From assembly GCA_027484915.1 (NCBI GenBank), contig JAIXSA010000021.1, positions 1 to 57,183 on the forward strand: a stretch of 57,183 nucleotides of DNA, in the 5' to 3' direction. The translations under genes and the position numbers were made by a program. Below the pieces are notes generated by a model. It was not told where the DNA came from. It ran no database searches and was given only the letters and a program-made list of their open reading frames with translations. Shown in pieces: positions 1 through 57,183 of this stretch; the stretch's first letter is position 1, and each line of letters begins with the position of its first letter. The stretch comes from Paracoccaceae bacterium (GTDB lineage: Bacteria > Pseudomonadota > Alphaproteobacteria > Rhodobacterales > Rhodobacteraceae).

Positions 1-74
1 GCCCATGGCGGTCAACCGCCCGCCGTGGTCTACTTAACCGCAAACCAAACCGATCAGCAGGTGCAGGCTGTAGC

Positions 75-626
75 TTAAATCAGCCGGAAAACTGTCCAAG
101 AGTTGGGGAGTAGCTCAGTGCGTCGAGCATGGTTCCAGACTGTCCGCACATACTTGAGAAGGTGGTTGGCGCCCGACGGGGTCGCAGCAAGCGATCGATG
201 CCGCTCGACCACCATAGCCTTCGTAATCTCAGTCAGCGGTAACTTCAGCCAGTCCTTTAGGTGTAACCCGAACTGCTGTCGCAGAAGGTTCTTGTGCACC
301 TCGGACCTGAGCTTCGGTCGAGCCAAATAGGCGTCCAGCGCCTTGCCCAACGTCGGAGCCCCGATCTGGATCGTCTTGCCGGCCCCCCTGCCCCACTCCA
401 GCATGAACTCCAGCGCCGTCTCCCGGGCCGCCGCAGCCGAGATTGCAGGGTAGCGCCCGATCATCACGCGCCGGGTTTGACCGCCCACGTCCTTCTGGAA
501 ATACCAGGTCTTCGAGGCCTTCCCTACGAAGAGAACCAGGCCCTTGATCTCCGGGTCCCAGTGCTTCGCAGTGCCCTCTCGTGCGAGTGGAAGCTTGCTG
601 ACGAAGGTCTCGGTGAGCTTGGGCAT
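75..626 (-). pseudogene. Truncated tyrosine-recombinase integrase
   Basis: The reading frame encodes about 183 residues that look like the N-terminal part of a phage or island integrase: an Arm-type DNA-binding domain (MPKLTETFVSKLP, then WDPEIKGLVLFV and a YFQKDVGGQTRRV stretch) followed by the start of the SAM-like core-binding domain (WLKLPLTEITKAMVVERH). Integrases of this class are about 400 residues long. The C-terminal catalytic domain with its R-H-R-Y residues is absent and the frame ends after HARRTELLPN in unrelated sequence. I chose the internal ATG at 626 because the family begins MPKLT and an AAAAGG lies upstream; a longer start at 674 is possible. It sits about 125 bases from half a tRNA gene, so it is probably the decayed end of an integrated element. 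Confidence 0.8.
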
Positions 627-751
627 TTTGTCGGCCTTTTGTAGGTAACGCCACGCTACAAGGCGCAACTCCACGCGACAAGATGCAAGATAAAACTGAA
701 CTAGATGAAACTCTTAGTGGTTCTATGCTACACCATGCAACTCAACACACT

Positions 752-791
752 TGCTTGGAAGGCAGAGGTCTTACCATTACACAACGCCCGC
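752..791 (-). tRNA. 5' half of a tRNA-Gly(UCC) gene (fragment)
   Basis: Read on the minus strand, the 40 bases start with acceptor strand GCGGGCG, continue through a D-arm with TAATGGTAAGAC, and reach an anticodon loop CTTCCAA carrying UCC. This closely resembles the 5' half of bacterial tRNA-Gly(UCC). After GCA of the 3' anticodon stem the sequence stops matching: no variable loop, T-arm (GGTTCGA) or 3' acceptor strand follows. It is therefore a fragment and cannot make a tRNA. Its edge at the anticodon loop, next to an integrase remnant, suggests recombination inside the tRNA gene. Confidence 0.7.
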
Positions 792-1139
792 GCTCCCTCT
801 GCTAGGTATGCGGAGCCGAACGGCTCGTCAAGGCAGGACGATCATGACTGCCGCTGCGAAGGCCTGCCGCGGGTGTCACTAGGGGCAGATATGGACGGAC
901 AGCGGGTGTTTCTCTTCGCATTGAAGGGCAGCGGAGCCGCACCCACTCTGCAGGCTCCGTAGCTAGACCGTTCTGCTGTCGGGGTGCGTTCAGCTCTCGA
1001 ACTGAAGCATGTTGCGCTGCCAATCCGCACTCAGCGATTCGTCTGTTTTGGTACAGTTCTCAGACCAAATGCAGATAGTTCATCTTAGGAACGTTGGAAA
1101 ATCAGTGCCATAGCAGTCCTGAACAAAGTGGGATTTCGT
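792..1139. other. Stretch without a recognisable gene
   Basis: Between the tRNA fragment and the hydrolase promoter I see no reading frame with family resemblance. Short frames exist on both strands but none has a ribosome binding site or coding character. The base composition is less GC-rich than the flanking genes, in keeping with leftover mobile-element DNA. A direct continuation of the integrase or the tRNA is not present here. Confidence 0.5.
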
Positions 1140-1169
1140 TTGACATTTGTGCTGCACAATGTGTAACTA
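1140..1169 (+). promoter_or_regulatory. Candidate promoter with palindromic operator
   Basis: A consensus -35 box TTGACA lies at 1140-1145, with a weak -10 candidate (TAACTA) at 1164-1169. Between them is a perfect palindrome, TTGTGC-T-GCACAA, at 1147-1159. A site in this position would block RNA polymerase when occupied. Its GCACAA half also occurs in the repeats before the alcohol dehydrogenase gene (19601-19617), so both may answer to one of the two SorC-type regulators of this locus. That link is an inference. Confidence 0.55.
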
Positions 1170-1203
1170 GATTGAAGAAATGTTCAGGCTCTGGGAGGAA
1201 GAC

Positions 1204-2139
1204 ATGGCCGAGATTTACGATCACACGGGTGCGCCGGTGAAACACGGCCGGGCTCGCGTCAACGGAATCCGGATGCATTATGTCACCGCAGGTCAGGGTC
1301 CTGCCCTTCTGTTGCTGCACGGCACGCCCAAGACGCATTTCTACTGGTACAAGCTGATCCCGCTGCTGACGCCGCATTTCACCGTCGTCGCCCCCGACCT
1401 GCGCGGCTTCGGCGATACCGACAAGCCCACGGCCGAGGAAGGCTATGACAGCCTGACCAACGCCAAGGACATGGCCGCGCTGATGACCCACCTCGGCCAC
1501 GAAACCTTCCATCTGCATGGCGAAGACCGCGGCGCCGAGTTCGCCTATGCGCTAGCCGCCACGGAACGCGCGCGGGTCAAGACGCTGTCGTTCTCAGAAA
1601 TGCTCCTGTCCGGCGAGGGCCTGGAGGAATGGTCGAACTTCACCCCGGAAAACATCTCCAGCCAGTTCAACCTCAAGGGCGTCTGGGTCTGGCACATCCC
1701 GTTCTTCTGGATCCCCCACCTTCCCGAAATGCTGATCACCGGGCGTGAGCGCGAGTTCTGGGAGTTCTGGATCAAGGCCGAAACCTGGAACCCGAACGCC
1801 ATCACCAACGAGGCGATCGACGAATGGATCGCGCGGCTTTCGGCACCTGGCGGACTGCGGGGCTGTCTTGAGACCTACCGTGCGGGCCTGAAGAACGCGC
1901 GGATCAACAAGGAGCTGAAGCAGCAGAAGCTCACGCTTCCGATCCTGACCATCGGCGCGCCCGAATTCTTCGGCGAGCTGGTCGAGGGCCAGATGCTGAA
2001 GGTCGCGACCGGCGTCGAACGGTCCGAAGTGTTCCAGGAATGCGGCCACAGCCTTGCGCTGGAAGCCCCCGAACGGCTCGCCCAGACCCTGCGCGAGTTC
2101 ATGCTTGACCGGAAGCAGTCCGCCGTCGCGGCCCGCTGA
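1204..2139 (+). CDS. Alpha/beta hydrolase, haloacetate dehalogenase / epoxide hydrolase class
   Basis: This 311-residue protein has the alpha/beta hydrolase fold. The oxyanion-hole motif HGTPKTHFYW is at residues 39-48, DLRGFGDTD at 65-73, and the nucleophile elbow reads HGEDRGAE with Asp108 as the likely nucleophile, as in haloacetate dehalogenases and epoxide hydrolases rather than Ser esterases. The catalytic His is His282 in ECGHSLALEAPE. The usual His before the nucleophile Asp (HDRG) is replaced by Glu. Start 1204 was chosen over 1180 because GGGAGGAAG stands just upstream. It is the first gene of a transport operon, 83 bases before a sugar-binding protein, so it may act on the imported compound or a conjugate of it. 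The true substrate cannot be read from the sequence. Confidence 0.85.
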   Translation: MAEIYDHTGAPVKHGRARVNGIRMHYVTAGQGPALLLLHGTPKTHFYWYKLIPLLTPHFTVVAPDLRGFGDTDKPTAEEGYDSLTNAKDMAALMTHLGHETFHLHGEDRGAEFAYALAATERARVKTLSFSEMLLSGEGLEEWSNFTPENISSQFNLKGVWVWHIPFFWIPHLPEMLITGREREFWEFWIKAETWNPNAITNEAIDEWIARLSAPGGLRGCLETYRAGLKNARINKELKQQKLTLPILTIGAPEFFGELVEGQMLKVATGVERSEVFQECGHSLALEAPERLAQTLREFMLDRKQSAVAAR

Positions 2140-2222
2140 CCTAACCCGGACAAATCGAAGACCTGGCTGATCCTCCGGACGGGGGAGGGTCGGTCACACC
2201 CAAACCCCAAGGAGGAGACATC

Positions 2223-3392
2223 ATGAAATTCCTGAGTTCCAAGTCTTTCGCGCTTGCGCTGTCCGTGGCCCTGGTGCCAGGTTTCGCGCTGGCCGAGATC
2301 GCCGCCGATATCCAGCACCCGCTGTGGTACAAGGAACCCTCGGCCAAGACGATGGAAATCGCCGCGATGGACAGCATCGACGGCGTCGTCGTCTCGGACG
2401 GCCAGCGCGGCGAGCCGGGCTTCCCCGCCGCTGACCTGAAACTGACCGACGAGCAGATCGCCAAGGTCAAGGAAGGCAAATTCACCGTCGCCATCTCGAT
2501 GGGGTGGCTGGGGGACGACTGGGCCAGCCAGCAACTGATCGGCCTGAAGGAGACCTTCGAAAAACTCGGCATTGAAGTCGTCGCCGAAACCAACGCAAAC
2601 TGGGACGACGCCAAGCAGATCGCCGACTTGGAAGCCATCTCGGTGCTGAAGCCCGACCTGCTGGTCTCGATCCCGCTGAACGGCCAGACCACCGCCTCGG
2701 CCTACAAGGCGATCCAGGAAGCGGGCACCAAGGTTGTGTTCATCGACCAGGCCGTCGACGGCATGGAGCCGGGCAAGGACTATGCCGCGATCATCTCGTC
2801 GGACAACCTGGCGCTCGGGATGTACCTCGCGGACGCGCTGGCGGAATCGCTGGGCGGTAAGGGCGACGTGGCGGCGATGTACTTCGCCAACGACTTCTAC
2901 GTCACCAACCTGCGCTACGAGGGCTTCATCGCCCGCGTGATGGCCAAGTATCCCGACATCAACGTCGTCGCGGCCGCCGGCCACAACGACCCGAACAAGG
3001 GCCAGGAAGTCGCCCAGGGCGTTCTCGCACGCTACCCGACGCTGAACGGCATGTATGCATCGTGGTCGATCCCGGCGATGGGTGCCGTGACCGCTGCGCT
3101 GACTGCGGGCCGCACACCCGATGACTTCAAGATCGTCAACGAGAACTTCGACCAGATCGTTGCTTTGAACATGGCGCAGAACGGCTACATCGCCGGGATC
3201 TCCTCGCAGCGCCCCTACGACCAGGGCGTGGCCGAGGCAACCGCCGGTGCGCTGACGCTGATCGGCGAAGAGGTTCCCTCGTACATCGTCGTGCCGCCGC
3301 TGAAAGTGACCCGTTCCACCCTTCCGGACGCCTACAAGACGATCTACCGGATCGACCTGCCGGAAGAGATGACCAGCGCCCTGTCGCAATAA
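2223..3392 (+). CDS. Periplasmic sugar/polyol-binding protein of CUT2 ABC importer 1
   Basis: This 389-residue protein starts with a Sec signal peptide (MKFLSSKSFALALSVALV, probable cleavage after GFALA). The rest has the ribose-binding (Peripla_BP_4) layout, for example VAISMGWLGDDW near the N-terminus and AIISSDNLALGMYLADAL in the middle. It is longer than typical RbsB (about 300). It would capture the ligand in the periplasm and deliver it to the permease two genes downstream. A strong ribosome binding site (AAGGAGGAG) precedes the ATG. A stable hairpin follows the stop codon, which fits the usual surplus of binding protein over the membrane parts. The ligand cannot be told from sequence; a sugar or polyol is expected from the family. 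Confidence 0.9.
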   Translation: MKFLSSKSFALALSVALVPGFALAEIAADIQHPLWYKEPSAKTMEIAAMDSIDGVVVSDGQRGEPGFPAADLKLTDEQIAKVKEGKFTVAISMGWLGDDWASQQLIGLKETFEKLGIEVVAETNANWDDAKQIADLEAISVLKPDLLVSIPLNGQTTASAYKAIQEAGTKVVFIDQAVDGMEPGKDYAAIISSDNLALGMYLADALAESLGGKGDVAAMYFANDFYVTNLRYEGFIARVMAKYPDINVVAAAGHNDPNKGQEVAQGVLARYPTLNGMYASWSIPAMGAVTAALTAGRTPDDFKIVNENFDQIVALNMAQNGYIAGISSQRPYDQGVAEATAGALTLIGEEVPSYIVVPPLKVTRSTLPDAYKTIYRIDLPEEMTSALSQ

Positions 3393-3401
3393 CCTGCCCC
3401 C

Positions 3402-3434
3402 GGGGCGTGCGGCCCGCTCCCTGCCGCACGCCCC
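3402..3434 (+). terminator. Intra-operon hairpin (attenuator) after binding protein 1
   Basis: A perfect 12-base-pair stem (GGGGCGTGCGGC with GCCGCACGCCCC) encloses a 9-base loop and is followed by TCCTCTTT. It lies between the binding-protein and ATPase genes of one operon. It probably ends part of transcription and protects the upstream message, raising binding-protein yield. The second ABC operon has a matching hairpin at 7168-7191. Confidence 0.75.
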
Positions 3435-3462
3435 TCCTCTTTCCGCCACCGCGAGGTTCGCC

Positions 3463-4989
3463 ATGACTGCCGCAGACGTGCTCCAGATGACCGACATCCG
3501 GAAAAGCTTTGCCAGCATTCCGGTCCTGAAGCGGGTGTCCTTTTCCCTTCGCAAGGGCGAGGTCCATGCCCTGATGGGTGGCAACGGTGCGGGCAAGTCC
3601 ACGCTGATGAAGATCCTGACCGGGGTCTACACCAAGGACGGCGGCACCATCCTGATTGACGGCCAGCCAGTCGAGCTGAACAACACGACCGCCGCCGAGC
3701 GCGCCGGGATCGCGATGATCTTCCAGGAATTCTCGCTGGTCCCCACGCTGACGGTCGCGCAGAACATCTGGCTGAAGCGCGAGCCGCGCATCGCCGGGAC
3801 CTTCATCAACAACGCCGAAATGGTCCGCCGCTCGCGCGAGATTCTGCAGGAACTGGGCGTCGACATCGACCCCGAGACCTTGGTCGGGACTCTGCCCGTC
3901 GGCTACATGCAGATCGTCGAAATCGCCAAGGCCCTATCGAAGAAGGCCCGCATCCTGGTGATGGACGAACCGACCTCCTCCCTCTCGGAAGCCGAGACCG
4001 AGGCGCTGTTCGACCTCGTCAACAAGCTGCGCACGAGCGGCATCTCCATCGTCTACATCTCACACCGGATGGCCGAGATCCTGACCATCTGCGACCGCGT
4101 CACCGTCATGCGCGACGGCGAGGGCGTGATGACCGAAGACTGCGTCGGGCTGACAGTCGACCGTATCGTCGAGGCGATGCTGGGCGCAGGCAACACCGCC
4201 AGCTTTGAATGGCAAGACCGCGCTCCCCGCGCCGACGCAACCCCGATCCTCTCGGTCCGCAACCTACGCCTGCCGTCCCGCGTGAATGACGTCAGCTTCG
4301 ACATTCGCCCGGGAGAGATCGTGGGTCTGGCAGGGCTGATGGGATCGGGCCGGACCGAGATCGCAGAGACAATCTTCGGCCGCCGCGCGCCGGTGTCCGG
4401 CGAGATCACCTTCGACGGCAGGCCCGTGCGCAACCAGGCCGACGCCATCGACCGCGGCATCGCCTTGGTGCCCGAGGACCGGCGGAAGATGGGCCTCGTC
4501 CTTGACCATTCCGTCCGCGACAACGTGCTGCTGCCGAACCTTGCGCGCTTCACCAGGGCCTTCATGGTCCAGGACACCGAGGCCCTGAAGACCGTGACCC
4601 GTACGATCCGCGACCTGTCAATCAAGACCGACGGCCCGGACAAGCTGGCCCGCCTTCTGTCCGGCGGCAACCAGCAGAAGATCGTCCTGGGCAAATGGCT
4701 TGCCCGCGACCCGCGCCTTCTGATCCTCGACGAGCCGACCATCGGCGTCGACATCGGGGCAAAATCCGAAATCGTCGAGACCGTCCGCAGCATGGCCGAT
4801 AAGGGCATGGCCGTGCTGGTGATCTCATCCGAACTGGAAGAACTGATGGCGATCAGCGACCGCATCCTCGTCTTGCACGGCGGCCGCATCGTCCAGGACA
4901 TGAACCGCCGCGACCTCAACTCCGAGGAGGAGCTTCACCATGCAATCCAAGGCCACCATATCGGCCCGTCCGACCATGTCGCTGCCTAA
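3463..4989 (+). CDS. CUT2 ABC importer 1, tandem-domain ATPase (RbsA/MglA type)
   Basis: This 508-residue protein carries two nucleotide-binding domains, as in RbsA/MglA. The first has Walker A GGNGAGKS, Q-loop FQEFS, a signature region reading LPVGYMQ, and Walker B ILVMDEPT. The second has a degenerate Walker A (GLMGSGRTE), a canonical LSGGNQQK signature and LLILDEPT. Degeneracy of the second P-loop is normal for this family. It powers import through the permease encoded directly downstream. The last 50 bases overlap the permease gene, so translation of the two is probably coupled. Confidence 0.93.
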   Translation: MTAADVLQMTDIRKSFASIPVLKRVSFSLRKGEVHALMGGNGAGKSTLMKILTGVYTKDGGTILIDGQPVELNNTTAAERAGIAMIFQEFSLVPTLTVAQNIWLKREPRIAGTFINNAEMVRRSREILQELGVDIDPETLVGTLPVGYMQIVEIAKALSKKARILVMDEPTSSLSEAETEALFDLVNKLRTSGISIVYISHRMAEILTICDRVTVMRDGEGVMTEDCVGLTVDRIVEAMLGAGNTASFEWQDRAPRADATPILSVRNLRLPSRVNDVSFDIRPGEIVGLAGLMGSGRTEIAETIFGRRAPVSGEITFDGRPVRNQADAIDRGIALVPEDRRKMGLVLDHSVRDNVLLPNLARFTRAFMVQDTEALKTVTRTIRDLSIKTDGPDKLARLLSGGNQQKIVLGKWLARDPRLLILDEPTIGVDIGAKSEIVETVRSMADKGMAVLVISSELEELMAISDRILVLHGGRIVQDMNRRDLNSEEELHHAIQGHHIGPSDHVAA

Positions 4990-5917
4990 ACTGAACTGGC
5001 AGAACTACATCGTCTACATCTTCTTCGTCATCGTGCTGGGCTTCTTCGCCGTCACGATCGGCGACAAGGGGTTCCTGACGGTGACGAACCTGTTCAACAT
5101 TGCCCGCACAACGGCGATGATCACCGTGATCGCCGTGGCGATGACCTTTATCATCTCGGCGGGCGAGCTTGACCTCTCTGTCGGCTCTACCACCGCCCTG
5201 GCCGCACTGGTCTGTGCACTCGTAATGCAGTCGGGTTATCCTTGGCCCTTGGCCTTCGTCGCGGCCATTGCCTCGGGGCTGATCGTGGGCTCGCTCAACG
5301 GCTTCTTCGTGACCGTGATCGGCATCCCGTCCTTCCTGGTGACCCTCGGCATGATGCAGTTCATCCGCGGCCTCGACATGCGGATCACCTATACGAACCC
5401 GGTGTCGGTCTCGAACCAGAGCTTCAACAGCCTCTTCGGCTCGGGCAAGCTCTTCGGCGTGCCATCGCTCTTGATCTGGTCCGTCGTCATCGCGCTGGTC
5501 GGTCACATCGTCCTGAAATACACCAGCTTCGGGCGCGAGATCCTGGCCACCGGCGGCAACCGGCAAGCGGCAGAGTATTCGGGCGTCAAGACCCGCCGCG
5601 TGAAGTTCTACGGCTTCCTTCTGACGGGTGCTGCGGCGGCGCTGGCCGGGATGCTGTATACCGGCATGATGCAGACCGCCCGCTTCAACTTCGGCGAGGG
5701 CGCGGAACTTATGGCCATCGCGGCGGTGATCCTGGGCGGCACCAGTCTCTTTGGCGGAAAGGGCACGATCCTGGGCACCTTCGCGGGGTCGCTTCTGATC
5801 GGGACGATCAACAATGGCCTGATCATCATGGGCCTCGACGTCAGCGAGCAGATGATGATCGCAGGTGCCATCATCATCGTCGCCGTGGCCTTCGGGAAGA
5901 AGCCCGGCCAGGCCTGA
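4940..5917 (+). CDS. CUT2 ABC importer 1, permease (RbsC type)
   Basis: This 325-residue, strongly hydrophobic protein matches the RbsC/AraH permease family. Landmarks are ISAGELDLSVGS in the N-terminal half, NGFFVTVIGIPSFLVTLG in the middle, the cytoplasmic loop TGGNRQAAEYSGV, and ILGGTSLFGGKGTI near the C-terminus. About eight to ten membrane spans are expected. The start at 4940 lies within the ATPase gene and is preceded by GAGGAGGAG; a later ATG at 4976 is less well supported. It forms the membrane channel for the binding protein at 2223 and the ATPase at 3463. Confidence 0.93.
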   Translation: MQSKATISARPTMSLPKLNWQNYIVYIFFVIVLGFFAVTIGDKGFLTVTNLFNIARTTAMITVIAVAMTFIISAGELDLSVGSTTALAALVCALVMQSGYPWPLAFVAAIASGLIVGSLNGFFVTVIGIPSFLVTLGMMQFIRGLDMRITYTNPVSVSNQSFNSLFGSGKLFGVPSLLIWSVVIALVGHIVLKYTSFGREILATGGNRQAAEYSGVKTRRVKFYGFLLTGAAAALAGMLYTGMMQTARFNFGEGAELMAIAAVILGGTSLFGGKGTILGTFAGSLLIGTINNGLIIMGLDVSEQMMIAGAIIIVAVAFGKKPGQA

Positions 5918-5946
5918 ACTGCCCAAACCTCGGCAAGTGGGTCACT

Positions 5947-5971
5947 GGGGCGGGGAAACCCGCCCCTTTTT
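5947..5971 (+). terminator. Rho-independent terminator of ABC operon 1
   Basis: The stem GGGGCGGG / CCCGCCCC closes a GAAA loop and is followed by five T residues. It lies 30 bases after the permease stop codon, so it ends the operon that begins near 1170 and separates it from ABC operon 2. Confidence 0.9.
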
Positions 5972-5993
5972 CATGTCTACTCGCTCAGCGCAT

Positions 5994-6029
5994 TATAATA
6001 TGAACTTTTGTGTTTTGTTCATTACAAAA
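5994..6029 (+). promoter_or_regulatory. Promoter/operator of ABC operon 2
   Basis: A perfect -10 box TATAAT is at 5994-5999, with only a weak -35 (TTCATG, 5970-5975). Downstream lies the inverted repeat TTTTGT-TCATT-ACAAAA at 6013-6029. The same arms with a different 5-base spacer occur upstream of the DRL operon at 15906-15922. An operator just after the -10 box would repress, and the shared arms point to one regulator for both operons. The regulator is probably one of the two SorC-type proteins in the locus. About 170 bases of untranslated leader follow, with no gene visible in it. Confidence 0.65.
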
Positions 6030-6201
6030 TTGTTGACGTAAGGGGAGCAGGAGGGCACTCTTTCCTTGTGGGCAGGCCCGTAGGGAGTCGCCTGGGAAGG
6101 ACCGACGTTCCGGCTGCCGCACTTTGCGCGCGGACTTGGACGTCGTTTTCCCGGCGGTCGCAAGGGACGGGCCAGAGCCCCTCAACCCTTGGAGGAACAT
6201 G

Positions 6202-7158
6202 ATGGGATACGGTTTCAAGGCGGCTCTCGCCGCAACGGCATTTGCCGCAACACTTGCCGCTCCGGCAGTGCAGGCCCAAGACCAGGCGGCGCTGATCAAG
6301 CCGATCGACAGAGAACTGACATTCGTCTTCGTGCCGAAAGTCATCCATCCCTGGTATGACGTCGTCGCCCAGGGCGCGGCCTTCGCGGTCGAGGAATATG
6401 CCCAGCAGGGCATCAAGATCAACGTGGTCTGGGACCAGCCGCCGCAGGCCGACGTCGCCGATCAGAACGCGCGGATCGAGGCGAACATCGGCCGCGCGCC
6501 CGACGGCCTTGCGGTCGCCTGCCTGGACCGCGCCACCAACGTCCAGCTGATGAACGAGGCGGTGAAAGCCGGGATCAACGTCATCAATTTCAACTCGTTC
6601 TGCGACGAGGCCTTCCCCTTCATCGGCCCGAAGTCCAGCGAGCAGGACGGCTTCGACCTGGGCCAGTACCTGGCCGAACAGCTTGGCGGCAAGGGCAAGA
6701 TCGCGATCCTGTCGGGCAGCCTGACCGCCTCGGACCACGTCGAGCGCATCACCGGCTTCAAGAAGGCGCTGGAAGCCTATCCGGAGATGGAGATCGTCTT
6801 CGAGCAGCCCGATGACGACATCCTGGAAAACGCCGTCTCGCTGACCGAAAACATGCTTCAGGCCCATCCCGACATCGCCGGCATCTTCGGCTCGAACGCG
6901 TCAAACCCGATCGGGGCGGCACGTGCGGTCAAAAACGCCGGTCTCTCGGGCAAGGTGGTCATCGTCGGCATGGACGACCTGCCGGAAGCGGTGGACTTCG
7001 TCTGCGACGGCACCATCGCCGCGCTGAAGGCACAGCGACAGTGGGACATGGGCTACTGGGCCGTGAAGTACATGGTCGCGATGAACCAGAACCACACGAT
7101 CCCGATGTTCCACAACACCGGCTCGCGCTTCCTGACCAAGGCCGACTGCGTGTCCTGA
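6202..7158 (+). CDS. Periplasmic sugar/polyol-binding protein of CUT2 ABC importer 2
   Basis: The 318-residue product has a signal peptide ending near APAVQA and then the fold of ribose-type binding proteins: TFVFVPKVIHPWYDVVAQGA at the first strand, a central linker with GKIAILSGSLTASDHVERI, and IAGIFGSNASNPIGAARA. Two ATG codons are adjacent (6199 and 6202); the second is better spaced from GGAGGA. The ligand differs from that of importer 1 or is bound differently, because the two binding proteins share little obvious sequence. A hairpin follows the stop codon. Confidence 0.9.
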   Translation: MGYGFKAALAATAFAATLAAPAVQAQDQAALIKPIDRELTFVFVPKVIHPWYDVVAQGAAFAVEEYAQQGIKINVVWDQPPQADVADQNARIEANIGRAPDGLAVACLDRATNVQLMNEAVKAGINVINFNSFCDEAFPFIGPKSSEQDGFDLGQYLAEQLGGKGKIAILSGSLTASDHVERITGFKKALEAYPEMEIVFEQPDDDILENAVSLTENMLQAHPDIAGIFGSNASNPIGAARAVKNAGLSGKVVIVGMDDLPEAVDFVCDGTIAALKAQRQWDMGYWAVKYMVAMNQNHTIPMFHNTGSRFLTKADCVS

Positions 7159-7167
7159 TCCGACCCC

Positions 7168-7197
7168 GGGGGCGGCCCGACCGCCGCCCCCTCTTTT
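7168..7197 (+). terminator. Intra-operon hairpin (attenuator) after binding protein 2
   Basis: A 9-base-pair stem (GGGGGCGGC / GCCGCCCCC) with a 6-base loop is followed by TCTTTT. It sits between binding protein 2 and its ATPase, exactly where importer 1 has its own hairpin. Confidence 0.7.
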
Positions 7198-7211
7198 GCC
7201 AGAGGCCCGCC

Positions 7212-8705
7212 ATGACCCAGCCGCATCCCCTCATCGACGCCCGCCACGTGTCCAAGACCTTCGGCTCGGTGCGCGCGCTGACCGATGTCTCGATCACGCT
7301 GGCCCCGGGCGAGGTCCATTCGGTGATCGGCGAGAATGGTGCCGGGAAATCCACGCTGATGGGCATCCTGTGCGGCCGCATCCGGCCGACGCAGGGCAAG
7401 CTTCTGGTGGACGGGACCGAGGTCCACTTCCATTCGCCCCAGGACGCCCAGGCCCATGGCATCGCCATCGCGCCGCAAGAGGTGAACCTTGTTCCGCATC
7501 TGACCGTGGCCGAGAACATCCTGCTTGGCGCCCACCGTGGCCGGGCCGCACATATCGACTGGAAATCCACCCTGGCCGAGGCGACGCGGCACCTGCACGA
7601 GGTCGACGACAGTGTCGATCCGCGCGCCCGCGTCTCGCAGCTGTCCCGCGCGCAGCAGCAGCTGGTCCAGATCGCCCGCGCCGCCGCCACCCGCGCTCGG
7701 GTCATCATTTTCGACGAACCCACCGCCACTCTGACCTACCGCGAGACCGACAAGCTGATCGCCTACATCCGCCGCATGACGGCCGAGGGCCGATCCGCCT
7801 TCTACATCTCGCACCGGCTGGACGAGGTGAGGGAACTGTCGCACCGCATCACCGCCCTTCGCGACGGCGCGCTGGTTGGCTGCATCGGCCCCGAAGAGGC
7901 CACCCGCGACCGCATGGTCACGATGATGGCAGGCCGACCCACCCGCGCCCACGTCACGACTGCCCGCACCCTGACCGACCGCCCGACCGTGCTGGAGGTG
8001 CAGGGTCTGAACCGCGACCACGAGTTCCGGGATGTCTCCTTCTCTCTGCGTGAGGGCGAGATCCTGGGCATCTCGGGTCTGATCGGCTCGGGCCGGACGG
8101 AAGTGGCGAAGTGCATCTTCGGGCTGACCCGACCGCAATCGGGCCGCGTCCTCCTAGATGGCCGCGAGACGCGCTTCCGCAGCCCGCTCGATGCCATCGG
8201 GGCGGGGCTGGTCTACCTGCCAGAGGAACGCAAGGCCGAGGGCATCTTTCCCCTCCTCTCCATCGCCGAGAACACCGTGATCCCCTCGTTCGACCGCTTC
8301 ACCGGCGTCCTGCGGATGCGCAACCGGCAGATGCTGGACGAGGTCGGCCAGCTGGCCCGCCAGCTGAAGGCCAAGTTCTCGCGGCTCTCCGATCCGATCT
8401 CCAGCCTGTCGGGCGGGAACCAGCAGAAGTTCATCATCGCCCGCTGGCTGATGCGCGAGGCCCGCGTCCTGATCATGGACGAACCGACCCGCGGCATCGA
8501 CGTGAATGCCAAGCAAGAAATCCAGTCCGTCCTACGGCGGCTGACCGAGGAGCGCGGCCTGTCGGTCGTGCTGATCTCGTCCGAGATGGAAGAGCTCTTC
8601 GACGTGGCCGACCGCATCCTGGTGATGCACGAGGGCCGGGTGAAGGGCGTGAAGGACCGCGCCGAGGCCACGCAAGAGGGCCTTCTTGAACTGGCCATGA
8701 GCTGA
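7212..8705 (+). CDS. CUT2 ABC importer 2, tandem-domain ATPase
   Basis: This 497-residue protein has two ATPase domains. Domain 1 has GENGAGKS, a signature region LSRAQQQ and Walker B VIIFDEPT. Domain 2 has the degenerate P-loop GLIGSGRTE, signature LSGGNQQK and VLIMDEPT. The open frame extends upstream to 7041, but that part overlaps the binding-protein gene; the ATG at 7212 gives the normal family N-terminus (MTQPHPLIDARHVSKTFGS). It lies 53 bases after the binding protein and 12 bases before the permease. Confidence 0.93.
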   Translation: MTQPHPLIDARHVSKTFGSVRALTDVSITLAPGEVHSVIGENGAGKSTLMGILCGRIRPTQGKLLVDGTEVHFHSPQDAQAHGIAIAPQEVNLVPHLTVAENILLGAHRGRAAHIDWKSTLAEATRHLHEVDDSVDPRARVSQLSRAQQQLVQIARAAATRARVIIFDEPTATLTYRETDKLIAYIRRMTAEGRSAFYISHRLDEVRELSHRITALRDGALVGCIGPEEATRDRMVTMMAGRPTRAHVTTARTLTDRPTVLEVQGLNRDHEFRDVSFSLREGEILGISGLIGSGRTEVAKCIFGLTRPQSGRVLLDGRETRFRSPLDAIGAGLVYLPEERKAEGIFPLLSIAENTVIPSFDRFTGVLRMRNRQMLDEVGQLARQLKAKFSRLSDPISSLSGGNQQKFIIARWLMREARVLIMDEPTRGIDVNAKQEIQSVLRRLTEERGLSVVLISSEMEELFDVADRILVMHEGRVKGVKDRAEATQEGLLELAMS

Positions 8706-8717
8706 GGAGCGAAGGCA

Positions 8718-9716
8718 ATGATGCAGGATACAGATTTCAACTCTGCCACCCCGGTGCAACGCGACGGGGGCGCCCGCGCGCTTCTCCTCCGCTTCTTCCG
8801 GTGGGAGGCCAGCGGCATCCTGATCGCGCTGGCGATTCTTTTCGCGGCGCTGGCAATCGCGACCGACAACTTCCTGTCGGCCTACAACATGTCGGTCGTG
8901 GCGCGTCAGGCGGCCTTCGTCGGGCTTGTCGCCCTGGGCCAGACGCTGGTTCTTCTGGTGGGCGGCATCGACCTTTCGGTGGGCGCCTGCGCGGGGCTTT
9001 CGGCCATCGTGGGCTCTATCGCGCTGACGCAGTGGGGGTTGCACCCGTTCCTGATCATCCCCTTCACGATGGGCTTCGGCTTCGCGCTTGGCGCGCTGAA
9101 CGGTGCCCTGGTCGCGGGCCTTCGGCTCAATCCTTTCATCGTCACCCTTGCGACCTGGGAGATTTTCGCCGGAATGACGCTGGTTATAACCCAAGGCTAT
9201 CCGATCCGTCCGCTGGGTGAGCCCTTCACGTGGTTCGGCCAAGGCGATGTGTTTGGCGTGCCCTTGCCGGTTGCCATCTTCGCGGTCGTGTCGCTGGTCC
9301 TCGTTTGGACGCTGGCGCAGACGCGCTTCGGGCGGAACATTTTTGCCGTCGGCGGCAACCGGGATGCCGCGGTCCTGGCGGGCATCCGCGTGAAGCGGGT
9401 GGAGTTCCTGGCCTATGGTCTGGCCGGGATGCTGTCCGCGCTGGCGGGGATCCTTTACGCCAGCCGGATGGATGCCGGGCAGCCTTCGGTCGGCGAGGGC
9501 TGGCTTATGGGCGCGATCACTGCAGCCATTCTTGGTGGGACCAGCCTGCGGGGCGGACAAGGCTCCGTCGTCGGCACGGTGCTGGGTGCGCTTCTGTTGG
9601 CGGTGCTGGCGAATGGAACGGTGCTGATGAACGTCTCGGGCTTCTGGCAGCGGGTAATCGTGGGCGGCGTCGTGCTGGTAGCGGTGCTGGTGGACCTGCT
9701 GCGCCGACGGGATTGA
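8718..9716 (+). CDS. CUT2 ABC importer 2, permease
   Basis: This 332-residue polytopic membrane protein is of the RbsC family. Visible marks are LVGGIDLSVGACAGLSA, GLRLNPFIVTLATWEIFAG, the loop AVGGNRDAAVLAGI and ILGGTSLRGGQGSV. The gene begins 12 bases after the ATPase stop, preceded by GAGGAGCGAAGG. It completes a second full importer in the locus. Two parallel importers in one cluster suggest two related ligands (for example a free polyol and a conjugate), or high- and low-affinity uptake of one ligand; the sequence does not decide. Confidence 0.92.
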   Translation: MMQDTDFNSATPVQRDGGARALLLRFFRWEASGILIALAILFAALAIATDNFLSAYNMSVVARQAAFVGLVALGQTLVLLVGGIDLSVGACAGLSAIVGSIALTQWGLHPFLIIPFTMGFGFALGALNGALVAGLRLNPFIVTLATWEIFAGMTLVITQGYPIRPLGEPFTWFGQGDVFGVPLPVAIFAVVSLVLVWTLAQTRFGRNIFAVGGNRDAAVLAGIRVKRVEFLAYGLAGMLSALAGILYASRMDAGQPSVGEGWLMGAITAAILGGTSLRGGQGSVVGTVLGALLLAVLANGTVLMNVSGFWQRVIVGGVVLVAVLVDLLRRRD

Positions 9717-9739
9717 TCTTCGCTGGTCCGAACAGACAA

Positions 9740-9765
9740 GCGGCGGGGTCTTTTGCCGCCTCTTT
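9740..9765. terminator. Weak hairpin between convergent operons
   Basis: A short 5-base-pair GC stem (GGCGG / CCGCC) around a T-rich loop, followed by TCTTT, lies between the permease 2 stop and the convergent gene at 9773. It may serve as terminator for the plus-strand operon. The short stem makes this uncertain. Confidence 0.35.
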
Positions 9766-9772
9766 CGTCTGG

Positions 9773-10390
9773 TCAGCGCGAGCTGATCTCCGTCTGGCGG
9801 TCAGGCGCGGCCAGCGCGCGGTTCAGGCGCTGGCGGAAGCTGTCGGGCATTTGCCATTCCGGGTTGTTGCCGGTGAAGACGTCGAAGAAGCCCATTGCCG
9901 CGTTCGGATCGCTGGACGCATTCTCGCGGAAGGACCACCATTGGCGAAGATTGAAGAAATCCGGCGTCAGCGCGGTCTCGGCGTGGAATTCCTGCTCCAG
10001 CACCGCGGCGCGGATGTTCAGGCAGAAGACTGTGCAGGCAAAGCCCTCGGGCCAGAAGTATTCCGCCCGGTTGAGGTCGGCACCCTGCGGCAGCGGTTCT
10101 GCCTTCAGCGGCATGTCGCGCAGTAGGTTGCGCAGCATCAGGGCCGAGACGAAGTCGAAATAGGCGCGGCGTTGGCTGGGGTCAGCGGGTTTCTGCGCCT
10201 CCATCTCGCGCAGCCAGTCGACGAAGATCCGAGCCAGCTTCCGGTCATCCACGGTGAAGCCAAGACCATAATCCGCCTGCAGCTCTTCCAGTTGCCGTGC
10301 AAAGGCCTCGCGATACCAGCGCAGCCGCCGGATCGCGACCCGCAGGGGTTCCGAGGTTGCAGGCAGATGCAGATCGGGGGCGTCAGACAT
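9773..10390 (-). CDS. Protein of unknown function (205 aa)
   Basis: I do not recognise this family. The 205-residue product has no signal peptide or membrane span. It is rich in aromatic residues (LRWYREAFARQLEELQ, YFWPEGFACTVFC, NLRQWWSFREN). It looks like a soluble alpha-helical protein with a well conserved coding character. The start overlaps the stop of the upstream gene by 8 bases, so the two unknown genes are probably translated together. It has no visible tie to the neighbouring catabolic genes beyond following the E2 gene on the same strand. Confidence 0.75.
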   Translation of the reverse strand: MSDAPDLHLPATSEPLRVAIRRLRWYREAFARQLEELQADYGLGFTVDDRKLARIFVDWLREMEAQKPADPSQRRAYFDFVSALMLRNLLRDMPLKAEPLPQGADLNRAEYFWPEGFACTVFCLNIRAAVLEQEFHAETALTPDFFNLRQWWSFRENASSDPNAAMGFFDVFTGNNPEWQMPDSFRQRLNRALAAPDRQTEISSR

Positions 10391-11069
10391 GGTTGCGGAA
10401 GTCTTCGAAAAGGGTTTTCAGCGCAGTCCGGTCCGCGGCCTGGACCAAGTCCGGGACAAGCGCCAGGGCAAGGTCGGCCGCGGCGGGAAGCAGCGCCTGA
10501 TACTCGGCCGGGTCGGCCAGCATGGCGAGAAGCACGGCGAAGGTCGCGACCTTCGCGGGTTCGGCGGGCGGTGTCGCACTCTCGCCCCAGACGACCTCGC
10601 GGACGGCGGGGGGATCAATCAGCGCCAGGTACAGCGCGGCTGCCGTTTCGCTGTCGCTGCCCTCGGCGGCACGGGTGACGCGCCGCCAGGCGGCCACCGC
10701 AGCGGCCTCGCTGACAAGACAGCTTTCCGCCCCAAGACGCAGGAGGGCCGCGCGCAGCCCGTCATGCGCTGCCGCGGCGAACCGCGCCTCGGCAGCGGCT
10801 TCCTCGGGGTGGGACAAGGGCGGGGGCGTGTCGTCGCCGTCTAAAAGCACATGCGCCAAAGACGACGCGCCGCGCCCGGCGGAATCGCTGATCCGGCGCG
10901 CCGTGTGGAGGGCCACATCCGCCAGCCGCGCGGCGGGTTCCGGCAGGGCATCCAGAGGCAATCCCTTGCGCAAGGATCGCCCGCCCTGCTCCACCGCGAA
11001 ACGCAAGGACCGCGCCACATCCTTGATGGGCGCGGTGTCGATGGGTGGACGTGGCAGGCGCGACGGCAT
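10383..11069 (-). CDS. Protein of unknown function (228 aa)
   Basis: This 228-residue product is Ala-rich and probably mostly helical, with no signal peptide. The N-terminus is basic (MPSRLPRPPIDTAPIKDVARSL). The ATG at 11069 is preceded by AAGGAG at the right distance and is preferred to an upstream start at 11108. It overlaps the next gene by 8 bases. It lies 56 bases downstream of the E2 gene and could belong to the same transcript, but nothing in the sequence shows a role in the pathway. I do not recognise the family. Confidence 0.7.
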   Translation of the reverse strand: MPSRLPRPPIDTAPIKDVARSLRFAVEQGGRSLRKGLPLDALPEPAARLADVALHTARRISDSAGRGASSLAHVLLDGDDTPPPLSHPEEAAAEARFAAAAHDGLRAALLRLGAESCLVSEAAAVAAWRRVTRAAEGSDSETAAALYLALIDPPAVREVVWGESATPPAEPAKVATFAVLLAMLADPAEYQALLPAAADLALALVPDLVQAADRTALKTLFEDFRNHV

Positions 11070-11125
11070 CGCTGGTCTCCTTGCTGTCAGTGTAGCACCC
11101 CCCGCCATGGACCGACAGTGACCTG

Positions 11126-12463
11126 TCAGCCCCGGATGTGGCGTCCGATCAGGGCAGCGACCGTCTCCGGGTCCTCGATATGCGGCACATGGCCCACACT
11201 GCGTAACAGGTGCAGCGCGACCTCTCCCGGGGCGGCCAGTGCCTGCCGCCAGGGCAGGATATGGTCGTCGCGGCCCCAGATCATCAGGGTCGGCATCGCG
11301 ATCCGCGACAGGGCCGCCGTCAGGTCGAAGGCCTGCACCCCGTCGGGGAACAGCACCGCCGCCAGCTCCTGCTGCGCCTCGCGCAAGGCCGGGTCCAACC
11401 GGGCCAGCATCGCCGCCTTGGCGAAGTCGTGGCTGATCCCGTCGGGCCGCGCCGTCAGCCGTTTAAGCCACGGCGCCAGGCTGTCCACGCTGCCTGCCCG
11501 CGCGATGCCATTCAACGCCGCCCCGTCGATCTCGGGTCCCAGGCCTGCCGGGGCGATCAGCGACAGCGTCTTGACCTGACGCGGACGGATGTCGGCCAGC
11601 GCCAATGCAAGCCCTCCGCCCAGCGAATGGCCCAAGAGGTGCACCGGCCCCTCGGCCACCCGGTCAAAGACCTGCACCAGTTGCTTGGCAAGGTCCGCAA
11701 ACCCATCAACGCGCCGCAAGGGAGACCGTCCGTGCGAGGGCAGGTCGATCCGGATCAGCGCCTGGTCTTTCGGCAGGGCCTCTTCCAAAGGACGCCAGCC
11801 ATAGCTGTCGGCGGCGAATCCGTGGATCAATACCAGCGGCACTCCGCTGCCCTTCCGCGTCGTCACGTTCAGGTCGCCCGGCTGCGCCTCCCATGTGATC
11901 GGGGCCGCAGGAGCCACCACCGCGACCGGCTTCGGAACCTCCACCACGGGCCGCGCCAGTTCCACCACCGGGCCAGGCTTCGCCCGCGCCACGGCCGCTT
12001 CGACATCAGCCCGCTGGATGCGCCCGCGAGGGCCAGTCCCGGTAATCGACGCAAGCTCCAGCCCCCCCTCGCGCGCCAGACGACGCGCCACCGGGGTTGC
12101 TCTCAGATCGGCACTGTCGGGCCCGATGACCTGCGCTGCCACCACCGGAGGCACAGCCACGGCGGCGGGCTTTTCCTCGACTGCAGTGACCGGGGCCGCG
12201 GCGGGAGACTGTCCCACCGCCTCGCCCTCGGCATAGATGAAAGCCACTGGGCGACCCACGTCCACTGTCTCACCCGGTGCGGCAAGGATATGATGCAGCC
12301 GGCCCGTTGCCGGGGCCTCCACCTCCATCGCCGCCTTGTCGGTCTCGATGTCGAAAAGGGCTGCCCCCTTCTTCACCGTCTCGCCCTCGGCCACATGCCA
12401 AACCGCCAGCTTGCCGCTGGCCATGTCCATGTCGACCTTCGGCATGATGACTTCCGTGGGCAT
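11126..12463 (-). CDS. acoC-like: Lipoyl E2 subunit with alpha/beta-hydrolase domain (AcoC-like)
   Basis: This 445-residue protein has three parts: a lipoyl domain (residues 1-80, with the lipoylated Lys43 in ETDKAAMEV), a peripheral-subunit-binding domain (about 121-157, ATPVARRLA and GTGPRGRIQ) and an alpha/beta-hydrolase domain (about 205-443, Ser280 in GHSLGG, His in [11 protein letters not shown]). The usual acyltransferase core with HxxxD is absent. This arrangement is known from the E2 (AcoC) of acetoin dehydrogenase complexes. In the complex, the lipoyl arm accepts the two-carbon acyl unit from E1 and passes it to CoA. The start at 12463 follows the E1 beta stop by one base; the upstream in-frame region belongs to the other gene. 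No E3 (dihydrolipoamide dehydrogenase) is in the window, so it must be shared from elsewhere. Confidence 0.9.
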
Positions 12464-12464
12464 C

Positions 12465-13481
12465 CTACACCTCGCCCTTCGCCAGCTGACGTGCGACGCG
12501 TTCGATGTCCGGCGACTGCGGCACGGCGGCGCGTTCCAGGTCGGGGTTGTAGGGGATCGGAGCCTCGGCCCCGCCCAGGCGCTGGATCGGCGCGTCGAGG
12601 TAGTCAAAGGCCTCGCTTTCCGCGACCAGTGCGCTGATCTCGGCGCCGACGCCCAGGGTCTTGACCCCCTCGTAAACGCAAAGAAGCTTGCCCGTCTTCT
12701 TCACCGACGCGATGATCGTCTCGCGGTCGAGGGGTCGCACAGTGCGCAGGTCGATGACTTCGGCCTCGATCCCCTCTTTCGCCAGCCTCAAAGCGGCCTC
12801 CAGCGCGCGATGCACCATGATGGCGCTGGCGACGATGGTCACATGTTGACCCGGCCGCACCACGGCCGCCTTGCCGATGGGGGTGATGTAATGCCCCGCC
12901 GGAACCGGCCCCTTCATCTTGTACAGAAGCTTGTGCTCAAAGACGATTACCGGGTCCGGGTCCGCCAATGCCGCCAGCAGAAGCCCCTTCGCCTCGGCGG
13001 GGGTCGAGGGTTGCACGACCTTCAGCCCCGGTACATGGCCGAACCAGGCCTCGAAGGACTGCGAATGCTGAGCCGCCGCGCCGGTGCCCGAACCGGAGGG
13101 CATGCGGAACACCACCGGCACCTCAGCCTCGCCGCCCAGCATGTAGCGGAGTTTCGCGGCCTGGTTGACGATCTGCTCCATAGCCAGCGCGGCGAAGTCG
13201 GAGAACTGGAATTCGAAAATCGGCTTCAGCCCCGTCAGCGCGGCCCCCACGGCCACCCCGGCTCCACCAAGTTCCGAGATCGGGGTGTCCATCACCCGCT
13301 CCGGCCCAAAGCGGTCGATCAGGTCGCCGGTGACCTGGAAAGCCCCGCCGTAGGTCCCGATATCCTCGCCCATGAGGACCACTGCCGGATCGCTTTCCAG
13401 CGCGATGGCCATCGCCTCGCGGATCGCCTCGGCATAGCTCAGCTCGCGGACCTCCGCGTCGATCTGGACCTGGGCGTTCAT
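12465..13481 (-). CDS. acoB-like: TPP-dependent dehydrogenase E1 beta subunit (AcoB-like)
   Basis: The 338-residue product matches the E1 beta subunit of 2-oxo-acid/acetoin dehydrogenases, both in length and in landmarks: [19 protein letters not shown] and [12 protein letters not shown] at the N-terminus, [21 protein letters not shown], and the C-terminal [14 protein letters not shown]. The start codon overlaps the E1 alpha stop (ATGA), and the E2 gene begins one base after the stop, so the subunits are translated in tight coupling. With E1 alpha it would form the heterotetramer that decarboxylates an oxo-acid or cleaves an acyloin. The acyloin option is favoured by the AcoC-type E2. Confidence 0.92.
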
Positions 13482-14488
13482 GCTGCCACCTCGGCGTGGA
13501 CAAATTTCGTGACTTCGGTCACGGCGGGAGTGGGGCTTTGCCGAGCGAACTCGATCCCTGCAGCCACGGCGTCCTTGGCCTCGACCTCGACCGCATCCGC
13601 CTCGGCCTCGCCCAACACGCCATGCGCGATCAGTTCGGCGCGGAAGCGAGCGATCGGGTCGCGGGTCATCCACTCTTCGATCTCGTCCTTGGTGCGATAG
13701 CGGTTGCGGTCCGACTTGGAATGGCCCCGCCAGCGGTAGGTGAGGTTCTCGACCAGGCTCGGCCCCTCGCCCGCCCGCGCCCGGGCGATGGCCTCGTGCA
13801 GCGCCTCGGCCACGGCGGAGAAGTCGTTGCCGTCGACCGTGACACCCGGCATCGAATAGGCGACCGCGCGGTCGGCGATGTTCGGAACCGCCGTCGCATA
13901 GGCCGCCGCGGTCGACATGCCGTACTTGTTGTTCTCGCAGACGAAGATCACCGGCAGCTTCCAGATCGCAGCCATGTTCAAGGCCTCGTGGAAGGCCCCC
14001 TCGTTGTTGGCCCCGTCGCCGAAGAAGCAGACCGTCACGTCATCGCGCCCCAGCCGCTTGGCCGTAAGCGCCGCGCCGACCGCGATGGGCAGCCCCCCGC
14101 CGACAATCCCGTTCGCCCCAAGGTTCCCGGTCTTTACGTCCGCGATATGCATCGATCCGCCGCGCCCGTGGCAATAGCCGGTCTCCTTGCCGAAGAACTC
14201 GGCAAACATCCGGCCGACGTCGGCGCCCTTGGCGATGCAGTGCCCATGGCCGCGGTGGGTCGAGGTGATCTTGTCGGCGTCCGTCAGCTCCATGCAGGTG
14301 GCAACGGCACTCGCCTCTTGTCCGATGGACAGGTGCATGGTCCCGTGGATCAGGCCGCGCATGTAGCTTTCCTCGGCCCCCTCCTCGAAAAGCCGGATCA
14401 GGTGCATCTTCCGCAGCGCCTCGCGCAGCTGCGCGGGTGAAAACTGGCTGATCGCGAAGGGGATGTTTTCCGTCGTGTCGCGCATCAT
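13478..14488 (-). CDS. acoA-like: TPP-dependent dehydrogenase E1 alpha subunit (AcoA-like)
   Basis: This 336-residue protein carries the thiamine-diphosphate/Mg binding motif running from GDG (157-159) to NN (186-187), with the phosphorylation-loop region [10 protein letters not shown] near residue 260. [19 protein letters not shown] and [10 protein letters not shown] are family marks. Pyruvate, branched-chain and acetoin dehydrogenases share these features. The neighbouring AcoC-type E2 and the DXR-like enzyme upstream argue for cleavage of an acyloin such as 1-deoxyxylulose 5-phosphate. The gene overlaps the DRL gene upstream and E1 beta downstream by ATGA at both ends. Confidence 0.92.
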
Positions 14489-15813
14489 GCCACCTCCAGC
14501 CCCAGCACCAGCGCATCCTGCTTGGCGCGGAGTGCGGCGATCCGGCTGCCTTCGGCCGGCTTGGCGTTGGCCCAGGTGATGAGTTCCCCCTTGCGGATCG
14601 GAGCCGTCACCTTGCCGCCCGCCAGCAAGCCGCAGGGGATCGCCTTGTCGGCCCGCGCGACGGCGGCTTCCAGGATCCAGGCGCGGTAGCAGTACTCGCC
14701 TATCTGGTCGAGCTTCTCACCCACGGCCATGTCCTTCTTCGCGACGGCGCAGACCTCGGCCACGGGCTTCGCCAGCGGCACCATGTCGGGCTTGCCATAG
14801 AGCACCACGCGCGCGCAGGTCAGCGGCACTTCAAGGCTGGTCAGGTGATAGGGCCGGTGGAAGGTGAAGTAGGGGCCCTTGCCCATCTTCAGGTCCTCCA
14901 TCCGCTCCCAGATGCGGGGATGGTCCATTTCGGCCACCACGAAGACGCCCGGCGCCACGCCCTTGCCGATGGAGTAGTCGACCACTCCCACCCGGTTCAG
15001 GACACCACCGTCGGCCTTCGGCACCAGCACCTTGTTCAACTGGTCCAGCGTGGCCGCAGGCCCGTGCATCCCCGCCACATCGGGCACCAGGCCCGTGGCG
15101 TTGGCGATGGCGGCCATTTCCACCATCGTCTTCGACCCGTCGACGAATTCCACCAGCATCCGCACATTCATATGGCGCCGCGCGGCCTCCTCCTCATAGG
15201 CCGGCGGGGTGGCGTCGATGTTCAGGGGATTGTTCTTCCCCTTGCCCGCCGCCACGATGCGATGGCCCATGGCGCTTACGAACTCGATCAGCTCCATGCA
15301 GGAGGACGGCTCGTCCCCCGCGCCAAGGGAATAGGTGACGCCCAGCCGGTCCGCCTCGGACTTCAGGTAGGCACCGATGGTCACGTCGGCCTCGACGTTC
15401 ATCATCACAAGGTGCTTGCCGTGCTCCATCGCGCGAAGGCCGATTTCGGCCCCCACTGCAGGAACGCCAGTTGCGTCCACGACCACGTCGATCAGCCCTG
15501 AGTTCAGGATGGCATTCGCATCCGATGTAATCGCAATCTTCCCCGCCTCGATGGCCGCGTTCACGCCGTCCGTGCCGCTGGCTTCCCGCGCATGGCCCTT
15601 CTCGCGGAAGGCGATGTCCACCGCCTTGGTCGCCGCTGCCGGGTTCAGTTCGGAAATCGCGCCGATTTCGATCCCCTCCATATGCGCCACGCGGGCCACG
15701 ATGTCGGTGCCCATCTCGCCCGAGCCGATAAGGCCGATGCGGATGGGACGGCCGGTCTCGGCGCGGGCGCGCAGATCGCGTGCGAGGCCGGTAGGGGCGA
15801 CGTTGATCGGCAT
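14485..15813 (-). CDS. drl-like: DXR-like (DRL) SAF-domain NAD(P) oxidoreductase
   Basis: This 442-residue protein has an N-terminal Rossmann fold (GLIGSGEMG at 27-35) of homoserine-dehydrogenase type, a central region with SLGAGDEPSSCMELIEF and AAGKGKNNPLNIDA, and a C-terminal SAF domain (about residues 345-420, ending AIPCGLLAGGKVTAPIRKGE). Such proteins are often misnamed flagellar FlgA because of the SAF domain. From memory, this layout and length match DRL of Brucella abortus, which makes 2-C-methylerythritol 4-phosphate from 1-deoxyxylulose 5-phosphate; many DRL carriers also have normal DXR, so other roles exist. Start 15813 has AGGAGG six bases upstream. It is the first gene of the operon with E1 alpha, E1 beta and E2. 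Assignment to DRL rather than another member of this oxidoreductase family rests on recalled resemblance only. Confidence 0.75.
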   Translation of the reverse strand: MPINVAPTGLARDLRARAETGRPIRIGLIGSGEMGTDIVARVAHMEGIEIGAISELNPAAATKAVDIAFREKGHAREASGTDGVNAAIEAGKIAITSDANAILNSGLIDVVVDATGVPAVGAEIGLRAMEHGKHLVMMNVEADVTIGAYLKSEADRLGVTYSLGAGDEPSSCMELIEFVSAMGHRIVAAGKGKNNPLNIDATPPAYEEEAARRHMNVRMLVEFVDGSKTMVEMAAIANATGLVPDVAGMHGPAATLDQLNKVLVPKADGGVLNRVGVVDYSIGKGVAPGVFVVAEMDHPRIWERMEDLKMGKGPYFTFHRPYHLTSLEVPLTCARVVLYGKPDMVPLAKPVAEVCAVAKKDMAVGEKLDQIGEYCYRAWILEAAVARADKAIPCGLLAGGKVTAPIRKGELITWANAKPAEGSRIAALRAKQDALVLGLEVA

Positions 15814-15885
15814 GGTGGTCCTCCTCTGGATCGGTGTGCCGGGAGGGCGACTCAGCTGGTCGCGGGTCCTGGCTGGTATGGGTCC

Positions 15886-15922
15886 ATCTATGCCCTCGAT
15901 TGATCTTTTGTCAATTACAAAA
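15886..15922 (-). promoter_or_regulatory. Promoter/operator of the DRL-E1-E2 operon
   Basis: On the minus strand a -35 box TTGACA (15914-15909) is followed after 17 bases by ATAGAT (15891-15886), a plausible -10. The inverted repeat TTTTGT-CAATT-ACAAAA at 15906-15922 covers the -35 box. Its arms are identical to those upstream of ABC operon 2. A further perfect inverted repeat, CACTTC-GGATGT-GAAGTG, lies just upstream at 15933-15950. Binding at the first site would repress the operon; a sugar-phosphate-responsive SorC regulator is the natural candidate. Confidence 0.65.
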
Positions 15923-15952
15923 TCTAAATGTTCACTTCGGATGTGAAGTGCG

Positions 15953-15982
15953 AAAACCGGAAAGCCCCGCACAGGGCGGGGC
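15953..15982 (-). terminator. Terminator after the SorC regulator operon
   Basis: Read on the minus strand, GCCCCGC pairs with GCGGGGC around a 5-base loop, followed by a T-rich tail (TTTCCGGTTTT). It lies 24 bases after the regulator stop codon and upstream of the DRL promoter, separating the two minus-strand operons. Confidence 0.75.
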
Positions 15983-16006
15983 CGGCACGGGCAAAATAGG
16001 ATGCAT

Positions 16007-16975
16007 TCAGGTCAGCAGCGCAGAGGCCGTGGCCTCGTCCGTGATCAGGACCGTGGGCCGGATCAGAGCCATCGCGCCGCGCAGCGCCGCCACCTTGGCA
16101 GCACCGCCCGAGGCAAGGATGCGCTCAGATGCCCGGCACAGGGTTGCGATGGGTGCGCTCATGATGCGGTCGTTGATCGGATGGGCGACCAGGCGCCCCT
16201 TTGCGTCGAAGAAATTGTAAAGGACGTTGCCCACCGCCCCCGCCGCGGCAAGCTCGGCCAAGGTCTCCGGCGGCAACGGGTTCAGCCGCCCTTCCGGAGC
16301 GTCGACCTGCAGGCCACCGACCGACAGAAGCACCGCGTCCAGCGCCTCGGTCATCGCCAGCGTCTCGCCGACCCCACAGCGCTCGATCAGCCGACGGCGG
16401 GTGTCAGCGTCGTCGACGATGGCCGGGGCCGCCACCAGGTAGCAGCGCGCCTTCCACAGCCGGGCGAAAGCCCAGGCGAATTCGGCGGGGTTGTAGTGCT
16501 CGACCGCCGAGACCCCGCCCAGAAGCGAAACCACCGTATCCGCCTGCCCGCCGCCCACGAAGTCGAGCGAGCTGTAGAGCGTCCGCCCCCAGCCCACCCC
16601 GATCCGCGTTTCCGGTTGCAGGAATCCTGACAGATAGGCCCCCGTCGCGGCCCCAATGGCGACCGTCGGGTCGGCGTCCAGAGAGGAAAGCGGGGTGACG
16701 ATGGCCTCGCGCAGGCCGAACCGGCGTTCAAGGCCGATCTCCAGCCGCGGCAGATCCGAGATTTCGCGAGACAGCGTGATCGCCACCTCGTGCAGCGCCC
16801 GGGCATCGGCCAAGAGGCGCGTCACCGTCACCCGCCCGATTCCCAGCTTCTCGGCAATCGCGCCCTGGGTCATGTCCTCGGCATAATACATCCAGGCTAC
16901 CCGCAGCCGCAGGCGTGACGAACGACGACGCGCGACATCGGCCTCAGCCCCCAAGCCCTGGCCCGGCGCGTTCAT
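16007..16975 (-). CDS. SorC/DeoR-type sugar-responsive regulator 1 (EryD-like)
   Basis: This 322-residue regulator has an N-terminal helix-turn-helix (about residues 24-60, AEDMTQGAIAEKLGIGRVTVTRLL) and a large C-terminal sugar-phosphate-binding domain (GVGWGRTLYSSLDF, VVSLLGGVSA, ASGGAAKVAALRGAM), as in the SorC family that includes EryD of erythritol catabolism. Its start overlaps the flavoprotein stop by ATGA, so it is cotranscribed with the two dehydrogenases it probably controls. A likely effector is a phosphorylated pathway intermediate. Candidate operators are the TTTTGT-N5-ACAAAA sites and the TTTGCACA repeats; which regulator binds which cannot be told. Confidence 0.88.
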   Translation of the reverse strand: MNAPGQGLGAEADVARRRSSRLRLRVAWMYYAEDMTQGAIAEKLGIGRVTVTRLLADARALHEVAITLSREISDLPRLEIGLERRFGLREAIVTPLSSLDADPTVAIGAATGAYLSGFLQPETRIGVGWGRTLYSSLDFVGGGQADTVVSLLGGVSAVEHYNPAEFAWAFARLWKARCYLVAAPAIVDDADTRRRLIERCGVGETLAMTEALDAVLLSVGGLQVDAPEGRLNPLPPETLAELAAAGAVGNVLYNFFDAKGRLVAHPINDRIMSAPIATLCRASERILASGGAAKVAALRGAMALIRPTVLITDEATASALLT

Positions 16976-18552
16976 GCGCTTGCGCGTTCGGGACGCGCCT
17001 CCAGAAGGGCCGCGATCTCGCCCCGCACGGCGGGACGGTCACAGCCGGTCAGCGCCAGAAGCGTGCGCCGGTAGAGGATGTCGTCGACGCCGCCAACTCG
17101 TTCGGTCGCGGCGATATGCCGGATCTCCTCACGCGCATAACCCGGCGCGCTTGACAGCATCGTCTCCCCCCGTTCGCGCAGCGTCGCCACGTAGGTCTCT
17201 GCCCGCGTGCCATAACGCTGCAGCAGGACCTCTGCCCGCGCCTCGCTGATCCCGCCCCGTCGGGCAAGCCCGGCAATGTACACCCTCCAGACCGCTGGCT
17301 TGGGGAAGTCCTTTCCGCCGCCGATGGCCAGGCCCGCAGTCGAGACGGTCCGCGCCCGCCCCAGCCCAGCCAGCACGCGGTCCGCCGCCAGTTCCGAAAA
17401 GGCCCGGAAGGTCGTCCACTTGCCTCCGATCAGGCAATGCACCGGCACCTCGGTTCCCGGCAAGGCCAGCGTCACGATGGAATGGTCCCGCGTCACCGCG
17501 CCCACGTCTCCCCCGGCACGCGGCAGGGGCCGGACGCCGCAGAAGCGGTGCACGATCTGGCTGGTCAGCACCGGAATATCCGGGAAGACCTCGGCCACCG
17601 CCGCGCAAAGATAGGCCTCCTCGTCCTCGCTGCAGCGCGCCGTATCCGGGTCGTCCTGTGCAAGGTCCGTGGCGCCCACCAGCACTTTGCCCTGGAATGG
17701 ATACAGCAGGTTCACCCGCCCGTCCGGCGTCCCGAAATAGACCATCCGACCATCCAGCGCGCGCAGCAGCGTCGGGTTGTCCACGATCAAATGCGACCCC
17801 CGGCTTCCACCCATCAACCGGCTCTGGATCCCCAGCCGCGCGTTCACCGCGTCGATCCAGGCCCCACCAGCGTTGATCACGACCTTTGCCCTCGCCTCGG
17901 CCACCTCGCCTGAGGCGCGCCGCCAGCGCAGGACACCGGCGTCGCAGCCCAAGAGTTCCAGATGAGTCTCGACGCGCGCCCCGGGGTTCGCTGCCTCGCC
18001 GTCCAGCACCAACTCCAGCCCCAGCCGCTCAGCATGGGTGATGTGGCCTTCGTAATAGACGCCTGCCCCGGTGATCCCCGCCGCAACGTCGGGCATCATC
18101 CGCTGCAGGGCACCCCGCCGCAGCATCCGCGACGCCGGCATCGACCGCAGTGCCCGCCCATAAAGATCGTAAAGCCGCAGGCCCAGCGCCGTGATCAAGA
18201 ACCCCCGGTCGTTCAACCGGGCCTTTACCCCCAGGAACCGCAGCACCGAGCCTACGACGCCCCCCCAGGTCGACCGCACCGGAACCACACATTCCAAGGG
18301 CTGCACATAATGCGGCGCGGTCGCCAGCAGCATGTTGCGCTCGGTCAGCGACTCTTTCACTAGCCGGAATTCGCCCATCTCAAGGTACTTCAGCCCGCCA
18401 TGCATCAGGCGCGACGACGCCGCCGAGGCCCCCTGGCAGATGTCCCCCCGCTCCAGCATCAGGACGCGGACCCCCTGCAAGGCGAGATCGCGGAAGGTGC
18501 CGCAGCCGTTGATCCCGGCGCCCAAAATCATGACTTCGACCTCTTCAGGCAT
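16972..18552 (-). CDS. FAD-dependent glycerol-3-phosphate dehydrogenase-like enzyme (GlpD/EryB family)
   Basis: This 526-residue flavoprotein has the N-terminal FAD motif GAGINGCG and the GlpD signature SSRLMHGGLKYLE. VRPLPRAGG and a conserved VHCLIGGKWTTFRAFSE appear in the C-terminal half, which also has the small helical domain of GlpD (RYGTRAETYV, ERVGGVDDILYRRT). It would oxidise a polyol phosphate at the membrane and pass electrons to quinone. In Brucella, the relative EryB acts on erythritol phosphate, which fits the EryD-like regulator next door. A plain glycerol-3-phosphate dehydrogenase is possible, but the setting favours a longer or branched polyol phosphate. It overlaps the alcohol dehydrogenase gene upstream by 8 bases and the regulator downstream by 4. 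Confidence 0.88.
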   Translation of the reverse strand: MPEEVEVMILGAGINGCGTFRDLALQGVRVLMLERGDICQGASAASSRLMHGGLKYLEMGEFRLVKESLTERNMLLATAPHYVQPLECVVPVRSTWGGVVGSVLRFLGVKARLNDRGFLITALGLRLYDLYGRALRSMPASRMLRRGALQRMMPDVAAGITGAGVYYEGHITHAERLGLELVLDGEAANPGARVETHLELLGCDAGVLRWRRASGEVAEARAKVVINAGGAWIDAVNARLGIQSRLMGGSRGSHLIVDNPTLLRALDGRMVYFGTPDGRVNLLYPFQGKVLVGATDLAQDDPDTARCSEDEEAYLCAAVAEVFPDIPVLTSQIVHRFCGVRPLPRAGGDVGAVTRDHSIVTLALPGTEVPVHCLIGGKWTTFRAFSELAADRVLAGLGRARTVSTAGLAIGGGKDFPKPAVWRVYIAGLARRGGISEARAEVLLQRYGTRAETYVATLRERGETMLSSAPGYAREEIRHIAATERVGGVDDILYRRTLLALTGCDRPAVRGEIAALLEARPERASA

Positions 18553-19582
18553 CTGCGATCGCCACCTTCATCGCCGCCCCACTCTCCGCCATCGAGAATG
18601 CGGCATCGACTTCGGCAAGGCCATAGCGATGCGTGATCATGTCACGCACTTCGATCCGCCCGTCGGCAATCATGTGCAGCGCATCCTCGTAATCCTTGCG
18701 CGACAGGCCGAAGGCACCGGTCAGGCGCAGCTCTTCATAATGGATCGCGTTGACGTCCAGATTGCCCGTCTCGCCCTTTGAAAATCCTGCGAACAGGCTG
18801 ACCCGTCCGCCCTTGGCGGCCAGACCGACGGCCTGCGACGCCAGCGCCGGGATGCCGATGGCGCAGATCACCACGTCAGCCCCCAGTCCCCGGGTCTCGG
18901 CCCGCACCGCCTGGCGCAGGTCACCGGCGTTGGGGTCGATCACCACATCCGCACCCGCCGCAAGCGCCGCCTCGCGCCGCCCGGCATTGGGCTCGGACAC
19001 GATCACCCGCGAAGCGCCGCGCAGTCGCGCCAGCTTCACATGCAGCGTCCCGATCGGCCCCGCGCCCAGGATCACGACCGAATCCCCCAGCCTCAGCCCG
19101 ACCTTGTTCTGTCCATTCAGGACACAGGCAAGGGGCTCGACCAGCGCGGCCTCCTCGTGGCTGACGCGCTCCGGCAGCAGATGGACGTTCCCCAGTTCCA
19201 CCGCGCGGGCGGGAATGCGGATGAACTCGGCAAAGGCCCCGTCGATCTCGTAGCCGATTGCCTGCAGGTCCGGGCACAGGTTCTCGCGCCCCCGCTGGCA
19301 CTGCGGGCAGTGACCGCAGGGAATCGCCGGGCACACACCGACGCGCTGGCCAGGCCGGAAGGGCGACGGTCCGTGGGTCGAGACCACCTCGCCCGAGAAT
19401 TCGTGCCCGATGATCGATGGATAGCGGATGCCCGTCGTCTTCCGCCCGCGATAGACGCGAATGTCGGTTCCACAGATGGTGGCGGCCCTGACGCGCAGCA
19501 GCAGGTCTCCGGCCTCGGTCACGGGATCGGCCGCAACATCCAGTTGCATCCGGTTCGGGGCATGGAGAATTGCAGCCTTCAC
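18545..19582 (-). CDS. Zinc-dependent medium-chain polyol/alcohol dehydrogenase
   Basis: This is a 345-residue enzyme of the sorbitol/threonine dehydrogenase group. Catalytic zinc ligands are Cys37 (ATICGTD) and His60-Glu61 (IIGHEF). The structural zinc site reads PCGHCPQCQRGRENLC, and the cofactor fold has ILGAGPIGTLH. I start it at a GTG (19582), because GGGAGG lies just upstream and the product then begins VKAAILHAPN, the normal family N-terminus; the longer ATG frame would run through the operator repeats. It would oxidise a secondary alcohol of a polyol with NAD(P). It is the first gene of the operon with the GlpD-like enzyme and regulator 1. Confidence 0.9.
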   Translation of the reverse strand: MKAAILHAPNRMQLDVAADPVTEAGDLLLRVRAATICGTDIRVYRGRKTTGIRYPSIIGHEFSGEVVSTHGPSPFRPGQRVGVCPAIPCGHCPQCQRGRENLCPDLQAIGYEIDGAFAEFIRIPARAVELGNVHLLPERVSHEEAALVEPLACVLNGQNKVGLRLGDSVVILGAGPIGTLHVKLARLRGASRVIVSEPNAGRREAALAAGADVVIDPNAGDLRQAVRAETRGLGADVVICAIGIPALASQAVGLAAKGGRVSLFAGFSKGETGNLDVNAIHYEELRLTGAFGLSRKDYEDALHMIADGRIEVRDMITHRYGLAEVDAAFSMAESGAAMKVAIADA

Positions 19583-19600
19583 GTCGGCCTCCCATATGTC

Positions 19601-19617
19601 TTTGCACAATTTGCACA
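19601..19617 (-). promoter_or_regulatory. Tandem TTTGCACA repeats before the alcohol dehydrogenase operon
   Basis: Two copies of TTTGCACA (19601-19608 and 19610-19617) stand 9 bases apart, 18 to 35 bases upstream of the GTG start. Sites this close to a start codon commonly act as operators. GCACAA is shared with the palindrome upstream of the hydrolase gene (1147-1159). A separate hairpin-forming inverted repeat, CACCGA-TCT-TCGGTG, lies at 19638-19652. Confidence 0.5.
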
Positions 19618-19752
19618 TAATTTTTACTTTTGCGCAACACCGATCTTCGGTGATTGCCTGCGGTCCGCTCTCCACCGTTCCGTGCGCGCGGCTTCTGTCC
19701 TAAGGCTGGCGGAAATGGGGGCATCTGCCGCACTTAGGCACGCACAATCATG

Positions 19753-19781
19753 TTGACACTATCGCAAATGTTCATCATTCT
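19753..19781 (+). promoter_or_regulatory. Candidate promoter of the PfkB kinase gene
   Basis: TTGACA (19753-19758) and CATTCT (19776-19781) are separated by 17 bases. The start codon is 24 bases further on, so the leader would be very short. The spacer region contains GCAAATGT, loosely like the TGTGCAAA repeats on the other side of this divergent intergenic region. Confidence 0.45.
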
Positions 19782-19805
19782 GACGGCAGCTAGGGGGAAG
19801 ATGCC

Positions 19806-20753
19806 ATGCGCTACGATTACGTCTCGGTCGGGTTCTACACCTTCGACTGCCTGGGCTGGCCGATCTCCGAAGTCCCGGCGGGCGGTGGCACATCCTTCAT
19901 CCAGGACATCACGATGGCTGTCTCGGGTGCTGCCGGAACAGCCGCCATCGTCGGCGCGAAGCTTGGCCTGAGGACCCTGGCGGTCGGCGGGTACGGCCGC
20001 GACATGATGGGTGACTGGGCCGTGTCGCGGCTGGAAAGCTTCGGCATCGACACCTCCGGCCTGCAGCGGCTTGAGGGCGTTCCAACCTCCTCCTCCATCG
20101 TGCTGACCCGCAAGGACGGCTCGCGCCCCGCGCTGCACGTCAAGGGTGCGACCGGGCATTTCCTTGTTCCGGAAAGCGATTTCGACCGCATCACCGACAC
20201 CCGCGTCTTCCACCTGGGCGGCGTCGGGCTTATGGATGCAATGGATGGTGCGCCGAATGCTTCGATGATGGCCCGTGCCAAGGCGCGGGGCTGCATCACC
20301 ACGGTCGACATCTTCGCCGGCTCGCCTGACGACCTGCCCGACGTGGACGCGGTCCTGCCTTACACCGACTACTTCATCCCCTCGGTCGAGGAAGCCCAGG
20401 CGCTGACCGGGTTAAGCGATCTTGACGACATGGCCACCTTCTTCATGAACCGTGGCGCGGGCGCCTGCATCTTCACCCTCGGCGGCGATGGTGCCTATTA
20501 CCGCGATCGCACTGGCCTGACCTTCCGCATCCCCGCCTTCGCAATCGACGTGGTCTGCACCTGCGGCTGCGGCGACGTGTTCAACGCTGGCTTCGCCACC
20601 GGGCTTCTCAACGGCATGTCACCCCAGGACTCGGTCCGCCTCGCCCAGGCCTCCTCGGCGCTGAACGCCACGGGACTTGGCAGTCAGGCGGGCGTTGTCT
20701 CGCTTCCCGACACGCTGGCCTTCATGAAAACCTGTTCAATGAAGGCCGCATGA
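19806..20753 (+). CDS. PfkB-family sugar/polyol kinase
   Basis: This 315-residue protein follows the ribokinase/PfkB pattern. It has GGGTSFIQD and an AGTAAIVGAKLGLRT glycine-rich region near the N-terminus, and FTLGGDGAYY before the C-terminal motif. The catalytic signature reads CTCGCGDVFNAGF, where most family members have DTTGAGD(A/S)F; the catalytic Asp is kept, but Cys replaces Ala in the anion hole and the leading Asp is missing. It would phosphorylate the imported or dehydrogenated sugar in the cytoplasm. It is divergent from the alcohol dehydrogenase operon and lies 85 bases upstream of regulator 2, probably in one transcript with it. Confidence 0.88.
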   Translation: MRYDYVSVGFYTFDCLGWPISEVPAGGGTSFIQDITMAVSGAAGTAAIVGAKLGLRTLAVGGYGRDMMGDWAVSRLESFGIDTSGLQRLEGVPTSSSIVLTRKDGSRPALHVKGATGHFLVPESDFDRITDTRVFHLGGVGLMDAMDGAPNASMMARAKARGCITTVDIFAGSPDDLPDVDAVLPYTDYFIPSVEEAQALTGLSDLDDMATFFMNRGAGACIFTLGGDGAYYRDRTGLTFRIPAFAIDVVCTCGCGDVFNAGFATGLLNGMSPQDSVRLAQASSALNATGLGSQAGVVSLPDTLAFMKTCSMKAA

Positions 20754-20792
20754 GCGCACTTGCGAGGCTTCACATAACCTTCCATGCTGCAA

Positions 20793-20823
20793 CAATTGTC
20801 CGGCCCGGCGGCCAACCAATTGT
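20793..20823 (+). promoter_or_regulatory. Paired CAATTGT repeats before regulator 2
   Basis: CAATTGT occurs at 20793-20799 (within the palindrome ACAATTGT) and again at 20817-20823, centres 24 bases apart. This spacing, just upstream of a regulator gene, would suit an autoregulatory site. It may also be chance. Confidence 0.35.
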
Positions 20824-20838
20824 GGATGGGAGTTCAAC

Positions 20839-21786
20839 TTGACGACGGCAGACGTGAACGACGACCTGAAAACCCGGATCGCCTGGCTCTACTATGTCGA
20901 GGGCATGACTCAGGACGAGGTTGCCAATCTTGTGGGCATGAACCGCTCGCGCGTGCTGCGCATTCTCGCCTCCGCCCGGCAGGACGGCACGGTGCAGATC
21001 CGCGTCACCACCCGGATGTCGCGCTGCGTCGAACTTGAACGCGAGCTGGAAAGCCGTTGGAGCTTGACGCGCGCCATCGTCGTCCCCGAGCCGCAGGACC
21101 CCAACCGCCTGCGCGAGATCATCGGGGCCGAAGTCGGCGCCTATATGTCCCAGGCCGTCACACCGAACATGACCGTAGGCCTCGGCTGGGGTAAGACCCT
21201 GACCTCGGGCGTTCCGGCCATCGAACCCCGCGCGTCCGAGGGCGTGAAGATCCTCTCCATGCTAGGCGGCCTGACCCGGGTCAGCTCTATCAACCCGTCC
21301 GAATTCGCCTGGCGCGTCGCAGACCGCCTTTCGGCGGAATGCTACATGATGGCCTCCCCCGTCTATGCGCCCGACGCCCGCACGCGCGAGTCGCTGATGA
21401 ATCACCCCGGCATCGCCGAGGTCTTCAACCGGGCGCAGTCCCTGGACATGGCCGTGCTGTCGGTGGGCGACCTGACGCCGCACTCCGTCTTCTCGGAATA
21501 TGGCCTGCTGACCCGCGACGAGATCGCCTCGCTGGAAGCCGCAGGCGCTGTGGGCGACATCCTCTGCCACTTCATCGACGCCGATGGCAATGTCATCGAC
21601 CACCAGGTGAACAAGCGGGTCGTGGCGGTCGACCCGCTGTCCCTTCGCGGCACCCGGCAGATCGTTCTTGCCTCGGGCGGTTGGCACAAGCTGACGGTGA
21701 TCCGCGCCGCACTGAAACTGCTGCGCCCGACGGTGCTGGTCGTCAACGAACTGGTTGCCGAGCGGCTGGCGATCGAAAGTCGCTAG
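20839..21786 (+). CDS. SorC/DeoR-type sugar-responsive regulator 2
   Basis: This 315-residue regulator is related to regulator 1: helix-turn-helix EGMTQDEVANLVGMNRSRVL near residues 25-45, and the effector domain GLGWGKTLTSGVP, LSMLGGLTRVSS, LASGGWHKLTVIRAAL. The start is a TTG preceded by GGGAG, with a GTG at 20854 as alternative. It follows the kinase gene on the same strand. Two members of one family in a single locus suggest two effectors or two layers of control, for example one for uptake and one for breakdown. Confidence 0.87.
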   Translation: MTTADVNDDLKTRIAWLYYVEGMTQDEVANLVGMNRSRVLRILASARQDGTVQIRVTTRMSRCVELERELESRWSLTRAIVVPEPQDPNRLREIIGAEVGAYMSQAVTPNMTVGLGWGKTLTSGVPAIEPRASEGVKILSMLGGLTRVSSINPSEFAWRVADRLSAECYMMASPVYAPDARTRESLMNHPGIAEVFNRAQSLDMAVLSVGDLTPHSVFSEYGLLTRDEIASLEAAGAVGDILCHFIDADGNVIDHQVNKRVVAVDPLSLRGTRQIVLASGGWHKLTVIRAALKLLRPTVLVVNELVAERLAIESR

Positions 21787-22163
21787 GCTGCCGTTGAGCC
21801 GGTTGCATGGACCGAACGAGCCGTGTTTGTGGACTGCGCTAAACCAAAGAGAGGCTTTGGGCCGCAAGTGGCCCATAGCGATCGCATGACCTTTGCCCTC
21901 GACGAAGCATAGATTTGGCAGACCTTTCGGTAATTCGTGCTGCCGGTAAACACCCTGATGGTGCCTCGCGCACGCGTAACTTGCAATCCCGGCACTAAAC
22001 ATGTTGCCAGTCGCCTGCTCTTCAGGTTGTCGGGGAGGATACCAGCACCCGGCCCGAAGGCGTGTCGCTTTAACAATCGGCTGCGGTGCGATGATCTTGG
22101 CACGCCCCTCCTAGGTCAGCCATCTTTTGATCGAGTATCGAATGCAAGTCGGAAGGACGGGCT
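21787..22163. other. Intergenic stretch between catabolic locus and sulfonate-type operon
   Basis: This 377-base stretch lies between convergent genes. It is less GC-rich than its neighbours and contains no frame with a ribosome binding site or family resemblance. I see no clear hairpin terminator, tRNA or insertion sequence end. It marks the right boundary of the catabolic locus. Confidence 0.5.
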
Positions 22164-22934
22164 TCAGTGCAGCCCGAACTCTGCCATCAGGCGCTTGCGC
22201 ATCATGACGAAGCGGCTTTCACTGCGATCCCTCGGGCGGGGCAGATCAATGTCGATCAGGCGGGGACCGGACGCCTTGTCCCTGGGCAGCACCAGCACCC
22301 GGTCAGCGAGGTAGATCGCCTCTTCCAGGTCATGGGTGACCAGCACCATCGTGACCCGCTCCTCGCGCCAGATGCGGGCCAGTTCCTCTTGCATGGTCAG
22401 CTTCGTCATCGCGTCCAAGGCGCCAAGCGGTTCGTCCAGAAGAAGGATTTCCGGCTGCACCGTCAGCGCCCGCGCGATGCCCACCCGCTGCGCCATGCCG
22501 CCGGAAAGCTGGCGGGGATAGGCCGCCTCGAAATCTGCCAGGCCCACCAGCCGGATGTAATGCCGCGCCCGGGTTTCTGCCTCGGATGGGGTCACACCGC
22601 GGACCGTCAATCCGAAGGCAACGTTGCCCAGGACCGTAAGCCAGGGCAGGAGGCGCGGCTCCTGGAAGATGATCGCGCGTTCGGTGCCCACCCCCTGCAC
22701 AGGGTGGCCGTCGATCAGCACATCGCCCGTGTCCGGCAGGTCCAACCCGGCAAGGATGCGCAGAAGCGTGGTCTTGCCGCAGCCCGAAGGACCGACGATG
22801 GCAAGCGCCTCACCGCTGCGAATCTCCAGGTGCAGGTTGCGCAAGACGTTCAGGCGCTGGCCGTTCAGCGCGAAGGATTTGGAGAGGTCACGAACCGTGA
22901 CCTCTCCGCGGCGGTTGTCCTGCACCACGCCCAT
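22164..22934 (-). CDS. ssuB-like: Sulfonate/taurine-type ABC transporter ATPase
   Basis: This 256-residue ATPase has Walker A GPSGCGKT, Q-loop FQEPRLLPW, signature LSGGMAQR and Walker B LLLDEPLGALD, all typical of the SsuB/TauB/NrtD group. It starts inside the stop of the binding-protein gene (TGATG). It drives import with the permease at 23933. The set lacks an obvious sulfonate-specific feature, so nitrate-, pyrimidine- or other small-molecule uptake of the same family is possible; the flavin monooxygenase upstream favours an organosulfur or similar compound. Confidence 0.9.
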   Translation of the reverse strand: MGVVQDNRRGEVTVRDLSKSFALNGQRLNVLRNLHLEIRSGEALAIVGPSGCGKTTLLRILAGLDLPDTGDVLIDGHPVQGVGTERAIIFQEPRLLPWLTVLGNVAFGLTVRGVTPSEAETRARHYIRLVGLADFEAAYPRQLSGGMAQRVGIARALTVQPEILLLDEPLGALDAMTKLTMQEELARIWREERVTMVLVTHDLEEAIYLADRVLVLPRDKASGPRLIDIDLPRPRDRSESRFVMMRKRLMAEFGLH

Positions 22935-23905
22935 CAGTTGGTGACCCGGGCATCGCCCGTGACGTAGAGGATGTCCTTGGCGACGAGTTTGCCCTTTTCG
23001 ACCGCGCCCTGGCGTTCCAGCACGTCGATCCAGAACTGGATGTCGCGCTCCACCGGCAGCCCGCCTGCGCGCACGCCGTAGCCTGCGAAGAATTGCGCCA
23101 CCTCGGCATTCTCGCCGCGTTCGGCGAGGACTTTGGCGAAGATCGCCTTGGTCTCCTCGGGGTTCTCGCGGGCGTAGTCCAGCGCCTTGACAGAGCCGTC
23201 GACGAAGGCCTTGGCCTCCTCGGGGTGCGCGGCGATCCAGTCACGGCGCAGGACGATGAAGCCGCCCGCGATGTCGCCCAGCACGTCGGTGTCGTCGAAC
23301 ACCGCCCGCAAGCCCCCGTTCTTCAGCGCGGCCCCGGTGAAGGTGGTCTGCCAGTAGCCGAAGGCCGAGATGTCGACCTGTTTCGACCGCAGCACCTGTT
23401 CGAGCTGCGGGCCGGGCACGACGATCAGGTTGGCGCTGTCCTCGGGCAGGCCCTTCTGGTGCAGCGCTTCACGCACGACATAGTCCAAGTGCGCGCCAAG
23501 GGTGTTCACCGCGATGGTCTTGCCGACGATGTCCTCGATCGATTTGATCGGGCTGTCCTCCAGCACGTAGAAGATCGACTGCGCCTCGTCGTTGATCCCG
23601 TTCGAGGGGAAGGCGGCGACGAAGTCGTTGCCCGCAGCGATGGAGTTCAGGACGGCTGCCGTGGCGGCCGAGCCGATTTCCACGCTGCCACCCGACAGCG
23701 CCACCAGCGAGGCGGGGCCGCCTTGGGCGTAGCCGACATTCTCCAGCGTGATGCCGGTGCCGTCGAAGTAGCCCAACTCGGCGGCGAGTTCATAAGCCGA
23801 AAGGCCGCCCTGGCTCGCAAGATAGCGCAGGGTCACGTCGGCGAAGGCGGGGGTCAGGGTCAGGCCAAGGGCGGTCGAAAGCGCGAAGGTGCGGAAGAGT
23901 TTCAT
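22934..23905 (-). CDS. ssuA-like: ABC transporter substrate-binding protein (SsuA/TauA family)
   Basis: The 323-residue product has a signal peptide (MKLFRTFALSTALGLTL, cleavage near PAFA) and the NMT1/SsuA fold: LRYLASQGGLSAYELAAELG, GGSVEIGSAATAAVLN, VGKTIAVNTLGAHLDYVV and a C-terminal helix region. It binds the ligand in the periplasm. The next gene begins inside its stop codon. SsuA proteins of this type bind alkanesulfonates, taurine or related small molecules; the exact ligand is unknown. Confidence 0.88.
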   Translation of the reverse strand: MKLFRTFALSTALGLTLTPAFADVTLRYLASQGGLSAYELAAELGYFDGTGITLENVGYAQGGPASLVALSGGSVEIGSAATAAVLNSIAAGNDFVAAFPSNGINDEAQSIFYVLEDSPIKSIEDIVGKTIAVNTLGAHLDYVVREALHQKGLPEDSANLIVVPGPQLEQVLRSKQVDISAFGYWQTTFTGAALKNGGLRAVFDDTDVLGDIAGGFIVLRRDWIAAHPEEAKAFVDGSVKALDYARENPEETKAIFAKVLAERGENAEVAQFFAGYGVRAGGLPVERDIQFWIDVLERQGAVEKGKLVAKDILYVTGDARVTN

Positions 23906-23932
23906 GGGTCGTTTCCTTTGGGTTGAGGGGGG

Positions 23933-24772
23933 TCAGTGGGTCAGGTCGGCCCAGCGGCACAGACGGCGCTGCAGCGTGACGAGAAGGGCGTTGGCGGTCA
24001 GGCCAAGCGCGGCAAGGAGAAGGATCGCCGCGAACATCTGCGGGATCTGGAAGTTGTACTGGGCGTTCATCACCTGGAACCCCAGGCCCTTGTTCGCCCC
24101 GATCATCTCGGCCGCGATCAGTAGGAGAAGCGCGGTGGTGGCCGACAGGCGCAGGCCCACGAAGATCGACGGCACGCTGGCGGGAAGGACCACGCGGCGG
24201 AAGATCGTGGTGCGGCTGGCACCGAAGGTCGCCGCCATCTCGATCAGTTTGCGGTCCACTTCCTTGACCCCGCCGATGGTGGCAAGAAGGATCGGAAACA
24301 GCGTCGCCCAGAAGATCACGAAGACTTTGGACGCCTCGCCCAGTCCCAGAAGCAGGATGAACACCGGGTACAGCGCCAGCGCCGAGGTCTGGCGGAAGAA
24401 CTGCAGGATCGGGTCCAGCGCCTGTTCGACCGCGCGGATCTGGCCCATGAAAAGGCCCAGCGGGATCGCAAGCCCCACGGCGGCGGTGAAGGCGATGCCG
24501 GATCGTTGCAGGCTGATCGCGATGTCATCCAGAAGCGCGCCGCTGGTCAGGCCTTGCCAGAGGGCGGAGAGGATCGCGTCAAGGGGCGGGAAGACGGTGG
24601 GGTTGATCCACCCTTGGGTCGACCCGATCTGCCAGACGGCAAGGAACCCGGCCAGCAGGCCATAGCGGCGCAGGACGTTCTGGGCCGTTGCAACCCCCCG
24701 GCGCAGGATCGCCGCGCCGGGGGGGACTTCGACAGAGACCGCAGGGGAGGAGTCGAGGCTCTGGAAGGTCAT
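23933..24772 (-). CDS. ssuC-like: ABC transporter permease (SsuC family)
   Basis: This 279-residue membrane protein has about six spans and the EAA loop region (EMAATFGASRTTIFRRVVLP) of SsuC/TauC permeases. The start at 24772 is preceded by GGAG and lies 4 bases downstream of the monooxygenase stop; the open frame reaches further upstream but would overlap that gene. It pairs with the ATPase at 22164 and the binding protein at 22934. Confidence 0.88.
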   Translation of the reverse strand: MTFQSLDSSPAVSVEVPPGAAILRRGVATAQNVLRRYGLLAGFLAVWQIGSTQGWINPTVFPPLDAILSALWQGLTSGALLDDIAISLQRSGIAFTAAVGLAIPLGLFMGQIRAVEQALDPILQFFRQTSALALYPVFILLLGLGEASKVFVIFWATLFPILLATIGGVKEVDRKLIEMAATFGASRTTIFRRVVLPASVPSIFVGLRLSATTALLLLIAAEMIGANKGLGFQVMNAQYNFQIPQMFAAILLLAALGLTANALLVTLQRRLCRWADLTH

Positions 24773-24776
24773 GGGT

Positions 24777-26144
24777 TCACTCCGCTGCAACTGCCGAACG
24801 GCGCGCGGCCGCCCAGCGGGTTTCGGGGAAGGGAAGGCCCAGGTTCTCGCGCAGGGTCCGGCCTTCATAGGCGGTGCGGAACAGGCCCCGGCGCTGCAGT
24901 TCGGGGATCACCAGGTCGACAAAGTCGGTGAGGCCGGTGGGGAGCCAGGGCGGCAGGATGTTGAAGCCGTCGGCGCCTTCGTTGGTGAACCAGTCTTCCA
25001 GGATGTCGGCGATCTGCACGGGCGTGCCGACCACGGTGAAATGGCCCCGCGCGCTGGCGACGTGCTGATACAGCTGGCGGATGGTGAAGCCGTTCTCGTC
25101 CGCGATCTGGCGGATGAGCGCCTGGCGGGACTTCATGCCTTCGGTCGGGCTGACAGGGGGCAGCGGGCCGTCGAGGTCCACGCCAGTCAGGTCCAGTGTC
25201 CCGCCGGTCAGGCCCTTGATCAGCGCGATGCCGTCCTCTTCCAGGATCAGGTTGGTCAGGCGGTCATACTTCTCGCGCGCTTCGGCTTCCGTGCGACCGA
25301 CGAAGGGCGAGACACCAGGCATCACGAGGATGTGGTCGGGGTTGCGCCCAAGGCCTCGCGCCCGGGCCTTGATGTCGCGGTAGAATTCCTGGGCGGTGTC
25401 CAGCTTCTGGTGCGCGGTGAAGATCACCTCCGCTGTCGCCGCCGCCAAACCGCGCCCGTCCTCGGACTGCCCCGCCTGGACGATCACCGGATGACCCTGG
25501 GGCGAGCGGCTGACGTTCAGCGGTCCGCGCACCTTGAAGTGCTCACCCTTGTGGTCGGTGTAATGCACCTTCTCGGGGTCAAAGAACCGTCCGCTCTCCT
25601 TGTCGCGCAGGAAGGCGTCGTCCTCGAAACTGTCCCAGAGTTTCTTGACAACATCCACATGCTCTGCCGCGCGGCGGTAGCGGAAGGCGTGCGGGTGCTG
25701 CTGGTCGAGGTTGAAGTTGTGGGCGGCGCTTTCCGTGGCCGTCGTGACCACGTTCCACCCGGCCCTTCCGTCCGAAATCAGGTCCAGGGAAGCGAACTTG
25801 CGGGCAAGGTTGTAGGGCTCCTCATAGGTCGTGGACGCCGTGGCGATGAAGCCGAGGTTCTTCGTCAGGGGCGCCAGCGCCGAGAACAGCGTCACCGGCT
25901 CGAACCCCGAGACCTTGGCATTCCCGCCCTCGATGCCGCCGCCGAAGGCGATGGCCAGGCCGTCGGCCAGGAAATAGGCGTCGAAGAGGCCCCTCTCCGC
26001 CTCCAGCGCAAGCTTCACATGGAAGTCGAAGCTCGTCGCCCCGTCAGCCGGGCTGTCCGGGTGCCGCCAGGCGGCGATGTGCTGGCCGGCGCCGGGAAGG
26101 AAGGCGCCCAGTCTGATCTTCTGCGGGCGGTTCTTGCGGGTCAT
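24777..26144 (-). CDS. FMN-dependent monooxygenase of the NtaA/SnaA/DszA family
   Basis: This 455-residue enzyme belongs to the bacterial luciferase-like class that uses free reduced FMN: IRLGAFLPGAGQHIAAWRHP at the N-terminus, DGLAIAFGGG, SDGRAGWNVVTTATESAAHN and GHPVIVQAGQSEDG are family marks (nitrilotriacetate, dibenzothiophene sulfone and pristinamycin monooxygenases). It oxidises a C-N or C-S bond with O2. Start 26144 has AAAGGA at the right distance, better than the ATG at 26159. The FMN reductase gene upstream would supply its cofactor and the ABC importer downstream its substrate. Confidence 0.9.
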   Translation of the reverse strand: MTRKNRPQKIRLGAFLPGAGQHIAAWRHPDSPADGATSFDFHVKLALEAERGLFDAYFLADGLAIAFGGGIEGGNAKVSGFEPVTLFSALAPLTKNLGFIATASTTYEEPYNLARKFASLDLISDGRAGWNVVTTATESAAHNFNLDQQHPHAFRYRRAAEHVDVVKKLWDSFEDDAFLRDKESGRFFDPEKVHYTDHKGEHFKVRGPLNVSRSPQGHPVIVQAGQSEDGRGLAAATAEVIFTAHQKLDTAQEFYRDIKARARGLGRNPDHILVMPGVSPFVGRTEAEAREKYDRLTNLILEEDGIALIKGLTGGTLDLTGVDLDGPLPPVSPTEGMKSRQALIRQIADENGFTIRQLYQHVASARGHFTVVGTPVQIADILEDWFTNEGADGFNILPPWLPTGLTDFVDLVIPELQRRGLFRTAYEGRTLRENLGLPFPETRWAAARRSAVAAE

Positions 26145-26225
26145 GAAATGTCCTTTCATCGGGCATGGATGGGACGTCCACCGTCCAGTCGGGGCGGCGT
26201 TGGGTCGGTCAGGTTGGGATGGGGC

Positions 26226-26789
26226 TCAGGCCCCCAGGAGGAAGACCTCCGGCAGGGTGCGGCGGTCGAAGTAGGGGGCTAACTGGCCCACCGCCCGACC
26301 CAGCCGGTCAAGAAGCGCGGGTGCCGTGGGTTGGCCCCCGGTAAAGTCACGGTCGGCGGCATAAATCCCGGTGGGCAGTGTGCGCGCCTCGAAAAAGCCG
26401 AACAGCGGGCGCAACTGGTGCTCGATCACCAGCGCGTGCCGGTCTCCCCCGCCGGTGGCGGTCAGCAGGACCGGCTTGTCCGCCAGCGCCAGCGGGTCGA
26501 TCAGGTCGATCAGGTGCTTGAAGAGGCCAGTGTAGCTGCCCTTGTAGACCGGGCTGCCCACCACCAGCGCATCCGCCGAAAGGATCACGTCCAACGCCGC
26601 GCGCGCCGGGGCATCCAGGTCCGCCACCCGCCGCGCCGCGCCCAGCGAGGGACCGAAATCCGTCAGGTCATAGATCGTCCCCGTGGCATGAAACTCGCTT
26701 GCGGCCGTGGCGACGACCGTCTGGACCAGCGTCCGGGTCTTGGAAGGCCGGTCCAGGTTGCCGGACAGTCCGATGATGGTGCGGGTCAT
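26226..26789 (-). CDS. msuE-like: NAD(P)H-dependent FMN reductase (SsuE/MsuE family)
   Basis: This 187-residue flavodoxin-fold protein starts IIGLSGNLDRPSKTRTLV and has ADALVVGSPVYKGSYTGLFK, the conserved FMN-binding loop of SsuE/MsuE reductases, then LLTATGGGDRHALVIEHQLR. It hands reduced FMN to the monooxygenase encoded 81 bases downstream. It is the first gene of a five-gene minus-strand operon (reductase, monooxygenase, permease, binding protein, ATPase). Confidence 0.9.
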   Translation of the reverse strand: MTRTIIGLSGNLDRPSKTRTLVQTVVATAASEFHATGTIYDLTDFGPSLGAARRVADLDAPARAALDVILSADALVVGSPVYKGSYTGLFKHLIDLIDPLALADKPVLLTATGGGDRHALVIEHQLRPLFGFFEARTLPTGIYAADRDFTGGQPTAPALLDRLGRAVGQLAPYFDRRTLPEVFLLGA

Positions 26790-27044
26790 GGGTTGGCCTC
26801 ATCTCGATTCTTTTGATCGTGATTTATCCTGCGCCAGTTTGGGGCCGCTTGCCATTCCATAGTCGGACAGGAAAACGGAAGATTCCCGGTGCTATCGGGG
26901 GGCGGAAAAGGATGTTTCTCCCCCTGGGGCCACCACCCGCAAGGGTTGGCGCGCGGTGGGTCTGACCCAAAACAGCGGCCGCACCTTGCCGATAAAGCCG
27001 CCACCGGACCCCATTCCTGACTGCCGAAAACCCCTGCCGTCCAG

Positions 27045-28313
27045 CTAACCTGCGGGTTGCGCGGTGTTGGCGCCGAAGCTTCCGCTGGCCTGGAACGGCT
27101 CGCCGATGGCAAGCAGCTTGCCGAAGGGCGGAGCCTCGACGGCGCCAGTCACCGCCCAGATCACCGGAAATCCCGGGCGGTCCGGGATCGGGGCATCCAG
27201 ATCGGTCAGCACCACAAGGACCGATGGCTGCAGACGCGCGCTTTGCGCGAAAAGGTCGGCAAAGTCCGTACCGCCGCCCGTCCGCACCTGCCCCGTCACG
27301 TGCGCGCGCCAGGTCGCGGGGTCCAGGCGACTTGCCGCATGGACCGTCTCGTCGAACGCCAGAAGATGCACTTCCGCTCCGGTGCGGCGGGCAATGCCTT
27401 CTGCCTCGGCCCAGAAGAGCCGCAGGGTCTGCGCATCGATCGATGAAGATGTATCCAGCCCAACGACGATCCTTGCACGATGGCTGGACCGTCGGGACCC
27501 CGGCTCGAACACTGGCAGGGCACCGCCGGTCCTTTCCGCCTCGGCCAGACGCGCGATGAAGGGCCTGGACGGGCGGTTCCAGCTTGCTGTCGGCCGTTCG
27601 ACAAGGGCCCGCGCAAGGAGACCCCGCAAGACGACCTCCCACGGGACCTGATCTGGTGCCAGGTCAGCAAGGATCGCACCCAGGCGCCCGATGCCAGAGC
27701 CCGCCTTGCGCCCCGCCGCCATCGCCCGCAGCATCTGGTTGCGCCAGTCGGCTGCGGATTGGGCCGGGCCGCCTTCGTCGGGCGGGCCGGTCTTCAGATC
27801 ATCGGCGAAACCCTGCGTCCTGGCCCAGTCCCGCAGGCGTCTGGCGCGCGCGGGGTCGCTGTGCAGCGTCATGGCCAGCCGGTCGGCATCCCAGCGTTCC
27901 AGCGCGGCGACGGCACTGGGCGCGGGCATGCCCGCCTCGGCCAGAAGCTCGGTCAGCAGTACGGCGGGACGGGGGATGGCGTGTCCCGCCAGGGTAAGCG
28001 TCTCGTTGATGATCCCGTCGGCCGCCAGCGCATAAAGCGCGGGGTCAAAGGCATCGCCAAGCCGTTCGGACAGCCCCGCCGACCGGGCCGAGTGCCGAAG
28101 CGCCACGTGCAGGACATGGTGCGCGACAAGGCCGACCTGTTCCGGCAGGCCCAGCAGATCGAACCCCGGCCCGTAGCTGATGACCTCGCCCTGCGTTGCC
28201 GTGGGCCCCGACCCGTCGCGGTGCCGACACCAGAGCGCAAGCACCGCCAGCGCGGCATCGACCTCTCCCAGATGGGCGATCGCCTGCGCGGCGCGGACCG
28301 AATGCCGCGTCAC
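27045..28313 (-). CDS. VWA-like / putative metallopeptidase-domain protein (DUF2201 type)
   Basis: This 422-residue protein has an N-terminal helical domain with a zincin-like VAHHVLHVALRHSAR (an HHxxH arrangement) and a C-terminal VWA-like domain: VVGLDTSSSIDAQTL is a MIDAS-type DxSxS, followed by GGGTDFADLF and a strand VLVVLTDLDAP. Such proteins partner MoxR-type AAA ATPases, here encoded upstream with an ATGA overlap. The pair is thought to remodel or insert metal cofactors into target proteins. The target is unknown. Confidence 0.82.
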   Translation of the reverse strand: MTRHSVRAAQAIAHLGEVDAALAVLALWCRHRDGSGPTATQGEVISYGPGFDLLGLPEQVGLVAHHVLHVALRHSARSAGLSERLGDAFDPALYALAADGIINETLTLAGHAIPRPAVLLTELLAEAGMPAPSAVAALERWDADRLAMTLHSDPARARRLRDWARTQGFADDLKTGPPDEGGPAQSAADWRNQMLRAMAAGRKAGSGIGRLGAILADLAPDQVPWEVVLRGLLARALVERPTASWNRPSRPFIARLAEAERTGGALPVFEPGSRRSSHRARIVVGLDTSSSIDAQTLRLFWAEAEGIARRTGAEVHLLAFDETVHAASRLDPATWRAHVTGQVRTGGGTDFADLFAQSARLQPSVLVVLTDLDAPIPDRPGFPVIWAVTGAVEAPPFGKLLAIGEPFQASGSFGANTAQPAG

Positions 28314-29413
28314 GGCAGTCCCAGCGCGCGGCGGTCGGCGGCATAGGCGGCATAGGCTTCGGACGTGGCGAAGACGTCCTGCCAGCCCTGCGCCAGCGCC
28401 CGGCCGATCAGCAGCTCGAACCCGAAACTCGCCAGCTCGCTTGTGGGCAGGCCGCCGGTGGCAAGTCCCCGGTGCGTCCGCAGGTCGGCCAGGATTTCGA
28501 TGGCAGCGGCCAGCGTGCCGCGCGTGACCATGCCGACCAGCCCGAAGACCAGTGCCGTCAGGCCATGCAGCGAGGCGGGATAAAGCGCCATGCGGTCGGC
28601 ACGTGGCGTGGCCAGCATCTCGTCGATCCGGACGGTCGCGGCAATCTCGTCGGCCAATAGGGCGAACTCGGCGGCGGCGGCACTGCCGACGGTTCCCGCG
28701 ATCATCACCTGCCGGGTGGCCCGGTCGGCGACGCTGTCCATGATGCGGCTCACACGCGTCCAGCTGCGCGGGGTGCAGGCGATCATCTGCCCTCGGCGAA
28801 GGCTGTCTTCCGTCGTCTCCAGCAGGTCGGGGCGCGTGCGGATGAACGCGGCGACGGCGGGATGGATGCCTGCGGAGATGGCGTAGTTCGCCAGCCAGTC
28901 CTCGGCGTTCGCCTGCACGATCATGTGGATCAGCCGATCGCTGAGCGCGGTGCCCATGTCATAGGCGATGGTGCCGTCTTCGACCTGATTGCCCGCCGCC
29001 ACGATCATCACGCTGGGCGGCAACCGGTGCCGACCGACCCGGCGCTCTTGCAGAAGGCCATAGACCGTGGGCTGCAATGAGGGTGCGGCCGCCGTCAGTT
29101 CATCCAGAAACAGGATGGCGGGAGTGTCGCTGTCCGGCAGGTCCTCCGGCCGATACCAGACCGTCTTCGCCGTGCTGTGGTCGTAATAGGGAAGCCCCCG
29201 CAGGTCCTGCGGCTCGATGGTGGTCAGGCGCAGGTCATGCAGCCTTGCCCCGATCCGGTCGGCAAGGGTCTGCACAAGTTCGGTCTTTCCCACGCCGGGA
29301 CGGCCATGCAGCATCCAGGACGCCGTCAGGCCACCCGCGACTTGCGCGGCCCAGCCTGCCTCCAGCACGCGCAGGGCCTCTCCGGCGGAAACGGTTGTCG
29401 CATTCACGCTCAT
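28310..29413 (-). CDS. MoxR-family AAA ATPase
   Basis: This 367-residue AAA+ ATPase has Walker A HGRPGVGKTE, Walker B AILFLDELTAA, sensor region VMIVAAGNQVEDG and a C-terminal lid domain. It is soluble and probably hexameric. It lies between a small membrane protein and the VWA-like protein with 4-base overlaps at both junctions, so the three are made together. MoxR ATPases act as chaperones with VWA partners. Confidence 0.88.
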   Translation of the reverse strand: MSVNATTVSAGEALRVLEAGWAAQVAGGLTASWMLHGRPGVGKTELVQTLADRIGARLHDLRLTTIEPQDLRGLPYYDHSTAKTVWYRPEDLPDSDTPAILFLDELTAAAPSLQPTVYGLLQERRVGRHRLPPSVMIVAAGNQVEDGTIAYDMGTALSDRLIHMIVQANAEDWLANYAISAGIHPAVAAFIRTRPDLLETTEDSLRRGQMIACTPRSWTRVSRIMDSVADRATRQVMIAGTVGSAAAAEFALLADEIAATVRIDEMLATPRADRMALYPASLHGLTALVFGLVGMVTRGTLAAAIEILADLRTHRGLATGGLPTSELASFGFELLIGRALAQGWQDVFATSEAYAAYAADRRALGLP

Positions 29414-30099
29414 CGGGCCGGCGCCCCCCTGTCCAGAAGCGCCGCCAACCGCGCATGGGCCGACACCGCACGCGCCTCCTGCGAGATTTCACGGACATAG
29501 CGGTTGTCGCGGTGGTTCACGGCCAGAAGGTCCCTTTCGCTGAACGCCTCGTCGAAAAGGCCCCCGCTCAGCAACTCGCGATCCTCGCGATCCAGCGCAA
29601 GGACATGCGGTGCAGGCGTGTCGCCTTGCACCGACACAAGCGTCAGCGGGGCGATGCGCGCCAGTTCGGACTGTTCGACGACAAGGCGCAACGTGCCCTC
29701 CTGCAGATCGTGCCGGGCGGCGATCCGTCTCAGGCAGTTGCGCCCGCGAAAGACAAGCGTGTCAAGCCGCCGGGCGGCTTCGTCCGGCCCCACCTGCCCT
29801 GCCCGCCCCTTCGCCGTCAACCGCAGGACCTTCAACTCGACCAGCACGACCAGGATCACCATCAACGCCGGGGCCTGCATGACCGGCACCGCAAGATCAC
29901 GCACCAGGATCGGACTGACGACAAAGGGCAGCAGCGTCACCGCAAAGCGAAGGGGCTGCATCTCGACCAGAAGCCGCATCCAAGTCCGAAAGCCCGCGCC
30001 GGAGGGGATGACGGGGACCCTGCCCAGGAATTTCTTCGGCAGGCTGCGGGTTTCAAGCACGCCCGGATTCCACAACGTGCCATTGGTCAGGATCAGCAT
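29410..30099 (-). CDS. Putative membrane protein of the MoxR/VWA operon
   Basis: This 229-residue product has two likely membrane spans (about residues 48-70 and 73-92: FAVTLLPFVVSPILV and APALMVILVVLVELKVL) and a charged cytoplasmic C-terminal half. I do not recognise the family. The stop overlaps the MoxR start, so it is cotranscribed with the ATPase and could anchor the complex. No signal peptide is apparent. Confidence 0.7.
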   Translation of the reverse strand: MLILTNGTLWNPGVLETRSLPKKFLGRVPVIPSGAGFRTWMRLLVEMQPLRFAVTLLPFVVSPILVRDLAVPVMQAPALMVILVVLVELKVLRLTAKGRAGQVGPDEAARRLDTLVFRGRNCLRRIAARHDLQEGTLRLVVEQSELARIAPLTLVSVQGDTPAPHVLALDREDRELLSGGLFDEAFSERDLLAVNHRDNRYVREISQEARAVSAHARLAALLDRGAPAR

Positions 30100-30271
30100 C
30101 GGCGCTCACATCTTCTGCCGCTTACGTAGAACGGCCCTTACGGCTGGCAAATGCAAGCAGACTGTCTTCGGGTCGGACGCACGCAGCACCCGGCATCGTG
30201 AGCCGATCCGCCGGAACCAAATCCAAGGTCCGGCGGTTGGCGGGGCGGATTTCCTGCGAAAGGTTTCACAC

Positions 30272-30700
30272 GTGCGAACCCTGACCTCTGCCGGTCGTCG
30301 CGGCTGGGCTTCGCTGCCCGGCCAAGAGACATTGAGATATTTCGCGGCCGCTTTCTTTGCGCTGACCTTGGTGACTGACTGGGCCTACACGCAGACCATG
30401 GTGCTGATGTGGCGGGACTTTTCCGCCTGGCTGCTGTTTGCCGGGCTTGTCGCGGCGGGGGTCGCGGTCGTTCTGTGGCTGATCGGGCTTGTCGTCTATC
30501 GCGAGCACCCCTTCTGGACCGTTGTATTTCTGAACGCCCTCGTCCTGATCACCGCCGTCGTGAACAGCCTTGTCCACGCAGGGGACGGCTGGACCTCCAT
30601 CGTACCCTGGGGCATCGGCCTGTCGCTGGTGACCTGTGTCCTCATGCTCGTCTCGACGACGCTGCGCCGGACCGCGCTCCGCCCGATGCAGCGCATCTGA
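30272..30700 (+). CDS. Small membrane protein, DUF2231-like
   Basis: The 142-residue product begins at a GTG (VRTLTSAGRRGW) after AAAGG; the open frame extends upstream but that part is antisense to the membrane protein gene and unlike any protein. It has four predicted membrane spans (for example FAAAFFALTLVTDWAYTQ and WTVVFLNALVLITAVVNSL), resembling DUF2231 proteins. It lies 12 bases before the sorbosone-dehydrogenase-like gene, a pairing seen with such dehydrogenases. It might anchor or serve an electron-transfer partner. Confidence 0.75.
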   Translation: MRTLTSAGRRGWASLPGQETLRYFAAAFFALTLVTDWAYTQTMVLMWRDFSAWLLFAGLVAAGVAVVLWLIGLVVYREHPFWTVVFLNALVLITAVVNSLVHAGDGWTSIVPWGIGLSLVTCVLMLVSTTLRRTALRPMQRI

Positions 30701-30712
30701 GAGGAGATCGAC

Positions 30713-32194
30713 ATGTCAAGCTTCACCCACCCGCTGCGGGCCATCCTGTTGGGCAGCACCGTCGCCGCAGTCTTCGCAGCTGCCGGACTGGCGCAAGAGG
30801 CTGAGTTCGACATTGCCAGCCAGATCGGGCCCGACCCCGTGCTGTCCGAGCCGATCTATGGCGATCTCTGGCCGGGGATGAACGTCGGAGAGGTCATCGG
30901 CTGGCAGGACGGCGAGACGCCCTCGGTCCCTGAAGGCCTGACGATCACCGCTTTTGCAACCGATCTCGTGAACCCGCGCACCGTGCATACGCTGCCCAAC
31001 GGGGACGTGCTGGTGGTGCAATCGCGCGCACCTGCGGGCAAGCCGAAGTATCGGCCCAAGGATTACATCCGTGGCTGGATCATGAAGATGGCCGCTGGGG
31101 GCGGTTCCGGCCCTGCGCCTGAAAGCAACCTGATCACGCTTCTTCGCGACCCCGACCGGGACGGGGTGGTGGACGAACGCCATGACCTTCTGACCGGCCT
31201 CCATTCGCCCTTCGGCCTCGCCTGGATCGACGACACGCTTTACGTCGCGATGGCGGATGGCGTGGTCGCCTATCCGTACAAGCTGGGCGAAACCACGATC
31301 ACCGCGCAGCCTGAACTGGTCACCTTGCTTCCCGGCGGACCGCTCAACCACCATTGGACCAAGGACCTCGCGCTCAGCCCGGACGGGACGATGCTTTACG
31401 CCTCGGTCGGTTCGAACTCGAATGCAGCCGAGAACGGGATGGAGGCCGAAAAAGGCCGCGCCGCCATCTGGCAGATCGACCGCGCGACGGGGGCGTCTAA
31501 GCTGTTTGCCACGGGCTTGCGCAATCCGAACGGGCTGATCTTCCACCCCGAGACGGGCGAGCTTTGGGCCGTCATCAACGAACGGGACGAGCTTGGTCCG
31601 AATCTGGTGCCGGACTACATGACCTCGGTCACGGAAAACGGGTTCTACGGCTGGCCCTACAGCTACTATGGGCCGCACGTGGATGAACGGGTCCGACCGC
31701 AGCGGCCGGACCTTGTGGCGGCGGCAATCCCGCCGGATTACGCACTCTCCAGCCATGTGGCGGCACTGGGACTGGTCTTCACCCAGGGTTCGGCCATGCC
31801 CGAGGCCTATGCCAACGGCGCCTTCGTCGGCCAGCGCGGCAGCTGGAACCGCGAAGAGTTCAATGGCTACAAGGTGTCCTATGTGCCCTTTCGGGACGGA
31901 AAGCCCGACGGGATGGCGCAGGATGTCGTGACCGGCTTCCTGCTTCCCGACCGGGAACAGGTGCGCGGGCGGCCCGTGGGGCTTGGGATCGACGGAACCG
32001 GGGCGCTTCTCATCGCAGACGACGCCGGTAACACGGTCTGGCGGGTGGCCGCGGCGGATGGTCGGGTCACAGACGCCCCGGTCGAGACGGATCGGGTGGC
32101 GCGTGCGTCTGGGGCGGGGACGACGTCCGAGCCGGCCCCAACCGGGACCGAGCCGACCGAGCCCTCGCCCACGGCACCCGCAGCCGGCGACTAG
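30713..32194 (+). CDS. Sorbosone/glucose dehydrogenase-like beta-propeller, secreted
   Basis: This 493-residue protein has a signal peptide (cleavage near AGLAQ) and a six-bladed beta-propeller of the glucose/sorbosone dehydrogenase family: VNPRTVHTLPNGDVLVVQSR, LTGLHSPFGLAWIDDTLYVA, HHWTKDLALSPDGTMLYASV, GLRNPNGLIFHP, and GLGIDGTGALLIADDAGNTVWR. Members use PQQ or act on sugars and aldehydes in the periplasm. The C-terminal tail is Pro/Thr/Ala-rich and probably disordered. The stop overlaps that of the convergent oxidase-operon gene by 4 bases. The substrate is unknown. Confidence 0.85.
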   Translation: MSSFTHPLRAILLGSTVAAVFAAAGLAQEAEFDIASQIGPDPVLSEPIYGDLWPGMNVGEVIGWQDGETPSVPEGLTITAFATDLVNPRTVHTLPNGDVLVVQSRAPAGKPKYRPKDYIRGWIMKMAAGGGSGPAPESNLITLLRDPDRDGVVDERHDLLTGLHSPFGLAWIDDTLYVAMADGVVAYPYKLGETTITAQPELVTLLPGGPLNHHWTKDLALSPDGTMLYASVGSNSNAAENGMEAEKGRAAIWQIDRATGASKLFATGLRNPNGLIFHPETGELWAVINERDELGPNLVPDYMTSVTENGFYGWPYSYYGPHVDERVRPQRPDLVAAAIPPDYALSSHVAALGLVFTQGSAMPEAYANGAFVGQRGSWNREEFNGYKVSYVPFRDGKPDGMAQDVVTGFLLPDREQVRGRPVGLGIDGTGALLIADDAGNTVWRVAAADGRVTDAPVETDRVARASGAGTTSEPAPTGTEPTEPSPTAPAAGD

Positions 32195-32453
32195 CCGCAG
32201 ATCTTCAGGGACAGCACCGGCAACGATACCCAAAGCGCTGCAACCACCGCCGCAGTGCCCAGGACCGTGGCGGTCGTCTGGACGAAGGCGGAAGGCGCGG
32301 GCACGGCAAGGATGCGTTCCAGCACCAGCCCCTGGATCACCACGTAAAGCGCGGCGGCCGCGATCAGCGCCGTACGCGGGTCCAGGCCGTCGGGCCAATG
32401 GCGCGAACAGGCCAGACCGTGAACGGCAGCGACAGGCGCAGGACGTTGCTCAT
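32191..32453 (-). pseudogene. Frameshifted small membrane protein of the oxidase operon
   Basis: The ATG at 32453 overlaps the oxidase subunit I stop (ATGA), as expected for the next operon gene, and gives MSNVLRLSLPFTVWPVRAI. The frame then meets a stop at 32364. A second frame continues the protein as a two-span membrane segment (ALIAAAALYVVIQGLVL and VLGTAAVVAALWVSLPVLSL) to 32191. Adding one T in the ATTGG of minus-strand CGCCATTGGCCC would restore a single product of about 87 residues. It is either a real pseudogene or a sequencing error in a short run. Confidence 0.6.
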
Positions 32454-34945
32454 CCGAAAACCCCCGGCAACCAGGCCGCGCCCAATGCGACCAAACCCGT
32501 CGCGGCAGTGAAATCGGCCCAAAGCCCGACGATGCGTACCTCGCCAATACGCAGTGCGTGCCCCGCGATCCGGCGCAGGGCAAGGTATCCCAGCATGATC
32601 AGCGTCAGTCCCGCATGGAAGGCCACATGGCCAGCCAAAAGCCACAGCGTCGCGTCGAAGGCATCGCTTGCCGGGGCCGGCCGCGCCAGCATCACCGATG
32701 CGGCCGCAGCCGACAGAGCAATGGTGGCCGCCGCGCCAATGACCAGCGGAAGCCATACCCCTCCCCTCCCGATGACGCGCGGCATCAGGCGCGGGGCCAG
32801 GGCAAGTGCGACCGCTCCCCCCGTGGCCGCAGTGACGGGCCAGAAGTCAGGGCTCAGGTAGGATGGTGGCGGCCAGTTCGGGGCGACGGTCCACAGGAAC
32901 GCATAGCCAAGGAGAAGCGAGCCGAAATGGACGCCGTCCGCCACCAGCAGGAACAGCGAGCCCCACCACCCAGGCGGGTCGGCGGTCTCGGACGCAAGGG
33001 GCAGATGCGCGCCGTGACCGGCATCGACCAGCCCCTCGGTCCGCGTCGGAGCCAGCCGCCAGACCCAGATCAGCGCCAGGATGGCCACGCCCAGCAGAGC
33101 CAGGGCCGACAGCCAATAGGCCTTGAAAAGAGGGGCCAGGAACGAGGTGCTGGTGACCACCGCCAAAAGGAAGGGCAGGATCGAGTTGCCGGGCAGGACC
33201 ACGACCTGCGACGGCACGCCTGTCGTGGTGGTGACGATCAGCGTCTCGCGCCAGTTGCGCGAGGTGTCGGCAAGATACCCCTCTCCCCTCGCGATGCGCT
33301 GCGCCAGGTCCGGGTCCTGCAGCAGCGGATAGCGCCCCCGCACGACGGGGATCGAGGCGAAGCCATAGTTCGGCGAGGGGTTCGCCGCAGCCCATTCCAG
33401 CGTTGTGGCGTCCCAGGGGTTCCGTTTGCCCCGCAGGCCCGCAAAGGTGTTGATCGCGATGTCCAGGATCACCAGCGCAAAGCCGATGGCCATGACGAAA
33501 GAGGCGATGGACGCGACCAGGTTCAAGACCTCCCACCCCTGGCCCTCGTCATAGGTCCAGGTGCGGCGGCGCTGGCCCAAGAGGCCCGCGACATGCACCG
33601 CCAGAAAGGTGATGTGGAAGGCCGGCACGACCAGCCAGAAGGCCACCCCGCCCAGCCGGAAGAAACTGGACCGCCCGGTCAGCAGCGGCTGGAAGAAATA
33701 GACCGCCGCGATCATCGGGAAGACGTACCCGCCGATCAGGACATAGTGCAGGTGGGCCACGACGAAGTGGGTGTCGTGGACCTGCCAGTTGAAGGGCACG
33801 ATGGCCAGCATCACCCCGGTCAGCCCGCCGATGACGACGGTGGCAAAGAAGCCGAGGAGCCACAGCATCGGCAGCTCCATCCGCACCCGGCCTTTCCACA
33901 GCGTCCCGATCCAGGAAAAGATCATGACCGAAGTCGACACCGCGACCAGCGTCGAGGCGGCCGAGAAGAACGCCAGCCCCAGATGCGGGATGCCGGTGGT
34001 GAACATGTGGTGGACCCACAGCCCGAAACTCAGGACCGCCAGCGAGATCGCCGCCGCCACGACCCAGCCGTAGCCCAGAAGCGTGGTCCGTGCCATCATC
34101 GGCAGGATGGTTCCGATCATCCCGGCGGCGGGCAGGAAGATGATGTAGACCTCCGGGTGGCCGAAAAGCCAGAACAGGTGCTGCCACAAAAGCGGATCGC
34201 CGCCGCTTTCCACCTGGAAGAACGGCCAGTCCAGCGCCCGTTCGACCTCCAGTAGAAGCGACCCCAGGATCATCGGCGGAAAGGCGGTCAGGATCATCAT
34301 CGACACGACCAGGATGACCCAGGCGAAGATCGGCATCCGCGACAGGCTCATCCCCGCAGCGCGGTAGCGCAGCACCGTGACCACGACCTCGACCGCAGTG
34401 GCGATGGCCGAGACCTCGATCGACGTGATCCCCAACAGCCAGACATCGGCGCCAAGTCCGGGCGAGAAGGCGGCCGAGGTCAGCGGCGGATACATGAACC
34501 AGCCGCCATCGGGAGCAAGCCCCATGAGCATCGCGATGATCACCGCGCTTCCGCCGAAGATGTAGACCCAGAGGCCATAGGCACCCAGACGCGGGAAGGC
34601 GAGGTCCCGCGTGCCCAGCATCCCCGGCAGCAGAAGCATCGACATCGCCTCGAAGAACGGGATCGCGAAGAGGAACATCATCATGGTGCCATGCATCGTG
34701 AAGACCTGGTTGTAAGCGTCGGGCCCCATGAAGGCCGAGCCGGGGGTCGCAAGCTGGGCGCGGATCAGCATGGCCAGAAGGCCGCCGATCACGAAGAACG
34801 CCGTGGCGACGCAGAGGAACAGCCGCCCGATGTCGTTGTTGTTGCTGGTGGTCAGCCAACCGCGCCAGCCCGGCTCGGGGGCCCAGATCCGGGCCAGCGC
34901 CTTGTGCAGACGCAGTGCCGTACCGCGCGGTCGGATCTCGGTCAT
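32450..34945 (-). CDS. coxAC-like: Haem-copper oxidase subunit I fused to subunit III
   Basis: This 831-residue protein joins subunit I (about residues 1-560) to a subunit III-like domain (about 630-830, SETADPPGWWGSLFLLVADG). Subunit I keeps the metal and proton-path residues: haem a His in FTMHGTMMM, the FGHPEVYI motif with CuB His and the conserved Glu, HHMF for CuB, and VHDTHFVVAHLHYVL for the haem ligands. It would reduce O2 to water and pump protons. Whether it takes electrons from cytochrome c or quinol depends on subunit II, which is broken here. The start overlaps the subunit II stop. The frame itself is intact. Confidence 0.9.
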   Translation of the reverse strand: MTEIRPRGTALRLHKALARIWAPEPGWRGWLTTSNNNDIGRLFLCVATAFFVIGGLLAMLIRAQLATPGSAFMGPDAYNQVFTMHGTMMMFLFAIPFFEAMSMLLLPGMLGTRDLAFPRLGAYGLWVYIFGGSAVIIAMLMGLAPDGGWFMYPPLTSAAFSPGLGADVWLLGITSIEVSAIATAVEVVVTVLRYRAAGMSLSRMPIFAWVILVVSMMILTAFPPMILGSLLLEVERALDWPFFQVESGGDPLLWQHLFWLFGHPEVYIIFLPAAGMIGTILPMMARTTLLGYGWVVAAAISLAVLSFGLWVHHMFTTGIPHLGLAFFSAASTLVAVSTSVMIFSWIGTLWKGRVRMELPMLWLLGFFATVVIGGLTGVMLAIVPFNWQVHDTHFVVAHLHYVLIGGYVFPMIAAVYFFQPLLTGRSSFFRLGGVAFWLVVPAFHITFLAVHVAGLLGQRRRTWTYDEGQGWEVLNLVASIASFVMAIGFALVILDIAINTFAGLRGKRNPWDATTLEWAAANPSPNYGFASIPVVRGRYPLLQDPDLAQRIARGEGYLADTSRNWRETLIVTTTTGVPSQVVVLPGNSILPFLLAVVTSTSFLAPLFKAYWLSALALLGVAILALIWVWRLAPTRTEGLVDAGHGAHLPLASETADPPGWWGSLFLLVADGVHFGSLLLGYAFLWTVAPNWPPPSYLSPDFWPVTAATGGAVALALAPRLMPRVIGRGGVWLPLVIGAAATIALSAAAASVMLARPAPASDAFDATLWLLAGHVAFHAGLTLIMLGYLALRRIAGHALRIGEVRIVGLWADFTAATGLVALGAAWLPGVFG

Positions 34946-35616
34946 GGGGCCCCTTGCAGGAACGCGTTCCAGGCCGCGGGCCCATGCGCCTAGACGGTGA
35001 AAAGATGCTCGCGGGAGCCGGTCCCGTTGAACTCTGCACTCTGGCCGGCATAGGTGCCGGGGGCCGTCGCCTCGATCCGCAGGACGTTAACATGGCCTGG
35101 AATGGCGTCCAGCTTGCCCCCAGCCGAGGCACCCAGAAGGAATGGACGACATCGCGGCTGGTGATCCGCACGTCGACCGGACGGCCAGCGGGAATGTGTA
35201 GCACGCCTTCGGTCACCAGGCCCGGCGCATCGGGATAGCCGAACGTCCAGGCCCATTGCCGGGCCTCGGCTTCGACCGTGACAAGATCGGGGCTGTCGCG
35301 GGGAAGCAGGCGCTCTCCCAGCAACAGTCCACAGACCGTCAGCGCCGCAACGGTGACCAGCGGGAACCCAAGCCCAAGCGACCAAAGCCAGATGCCCGTC
35401 GCACGCACGTCGTCGCCGGGCCTTCTGACCAAGGCTGCGACCACCAGCACGGCGCCGAAGGCAAAGATCACGGCCCCCCCGACCAGCATCACCCACCAGA
35501 TCTCGGCAATCGCAGCCGCCACCGGGCCAGCCGGATGCAGGACCGACAGGCGGTCCTGCATCCGGACAGCGCCGCAAGCGTTGCCCCAAGGCCAAGACCG
35601 CGAAGGGAACGGACAT
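34942..35616 (-). pseudogene. coxB-like: Degraded oxidase subunit II
   Basis: Three reading frames must be joined to recover the protein: MSVPFAVLALG, then GATLAALSGC (a lipobox), then QDRLSVLHPAGP through two membrane spans, EARQWAWTFGYPD and VVHSFWVPRLG, and finally GKLDAIPGHVNVLRI. Each shift is explained by one missing base in a short run (minus-strand G run at 35584-35587, C near 35557-35559, G run at 35117-35121). A TAG stop at 34990-34992 then cuts off AHGPAAWNAFLQGAP, which runs into the subunit I start. The CuA region reads QSAEFNGTG, so Ser and Asn stand where the two Cys ligands would be. The gene is probably non-functional unless the sequence has errors. Confidence 0.8.
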
Positions 35617-36127
35617 GACGGATGCTGCACCACCGGACGAAGGCACGACCGACGACCCCATCGCCAGCCACCCCGACTTCCACCAGACCGAGACGCGGAT
35701 GGCGATCCTCGGCCACCCCCTCCACGCGATGTCCGTCGCCTTTCCCGTCGCCCTGACCTTCTGCGCCTTCGGGGCGGACCTCTTCTACTGGTGGTCGGGC
35801 GAAGGGCGCTGGGCCTGGGCCGCATTGTGGGCCACGGGCACGGCCTTCCTCTTCGGCCTTCTGGCGGGAGCGACGGGCACGATGGAACTCCTCATGGTGC
35901 CCGGCATCCGGATGCGTGCCGCCGCCTGGACCCATTTCGTCATCGCGGTGATGCTACTGGCGCTTCTTGGGCCGAACTGGGGCTGGCGGCTGACCGGCTA
36001 CGAAGCGGCCATCCTGCCCTGGGGGATGCTTCTGTCCGGCTTTGCGGTCCTGGTGGTGATCGTGACCGGTTGGCATGGGGGAAAGCTTGTCTTCGACTAT
36101 CGGTTGGGCACATCGAAGGGCAACTGA
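35615..36127 (+). CDS. DUF2231 membrane protein
   Basis: The 170-residue product has four membrane spans and the DUF2231 pattern (ETRMAILGHPLHAMSVAFPVAL, FGADLFYWWSGEGRW, GMLLSGFAVLVVIVTGWHGG). The ATG at 35615 is preceded by AAGGGA at good spacing. It shares its start-codon bases with the divergent subunit II remnant (CATG at 35614-35617). Proteins of this family accompany alternative oxidases and sorbosone dehydrogenase-like proteins in many proteobacteria; their function is not established. The 3' end overlaps the convergent CopD-like gene by 31 bases. Confidence 0.82.
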   Translation: MTDAAPPDEGTTDDPIASHPDFHQTETRMAILGHPLHAMSVAFPVALTFCAFGADLFYWWSGEGRWAWAALWATGTAFLFGLLAGATGTMELLMVPGIRMRAAAWTHFVIAVMLLALLGPNWGWRLTGYEAAILPWGMLLSGFAVLVVIVTGWHGGKLVFDYRLGTSKGN

Positions 36128-36606
36128 CGGCCCAACGGGGCGGTCAGCCACGATGGCATCTGCAGCTCCTCAAGCGCGGGCTTTGCCAGGACAAGCGTCA
36201 GGATGCCTGCCACCAGCATGCAGGTCACGATGGTCGGCACCACGGCACCGGGCGGCTCGTGTGCCTCTTCGCTTTCGGCGACCGCGACGATGGTATGTCC
36301 GATCCAGGCGTGGACGGTGACAAGGCCCGCGACCAGCACAAGCTTGGCGAATAGCCAGACCGTGAAGACCTCGCGCAGGAAGATCAGCACGCCGCCCGAA
36401 GCGATGGCCAGCACCGCGAATGGAGTGACGGCCTGGACGTAACTGTAATGCGTCGCCCGTCGGATCACCGCGTATTCGGCGCGGACAAGGTCATCGTCGT
36501 GACGCGCCAGCATCCGGGGCAATGCGAAAAGCCCAGCAACCCACAGCGCCAGGAACCCCAGGTGCAGGGCCTTCAGGTGCGGGACCGCGGCCTCGGCCCA
36601 GGTCAC
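36097..36606 (-). CDS. CopD/HemJ-like membrane protein
   Basis: This 169-residue protein has about four spans. The N-terminal motif LKALHLGFLALWVAGLFALP, followed by RMLARH, resembles the HemJ/CopD group, where conserved His residues bind haem. It starts at a GTG that overlaps the ctaG stop (GTGA); the longer ATG frame would lie antisense-like inside ctaG. It could help haem or copper supply for the oxidase next to it. HemJ (protoporphyrinogen oxidase) proper is a less likely reading given this operon. Confidence 0.72.
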   Translation of the reverse strand: MTWAEAAVPHLKALHLGFLALWVAGLFALPRMLARHDDDLVRAEYAVIRRATHYSYVQAVTPFAVLAIASGGVLIFLREVFTVWLFAKLVLVAGLVTVHAWIGHTIVAVAESEEAHEPPGAVVPTIVTCMLVAGILTLVLAKPALEELQMPSWLTAPLGRQLPFDVPNR

Positions 36607-37301
36607 GACGCGGCCCCCATCGATTGCCACGTACGTCGGGAGAGGATCGCTCCCCACAGCGCGAAGGGCAGCGCGCCCGGCATCCACATGACCAGTCCGC
36701 CCAGTTGCTGGTCGGCCAGTGGCGTCAGACCCCAAACCAGCGGAGCGGTGGCATGCGCCGCGTATAGCGCCTCGGGCGCAGGCGTCAGGATCGCGCCCGG
36801 CATCCCCATGCCCAGGTAGGCAAGGAACACCCACCCCAGCCCGGCCCCGTCCGGCTGCGCAAAGATCGCCCGCCACAGCATCACGGCCGGGGCCAACAGG
36901 CTTACCTGCATGACCCAGTAGATCGCCATGTCGGCAAGGGCGAGGTCATAGGCCCCCGGCACGTGCCACAGCCACAACGTTGCCGTGGCGATAAGGAGCG
37001 GCAGGCCCGCGCCGCTCGGTCGCGGGGCCGGACGCGCCAAGGCCAGCAGCGGCGCAGCGATGGCCACCAGAAGACCATGGTGCACCACGCGCGCCGAGAA
37101 CAGCGCCGAGGACAGCGCGCAAAGCGGCGACAGGAACGCCAGGCAAAGGACGACAACCGCCGCCGCGCCCGGTCGGCTGCGCCCCGCCCAAAGCGCGAGG
37201 CCGGCAATCACGGCAAGCGCCAAGGGATCGGCGTTCCAGCGCAGCAGAATACCTTCCGTCGCGGGGGCGGGGCCGCAATACAGGCGCTCCCACCCGGTCA
37301 C
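36603..37301 (-). CDS. ctaG: Cytochrome oxidase assembly protein CtaG (caa3_CtaG family)
   Basis: This polytopic protein (about 232 residues from the GTG at 37301) begins YCGPAPATEGILLRWNADP and has the family marks VVHHGLLVAIAAPLLAL, LWLWHVPGAYDLAL, AILTPAPEALY and LADQQLGGLVMWMPG. The caa3_CtaG family helps assemble copper-containing oxidases. The frame is open upstream to 37577, but that part has no family resemblance, so I prefer the GTG; the exact start is uncertain. The stop overlaps the CopD-like gene start. Confidence 0.8.
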   Translation of the reverse strand: MTGWERLYCGPAPATEGILLRWNADPLALAVIAGLALWAGRSRPGAAAVVVLCLAFLSPLCALSSALFSARVVHHGLLVAIAAPLLALARPAPRPSGAGLPLLIATATLWLWHVPGAYDLALADMAIYWVMQVSLLAPAVMLWRAIFAQPDGAGLGWVFLAYLGMGMPGAILTPAPEALYAAHATAPLVWGLTPLADQQLGGLVMWMPGALPFALWGAILSRRTWQSMGAAS

Positions 37302-37586
37302 GGCAACCCCGCAGAATCGGGCCTGGGTGTCTTTGCTTGCAGGCGGCCCACGCGAATACCCTTCTCCAGACCCGGCTCGACGCCGAAGCGCTTGGTCCGT
37401 TCCCAGCGCCCTTCGCCCCCCTGGCGCTCCCAGGGACTGCGCCGCGCAAGGTGGGGGCAATGCAAGCATCAGGGCGTCTTCTGCCTCAGCCTCTTGGTGC
37501 GGACCGATGAAGATGACCGCAGGGGCAGAGACCCTGACCACGGCATTTGCGCACCTGGACGACCAGTCTAGTCCCAACGACGACCG

Positions 37587-38192
37587 TCATCCGCCAAGCG
37601 CAAGGCCTGCCGCGATGGCCCACATCGTCAGCCCCACGCCGGCCTCCAGCCAGACCCAGGCGGAGTGCCGTGCGAACACCGGGGCCAAGAGCCGCGCCCC
37701 GAAGCCCAGCGCGGTGAAGAAGCTCAAGCTGGCACAGGCCGCAGCCACCCCAAACACCGCCTGATGCGGCGCATGCTGAGCCGAGATCGACCCGATCAGG
37801 ACCACGGTGTCTAGGTAGACATGCGGGTTGGCCCAGGTAAGCACCACGCAGGTCGCCAGCACCTTCCCCAGCGGAGCCGATCCTGCCTCGGATGGCTGCA
37901 GCGCCTCTCCCCCCCGCAGCGCCGCCTTGAACCGCAGGGCCCCGTAGATGACCAGGAACGTGACGCCCAACCAGCGCATCGCCTCGCCAAACCAAGGCAG
38001 TGCCGCCGACAGCGAGCCGAACCCTGCCACCCCCGCACCGATCAGCACAGCGTCCGAGATCGCGCAGACCGCAACGACCGGACCCACATGCTCGCGCCGC
38101 AGACCCTGCCGCAGGACGAAGGCGTTCTGCGCCCCGATCGCCAGGATCAGGCTAAGTGCCACCAGATAGCCCTGAACCGCCGCCTCAAGCAT
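37587..38192 (-). CDS. lysE/argO-like: LysE/ArgO-family amino acid exporter
   Basis: This 201-residue membrane protein has six spans and the LysE signature IGAQNAFVLRQGLRREHV near the N-terminus, plus TWANPHVYLDTVVLIGSIS in the second half. It exports basic amino acids (lysine or arginine) from the cytoplasm. The start at 38192 overlaps the ACT-domain gene stop by 8 bases. The divergent ArgP/LysG-type regulator at 38653 is its classic partner and would activate it when intracellular lysine or arginine rises. Confidence 0.9.
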   Translation of the reverse strand: MLEAAVQGYLVALSLILAIGAQNAFVLRQGLRREHVGPVVAVCAISDAVLIGAGVAGFGSLSAALPWFGEAMRWLGVTFLVIYGALRFKAALRGGEALQPSEAGSAPLGKVLATCVVLTWANPHVYLDTVVLIGSISAQHAPHQAVFGVAAACASLSFFTALGFGARLLAPVFARHSAWVWLEAGVGLTMWAIAAGLALGG

Positions 38193-38568
38193 GGGACAGC
38201 GCCCGCAATGCCGACATGGCATCCTCCCGCCGGTCCCACTGCACGAAAAGATGGTCGTGGTAGAAGCCCGCGATCACGTTGCAGCTGATCCCCTCCCGCC
38301 CCAGCGCGCCGGCAAAGGCCGCCGTCAGCCCCACCGCCGCAAGGTCCGACTGCACCGTCAGGCTGATCCGCGCCCAGGGGTCGGATACCATCCCCGCCGC
38401 GTGCAGCTCGGCTAATGGCGCGACCACGGTCAGCCCCTCGGCCTCCTGCACGGTGGCGAAGGGCTGCACCGGCTGGCTGGCCCCGGTCCAGACGCCATAG
38501 CCGTAAGGCTCCGGATGCAGCACCGGCTCCATCGTCGCGAGCAGCACGCCCAAGTCCGTCTCGCCCAT
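38185..38568 (-). CDS. ACT-domain protein
   Basis: This 127-residue protein has two ACT-like halves (TDLGVLLATMEPVLHPEPYG, then ISLTVQSDLAAVGLTAAFAG and ISCNVIAGFYHDHLFVQW). ACT domains bind amino acids. It lies between ArgP and LysE, so it may sense basic amino acids or alter exporter activity. Start 38568 is preceded by GGAGGGG and is preferred to an upstream ATG at 38613. Confidence 0.8.
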   Translation of the reverse strand: MGETDLGVLLATMEPVLHPEPYGYGVWTGASQPVQPFATVQEAEGLTVVAPLAELHAAGMVSDPWARISLTVQSDLAAVGLTAAFAGALGREGISCNVIAGFYHDHLFVQWDRREDAMSALRALSHA

Positions 38569-38652
38569 GATCCCCTCCGGCTTTGTCCTTGACCTACGCC
38601 CCAGCCCTGCCACACTCCAGTTAATCTTCCTGTCCTGGATGAAGCACAGCTA

Positions 38653-39528
38653 ATGCTCGATCCCGCCCAGCTCGCCGCCCTTGCCGCCGTTCACCGGCGC
38701 GGCGCCTTCGACCTTGCCGCGGCCGAGCTTCACGTGACCCCCTCGGCCATCAGCCAGCGGATCAAGGCCCTGGAAGAGCAGACCGGCACGCTTCTCATCC
38801 GCCGGGGCCAGCCCTGCACCGCCACCGACACCGGGCTACGGCTCATCCGCCACCATGACGAGATCGCGCTCCTTGAACGCACCCTGGCCCAGGACCTGCC
38901 CGGCCTGTCTCCCGGCCCCGCCACCCTGCGCATCGCGGTCAATGCCGACAGTCTGGCAACCTGGGTCATCCCCGCCCTCGCCGCGACCACGGGCTTCCTC
39001 TTCGACCTTGTGATCGACGACCAGGACGTCAGCCAGGACTGGCTGCGGCGCGGCGAGGTTGTCGCGGCCATCACATCGCACCCCGGTCCGCTGCAGGGCT
39101 GCGACACGATCCCGCTGGGCGCATTGCGCTACCGGGCCACGGCCTCGCCCGACTATTGCGCCCGCTGGTTTCCAAACGGCCTGACGCCCGCGGCCCTGGC
39201 CCGCGCCCCCGCACTGACCTTCTCGGACAAGGACCAGCTTCAGACCCGCTGGGCCGCGGCCCGGGGACTGTCGCGCCCCGCGCTGCCCACCCACCGGATC
39301 GCCTCATCCCAGGCCTTCGTCGACGCCTGCCTTGCCGGCCTCGCCTGGGGCATGAACCCCGAGCCGCTGATTACCTGGCATCTCGCCTCGGGCACTCTGG
39401 TCGAGCTGGAAATGAACACCCCGCTCGACATCGCGCTGCACTGGCAGTTCACCCGCCTTGCCGCCCCCGCCCTGGCGCAAGTGACCCAGGCCATCCGGCA
39501 GGCGGCGCGCGCCACGCTGGTGCAATAG
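38653..39528 (+). CDS. argP: LysR-family regulator, ArgP/LysG type
   Basis: This 291-residue LysR protein has an N-terminal winged helix (LAALAAVHRRGAFDLAAAEL, SAISQRIKALEEQTG) and the periplasmic-binding-like effector domain (AVNADSLATWVIPAL, LDACLAGLAWGMNPEPL region). Together with the divergent LysE gene it matches the LysG/ArgP system that senses lysine and arginine. The 84-base gap between the divergent operons should hold its operator; I could not pick out a clear dyad. Confidence 0.9.
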   Translation: MLDPAQLAALAAVHRRGAFDLAAAELHVTPSAISQRIKALEEQTGTLLIRRGQPCTATDTGLRLIRHHDEIALLERTLAQDLPGLSPGPATLRIAVNADSLATWVIPALAATTGFLFDLVIDDQDVSQDWLRRGEVVAAITSHPGPLQGCDTIPLGALRYRATASPDYCARWFPNGLTPAALARAPALTFSDKDQLQTRWAAARGLSRPALPTHRIASSQAFVDACLAGLAWGMNPEPLITWHLASGTLVELEMNTPLDIALHWQFTRLAAPALAQVTQAIRQAARATLVQ

Positions 39529-39530
39529 AA

Positions 39531-39558
39531 AACGGGGGCGGCTTGCGCCACCCCCGTT
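39531..39558. terminator. Bidirectional terminator
   Basis: AACGGGGG pairs perfectly with CCCCCGTT around a 12-base loop between the convergent argP and cold-shock genes. The stem ends carry A/T bases on each side, which suits termination in both directions. Confidence 0.7.
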
Positions 39559-39582
39559 CCCTGGTCCCCGAAGGGATAAGGC

Positions 39583-39789
39583 TTACGCCAGAGCCAGGTT
39601 CACAGCCGATTCACGGCCGTTGCGATCCTGCTCGATGTCATAGGTCACGGCCTGCCCATCGGGCAGCGAACGGATGCCCGCACGCTCAAGCGCGGTCACG
39701 TGGACGAAAACGTCCTTGGAACCGCCCGCGGGAGCGATGAAGCCGAAGCCTTTGGTGGCGTTGAACCATTTCACGGTGCCATTGGCCAT
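39583..39789 (-). CDS. csp: Cold-shock domain protein
   Basis: This 68-residue OB-fold protein has the RNA-binding motifs KWFNATKGFGFIAP (RNP1) and VFVHVTALERAG (RNP2). It binds single-stranded RNA or DNA and melts mRNA structure. Start 39789 has AGGAGA upstream; the in-frame extension to 40176 is not part of the protein. The 164-base leader before it may be a structured cold-shock 5' UTR. Confidence 0.95.
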   Translation of the reverse strand: MANGTVKWFNATKGFGFIAPAGGSKDVFVHVTALERAGIRSLPDGQAVTYDIEQDRNGRESAVNLALA

Positions 39790-39953
39790 CGTGATGTCTC
39801 CTGTCATGTATGCCACCCGCAGCGTGCGGTGGCCTGGCCCAGTGTCGTCACGATCGAAGCTGAAGGCCGAAGCAGACAGTAGAACGAAAGAGAAGAAGCT
39901 ACGCCCCCTGCACATGCGCCCTATCGGCGCAAAAAGCAAGGGGCGGCAAAGAA

Positions 39954-40694
39954 TTAAAGCTGCGCGGCCACGTCCTCGGGCACGTCGAAGTTGTGCGTGA
40001 CGGTCTGAACGTCGTCGTCCTCTTCCAGCAGATCGATCAGCCGCATCAGCTTCTGCGCGGTTTCCAGATCGACTTCGGTCCGGGTCTGCGGCCGCCAGAC
40101 CAGCTTCGACTCGGTGGATTCCCCCAGCGCCTTTTCCAGCGCGTCCGAGACTTCCGACAGGTTCTCGACCTGGCAATAGATCCAGTGGCCGTCCTCGTCC
40201 GACTCCACGTCGTCCGCGCCCGCCTCCAGCGCCGCCATCATCACGTCATCGGCCGAGCCTGCGCTCGCCGGATAGGTGATCTCGCCCACCCGGTCAAAGC
40301 TGTGCGCGACCGAACCCGTGGTGCCAAGGTTGCCACCGCACTTGGTGAAATAGCTGCGCACGTTCGACGCGGTGCGGTTCAGGTTGTCGGTCATCGCCTC
40401 GACGATGATCGCGATCCCGTTGACGCCGTAGCCCTCATACCGGATCTCGGTATATTCCGCCCCGTCGCCCATCTGGCTTTTCTTGATCGCGCGGTCGATC
40501 ACGTCCTTTGGCATCGACACAGCCTTCGCGGCCTTCACGGCCAGGCGCAGACGCGGGTTCATGTCCGGATCGGGCATGCCCATCTTCGCCGCGACTGTGA
40601 TTTCCTTGGACAGCTTGGAAAACATCTTTGAGCGAAGCTTGTCCTGCTTGCCCTTGCGGTGCTGGATGTTCGCCCATTTCGAATGGCCTGCCAT
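39954..40694 (-). CDS. yebC: YebC/PmpR-family regulator
   Basis: The 246-residue product is a full-length YebC family member: [18 protein letters not shown] at the N-terminus, [19 protein letters not shown] in the middle, then [10 protein letters not shown] and a C-terminal [18 protein letters not shown]. YebC proteins bind DNA or the ribosome; recent work on the family links them to translation of proline-rich stretches. It stands alone on the minus strand. Confidence 0.95.
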
Positions 40695-40842
40695 TTGGCC
40701 CTACCTCGGTCCCATTTCGGTGATGGCGTCCTCTACACCGCCGCCCCGGCGGGAAGCAACCCCCGCGCCCCGGAACGCGTCTCGGTCGCTTCGTCCCTCA
40801 TTGCTGCGAGGAGAAGTCGAAGACGCACGACGAGCGTCCCCG

Positions 40843-41211
40843 TCACCCCTCGACAGGCGGCGGCGAGACGAAGACATGGTCGCGCCCCGTCGCGTCGGTG
40901 ATTACCACCTCCGCCATCGGCGGTACGACACCCTCGGCGCCCAGCGCCCCGGTCAGCCCGGTGAAAAGCTGGCGCAGGATGTTGGGGTTTTCGACCACAT
41001 CGACCGCATAGCCGAAGCCCGGTCCGCAGTCCTCGAACCGACCCGCTCCGCCGGCCTCGGCCCAACGCGCCCGGCAGACGGTCCCGTCCGACAGGGTCAG
41101 CGTCAGCACCTCGGAGGACAGGCGCGCCGCCTGCGGCACCGGGGCCGACTGCATCCCGACGCAGCCGCCCATGGGGCCGCCCAAGACCAGAACCAACAGA
41201 AGCTTGCGCAT
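40843..41211 (-). CDS. Small lipoprotein of unknown function
   Basis: The 122-residue product starts MRKLLLVLVLGGPMGGC, a lipoprotein signal with Cys17 as the likely lipidated residue. The mature part has two further Cys residues (GTVCRARW and FEDCGPGFGYAVD), which could form a disulfide. I do not recognise the family. It follows the SLC13 transporter gene by 9 bases and is probably in that operon. Confidence 0.75.
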   Translation of the reverse strand: MRKLLLVLVLGGPMGGCVGMQSAPVPQAARLSSEVLTLTLSDGTVCRARWAEAGGAGRFEDCGPGFGYAVDVVENPNILRQLFTGLTGALGAEGVVPPMAEVVITDATGRDHVFVSPPPVEG

Positions 41212-41220
41212 GTTCGTCTC

Positions 41221-42999
41221 CTACAAGGGCCAGATCAGCGGGATCAGCGCACAAGACACCAGCATCACGATGATGTTCAGCGGCAGCCCGATCTTCGTGA
41301 AGTCCGAGAAGCGATAGCCCCCCGGCCCGTAGACCATCATGTTGGTTTGATACCCCACCGGGGTCGCGAATGCGAGCGTAGCCGAAAACATCACCGCCAC
41401 AACGAACGGTCGCGGGTCATGGCCCAGCTTCTCGGCCAGCTCAATGGCGATGGGCGTATAGATCACCGCCACCGCGTTGTTCGACAGGAACTCGGTCAGC
41501 ACCAGGCCAATGAAATAGACCGCAAGGATCAACGCGAAGGGCCCCAGATTCTCCAGCCAGGGGGCCACGCCAGTCACGATCATTCCCACCGCGCCGGACT
41601 GCTCCAGCCCCTCGCCCACGGCCAGCATGGCGAAGATCATCGCAAGCAAACGGCCGTCGACGAAAGAGAACGCCTCGTCGCTGTCCACGCATTGCGTGAC
41701 CAGGATCACTGCAACCGCCAGTAGCGCCAGCGGCAAGATGGGCGCCAGGTCCAGCGCCGACAGGACCACGATCAGCGCCAGCGCCGCCAGCGCGATAGGG
41801 GCCTTCGCCCGCCGGAACGCCATGACGCGCGGCCGGTTCACATCGACCAGGTCCATGTCCGCCGCGAGCCGCTGGATATCCTCGACCGTGCCTTCCAAGA
41901 GCAGCGTATCGCCCACCCGCACGACCAGGTCATCCAGCTGACGACCGATGTTCTGGTTCCGCCGGTGCACCGCCAGCACATAGACCCCATAGCGCCGCCG
42001 CAGCCGCAGGTCGCCCAGCCGGTTGCCCTCCATCCGGCAGCCGGGGCCGATCAGCACCTCGACCGTCTCGGTGTTCACCGACGACAGCTTGTCGACCAGA
42101 TGCACGTCCTTGCGTTCGTGCAGGCCCATGAGTTCGGTCATCTCGGTCCGCAGCACCACCCGGTCGCCCGCCTGCAACGTCACACTGGTCAGGTCCCGCC
42201 GCAACGACGCATCGCCGCGCAGCACGTCGATCACCCGCACGCCGTCGCGCTTGAAGATGTCGATGTCCAGCACCGGTTGGCCGATCAGCTGGCTGTCCTC
42301 GGGCACGGCGACCTCGGTGAAGAACTTCATCTTCCGACGGTCGGTCAACAAGACTCCCATCGACTGTCGCACCGGCAGCAACCGGTCGCCGAACAGCATC
42401 AGGAAGATCCCGCCCGCAATCGTGACAGCGATCCCAAGGGGGGCGATCTCGAACAGGCTGAAATGCTCCAGCCCCTGTTTCACCGCAACCCCGTCCACAA
42501 GGATGTTGGTCGATGTTCCGATCAGCGTGATCATCCCGCCCAGAACCGTCATATAGCTCAATGGAATCAGAAGTTTGGACGGAGCCGTTCCGATCTTCAT
42601 CGCCAGCTGCATCACTACCGGGATCATCACCGCCACCAAGGGCGTGTTGTTCATGAAGGCCGAGGCCGCTGCGATAGACCCGATCAGCACCACGATGACC
42701 GTCTTGGGCCGATCCCCGGCATGGCGGGTGACGGCAGTCACGACGGCCTCGACCGCGCCGGTTCGCACCAGCCCGCCCATAACCAGGAACATCAGCGCGA
42801 TGGTCCAAGGGGCGGGGTTCGACAGGACCGAAGTCGCCTCTTTCACCGGCAGGATCCCCAGCACCAGCATCGCCGCCGCCGCGCCAATCGCCGTGACCTC
42901 GACCGGCGTCCGCTCCATCACGAACAGCACGAACATGACGACCAGGATCGCCATCGCGACCCAGGGCTGCACCTCTGCCGGGATGGACAGTCCGAACAT
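41221..42999 (-). CDS. SLC13/DASS-type transporter with TrkA-C domains
   Basis: This 592-residue membrane protein has membrane-spanning blocks at both ends (MTLIGTSTNILVDG-like substrate loop near residue 145; VLTEFLSNNAVAVIYTPIAI near 520) and two central RCK-C/TrkA-C domains (about 205-290 and 300-385), as in the SLC13 group of sodium/anion symporters. Sulfate, dicarboxylates or other anions are possible substrates. The ATG at 42999 overlaps the EamA gene stop (TGATG); the longer frame to 43077 is not used. Confidence 0.88.
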   Translation of the reverse strand: MFGLSIPAEVQPWVAMAILVVMFVLFVMERTPVEVTAIGAAAAMLVLGILPVKEATSVLSNPAPWTIALMFLVMGGLVRTGAVEAVVTAVTRHAGDRPKTVIVVLIGSIAAASAFMNNTPLVAVMIPVVMQLAMKIGTAPSKLLIPLSYMTVLGGMITLIGTSTNILVDGVAVKQGLEHFSLFEIAPLGIAVTIAGGIFLMLFGDRLLPVRQSMGVLLTDRRKMKFFTEVAVPEDSQLIGQPVLDIDIFKRDGVRVIDVLRGDASLRRDLTSVTLQAGDRVVLRTEMTELMGLHERKDVHLVDKLSSVNTETVEVLIGPGCRMEGNRLGDLRLRRRYGVYVLAVHRRNQNIGRQLDDLVVRVGDTLLLEGTVEDIQRLAADMDLVDVNRPRVMAFRRAKAPIALAALALIVVLSALDLAPILPLALLAVAVILVTQCVDSDEAFSFVDGRLLAMIFAMLAVGEGLEQSGAVGMIVTGVAPWLENLGPFALILAVYFIGLVLTEFLSNNAVAVIYTPIAIELAEKLGHDPRPFVVAVMFSATLAFATPVGYQTNMMVYGPGGYRFSDFTKIGLPLNIIVMLVSCALIPLIWPL

Positions 43000-43937
43000 C
43001 AGGCCGCCCCGGTCTTGGCACGCTGGCGCGGCTGCACCAACGCCACGCCCGCCAGCATCACTGCCAGGGCCAGCCACACCGTAGCTGCAGGCCGCTCGCC
43101 CAGAAGCACCATCGCCCAGATCATCCCCGCCGCCGTCACCAGGTAGCTCGACTGCGCGGCAAAGACCGCTCCCGCCGTCGCCGCCAGCCAGACGTAGCTT
43201 GCGTAAAGCAGCGCATGCAGCGCCGAGGAGAGCGCCAGCGCCAGGTCATCCCGGCCCAGCGGCAGCGGCGAATAGCCCTGATCCAGCACCAGCATCACCG
43301 GCGCGCAGAGGATCAGCCCCATCAGACTTGCCCCCAGCATCGCCTGCAACGCATCCATCCCCAGCGTCCCGCGATGCGCCACGTAGGTCGCCTCCATCGC
43401 GTAGAACAGCGGTCCGACCAGTGCCACCGGCAACCAGCCAAGCATCGCCGCATCCGGAAGCGCCGCGCCTGGGGCGGCAAGCAGCCCGACACCCAGCAGC
43501 CCCATCGCCAGCCCCACCAGCCGCAGGGCCGAGAACCGGTCCATCCCCAGCACCAGCGCCATCGGAAAGGCCAGCATCGGGATCATCGCGATGATGATGG
43601 ACATGATCCCCGACGGCAGATGCGCGACCGAGGCATAGAACGTCCCGTTCGGAATGATCGTCCCCAGCACCGCCACCACGGCATAGAACCGCAGCGCGGG
43701 CCGCGTCAGCTTCATCCCTTTGCGCCGCACCAGGGCGATCGCGCCCAGAACAACGACCATCACCACCTGCTGCCAGAAGATCAGCCCGAACGGCCCGTGC
43801 CCCGTCCCCGTGGCGATCTTGCCCAGGGGATGGGTCGAGCCCCAGCCGACTCCCAGCCAGACCAGCACGCAAACGAAGAACCAGCGCCGCGGCTTCCAGC
43901 TTCCCGGAAGCGGGGCGGCCGCAGACACTTCGCTCAC
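42999..43937 (-). CDS. EamA-family (DMT) transporter
   Basis: This 312-residue protein has ten predicted spans in two EamA repeats (PLGKIATGTGHGPFGLIFWQ near the start; YVAHRGTLGMDALQAMLGAS opening the second repeat). Members export metabolites such as amino acids. It is placed between the phosphoesterase and SLC13 genes with overlapping start and stop codons at both ends, so the three form one operon. Confidence 0.88.
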   Translation of the reverse strand: MSEVSAAAPLPGSWKPRRWFFVCVLVWLGVGWGSTHPLGKIATGTGHGPFGLIFWQQVVMVVVLGAIALVRRKGMKLTRPALRFYAVVAVLGTIIPNGTFYASVAHLPSGIMSIIIAMIPMLAFPMALVLGMDRFSALRLVGLAMGLLGVGLLAAPGAALPDAAMLGWLPVALVGPLFYAMEATYVAHRGTLGMDALQAMLGASLMGLILCAPVMLVLDQGYSPLPLGRDDLALALSSALHALLYASYVWLAATAGAVFAAQSSYLVTAAGMIWAMVLLGERPAATVWLALAVMLAGVALVQPRQRAKTGAA

Positions 43938-44746
43938 GGACCTGCCTCCTGCAGTCTGCCGCCCACCCGGATCATCCGCACCTTCGTCGCAAGGCCGGTC
44001 TTGTCATCGGTCTCGACATAAACCCCCGACAGCGTCGCCTCGCCATTCGCCGGCTCGAACCGCCCCTTGGCCATGCCGGTCAGGAACCGGCGCAACGGCT
44101 CCAGCTTCTCCATCCCGATGACACTGTCATAGTCCCCGCACATGCCCGCGTCGGACTGGTAGGCCGTCCCCTTGCCCAAGATCATTGTATCGCTGGTCGG
44201 CACATGGGTATGCGTGCCCACCACCAACGACGCCATGCCGTCGCACCAATGCCCCATGCCCATCTTCTCGGACGTGGCCTCTGCGTGGAAATCCACCACC
44301 GCCGCCTGCACCACTCCGCCCAGCGTATGCTGCTTCAACACCATCTCAAGCGCACTGAACGGATCATCGAAGGGCCGCTTCATGAACACCTGGCCCAGCG
44401 CCTGCGTCACCAGGACCTTGCGCCCCTGCGTCGCCTCGAACACCCGGAAGCCCCGGCCTGGGGCTACCTTCGAGAAATTCAGGGGCCGCACGATCCGCGG
44501 CTCCTGCTCGATGAAGCTCAGCATGTCCTTCTGGTCAAAGGCATGGTCCCCCAGCGTCAGGCAATCCGCCCCCGCCGCGAGCAGCTCCTTCGCGTGGTCC
44601 CCGGTGATCCCCGCCCCCTGGCTTGCATTCTCGCCGTTCACGACGACAAAATCCAAACCCCACGCGGCGCGAAGCCCCGGAAGCCGCTCGATCACCGCCG
44701 TCCGGCCCGACCGGCCCACGACATCGCCCAGGAATAACAGTCTCAT
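43934..44746 (-). CDS. ymdB: YmdB-type metallophosphoesterase (TIGR00282 family)
   Basis: This 270-residue enzyme starts MRLLFLGDVVGRSGR and has VVNGENASQGAGI, LTLGDHAFDQKDM, VDFHAEATSEKMGMGHW and VVGTHTHVPTSD, all metal-binding motifs of the YmdB family. In Bacillus, YmdB is a 2',3'-cyclic nucleotide phosphodiesterase that affects RNA turnover and biofilm. The ATG at 44746 was chosen because the family begins here; the frame runs on to 44911 without resemblance. Confidence 0.92.
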   Translation of the reverse strand: MRLLFLGDVVGRSGRTAVIERLPGLRAAWGLDFVVVNGENASQGAGITGDHAKELLAAGADCLTLGDHAFDQKDMLSFIEQEPRIVRPLNFSKVAPGRGFRVFEATQGRKVLVTQALGQVFMKRPFDDPFSALEMVLKQHTLGGVVQAAVVDFHAEATSEKMGMGHWCDGMASLVVGTHTHVPTSDTMILGKGTAYQSDAGMCGDYDSVIGMEKLEPLRRFLTGMAKGRFEPANGEATLSGVYVETDDKTGLATKVRMIRVGGRLQEAGP

Positions 44747-44981
44747 GGCCCCCCGATTAGGCGCGGGCCGGGGTTCCGGCAAGCGGAATGACGCAGCGGA
44801 CCCCGAAAAAGCGCCGCAATTCCGGCGGCATCGCCTTGGCTGGAACAACCGCCCAAAGGGAAGATTGTTCTCCGGAAAACGTCCGTCGGGGCAAATCCTT
44901 CTCCAGAGCACACGAATCGCAGGCGCGCGGAAATAGCGTCCCCCGGTTTCCCTCGCCCCCGCGCCGCATTATCTCTGTCGC

Positions 44982-47369
44982 ATGACCTCGCTCCCCCCCG
45001 CCCTCGCTGACTGGTTCGCCGCCAAGGGCTGGACTCTCCACCCCCACCAGCTTGACATGCTGGCCAAGGCACATGACCCCGCCACCCTCCTCATCGCACC
45101 CACCGGGGGCGGCAAGACCCTCGCCGGGTTCCTCCCCACCCTCGCCGAGCTTGGCCCCAACCCGCCCCCCGGCCTTCACACCCTGTATGTCTCCCCCCTC
45201 AAGGCCCTGACCGCCGACATCCGCCGCAACCTCGGCACCCCCATCGAAGGCGCGGGCCTGAAGATCCGGGTCGAGGACCGCACCGGCGACACCTCCTACA
45301 CCCAGCGCCGCCGCCAGCGCGCCGACCCGCCGCACATCCTGCTGACCACGCCGGAATCCCTCGCCCTCCTCCTCAGCTACGAAGACGCCCCCCGCATCTT
45401 CGCCGGCCTCCAGCGTGTCATCGTCGACGAAATCCACGCGCTCGCCGAAAGCAAACGTGGCGACCAACTCGTCCTCCAGATCGCCCGCCTGCAATCGCTG
45501 AACCCGACCCTCCGCCGCATTGGCCTGTCCGCCACGGTCGAAAACCCCCCGGCGCTCGCCCGCTTCCTCAGCCCCCAGACGACGATCCTCGAAGCCGACC
45601 CCGGCCCCGACCCCGACATCTCCATGCTGGAAACCGATGCCCCCCCACCGTGGAGCGGCGGCGGCGGCCGCTACGCCATTCCTGCCATCCTGAATGAGAT
45701 CACGCGTCACAACACCACGCTCATCTTCCACAACACCCGCGCCCAGGCCGAGCTATTCTTCCACGACCTCTGGCTCCAGAACACCGAAGATCTGCCCATC
45801 GGCATCCACCACGGCTCCCTCTCCCGCGAACAGCGCGAACGCGTCGAACAGGCCATGACCGCAGGGGCGCTGAGAGCCGTCGTCTGCACCGGCTCGCTCG
45901 ACCTCGGCATCGACTGGGGCGACGTCGACCTTGTGATCCAGGTTGGCGCGCCCAAGAACGTCAAACGCCTCGTCCAGCGCATCGGCCGTGCCAACCACCG
46001 CTACAACGCCCCGTCCAAGGCCCTCCTCGTCCCCGCCAACCGCTTCGAGGTGGTGGAATGCCAGGCCGCCCTCGACGCCGTCCGCGCCCATACCCTCGAC
46101 GGCGAACCCCGCGGCCCCGGCTCCCGCGATGTCCTCTGCCAGCACATCCTCGCCACCGCCTGTGCCGGCCCCTTCGACGCGGGCCAGCTTTACGCCGAAG
46201 TCATCACCGCAGGCCCCTACGCGCATCTCACCCGCGCTGAGTTCGACGCCTGCCTCGATTTCACCGCCACCGGCGGCTATGCACTGAAAGCCTACGACCG
46301 CTGGCAGCGCCTGAAGCAGACGGGTGGCAAATGGCACCTCCGCGACCCTCGCGCCGCCGCCCTGATCCGCCAGAACCTCGGCACCATCATCGACATCGAG
46401 ACCCTCAAGGTCCGCCTCCGGGGCCACGGCGCTCCCTTGGGCGAGGTCGAGGAAAGCTTCGCCGCCACCCTCACCCCCGGCGACACCTTCCTGATCGGCG
46501 GCCAGATCGTCCGCTACGAGGGCCTCCGCGAGATGACGGTCGAGGTCTCCAGGACCCCCGGCCGCGATCCCAAGGTCGCCGTCTTCAACGGCACCAAGTT
46601 CGCCACCTCCACCCTCCTCACCGACCGCATCCTGCAGATCTTCCAGGCCGACACCTGGCCCGACCTCCCCGCCCACACTGCCTGGTGGCTGGCCAAACAG
46701 CGCGAAGTCTCGCGCCTTCCCGACCCCGCCTCGCTCCTCCTGGAAAGCTTCCCCCACGACGGACGCGAACACCTCGTCGTCTACGGCTTCGCAGGCCGCA
46801 ACGCCCAGCAGACCCTCGGCCTTCTCGTCACGAAACAGATGGAATCCCAGGGCCTTGCGCCCCTCGGCTTCGTCGCCACCGACTATGCCACCCTCATCTG
46901 GGGCCTCGACCCCGTCACCGATCCCGCACCCCTCTTCGACCTCGCCACCCTGCGCGACGGCCTTGACCACTGGCTCTCCGGCAACGCCGTGATGAAGCGC
47001 ACCTTTCGCAACACCGCCATCATCGCAGGCCTCATCGAACGCTCCCACCAGGGCCGCCGCAAGACCGGCCGCCAGGCGACCTTCTCCTCCGACATCCTCT
47101 ACGACACGCTCCGCAAATATGACCCCGACCACCTCCTCCTCCAGATCACCCGGGAAGAGGCCCTCCGCGGCCTCATCGACTTTTCCCGCATCGAGGCCAT
47201 GCTCGCCCGCGTCGGCGACAACATCGTCCTGAAACGCCTTGCCCGCGTCACCCCCCTCGCCGCCCCACTCTTCTTCGAGCCCGGCCGCATCCCCGTGCAC
47301 GGAGAAGCCCGCGACCGCCTCGCCACCGCCCAGGCCCAGGCGCTGATGGAAGCCGCCGGCCTGGCCTGA
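44982..47369 (+). CDS. lhr-like: Lhr-like DEXH helicase (ligase-associated DNA repair)
   Basis: This 795-residue superfamily 2 helicase has Walker A APTGGGKT, motif II VDEIHALAESKRG, motif III GLSATVENP and motif VI RLVQRIGRANHRY, then the Lhr core C-terminal domains. It translocates on single-stranded DNA and unwinds it during damage repair. Its usual partners are an ATP-dependent DNA ligase, an exonuclease and PdeM; here only PdeM follows, 149 bases downstream. Confidence 0.92.
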   Translation: MTSLPPALADWFAAKGWTLHPHQLDMLAKAHDPATLLIAPTGGGKTLAGFLPTLAELGPNPPPGLHTLYVSPLKALTADIRRNLGTPIEGAGLKIRVEDRTGDTSYTQRRRQRADPPHILLTTPESLALLLSYEDAPRIFAGLQRVIVDEIHALAESKRGDQLVLQIARLQSLNPTLRRIGLSATVENPPALARFLSPQTTILEADPGPDPDISMLETDAPPPWSGGGGRYAIPAILNEITRHNTTLIFHNTRAQAELFFHDLWLQNTEDLPIGIHHGSLSREQRERVEQAMTAGALRAVVCTGSLDLGIDWGDVDLVIQVGAPKNVKRLVQRIGRANHRYNAPSKALLVPANRFEVVECQAALDAVRAHTLDGEPRGPGSRDVLCQHILATACAGPFDAGQLYAEVITAGPYAHLTRAEFDACLDFTATGGYALKAYDRWQRLKQTGGKWHLRDPRAAALIRQNLGTIIDIETLKVRLRGHGAPLGEVEESFAATLTPGDTFLIGGQIVRYEGLREMTVEVSRTPGRDPKVAVFNGTKFATSTLLTDRILQIFQADTWPDLPAHTAWWLAKQREVSRLPDPASLLLESFPHDGREHLVVYGFAGRNAQQTLGLLVTKQMESQGLAPLGFVATDYATLIWGLDPVTDPAPLFDLATLRDGLDHWLSGNAVMKRTFRNTAIIAGLIERSHQGRRKTGRQATFSSDILYDTLRKYDPDHLLLQITREEALRGLIDFSRIEAMLARVGDNIVLKRLARVTPLAAPLFFEPGRIPVHGEARDRLATAQAQALMEAAGLA

Positions 47370-47518
47370 GCCTTTCACATTGGCCCAAACATCCCCGCCG
47401 GAGGCCCCCTGAGGCAAGCGGCGCAGTCCGCGCAGCCGAGGCAAAGACTCGGTGCGAAGCACTCAATTCAACAACCGCCCCTTGCCTCCGGACCAACGGT
47501 CGCGTCATAGAACAAACC

Positions 47519-48166
47519 ATGCACCACGCGCTCTTCTTCCACGGCGAAACGCTGCACCTCATGCCCTCCGGCGCGCTTTACTGGCCCGCCCGCAAGACAC
47601 TGGCGGTCTCCGACCTCCATCTCGGCAAGTCCGAACGCCTCGCTCGCCGTGGCGGCACTCTCCTGCCCCCCTACGAGACGCAGGCAACGCTCGAAAAACT
47701 TGACCGCGACCTCGACCACACGCAGGCCGATACCGTCATCTGCCTTGGCGACAGTTTCGACGACCTCGCCGCCGCGGATGGGATCGAGGAAAGCGCCCGC
47801 CTCTGGCTCGCCCGCCTGATGGCCGGGAAAAGCTGGACCTGGATCACCGGCAACCACGACCCCGGCCCCATCGACATCGGCGGCACCCACCGGGCCGCGC
47901 TGATGCTCCAGCCCTTCACCTTCCGCCACATTGCCGAACCACAGGAAACGGGCGAAATTTCGGGGCACTACCACCCCAAGGCCCGCCTCGCCGGTCAATC
48001 GAAACCCTGCTTCCTGGCGGATGCCCAACGCCTGATCCTGCCCGCCTACGGGGTCTACACCGGCGGCCTGCGCGCCCATGACACGGCACTTACCACGCTC
48101 ATGGCAAAAGACTCGCTGGCCATCCTCACCGGCCCGCGCGTCCTTGCAATTCCAATGCCCAGGTAG
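47519..48166 (+). CDS. pdeM: Ligase-associated DNA-repair phosphoesterase PdeM
   Basis: This 215-residue calcineurin-like phosphoesterase has the metal motifs SDLHLGKSE, CLGDSFDD, TGNHDPG and SGHYHPKARL. PdeM proteins accompany the Lhr-like helicase and ATP-dependent ligase in bacterial repair clusters and probably process damaged ends. It ends 20 bases from the convergent folD gene. Confidence 0.9.
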   Translation: MHHALFFHGETLHLMPSGALYWPARKTLAVSDLHLGKSERLARRGGTLLPPYETQATLEKLDRDLDHTQADTVICLGDSFDDLAAADGIEESARLWLARLMAGKSWTWITGNHDPGPIDIGGTHRAALMLQPFTFRHIAEPQETGEISGHYHPKARLAGQSKPCFLADAQRLILPAYGVYTGGLRAHDTALTTLMAKDSLAILTGPRVLAIPMPR

Positions 48167-48185
48167 GGTGTGCCTTCAGGCGCAC

Positions 48186-49076
48186 CTATGCCGTCAGCCC
48201 CTCCGGCTCGGCCAGCCCATTGGCCCGGCAGCAGGCGGTCAGCGTGTTTGCCAGAAGGCAGGCAATCGTCATCGGCCCGACCCCGCCCGGCACCGGAGTG
48301 ATCGCCCCCGCCACTGCCGCAGCGCTTTCATAGTGGACGTCGCCCACCAGCTTGGCCTTGCCGTCGCGCTCGATCCGGTTGATGCCGACGTCGATCACCG
48401 TCGCCCCCGGCCGCACCATTTCGCCGGTGATCATCTCGGGCCGACCCACGGCCGCCACCAGGATATCCGCCCGGCGGCAGACCTCGGCCAGGTCCTTGGT
48501 CCGGCTGTGCGCGATCGTCACCGTGCAGCTGTCCCCCAGCAGAAGCTGCGCCATCGGCTTGCCCACGATGTTCGACCGCCCCACCACGACGGCGTTCAGC
48601 CCGGCCAGCTTTCCGTGATGATCCCGCAGCATCATCAGGCACCCAAGGGGCGTGCAGGGCACCATGGACTTCTGCCCTGTACCCAGAAGGCCGACGTTCG
48701 AAATGTGGAACCCGTCCACGTCCTTCGCGGGGTCGATGCGGTTGATGACCAGCTCGCTGTTCAGATGCCCCGGCAGCGGCAATTGCACCAGAATCCCATG
48801 CACCTTCGGGTCCGCATTCAGCTTGTCGATCAGCGCCAGCAACTCGGCCTCGCTGGTCGAAGCATCCAGCCGATGTTCGAAAGATGCCATTCCGACCTCG
48901 ATGGTCGAGGCGTGCTTGTTCCGGACATAGACCTGGCTTGCCGGGTCTTCCCCGACCAGCACGACGGCCAGCCCCGGCTGGATCCCGTTCGCTTCCTTCA
49001 GCCGCGCCACATGCTCGGCCACCTGGCCCCGCACCTTGGCCGCAAAGGCCTTGCCGTCGATCACCTTGGCTGTCAT
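48186..49076 (-). CDS. folD: Methylene-THF dehydrogenase / methenyl-THF cyclohydrolase FolD
   Basis: This 296-residue enzyme interconverts 5,10-methylene-, 5,10-methenyl- and 10-formyl-tetrahydrofolate with NADP. Marks are [17 protein letters not shown], the [15 protein letters not shown] and [10 protein letters not shown] loops, and [17 protein letters not shown]. The ATG at 49076 gives the normal N-terminus ([15 protein letters not shown]). It lies downstream of formate-THF ligase and works with it to move one-carbon units between formate and methylene-THF. Confidence 0.96.
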
Positions 49077-49077
49077 C

Positions 49078-49431
49078 TCATCCCTCGTGTTTTTCGCGCC
49101 CCTCTGGCCGGGCTGCGGTCTTCTCATCTTTGATAGGGCGCAGCGTATGCGCCTCGTAACCATAGTAAGTGAGGAATGGTCTCCATACGGCGGAAACCCC
49201 TTTCCAAATCGAACCCATGACCGGCCCAACAAACTTGATCGTCAAGCCCGAGCTCGCTGCCAACAACCCGTAGGCCAAGATGGGATCGACTCGGAAGAGA
49301 GCAGTATAGACTGCCATTAAGCCTACGACGCATAAGGCCAGACCAGCCAGCAGCGCCCCTGCCGACAGCAGCACCAGTCCCAGCGCGAGACCCACCTCCA
49401 CCAACCGTCCGCCCGGCCTGCCGTGGCCCAT
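49078..49431 (-). CDS. Small membrane protein of unknown function
   Basis: The roughly 117-residue product has two or three hydrophobic spans ([33 protein letters not shown]) and a charged C-terminal tail. The stop is one base from the folD start, so translation is coupled. The ATG at 49431 is better spaced from GAGGGG than a GTG at 49437. I do not recognise the family. Confidence 0.7.
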
Positions 49432-49440
49432 AGTCACCCC

Positions 49441-49674
49441 TCAATCCTTGTGCATACTCTCCCGTCCAAGGTGGCTTCCCTCGTGCGCGATGGATCAGTC
49501 GATCAGCCGCCGCCAAGACTTCTCCACCCGATCGGGCGGCAGTCCCGAGGTGGAGGCAGGGAGACAGACATTCCCAACCACTTCGTCGACTGGTGACCCG
49601 ATCCGCGCGCACAGGTCGATCTCGGCCCGGATCCCGGCCATCGTGCTGCAGTCGGCAGGCTTTCGCACCTTCAT
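49441..49674 (-). pseudogene. Relic of chorismate mutase
   Basis: The start MKVRKPADCSTMAGIRAEID is the classic N-terminus of alphaproteobacterial AroQ-type chorismate mutase, and VDEVVGNV ... GLPPDRVEKSWRRLID is its C-terminal helix. The segment in between (helix 1 with the catalytic Arg/Lys residues, about 25-30 residues) is missing, and a TGA at 49495 stops the frame before the family end (SIAHEGSHLG), which is still readable to 49441. The family order fhs - chorismate mutase - folD is known in this bacterial group, which supports the identity. It cannot be an active enzyme. Confidence 0.8.
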
Positions 49675-49733
49675 GCCCTCTTGCAGGCTGCCCCCAAGAT
49701 AGGGGGACAGCCTGGCAAGGGCAATTCGCCCGC

Positions 49734-51410
49734 TTAGAACAGACCCTCGACGTTGCCGTCATCGTTCAGCCGGATCACTTCGGCCGACGGGACCTTCGGC
49801 AGGCCCGGCATGGTCATGATCTCGCCGCAGATCGCGACGATGAAACCAGCCCCGGCCGAAAGCCGCACTTCGCGCACCGGGACCGTGTGGCCCGTGGGCG
49901 CACCGCGCACGGTCGGGTCGGTGGTGAAGCTGTACTGGGTCTTGGCCACGCAGATCGGCAGGTGACCGTAACCGGCGGCTTCCCAGGTCTTCAGCTGGTC
50001 ACGGATCGACTTGTCGGCGATCACGTCATCGGCGTGATAGATGCGCTTGGCGATGGTCTGCAGCTTCTGGAACAGCGGCATGTCATCGGGATACAGCGGC
50101 GCAAAGTTCGCAGCGCCCGACTCCGCCAGTTGAACGACCTTGTTGGCCAGGTCCTCGATCCCGGCGCTGCCGTTCGCCCAGTGTTTGCACAGGATGGCTT
50201 CGGCGCCCTGCTCGGCCACATAGGCCTTCACTGCCGCCACTTCGGCATCGGTGTCGCTGTAGAAGTGGTTGATCGCCACGACGACCGGCACGCCGAAGGA
50301 CTTCACGTTGGCGATGTGGCGGCCCAGGTTCGGGCAGCCCTTCTTCACGGCTTCGACGTTTTCCGCGCCAAGGTCGGCCTTCGCCACGCCGCCGTTCATC
50401 TTCATCGCGCGCACCGTGGCGACGATGACCGCAGCCGAAGGCTTCAGCCCCGCCTTGCGGCACTTGATGTCAAAGAACTTCTCGGCTCCAAGGTCCGCGC
50501 CGAACCCGGCTTCGGTCACCACGTATTCACCAAGCTTCAGCGCGGTCTTGGTCGCGATGACGCTGTTGCAACCGTGGGCGATGTTGGCAAACGGGCCGCC
50601 GTGGACGAAAGCCGGGTTGTTCTCCAGCGTCTGCACGATGTTCGGCTGCATCGCGTCCTTCAGCAGAACCGTCATCGCACCGTCGGCCTTGATGTCGCGG
50701 GCGTAGATCGCCTTCTTCTCGCGGGTATAGGCCACGACGATGTCGCCCAGCCGCTTTTGCAGGTCGTCAAGGTCGTTCGACAGGCACAGGATCGCCATGA
50801 CTTCCGAGGCGACGGTGATGTCGAACCCGGTCTGACGCGGGAAGCCGTTGGCGACGCCGCCCAGGTTCACCACGATATCCCGCAACGCGCGGTCGTTCAT
50901 GTCCATCACCCGGCGCCAGACGATGCGGCGCTCGTCGATCTGGAGTTCATTGCCCCAGTAGATGTGGTTGTCGATCATCGCGGCCAGCAGGTTGTGTGCG
51001 CTGGTGATCGCGTGGAAGTCCCCGGTGAAGTGAAGGTTCATCTCCTCCATCGGCACGACCTGGGCCATCCCGCCGCCCGCAGCGCCGCCCTTCATCCCGA
51101 AGTTCGGGCCAAGGCTGGCTTCGCGGATGCAGACCACGGCCTTCTTGCCGATCCGGTTCAGACCATCGCCCAGACCCACCGTCGTGGTCGTCTTGCCTTC
51201 GCCCGCCGGGGTCGGGTTGATCGCAGTCACCAGGATCAGCTTGCCGTCGGGCTTGCCGGCCAGCGATTTGATGAATTCCTGGCTGACCTTCGCCTTGTCA
51301 TGGCCGTAGGGCAGCAAGTGCTCCGACGGGATGCCCAGCTTGGCACCAATCTCCATGATCGGCTTCTTTTTCGCTTCGCGTGCAATCTCGATGTCGGTCT
51401 TGAAGGCCAT
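49734..51410 (-). CDS. fhs: Formate-tetrahydrofolate ligase
   Basis: The 558-residue enzyme makes 10-formyl-THF from formate, THF and ATP. The ATP-binding motif [19 protein letters not shown] lies near residue 70; [16 protein letters not shown] and [11 protein letters not shown] are further family marks. The ATG at 51410 follows GGGAGA and gives the usual start ([16 protein letters not shown]). With FolD it feeds formate into one-carbon metabolism. Confidence 0.96.
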
Positions 51411-51580
51411 GTATGTCTCCCACGGGGCAAATTGTGCCGTTTGCGACGTGATACCGGGCGCAAGCCCCTTGTCGAAGGTGTTTTGCGACCTAAAGACCGC
51501 GAAAATCGCCAGCCGACGTTTCCGATACGAAACCTCGGCCCGCGGATGCGGAATTTTCACATCATTTAACTATTTTTCCG

Positions 51581-52174
51581 TCAAGTCGCGGTCGCTTGCC
51601 AGCCCCGCTGCGCCGGGATGTGCAGCCGCAGCTCGTCGCCCAGCCGCAAGGTGCCCTCCCGCTCGACCCAGGCCGTGACCCCGCGCTTGCCCTCGGCAGC
51701 CCGCTTGAAGCCCTTGCCCTCGCCCGGCCGCGCCTTCTCGATCGTGACCGCAGGCTCCTGGCAGGGCAGGTTCTCCATGTCCACGACCAGCGTCACCCCG
51801 TCCGGCCCCTGCAAGCGGCTGGAGGGCGGCAGATGCGTCAGGTCCGGAATACCCTCCAGCACCAGACTGGCCCCGACCCAGGCGTAATCCATCCGCTCCA
51901 GCCCCATGTCGCGCGCGACTTCCGCCATCTCCTCGGCGCTGACCACGCACAGCTGCCGCACGTTGCGGATCGTCGTATTGCGCGGATGCTGCTTCATCAC
52001 CCGGCTGCACGAGGGCCGCGTCTCCCCGGCGTGCACCTCGCCCTCATAGCCCGCGAAGCTAAGCGGCATCACCTCAAGCGGGGCCGAGGTGATCACCAGC
52101 TTCTCCACCGGTATAGGCTGATAACCCAACCAGACGACGCGGGCGGTGTATTCGGTCGGAACAAGGGCAGGCAT
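51581..52174 (-). CDS. MOSC-domain protein
   Basis: This 197-residue protein resembles MOSC-domain proteins that handle sulfur or molybdenum cofactors. PIPVEKLVITSAPLEVMPL is the beta-strand start, GETRPSCSRVMKQHPRNTTI holds the conserved Cys, and NLPCQEPAVTIEKA lies further on. It may bind sulfur carried on a Cys. Start 52174 overlaps the methyltransferase stop (TGATG). Function is uncertain. Confidence 0.8.
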   Translation of the reverse strand: MPALVPTEYTARVVWLGYQPIPVEKLVITSAPLEVMPLSFAGYEGEVHAGETRPSCSRVMKQHPRNTTIRNVRQLCVVSAEEMAEVARDMGLERMDYAWVGASLVLEGIPDLTHLPPSSRLQGPDGVTLVVDMENLPCQEPAVTIEKARPGEGKGFKRAAEGKRGVTAWVEREGTLRLGDELRLHIPAQRGWQATAT

Positions 52175-52947
52175 CAGGAACACTCCAGAATGAAGAAGAC
52201 GCGGGTGAAGGGGAAAAGCACGCGGCCATTGGGCAGCGGCGGGTAAGCCTCGGCCAAGGCGGCATCATAGGCGGCGAGGTAGGCCTGCGCCTCCTCGGAT
52301 GCCATCGCCGCCACGAAGGGCCGCATCGCCGTGCTTTCGGTGAAGGCGCGGACCTGGTGGCCGTGCGGCACGGGGTCCAGCATCTGGAGGTAGTCCGTCG
52401 TCCAGGCCCGCACCTCGCCCAGAGGCATCAGCAGCTCGGCATAGTCTCCTGCCTGCAGGACCGGGGAAGGCCGCGCCGGGAAGCGCCCCGGAAACAGCCG
52501 CTCGGCCAGCTCTCGCAGAAGCCGGTGCGACGGGGCCTCGCCCTGCCGCGGCATCTGCACCGCCAGCATCCCTCCGGGCGCAAGCATCCGTGCCAACCGC
52601 GGCATCAGCGCCGCATGATCCGGCAGCCAGTTCAGCGCCGCGCTGGAATAGATCATCGCCGGCGGCACCGGCGGGACCCAGTCCGCAATGTCAGCCTCGA
52701 TCAGCCGGTCATAGATCAGCCGCTCGGCCGCCTTGGCCAACATGGGAGCCGAGTAGTCGACCCCGATCAGCCCGCGCCCGGGAAACCGCGCGGCCAAGGC
52801 CGCAGCCACCGCCCCGTCGCCGCAGCCAAGGTCCACGATCTCGCCCGCCGGAAGGCCCGGCACCTGCGCCAGAAGATCCAGCGCAGGGCGCAACCGCAGG
52901 TCACGGAAGGCCCCGTACCGGTCCGGGTCCCAGTCGGCTACAGCCAC
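52174..52947 (-). CDS. tam-like: SAM-dependent methyltransferase, trans-aconitate 2-methyltransferase type
   Basis: The 257-residue class I methyltransferase has the SAM motif VDLGCGDGAVAAALAARFPG, and the family-typical WDPDRYGAFRDLRLRPALDL start and NWLPDHAALMPRLARMLAPGG. Tam methylates trans-aconitate, an inhibitor of aconitase. The GTG at 52947 was taken as start because the longer frame runs into the CorA gene; a GTG at 52956 is also possible. It overlaps the CorA gene stop by 10 bases. Confidence 0.85.
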   Translation of the reverse strand: MAVADWDPDRYGAFRDLRLRPALDLLAQVPGLPAGEIVDLGCGDGAVAAALAARFPGRGLIGVDYSAPMLAKAAERLIYDRLIEADIADWVPPVPPAMIYSSAALNWLPDHAALMPRLARMLAPGGMLAVQMPRQGEAPSHRLLRELAERLFPGRFPARPSPVLQAGDYAELLMPLGEVRAWTTDYLQMLDPVPHGHQVRAFTESTAMRPFVAAMASEEAQAYLAAYDAALAEAYPPLPNGRVLFPFTRVFFILECS

Positions 52948-53915
52948 TTCTTCCACCGGAAGAGCAGGTAAGGCACCAGCGCCGAGATCACCATCAGCCC
53001 CAGCGCCATCGGATAGCCCCAAGGCCATTTCAGCTCGGGCATATAATCGAAGTTCATGCCGTAGATGCTGGCGATCAGCGTCGGCGGCAGGAAGACGAAA
53101 GCCACGACCGAGAATATCTTGATCACGTCCGACTGCCGGATGTTGATCACCCCAAGGGTAGCATCCAGCAGGAACCGCACCTTGTCGGACTGCGCCTGCG
53201 CCACCTCGCGCAGCGAGCGGACATCCTGCAACTGGGCCTGCGCCACCGGCATCTGGCGCGCATGCAGGCAGGGGCCATCCGCCGCTTCGGGGGTCGCAGT
53301 CAGGTAGGTCAGCAGCCGCAGGATCGTCGCCAGGCTTTCGGTGACCTTGCCATTCATCGCCTCGGCCCGACCGATCCGTTGCAGCACCGCCTGCAGCGTC
53401 TCGGCCTTGCCCGAGGGCCGGTGCGCTGCGAAGATCGCCTTCGACAAGGCCTCATGGCTCCGCGCCTCGGCCTCAAGGATATCGGCCAGCCGGTCGACGA
53501 CCGCCTCAAGCAGACCCATCAGCGCATCCAGCCCGGTCTCAAGCACGGTGTCGTGCCGCGCGGCCCAGTCGGCGAAATAGCCCAGCGACCGCGGATGGTG
53601 GTAATGCACCGTCACCAGCCGGTCGGGCAACACAGCAAAGGTCACCGGGCCGATCTCGGCCTCGCGCGCCTCGGGGCTGGCGATCACCTGCGCGGTCAGG
53701 AACAGCACACCCCCCTCGCGGTAGATGCGGGACGAAACCTCGATCTCCTGCATGTCCTCGCGCGTGGGGATGTCCAGACCCAGCGCCGCCTCGACCGCGT
53801 CCTCCTCGGCGTCGGTCGGGGCCTCCAGGTCGATCCACAGCGCCTCGGACAGGTGCCGGTCCGACAGGTCCAGCTTCTCCAGCCGCGCGCCCCGGGTTGC
53901 GTATGCCGTGATCAT
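52938..53915 (-). CDS. corA-like: CorA-family Mg2+ transporter
   Basis: This 325-residue protein has a large cytoplasmic N-terminal domain and two C-terminal membrane spans with the signature IYGMNF and a preceding VAFVFLPPTLIASI. CorA pentamers carry Mg2+ (and Co2+, Ni2+) into the cell. It is the first gene of a three-gene minus-strand set (CorA, methyltransferase, MOSC protein) with overlapping ends. Confidence 0.92.
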   Translation of the reverse strand: MITAYATRGARLEKLDLSDRHLSEALWIDLEAPTDAEEDAVEAALGLDIPTREDMQEIEVSSRIYREGGVLFLTAQVIASPEAREAEIGPVTFAVLPDRLVTVHYHHPRSLGYFADWAARHDTVLETGLDALMGLLEAVVDRLADILEAEARSHEALSKAIFAAHRPSGKAETLQAVLQRIGRAEAMNGKVTESLATILRLLTYLTATPEAADGPCLHARQMPVAQAQLQDVRSLREVAQAQSDKVRFLLDATLGVINIRQSDVIKIFSVVAFVFLPPTLIASIYGMNFDYMPELKWPWGYPMALGLMVISALVPYLLFRWKKWL

Positions 53916-53965
53916 CTGCGCTCTCCCTGGCCCTGTGGCAGGTTAGCGGCCGGGGCCGGAAAGCA

Positions 53966-53991
53966 AAAGGCCCCGACGCTGCGGGGCCTTT
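53966..53991 (-). terminator. Terminator after ftsH
   Basis: A 9-base-pair stem (AAAGGCCCC / GGGGCCTTT) with an 8-base loop is followed on the minus strand by TTGCTTT. It lies 5 bases after the FtsH stop codon, and also separates FtsH from the CorA operon. Confidence 0.85.
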
Positions 53992-53995
53992 CGTC

Positions 53996-55921
53996 TCAAA
54001 GCGGAGCGGGTTCCGGATCGGTCCCCGGCTTCTTCGCCCGACCCCGCGTCTTGGGGATCGCCGCGACCGAAGCAGTGCCGCCCCCGGACGAGGGCTTGTC
54101 GGCATTGTCATCGCCGCCCAAAGCCTCACCCGCAACGACCTTGCGGATCTCGTCGCCGGTCAGCGTTTCGTATTCGAGCAGGCCTTTCGCCAGGCGCTCC
54201 CATTCCTCGTGCTTTTCCAGCAGGATGCGGCGGGCGGTCTCGTAGCCTTCGTCGATGAAGCGCTTCACTTCCTGTTCGATCAACCGCTTGGTCTCGGCCG
54301 AAACCGAGAAACCGCCGGTGTTGCCCTGATAGCCCTCGGCCGCCTCGGCATAGTCGATGTTGCCGACGACGTCCGACATGCCCCAGCGCAGCACCATGGC
54401 ACGGGCCAGCGCAGACGCCTGCTGGATGTCGCCCGAAGGACCGTTCGACACCGAATCCGCGCCGTACTTGATGATCTCGGCGGCCTTGCCGGCCATCGTC
54501 ATCGCGATGCGCTCTTCGCACTGGTCGCGGTGCCAGTTCAGTCGGTCGATTTCGGGCAGGCTCATCACCATGCCAAGGGCACCGCCGCGCGGGATGATCG
54601 TCGCCTTGTAGACCGGGTCGCACTTCGGCAGCGCCATGCCGACGATGGCATGACCCGCCTCGTGATAGGCCGTCATCTCCTTCTGTTCGGGCGTCAGGAC
54701 CATGCTACGGCGTTCCGCGCCCATCATGACCTTGTCCTTGGCATTCTCGAAGTCGATCATCGTGACAAACCGACGCCCGGCCCGTGCCGCCATCAGTGCA
54801 GCCTCGTTCACCAGGTTCATCAGGTCAGCACCCGAGAACCCCGGCGAGCCGCGAGCGATGGTCCGCAGGTCGACATCCGGTCCCAACGGCACCTTGCGGG
54901 CATGGACCGACAGGATCTTCTCGCGGCCCTTGATATCCGGGTTCGGCACATGGATCTGGCGGTCAAAGCGGCCGGGACGCAGCAAAGCCGGGTCCAGCAC
55001 GTCCTTGCGGTTCGTCGCGGCGATGATGATGACACCCTCGTTCGCCTCGAACCCGTCCATCTCGACCAGAAGCTGGTTCAGCGTCTGCTCGCGTTCGTCG
55101 TTGCCGCCGCCGATGCCCACGCCACGCGCACGGCCCACGGCGTCGATTTCGTCGATGAAGACGATGCAAGGCGCGTTCTTCTTCGCCTGCTCGAACATGT
55201 CGCGCACGCGGGACGCACCCACGCCGACGAACATCTCCACGAAGTCCGAACCCGAGATGGTGAAGAACGGCACGCCCGCTTCACCCGCAATCGCGCGGGC
55301 CAGAAGCGTCTTACCGGTGCCGGGAGGGCCGACCAGCAGCGCGCCCTTCGGGATCTTGCCGCCAAGGCGGCTGAACTTCTGCGGGTTGCGCAGGAATTCC
55401 ACAATCTCTTCCAGCTCTTCCTTGGCCTCGTCGATGCCCGCGACGTCGTCGAAGGTCACGCGCCCCTGCTTTTCCGTCAGCAGCTTGGCGCGCGACTTGC
55501 CAAAGCCCATCGCGCCGCCACGCCCGCCGCCCTGCATCCGGTTCATGAAGTAGATCCAGACGCCGATCAGCAGCAGGAACGGCAGGAACGACAGCAGCAC
55601 CGAGACGAAACCCGACTGCGCCTGCGGCTCGGCCTCGACCTCGACGCCCTTGCCGATCAGCTCGCGCGAAAGGTTCTCGGTGACCATGTCGCCTGGCGGC
55701 TTGATCGTGACATACGAGATGCCGTCCTTGCCGATCACCACAATCCTTTCGCCATCCAGCGTCACTTTGCTGACCTGCCCGGCGTCCACCCGCTCGATGA
55801 AGTCGGAATAGGACAGCGAGCGGGACGACATCGTCGTCTGGTTGCCCGAGAAGAGCTGGAACAGCGCCATGACCAAGATCAGCAGCACGACCCAGAAGGC
55901 GATATTGCGTGCATTACCCAA
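53996..55921 (-). CDS. ftsH: ATP-dependent zinc metalloprotease FtsH
   Basis: This 641-residue inner-membrane protease has an N-terminal membrane span, a periplasmic domain, a second span ([19 protein letters not shown]), the AAA domain (Walker A GPPGTGKT, Walker [13 protein letters not shown], second region of homology [19 protein letters not shown]) and the protease site HEAGH. It degrades misfolded and regulatory membrane proteins. The C-terminal tail is Pro/Lys-rich. It follows the tRNA-lysidine synthetase gene, the usual order in this bacterial group. Confidence 0.97.
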
Positions 55922-56012
55922 TGCAGGGATCTCCTGAATGCGCCCTCTGCCCCCAGACGGGGCAGAAGCGGCTTTGTCTTAAGATAAACCTTTGGGGCCG
56001 GGGTTCAATCCA

Positions 56013-57183
56013 CTAACGGCGAAGTGTGAACGGGCGCTGAAGCCGCACTGTCCAACCGGCGGAAAGCCCCGCTGTCGGGGCGGCCAGCAGCTTGTCCCCG
56101 TCCCAGACACCCGGAGTGACCAGCAACACCTCGCGCGGAAGTCCCAGCGTCCGCCAGCCCGTCACCTGTCCCAGACCCTCGGCCCCCAGCGCCCGGACCT
56201 CTCCCGCAGGCCCCTCAACGATCCAGCGCCCGTCCCACAGCGCGCCGACCGCCACCGGCCCGCCCACCGCGCGTGGCTCGCGCATCAGCCAGCCCTTGCG
56301 CACCCGGCATCCGGCCAACGTCGCATCCCCACCCCCGGCAAGGGCCGCGACAATGCGCCCGACCTCGGCGGCACGGGGCGGGTACTCGGCTCGGGACAGC
56401 CACAGGATCCCGGCCACCACGACCTGCCGCTGCACCTCGGCCGGAGCGTCCCAGACCGCCGCATCGAACCGCAACGCCCCTGCCCGTTCCTCGACCCATG
56501 ACCCGGCGGCTTCGACCTGCACCGCAAGCGCCTCCTGCGCCCGGGCCAGGTTGTTGGCGACCTCGGCCAGCCGCTCCGCCGTGATCCCAAGAGGGCCCAG
56601 CACCGTCAGCGCCTTCCTGGCCTTGGCCCGAACGAAACGGTCATTCTCGTTGCTCGGATCGTCGATCCAGGCAAGTCCTGCAGCGCGAAGCCAGTCCCGC
56701 AGCTCCTCGCGCCCGGCGGCCAGCAGGGGACGGACGACCTGCAGCCCTGCCTCCTCCCAGGCCGGGCGCAAGCCCGACAGCCCGGCGACCCCGGCCGACC
56801 GGGCCATGCCCATCAGCACCGTCTCTGCCACATCGTCCCGCGTATGCCCAAGGGCCACAACGCCGATGCCGCGCCCCAAGGCCCAATCGGCGATCAGCCG
56901 CATCCGCGCCCGCCGCGCGGCATCCATCAGATTGCCCGCGACCGGACCATGTTCCCAGACCCGAACCTCGTGACGCACGCCCAGCGCCTGACATGCCGCG
57001 CCAACCGCCGCCGCCTCTGCCGCGCTTTCAGGCCGCAGCCGGTGATCCACCGTCACCGCCTCCACCCGGTATCCCGCCGCCAGGCACAGATGCAAAAGGG
57101 CGGTGGAATCCCCACCGCCCGAAAGCGCAACCCCGATGGTCCGGTCTGCCGGAAGCGCCGCCCGGATCAGCCCGACCAACCGC
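56013..57183 (-). CDS. tilS: tRNA(Ile)-lysidine synthetase TilS (5' end cut by the window)
   Basis: The product has the PP-loop ATP-binding motif IGVALSGGGDSTALLHL, YRVEAVTVDHRLRPES and LGHTRDDVAETVLMGMAR, which identify TilS. It converts the wobble C of tRNA-Ile(CAU) to lysidine so that AUA is read as isoleucine. No convincing start is seen before the window ends; a TTG at 57179 is possible but the gene probably begins outside. It is 91 bases upstream of ftsH. Confidence 0.93.
   Translation of the reverse strand, partial: RLVGLIRAALPADRTIGVALSGGGDSTALLHLCLAAGYRVEAVTVDHRLRPESAAEAAAVGAACQALGVRHEVRVWEHGPVAGNLMDAARRARMRLIADWALGRGIGVVALGHTRDDVAETVLMGMARSAGVAGLSGLRPAWEEAGLQVVRPLLAAGREELRDWLRAAGLAWIDDPSNENDRFVRAKARKALTVLGPLGITAERLAEVANNLARAQEALAVQVEAAGSWVEERAGALRFDAAVWDAPAEVQRQVVVAGILWLSRAEYPPRAAEVGRIVAALAGGGDATLAGCRVRKGWLMREPRAVGGPVAVGALWDGRWIVEGPAGEVRALGAEGLGQVTGWRTLGLPREVLLVTPGVWDGDKLLAAPTAGLSAGWTVRLQRPFTLRR

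Follow-up and report, generated by a model that had tools for sequence, protein, structure and literature searches.

The locus reported here lies in a window (the whole stretch of DNA analyzed) of 57,183 nucleotides and shares parts with several described systems. Its oxidoreductase has in common with the Brucella-type DXR-II, or DRL, of the alternative MEP pathway (3UPL/3UPY; 3UPY is the Brucella DRL, PMC3847144) both family and substrate-binding residues; here, however, a canonical dxr is also present, the gene sits in a sugar-catabolic operon with E1/E2 genes, and the opposite direction is proposed. Acetoin dehydrogenase (AcoABC) shares with the window complex the AcoC-type E2, the E1alpha signature and the E1beta group, and breaks a C-C bond adjacent to a methyl ketone, as proposed here, whereas the window complex is linked to DXR-II and, here or elsewhere, a kinase or PTS, has no recognized acetoin-pathway neighbors, and would act on DXP. 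Pyruvate and branched-chain 2-oxoacid dehydrogenases have the same fold and the same TPP and lipoyl chemistry, but the window E1beta groups apart from the other E1s of such genomes, which are probably of these kinds, and its E1alpha falls below the NCBIfam PDH cut-offs. The Ery operons of erythritol catabolism combine a polyol kinase with a GlpD/EryB-like flavoprotein as the window does; the window operon, in contrast, contains DXR-II and E1/E2. As for the E. coli glucitol (sorbitol) PTS operon srlAEBD, the PTS found at DXR-II loci belongs to the same family (SrlA/SrlE median identity about 49%), but no close SrlD accompanies it, the best of 13 matches in our set reaching 35% (at a paralogue locus) and, in a DXR-II locus, 33%. 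The corresponding Listeria operon has been read as a sorbitol operon (PMC11176438).

We propose that the window operon is probably a catabolic operon for 2-C-methyl-D-erythritol, and possibly also for 1-deoxyxylulose, in which methylerythritol would be converted through MEP and DXP into acetyl-CoA and glyceraldehyde 3-phosphate. The PfkB kinase would make the polyol phosphate, DXR-II would run from MEP to DXP, the predicted direction being the reverse of the isoprenoid-building one, and E1/E2, with a housekeeping E3, would split the CH3-CO-CHOH head of DXP: E1 would form hydroxyethyl-TPP and release glyceraldehyde 3-phosphate, while E2 would hand the acetyl group to CoA, for a net yield of acetyl-CoA, glyceraldehyde 3-phosphate and two reduced nicotinamides. 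Because the DXR equilibrium favors MEP, the MEP-to-DXP step must be pulled, and the irreversible final step would do so; the SorC regulators are predicted to sense the sugar phosphate. Methylerythritol occurs in plants and isoprene in air gives rise to 2-methyltetrols, which could make for an ample supply of substrate. No description of such a pathway was found in searches of open-access papers, and we know of no described pathway with a DXP dehydrogenase (acetyl-transferring) reaction.

Gene layout at the locus

Table 1. Features of the locus, in window coordinates
Feature	Position	Strand	Remarks
Ribose-type ABC importer 1	2223..5917	+	Binding protein 2223-3392, ATPase 3463-4989, permease 4940-5917
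Ribose-type ABC importer 2	6199..9716	+	Binding protein 6199-7158, ATPase 7212-8705 (starts of both picked by eye), permease 8718-9716
AcoC-type E2	11126..12463	-	Lipoyl, E3-binding and alpha/beta-hydrolase domains
E1beta	12465..13481	-	Clusters with acetoin-type E1s and with E1s linked to DRL in other phyla
TPP-dependent E1alpha, putatively acyloin-cleaving	13478..14488	-	H78, G80, H83, N126 signature; K258
DXR-II (DRL) oxidoreductase	14485..15813	-	ATG at 15813; proposed MEP to DXP
SorC-type sugar-binding transcriptional regulator	16007..16975	-	Upstream of DRL
GlpD/EryB-like FAD oxidoreductase	16972..18552	-	Scores under NCBIfam glpD cut-offs
Zinc-dependent polyol dehydrogenase	18545..19675	-	Exact start uncertain
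PfkB sugar kinase	19806..20753	+	Proposed maker of polyol phosphate
Second SorC-type regulator	20839..21786	+	

The sequence-only reading had placed the DRL gene in one overlapping run with E1alpha, E1beta and an AcoC-type E2, and this is the case, with overlaps of 4 bases at both DRL/E1alpha and E1alpha/E1beta and an E2 start one base past the E1beta stop. The kinase, dehydrogenase, flavoprotein and importers that it listed nearby are likewise all present, together with SorC regulators. The span it gave, 14485..20753, takes in the DRL, SorC, flavoprotein, dehydrogenase and kinase genes, but neither E1beta nor E2, and almost none of E1alpha. No lpdA (E3) was recognized by eye among the ORFs of window positions 1-27000. 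The arrangement is not due to chance: a second genome of the family (G647, locus L220), with a DRL 93% identical, has its genes in almost the same order, though with a single ABC importer where the window has two, and DRL with E1 is widespread. Ribose-type importers lie near the same genes at L032 (two), L033 (one) and L220 (one).

DXR-II and its relation to dxr

When the DRL protein was compared with PDB sequences by phmmer, 3UPY and 3UPL were its sole two matches (E about 1e-206; about 5e-207 for 3UPY). Pfam DRL_cat (PF21135) scored 230 bits against a cut-off of 27, and no SAF domain was called at E<=0.001. Using the numbering and roles given in PMC3847144, the fosmidomycin/substrate residues K191, K193 and T229 and the dimer residues E174, F178, R320 and Y322 are all kept in the window DRL; across the alignment K191 and K193 are conserved in 101/101 rows and T229 in 98/101. 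On the tree the protein groups with alphaproteobacterial DXR-II (98-99% aLRT; 52-93% identity), with the rhizobial sequences, and it is 80% identical to the copy of S. fredii NGR234, a listed DXR-II carrier (PMC3847144). Both this grouping and the retention of K191, K193, T229 and R320 bear out the earlier assignment to the DRL clade. The 97 DXR-II rows did not form one clade in a free quick tree, but a tree constrained to one clade was 4 log units better (p-AU 0.57); the 20 rows treated as DLO paralogues were so called by their 33-40% identity.

A DRL serving as sole DXR would have counted against a catabolic role, but the genome has its own dxr (PF02670, 118.5 bits, at C40) and ispG (at C80), so that the window DXR-II is not its only DXR. 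Among 394 sampled genomes of the family (Rhodobacteraceae), 24 carry DXR-II, and E1alpha and E1beta lie beside it in all 18 that have dxr, the window's included, and in none of the six that lack it. These six all keep ispG, and DXR-II is therefore the only DXR found in them; dxr-less rows fall at three or more places in the DXR-II tree, and a tree-based test of the split gave only three independent pairs, all in agreement (sign test p 0.25). The clean split is not universal, because Thermovorax, Fervidicola, Anaerosalibacter and Hakubella have E1 linked to DXR-II although only ispG, and no dxr, was found in them; a second DXR-II copy is present in the first three but not in Hakubella.

That DXR-II is instead a spare biosynthetic DXR (for gene dosage or fosmidomycin tolerance), with E1/E2 serving isoprenoid or central metabolism as a PDH-like accessory, would fit its ability to replace DXR in E. 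coli (PMC3847144) and its apparent use as sole DXR by the six family genomes. We regard this as highly unlikely, as in the window's family E1 is linked in every DXR-II genome with dxr and in no other, DXR-II is surrounded by SorC regulators, importers and kinases, the E1 is not PDH-like, and 6 of 42 DXR-II genomes (of unstated completeness) yielded neither dxr nor ispG; five of these six have a glucitol PTS at the DXR-II locus and two the full PTS-DXR-II-E1-E2-E3 set. Active DXR-II is known from Chloroflexus, which has only the mevalonate pathway, and from Finegoldia, which has neither (PMC3847144). Taken as a prediction from sequence, the reversed-MEP catabolic interpretation is thus supported, with strong comparative backing from these carriers, the dxr/E1 split and the glucitol PTS linkage.

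The E1/E2 complex

Identification of the window E1 as a pyruvate dehydrogenase E1 was rejected, as its E1alpha remains under the PDH E1alpha cut-offs (TIGR03182, 374.7 vs 393.85 bits; TIGR03181, 268.4 vs 411.35) and its E1beta lies apart from that of the genome's other E1 (at C35). The E2 passes the acetoin dehydrogenase E2 model NF011457 (347.5 vs 307), and E1beta the general subfamily model NF006667 (398 vs 321). DXR-II-linked E1betas fall, in 48 of 49 cases, into one supported group (95/93) of 53 rows, which also holds four acetoin-type rows, two of them adjoining acetoin reductase or butanediol dehydrogenase genes, and one C. difficile plasmid row; they are not one exclusive clade, since the tree forces at least three changes, and they separate from the remaining E1s of their genomes, which appear to be PDH or BCKDH. 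The acyloin-cleaving (acetoin) kind of E1 suggested earlier is thus the probable one, given this grouping and the AcoC-type E2. Some E1alpha residues are common to linked and acetoin-like E1s, and K258, N122 and S259 are typical of the linked ones only; K258 is adjacent to the position that aligns with the site-1 serine of human PDH and might bind the 5-phosphate. DXP is formed in vivo by E. coli PDH E1 mutants, and purified PDH makes deoxyxylulose from pyruvate and glyceraldehyde (PMC3424233).

The acetoin affinities of E1 and E2, and the existence of DXR-II loci with a PTS and no E1, could also point to two neighboring functions, DXR-II and the kinase salvaging methylerythritol or deoxyxylulose into the MEP pathway and E1/E2 being an acetoin dehydrogenase. 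Such salvage, however, requires no DXR, some DXR-II carriers lack a recognizable ispG, the DRL and E1alpha genes overlap and their linkage is kept over phyla, and no acetoin reductase or butanediol dehydrogenase was recognized by eye beside the complex (window 1-27000), unlike at L180 and L181; we consider it very improbable.

Recurrence and choice of substrate

Among plasmid records with a DXR-II of at least 51% identity, E1beta lies within 2.5 kb on the same strand in 32/38. Bacillota, Chloroflexota and Actinomycetota again show DXR-II with E1/E2, in most cases accompanied by a PTS of the glucitol type, which would deliver a polyol phosphate directly. In other phyla, the 46 DXR-II loci of at least 19 kb (mostly Bacillota, ranked by similarity to the DXR-II of Priestia) have E1alpha plus E1beta in 28, glucitol PTS IIB/IIC in 37 and SorC in 35 (38, 50 and 48 of all 79), against 0/20 for each at the loci of the 33-40% identical paralogues, which are alphaproteobacterial. 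Three near-minimal operons (L063, L048, L050) consist of SorC, PTS IIC/IIB/IIA, DXR-II, E1alpha, E1beta, E2 and E3, with GutM added in the latter two and no extra dehydrogenase.

The same logic might apply to a different polyol, likewise branched or deoxy (2-C-methylthreitol, a 1-deoxypentitol or a 6-deoxyhexitol), DXR-II and dehydrogenases making a 1-deoxyketose phosphate that E1/E2 would cleave to acetyl-CoA and an aldose phosphate. Linked-type E1 genes also occur with Gat-type PTS and zinc-dehydrogenase genes (5/9 stretches read; in Bacillus altitudinis 240 kb from DXR-II), so that E1 may act on more than DXP, as well as with SDR genes and on C. difficile plasmids that show no DXR-II in the stretch read; the L042 FGGY kinase comes closest to ribulo- and xylulokinase models without reaching their cut-offs, and the window's GlpD-like protein and zinc dehydrogenase have no assigned step in the methylerythritol route, perhaps forming a side branch. 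Nevertheless, another substrate appears unlikely to us, as the near-minimal operons lack an extra dehydrogenase, and MEP and DXP are indicated by the conserved DXR-II residues and by the eleven sequences of the clade reported to make MEP in E. coli (PMC3847144).

With methylerythritol as the preferred substrate, the operon would most likely feed on a branched sugar alcohol that isoprenoid metabolism leaves behind, and the pattern seen here, DXR-II linked to E1/E2 and polyol uptake over distant bacteria, may explain why a second DXR type exists. We are inclined to think that DXR-II is primarily catabolic, degrading methylerythritol with a lipoyl DXP dehydrogenase (acetyl-transferring), and that the biosynthetic DXR-II of dxr-less lineages was recruited from it several times. 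If so, DXR-II would be catabolic in many carriers and a repeated replacement for DXR, and a new carbon-acquisition pathway, reversing the first committed isoprenoid step, would extend over at least Pseudomonadota, Bacillota, Chloroflexota and Actinomycetota; caution would be due before assigning DXR-II genes to isoprenoid synthesis or Srl-type PTS operons to sorbitol.

The E1alpha/E1beta pair is not seen at 41 of the 79 DXR-II loci, though many of these 41 are short. No close E1beta was found anywhere in the genomes of Listeria farberi (G616), G604 and G615. Among 16 genomes selected largely for the lack of a visible E1beta at their DXR-II locus, 13 have one at least 63% identical to that of Priestia elsewhere, and in Domibacillus and Lysinibacillus E1beta lies 14-20 kb from DXR-II.

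The DXR-II locus of the window

A catabolic role for DXR-II of the type found in the window is well supported by the comparison of gene sets and sequences, and our best inference is that methylerythritol is the substrate and that the E1/E2 complex cleaves DXP. A recount of the residues and a test of whether DXR-II forms a single clade did not change the strength of these conclusions. In the open-access literature, as far as titles and the opening parts of abstracts go, none of the matches listed dealt with the breakdown of methylerythritol, with an E1/E2 complex that splits DXP, or with E1 genes next to DXR-II. The viral contigs scanned contained no match.

The sequence-only reading had placed a DRL gene in one run with E1alpha, E1beta and an AcoC-type E2, and this arrangement was confirmed, as the four genes abut or overlap. 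The gap between the SorC regulator and DXR-II on the minus strand is approximately 190 bases. The reading of this locus as a reversed, catabolic MEP pathway also agrees with the rest of the genome, in which canonical dxr and ispG were both found, and which has a second E1beta elsewhere. The window DRL keeps every residue named for substrate binding and dimer contact in the 2013 study of the family (PMC3847144). Structures have been solved for a close relative of this protein and for homologues of E1 complexes.

Genes at the DXR-II locus of the window
Feature	Coordinates	Strand	Remarks
DXR-II (DRL)	15813-14485	minus	close relative of Brucella enzyme of known structure
E1alpha	14488-13478	minus	
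E1beta	13481-12465	minus	
E2	12463-11126	minus	lipoyl, E3-binding and alpha/beta-hydrolase domains; over acetoin-dehydrogenase E2 model threshold
Zinc polyol dehydrogenase, GlpD/EryB-like flavoprotein, SorC regulator, in that order		minus	5' of DXR-II
PfkB kinase	19806-20753	opposite to DXR-II	
Second SorC regulator	20839-21786	opposite to DXR-II	
Two ribose-type ABC importers	2223-9716		

At 22164-26789, the window also holds a separate module that, with translations judged by eye, resembles a sulfonate- or nitrate-type ABC import system with a flavin monooxygenase and a reductase.

DXR-II in genomes with and without dxr

Among 394 sampled Rhodobacteraceae genomes, DXR-II was found in 24 (E<=1e-110), 18 of which carry dxr, the dxr matches in genomes G746 and G751 being fragments. 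E1alpha and E1beta adjoin DXR-II in all 18 dxr-bearing genomes, window included, and in none of the six where dxr is missing (Fisher p 7e-6, with kinship ignored). Because ispG is present in all six dxr-less genomes, the remaining MEP pathway is probably there, and its reductoisomerase would then have to be DXR-II. These genomes occupy at least three well-supported separate positions in the family DXR-II tree, and the independent pairs on supported branches agree with the split in 3 of 3 cases, too few for significance. Repeated recruitment of a catabolic enzyme for biosynthesis would be the simplest story to account for this split. A PfkB-type kinase lies within the stretch in 13 of the 17 E1-linked family loci other than the window's, and in genome G647 (locus L220) the window arrangement is almost wholly kept.

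Beyond the family, 84,980 species genomes were scanned with an alignment of DXR-II sequences headed by that of Priestia. Of 556 relatives, the best 80 by similarity to Priestia DXR-II were kept, and these gave 79 loci. We checked 43 of the loci, corresponding to 42 genomes, for dxr, and the remaining 36 were left out. Within this sample from the best 80 of 556 relatives, 31 of the 42 genomes have dxr, and in six of the 11 dxr-less ones neither dxr nor ispG was found, assembly completeness not being given. The six are Virgibacillus subterraneus and Lentibacillus halodurans, both with the entire PTS-DXR-II-E1-E2-E3 set, and four Enterococcus; with neither gene detected, a part for their DXR-II in the MEP pathway is hardly plausible. 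The simple rule has exceptions, however, as dxr was not found and ispG was found in Thermovorax, Fervidicola, Anaerosalibacter, Hakubella and Peptoniphilus, and in the first four of these E1 is linked to DXR-II despite the missing dxr. Two copies of DXR-II are present in Thermovorax, Fervidicola and Anaerosalibacter, and one in Hakubella and Peptoniphilus. The alternative explanation, that the operon encodes a redundant biosynthetic DXR, was rejected on the basis of the dxr/E1 split and of the carriers that showed no dxr and no ispG. Active DXR-II is reported in PMC3847144 from Chloroflexus, which relies on mevalonate, and from Finegoldia, which has neither pathway; no word in the main text of that paper begins with "catabol".

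PTS-linked and plasmid-borne loci

Many of the 79 loci are short. In the 46 that span at least 19 kb, E1alpha together with E1beta was found in 28, a glucitol PTS in 37 and SorC in 35, and the corresponding figures for all 79 loci, again from the best 80 of 556 relatives, were 38, 50 and 48. Each of the three was found in 0 of 20 alphaproteobacterial loci of paralogues with 33-40% identity. Here, at the family loci and in the stretches around distant E1 genes, neighbours were called by their best BLAST match of at least 60 bits to the window and annotated plasmid proteins, and only families in that set were detectable. In Thermovorax (locus L063) the set comprises SorC, PTS IIC/IIB/IIA, DXR-II, E1alpha, E1beta, E2 and E3, to which the Planococcus loci L048 and L050 add GutM, with SorC at the end.

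Because a PTS delivers a polyol already phosphorylated, DXR-II at these loci would receive a polyol phosphate, and the sole step to follow it would be that of the acyl-transferring E1 complex. Conversion of MEP to DXP, and of DXP to acetyl-CoA and glyceraldehyde 3-phosphate, would complete such PTS-DXR-II-E1 sets with no step missing; an ordinary ketose phosphate would instead be expected to yield glycolyl-CoA, requiring additional enzymes. The possibility that the linked PTS is a sorbitol PTS appears weakened because no close SrlD was seen. The EIIB search covered 23 genomes. Genes for fructose-6-phosphate aldolase lie beside DXR-II at loci L037, L107, L064, L068 and L072, with transketolase too at the first two, and perhaps represent an alternative way of splitting DXP. 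At L083, L091, L100, L110 and L116, from Aerophobetes, Bacillota and Calditrichales, DXR-II is accompanied by a weakly matching FGGY kinase and a zinc dehydrogenase, E1 being absent from the locus.

Where plasmid records carry a DXR-II at 51% identity or more, E1beta adjoins it on the same strand in 32 of 38, the other six being five Phyllobacterium and one Pararhizobium. E1-E2-E3 is found at the DXR-II plasmid loci of Shinella, S. meliloti Rm41 (with lipA too) and R. sophoriradicis; the Rm41 homologue of the window DRL lies at NC_018682 41886-43211. A glucitol PTS that includes a dedicated ptsP occurs in two members of the Alphaproteobacteria, directly at DXR-II-E1-E2 in Pseudoroseomonas and at most 16 kb from it in Aminobacter. 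Since the same gene setting holds an AcoC-type E2 at some loci and a classical E2 at others, it seems to be the acyl acceptor chemistry, rather than the E2 type, that is conserved at DXR-II-E1 loci. The lipoyl synthase gene lipA lies inside or near the DXR-II-E1-E2-E3 cluster at loci L033 (24247-25215) and L042 (14642-15604), as if an additional lipoyl complex required a separate lipoyl supply.

Identity and distribution of the E1 complex

For these comparisons, E1 and DRL matches covering less than 80% of the window protein length were excluded, eight E1beta loci (L122-L129) were left out as duplicate genes of longer loci, and the DXR-II tree was built without four duplicates (L038-L041). In the E1beta tree, 48 of 49 DXR-II-linked sequences fall within one supported group of 53 rows. 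The other five members of the group are four rows of acetoin type, of which two adjoin acetoin reductase or butanediol dehydrogenase genes, and an E1 from a C. difficile plasmid. Outside this group are the remaining E1s, which we take for PDH, BCKDH and similar enzymes; among them is the other E1beta encoded in the window's genome. The linked rows form no exclusive clade, and at least three changes are forced by the tree.

In E1alpha, residues H78, G80, H83 and N126 are present in 53-54 of 54 linked sequences, 4-5 of five acetoin-like ones and 2-4 of 18 other E1s, and position 258 is basic in all 54 linked sequences (51 K, 2 R, 1 H), in one of the five and in one of the 18; the five include that of L179, a locus where an FGGY kinase is present and the E1beta falls outside the acetoin group. 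K258 directly follows a serine aligned with human phosphorylation site 1, located at the active-site mouth, and this lysine could hold the substrate phosphate. The reading of E1/E2 as the PDH was rejected on the basis of the E1 models, the second E1 in the genome, the E1beta tree and the E1alpha residues. According to PMC3424233, a mutant E. coli PDH forms DXP in vivo and purified PDH forms deoxyxylulose; the bond made there is the same one that would be broken in the proposed pathway.

We also searched 16 genomes, chosen mainly for a DXR-II locus without visible E1beta, and found an E1beta at least 63% identical to that of Priestia elsewhere in 13 of them; no such E1beta was found genome-wide in Listeria farberi, Massiliimalia and Peptoniphilus. 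Among the 13 there are two trivial cases: a contig end truncates the Ectobacillus gene, and the Fervidicola E1beta lies beside its other DXR-II (L065). The distance between E1beta and DXR-II is 14-20 kb in Domibacillus and Lysinibacillus, 30-42 kb in two Enterococcus and 240 kb in Bacillus altitudinis. A Gat-type PTS and a Zn-dehydrogenase accompany E1-E2-E3 in five of nine such stretches, and SDR genes were seen in all four of these whose unknown ORFs were scanned. This combination suggests that the same deoxyketose phosphate, or one like it, is also reached by a second route, and the zinc dehydrogenase, GlpD-like protein and kinase of the window may be such a route.

Locus L178, on a C. difficile plasmid (NZ_CP149721, 15793-36776), holds E1/E2/E3 of the linked group with a Gat-type PTS and a class II aldolase, DXR-II being absent from the stretch, and E1beta of this type is found in 12 C. 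difficile plasmid records. Rhizobial E1-E2(AcoC) sets likewise occur in sugar operons without adjoining DXR-II, at L179 and L182 (34026-36990), their partners being an ABC importer with an FGGY kinase, or a Gfo/Idh oxidoreductase with an isomerase, and acyl-transferring E1 complexes may thus be common in sugar catabolism.
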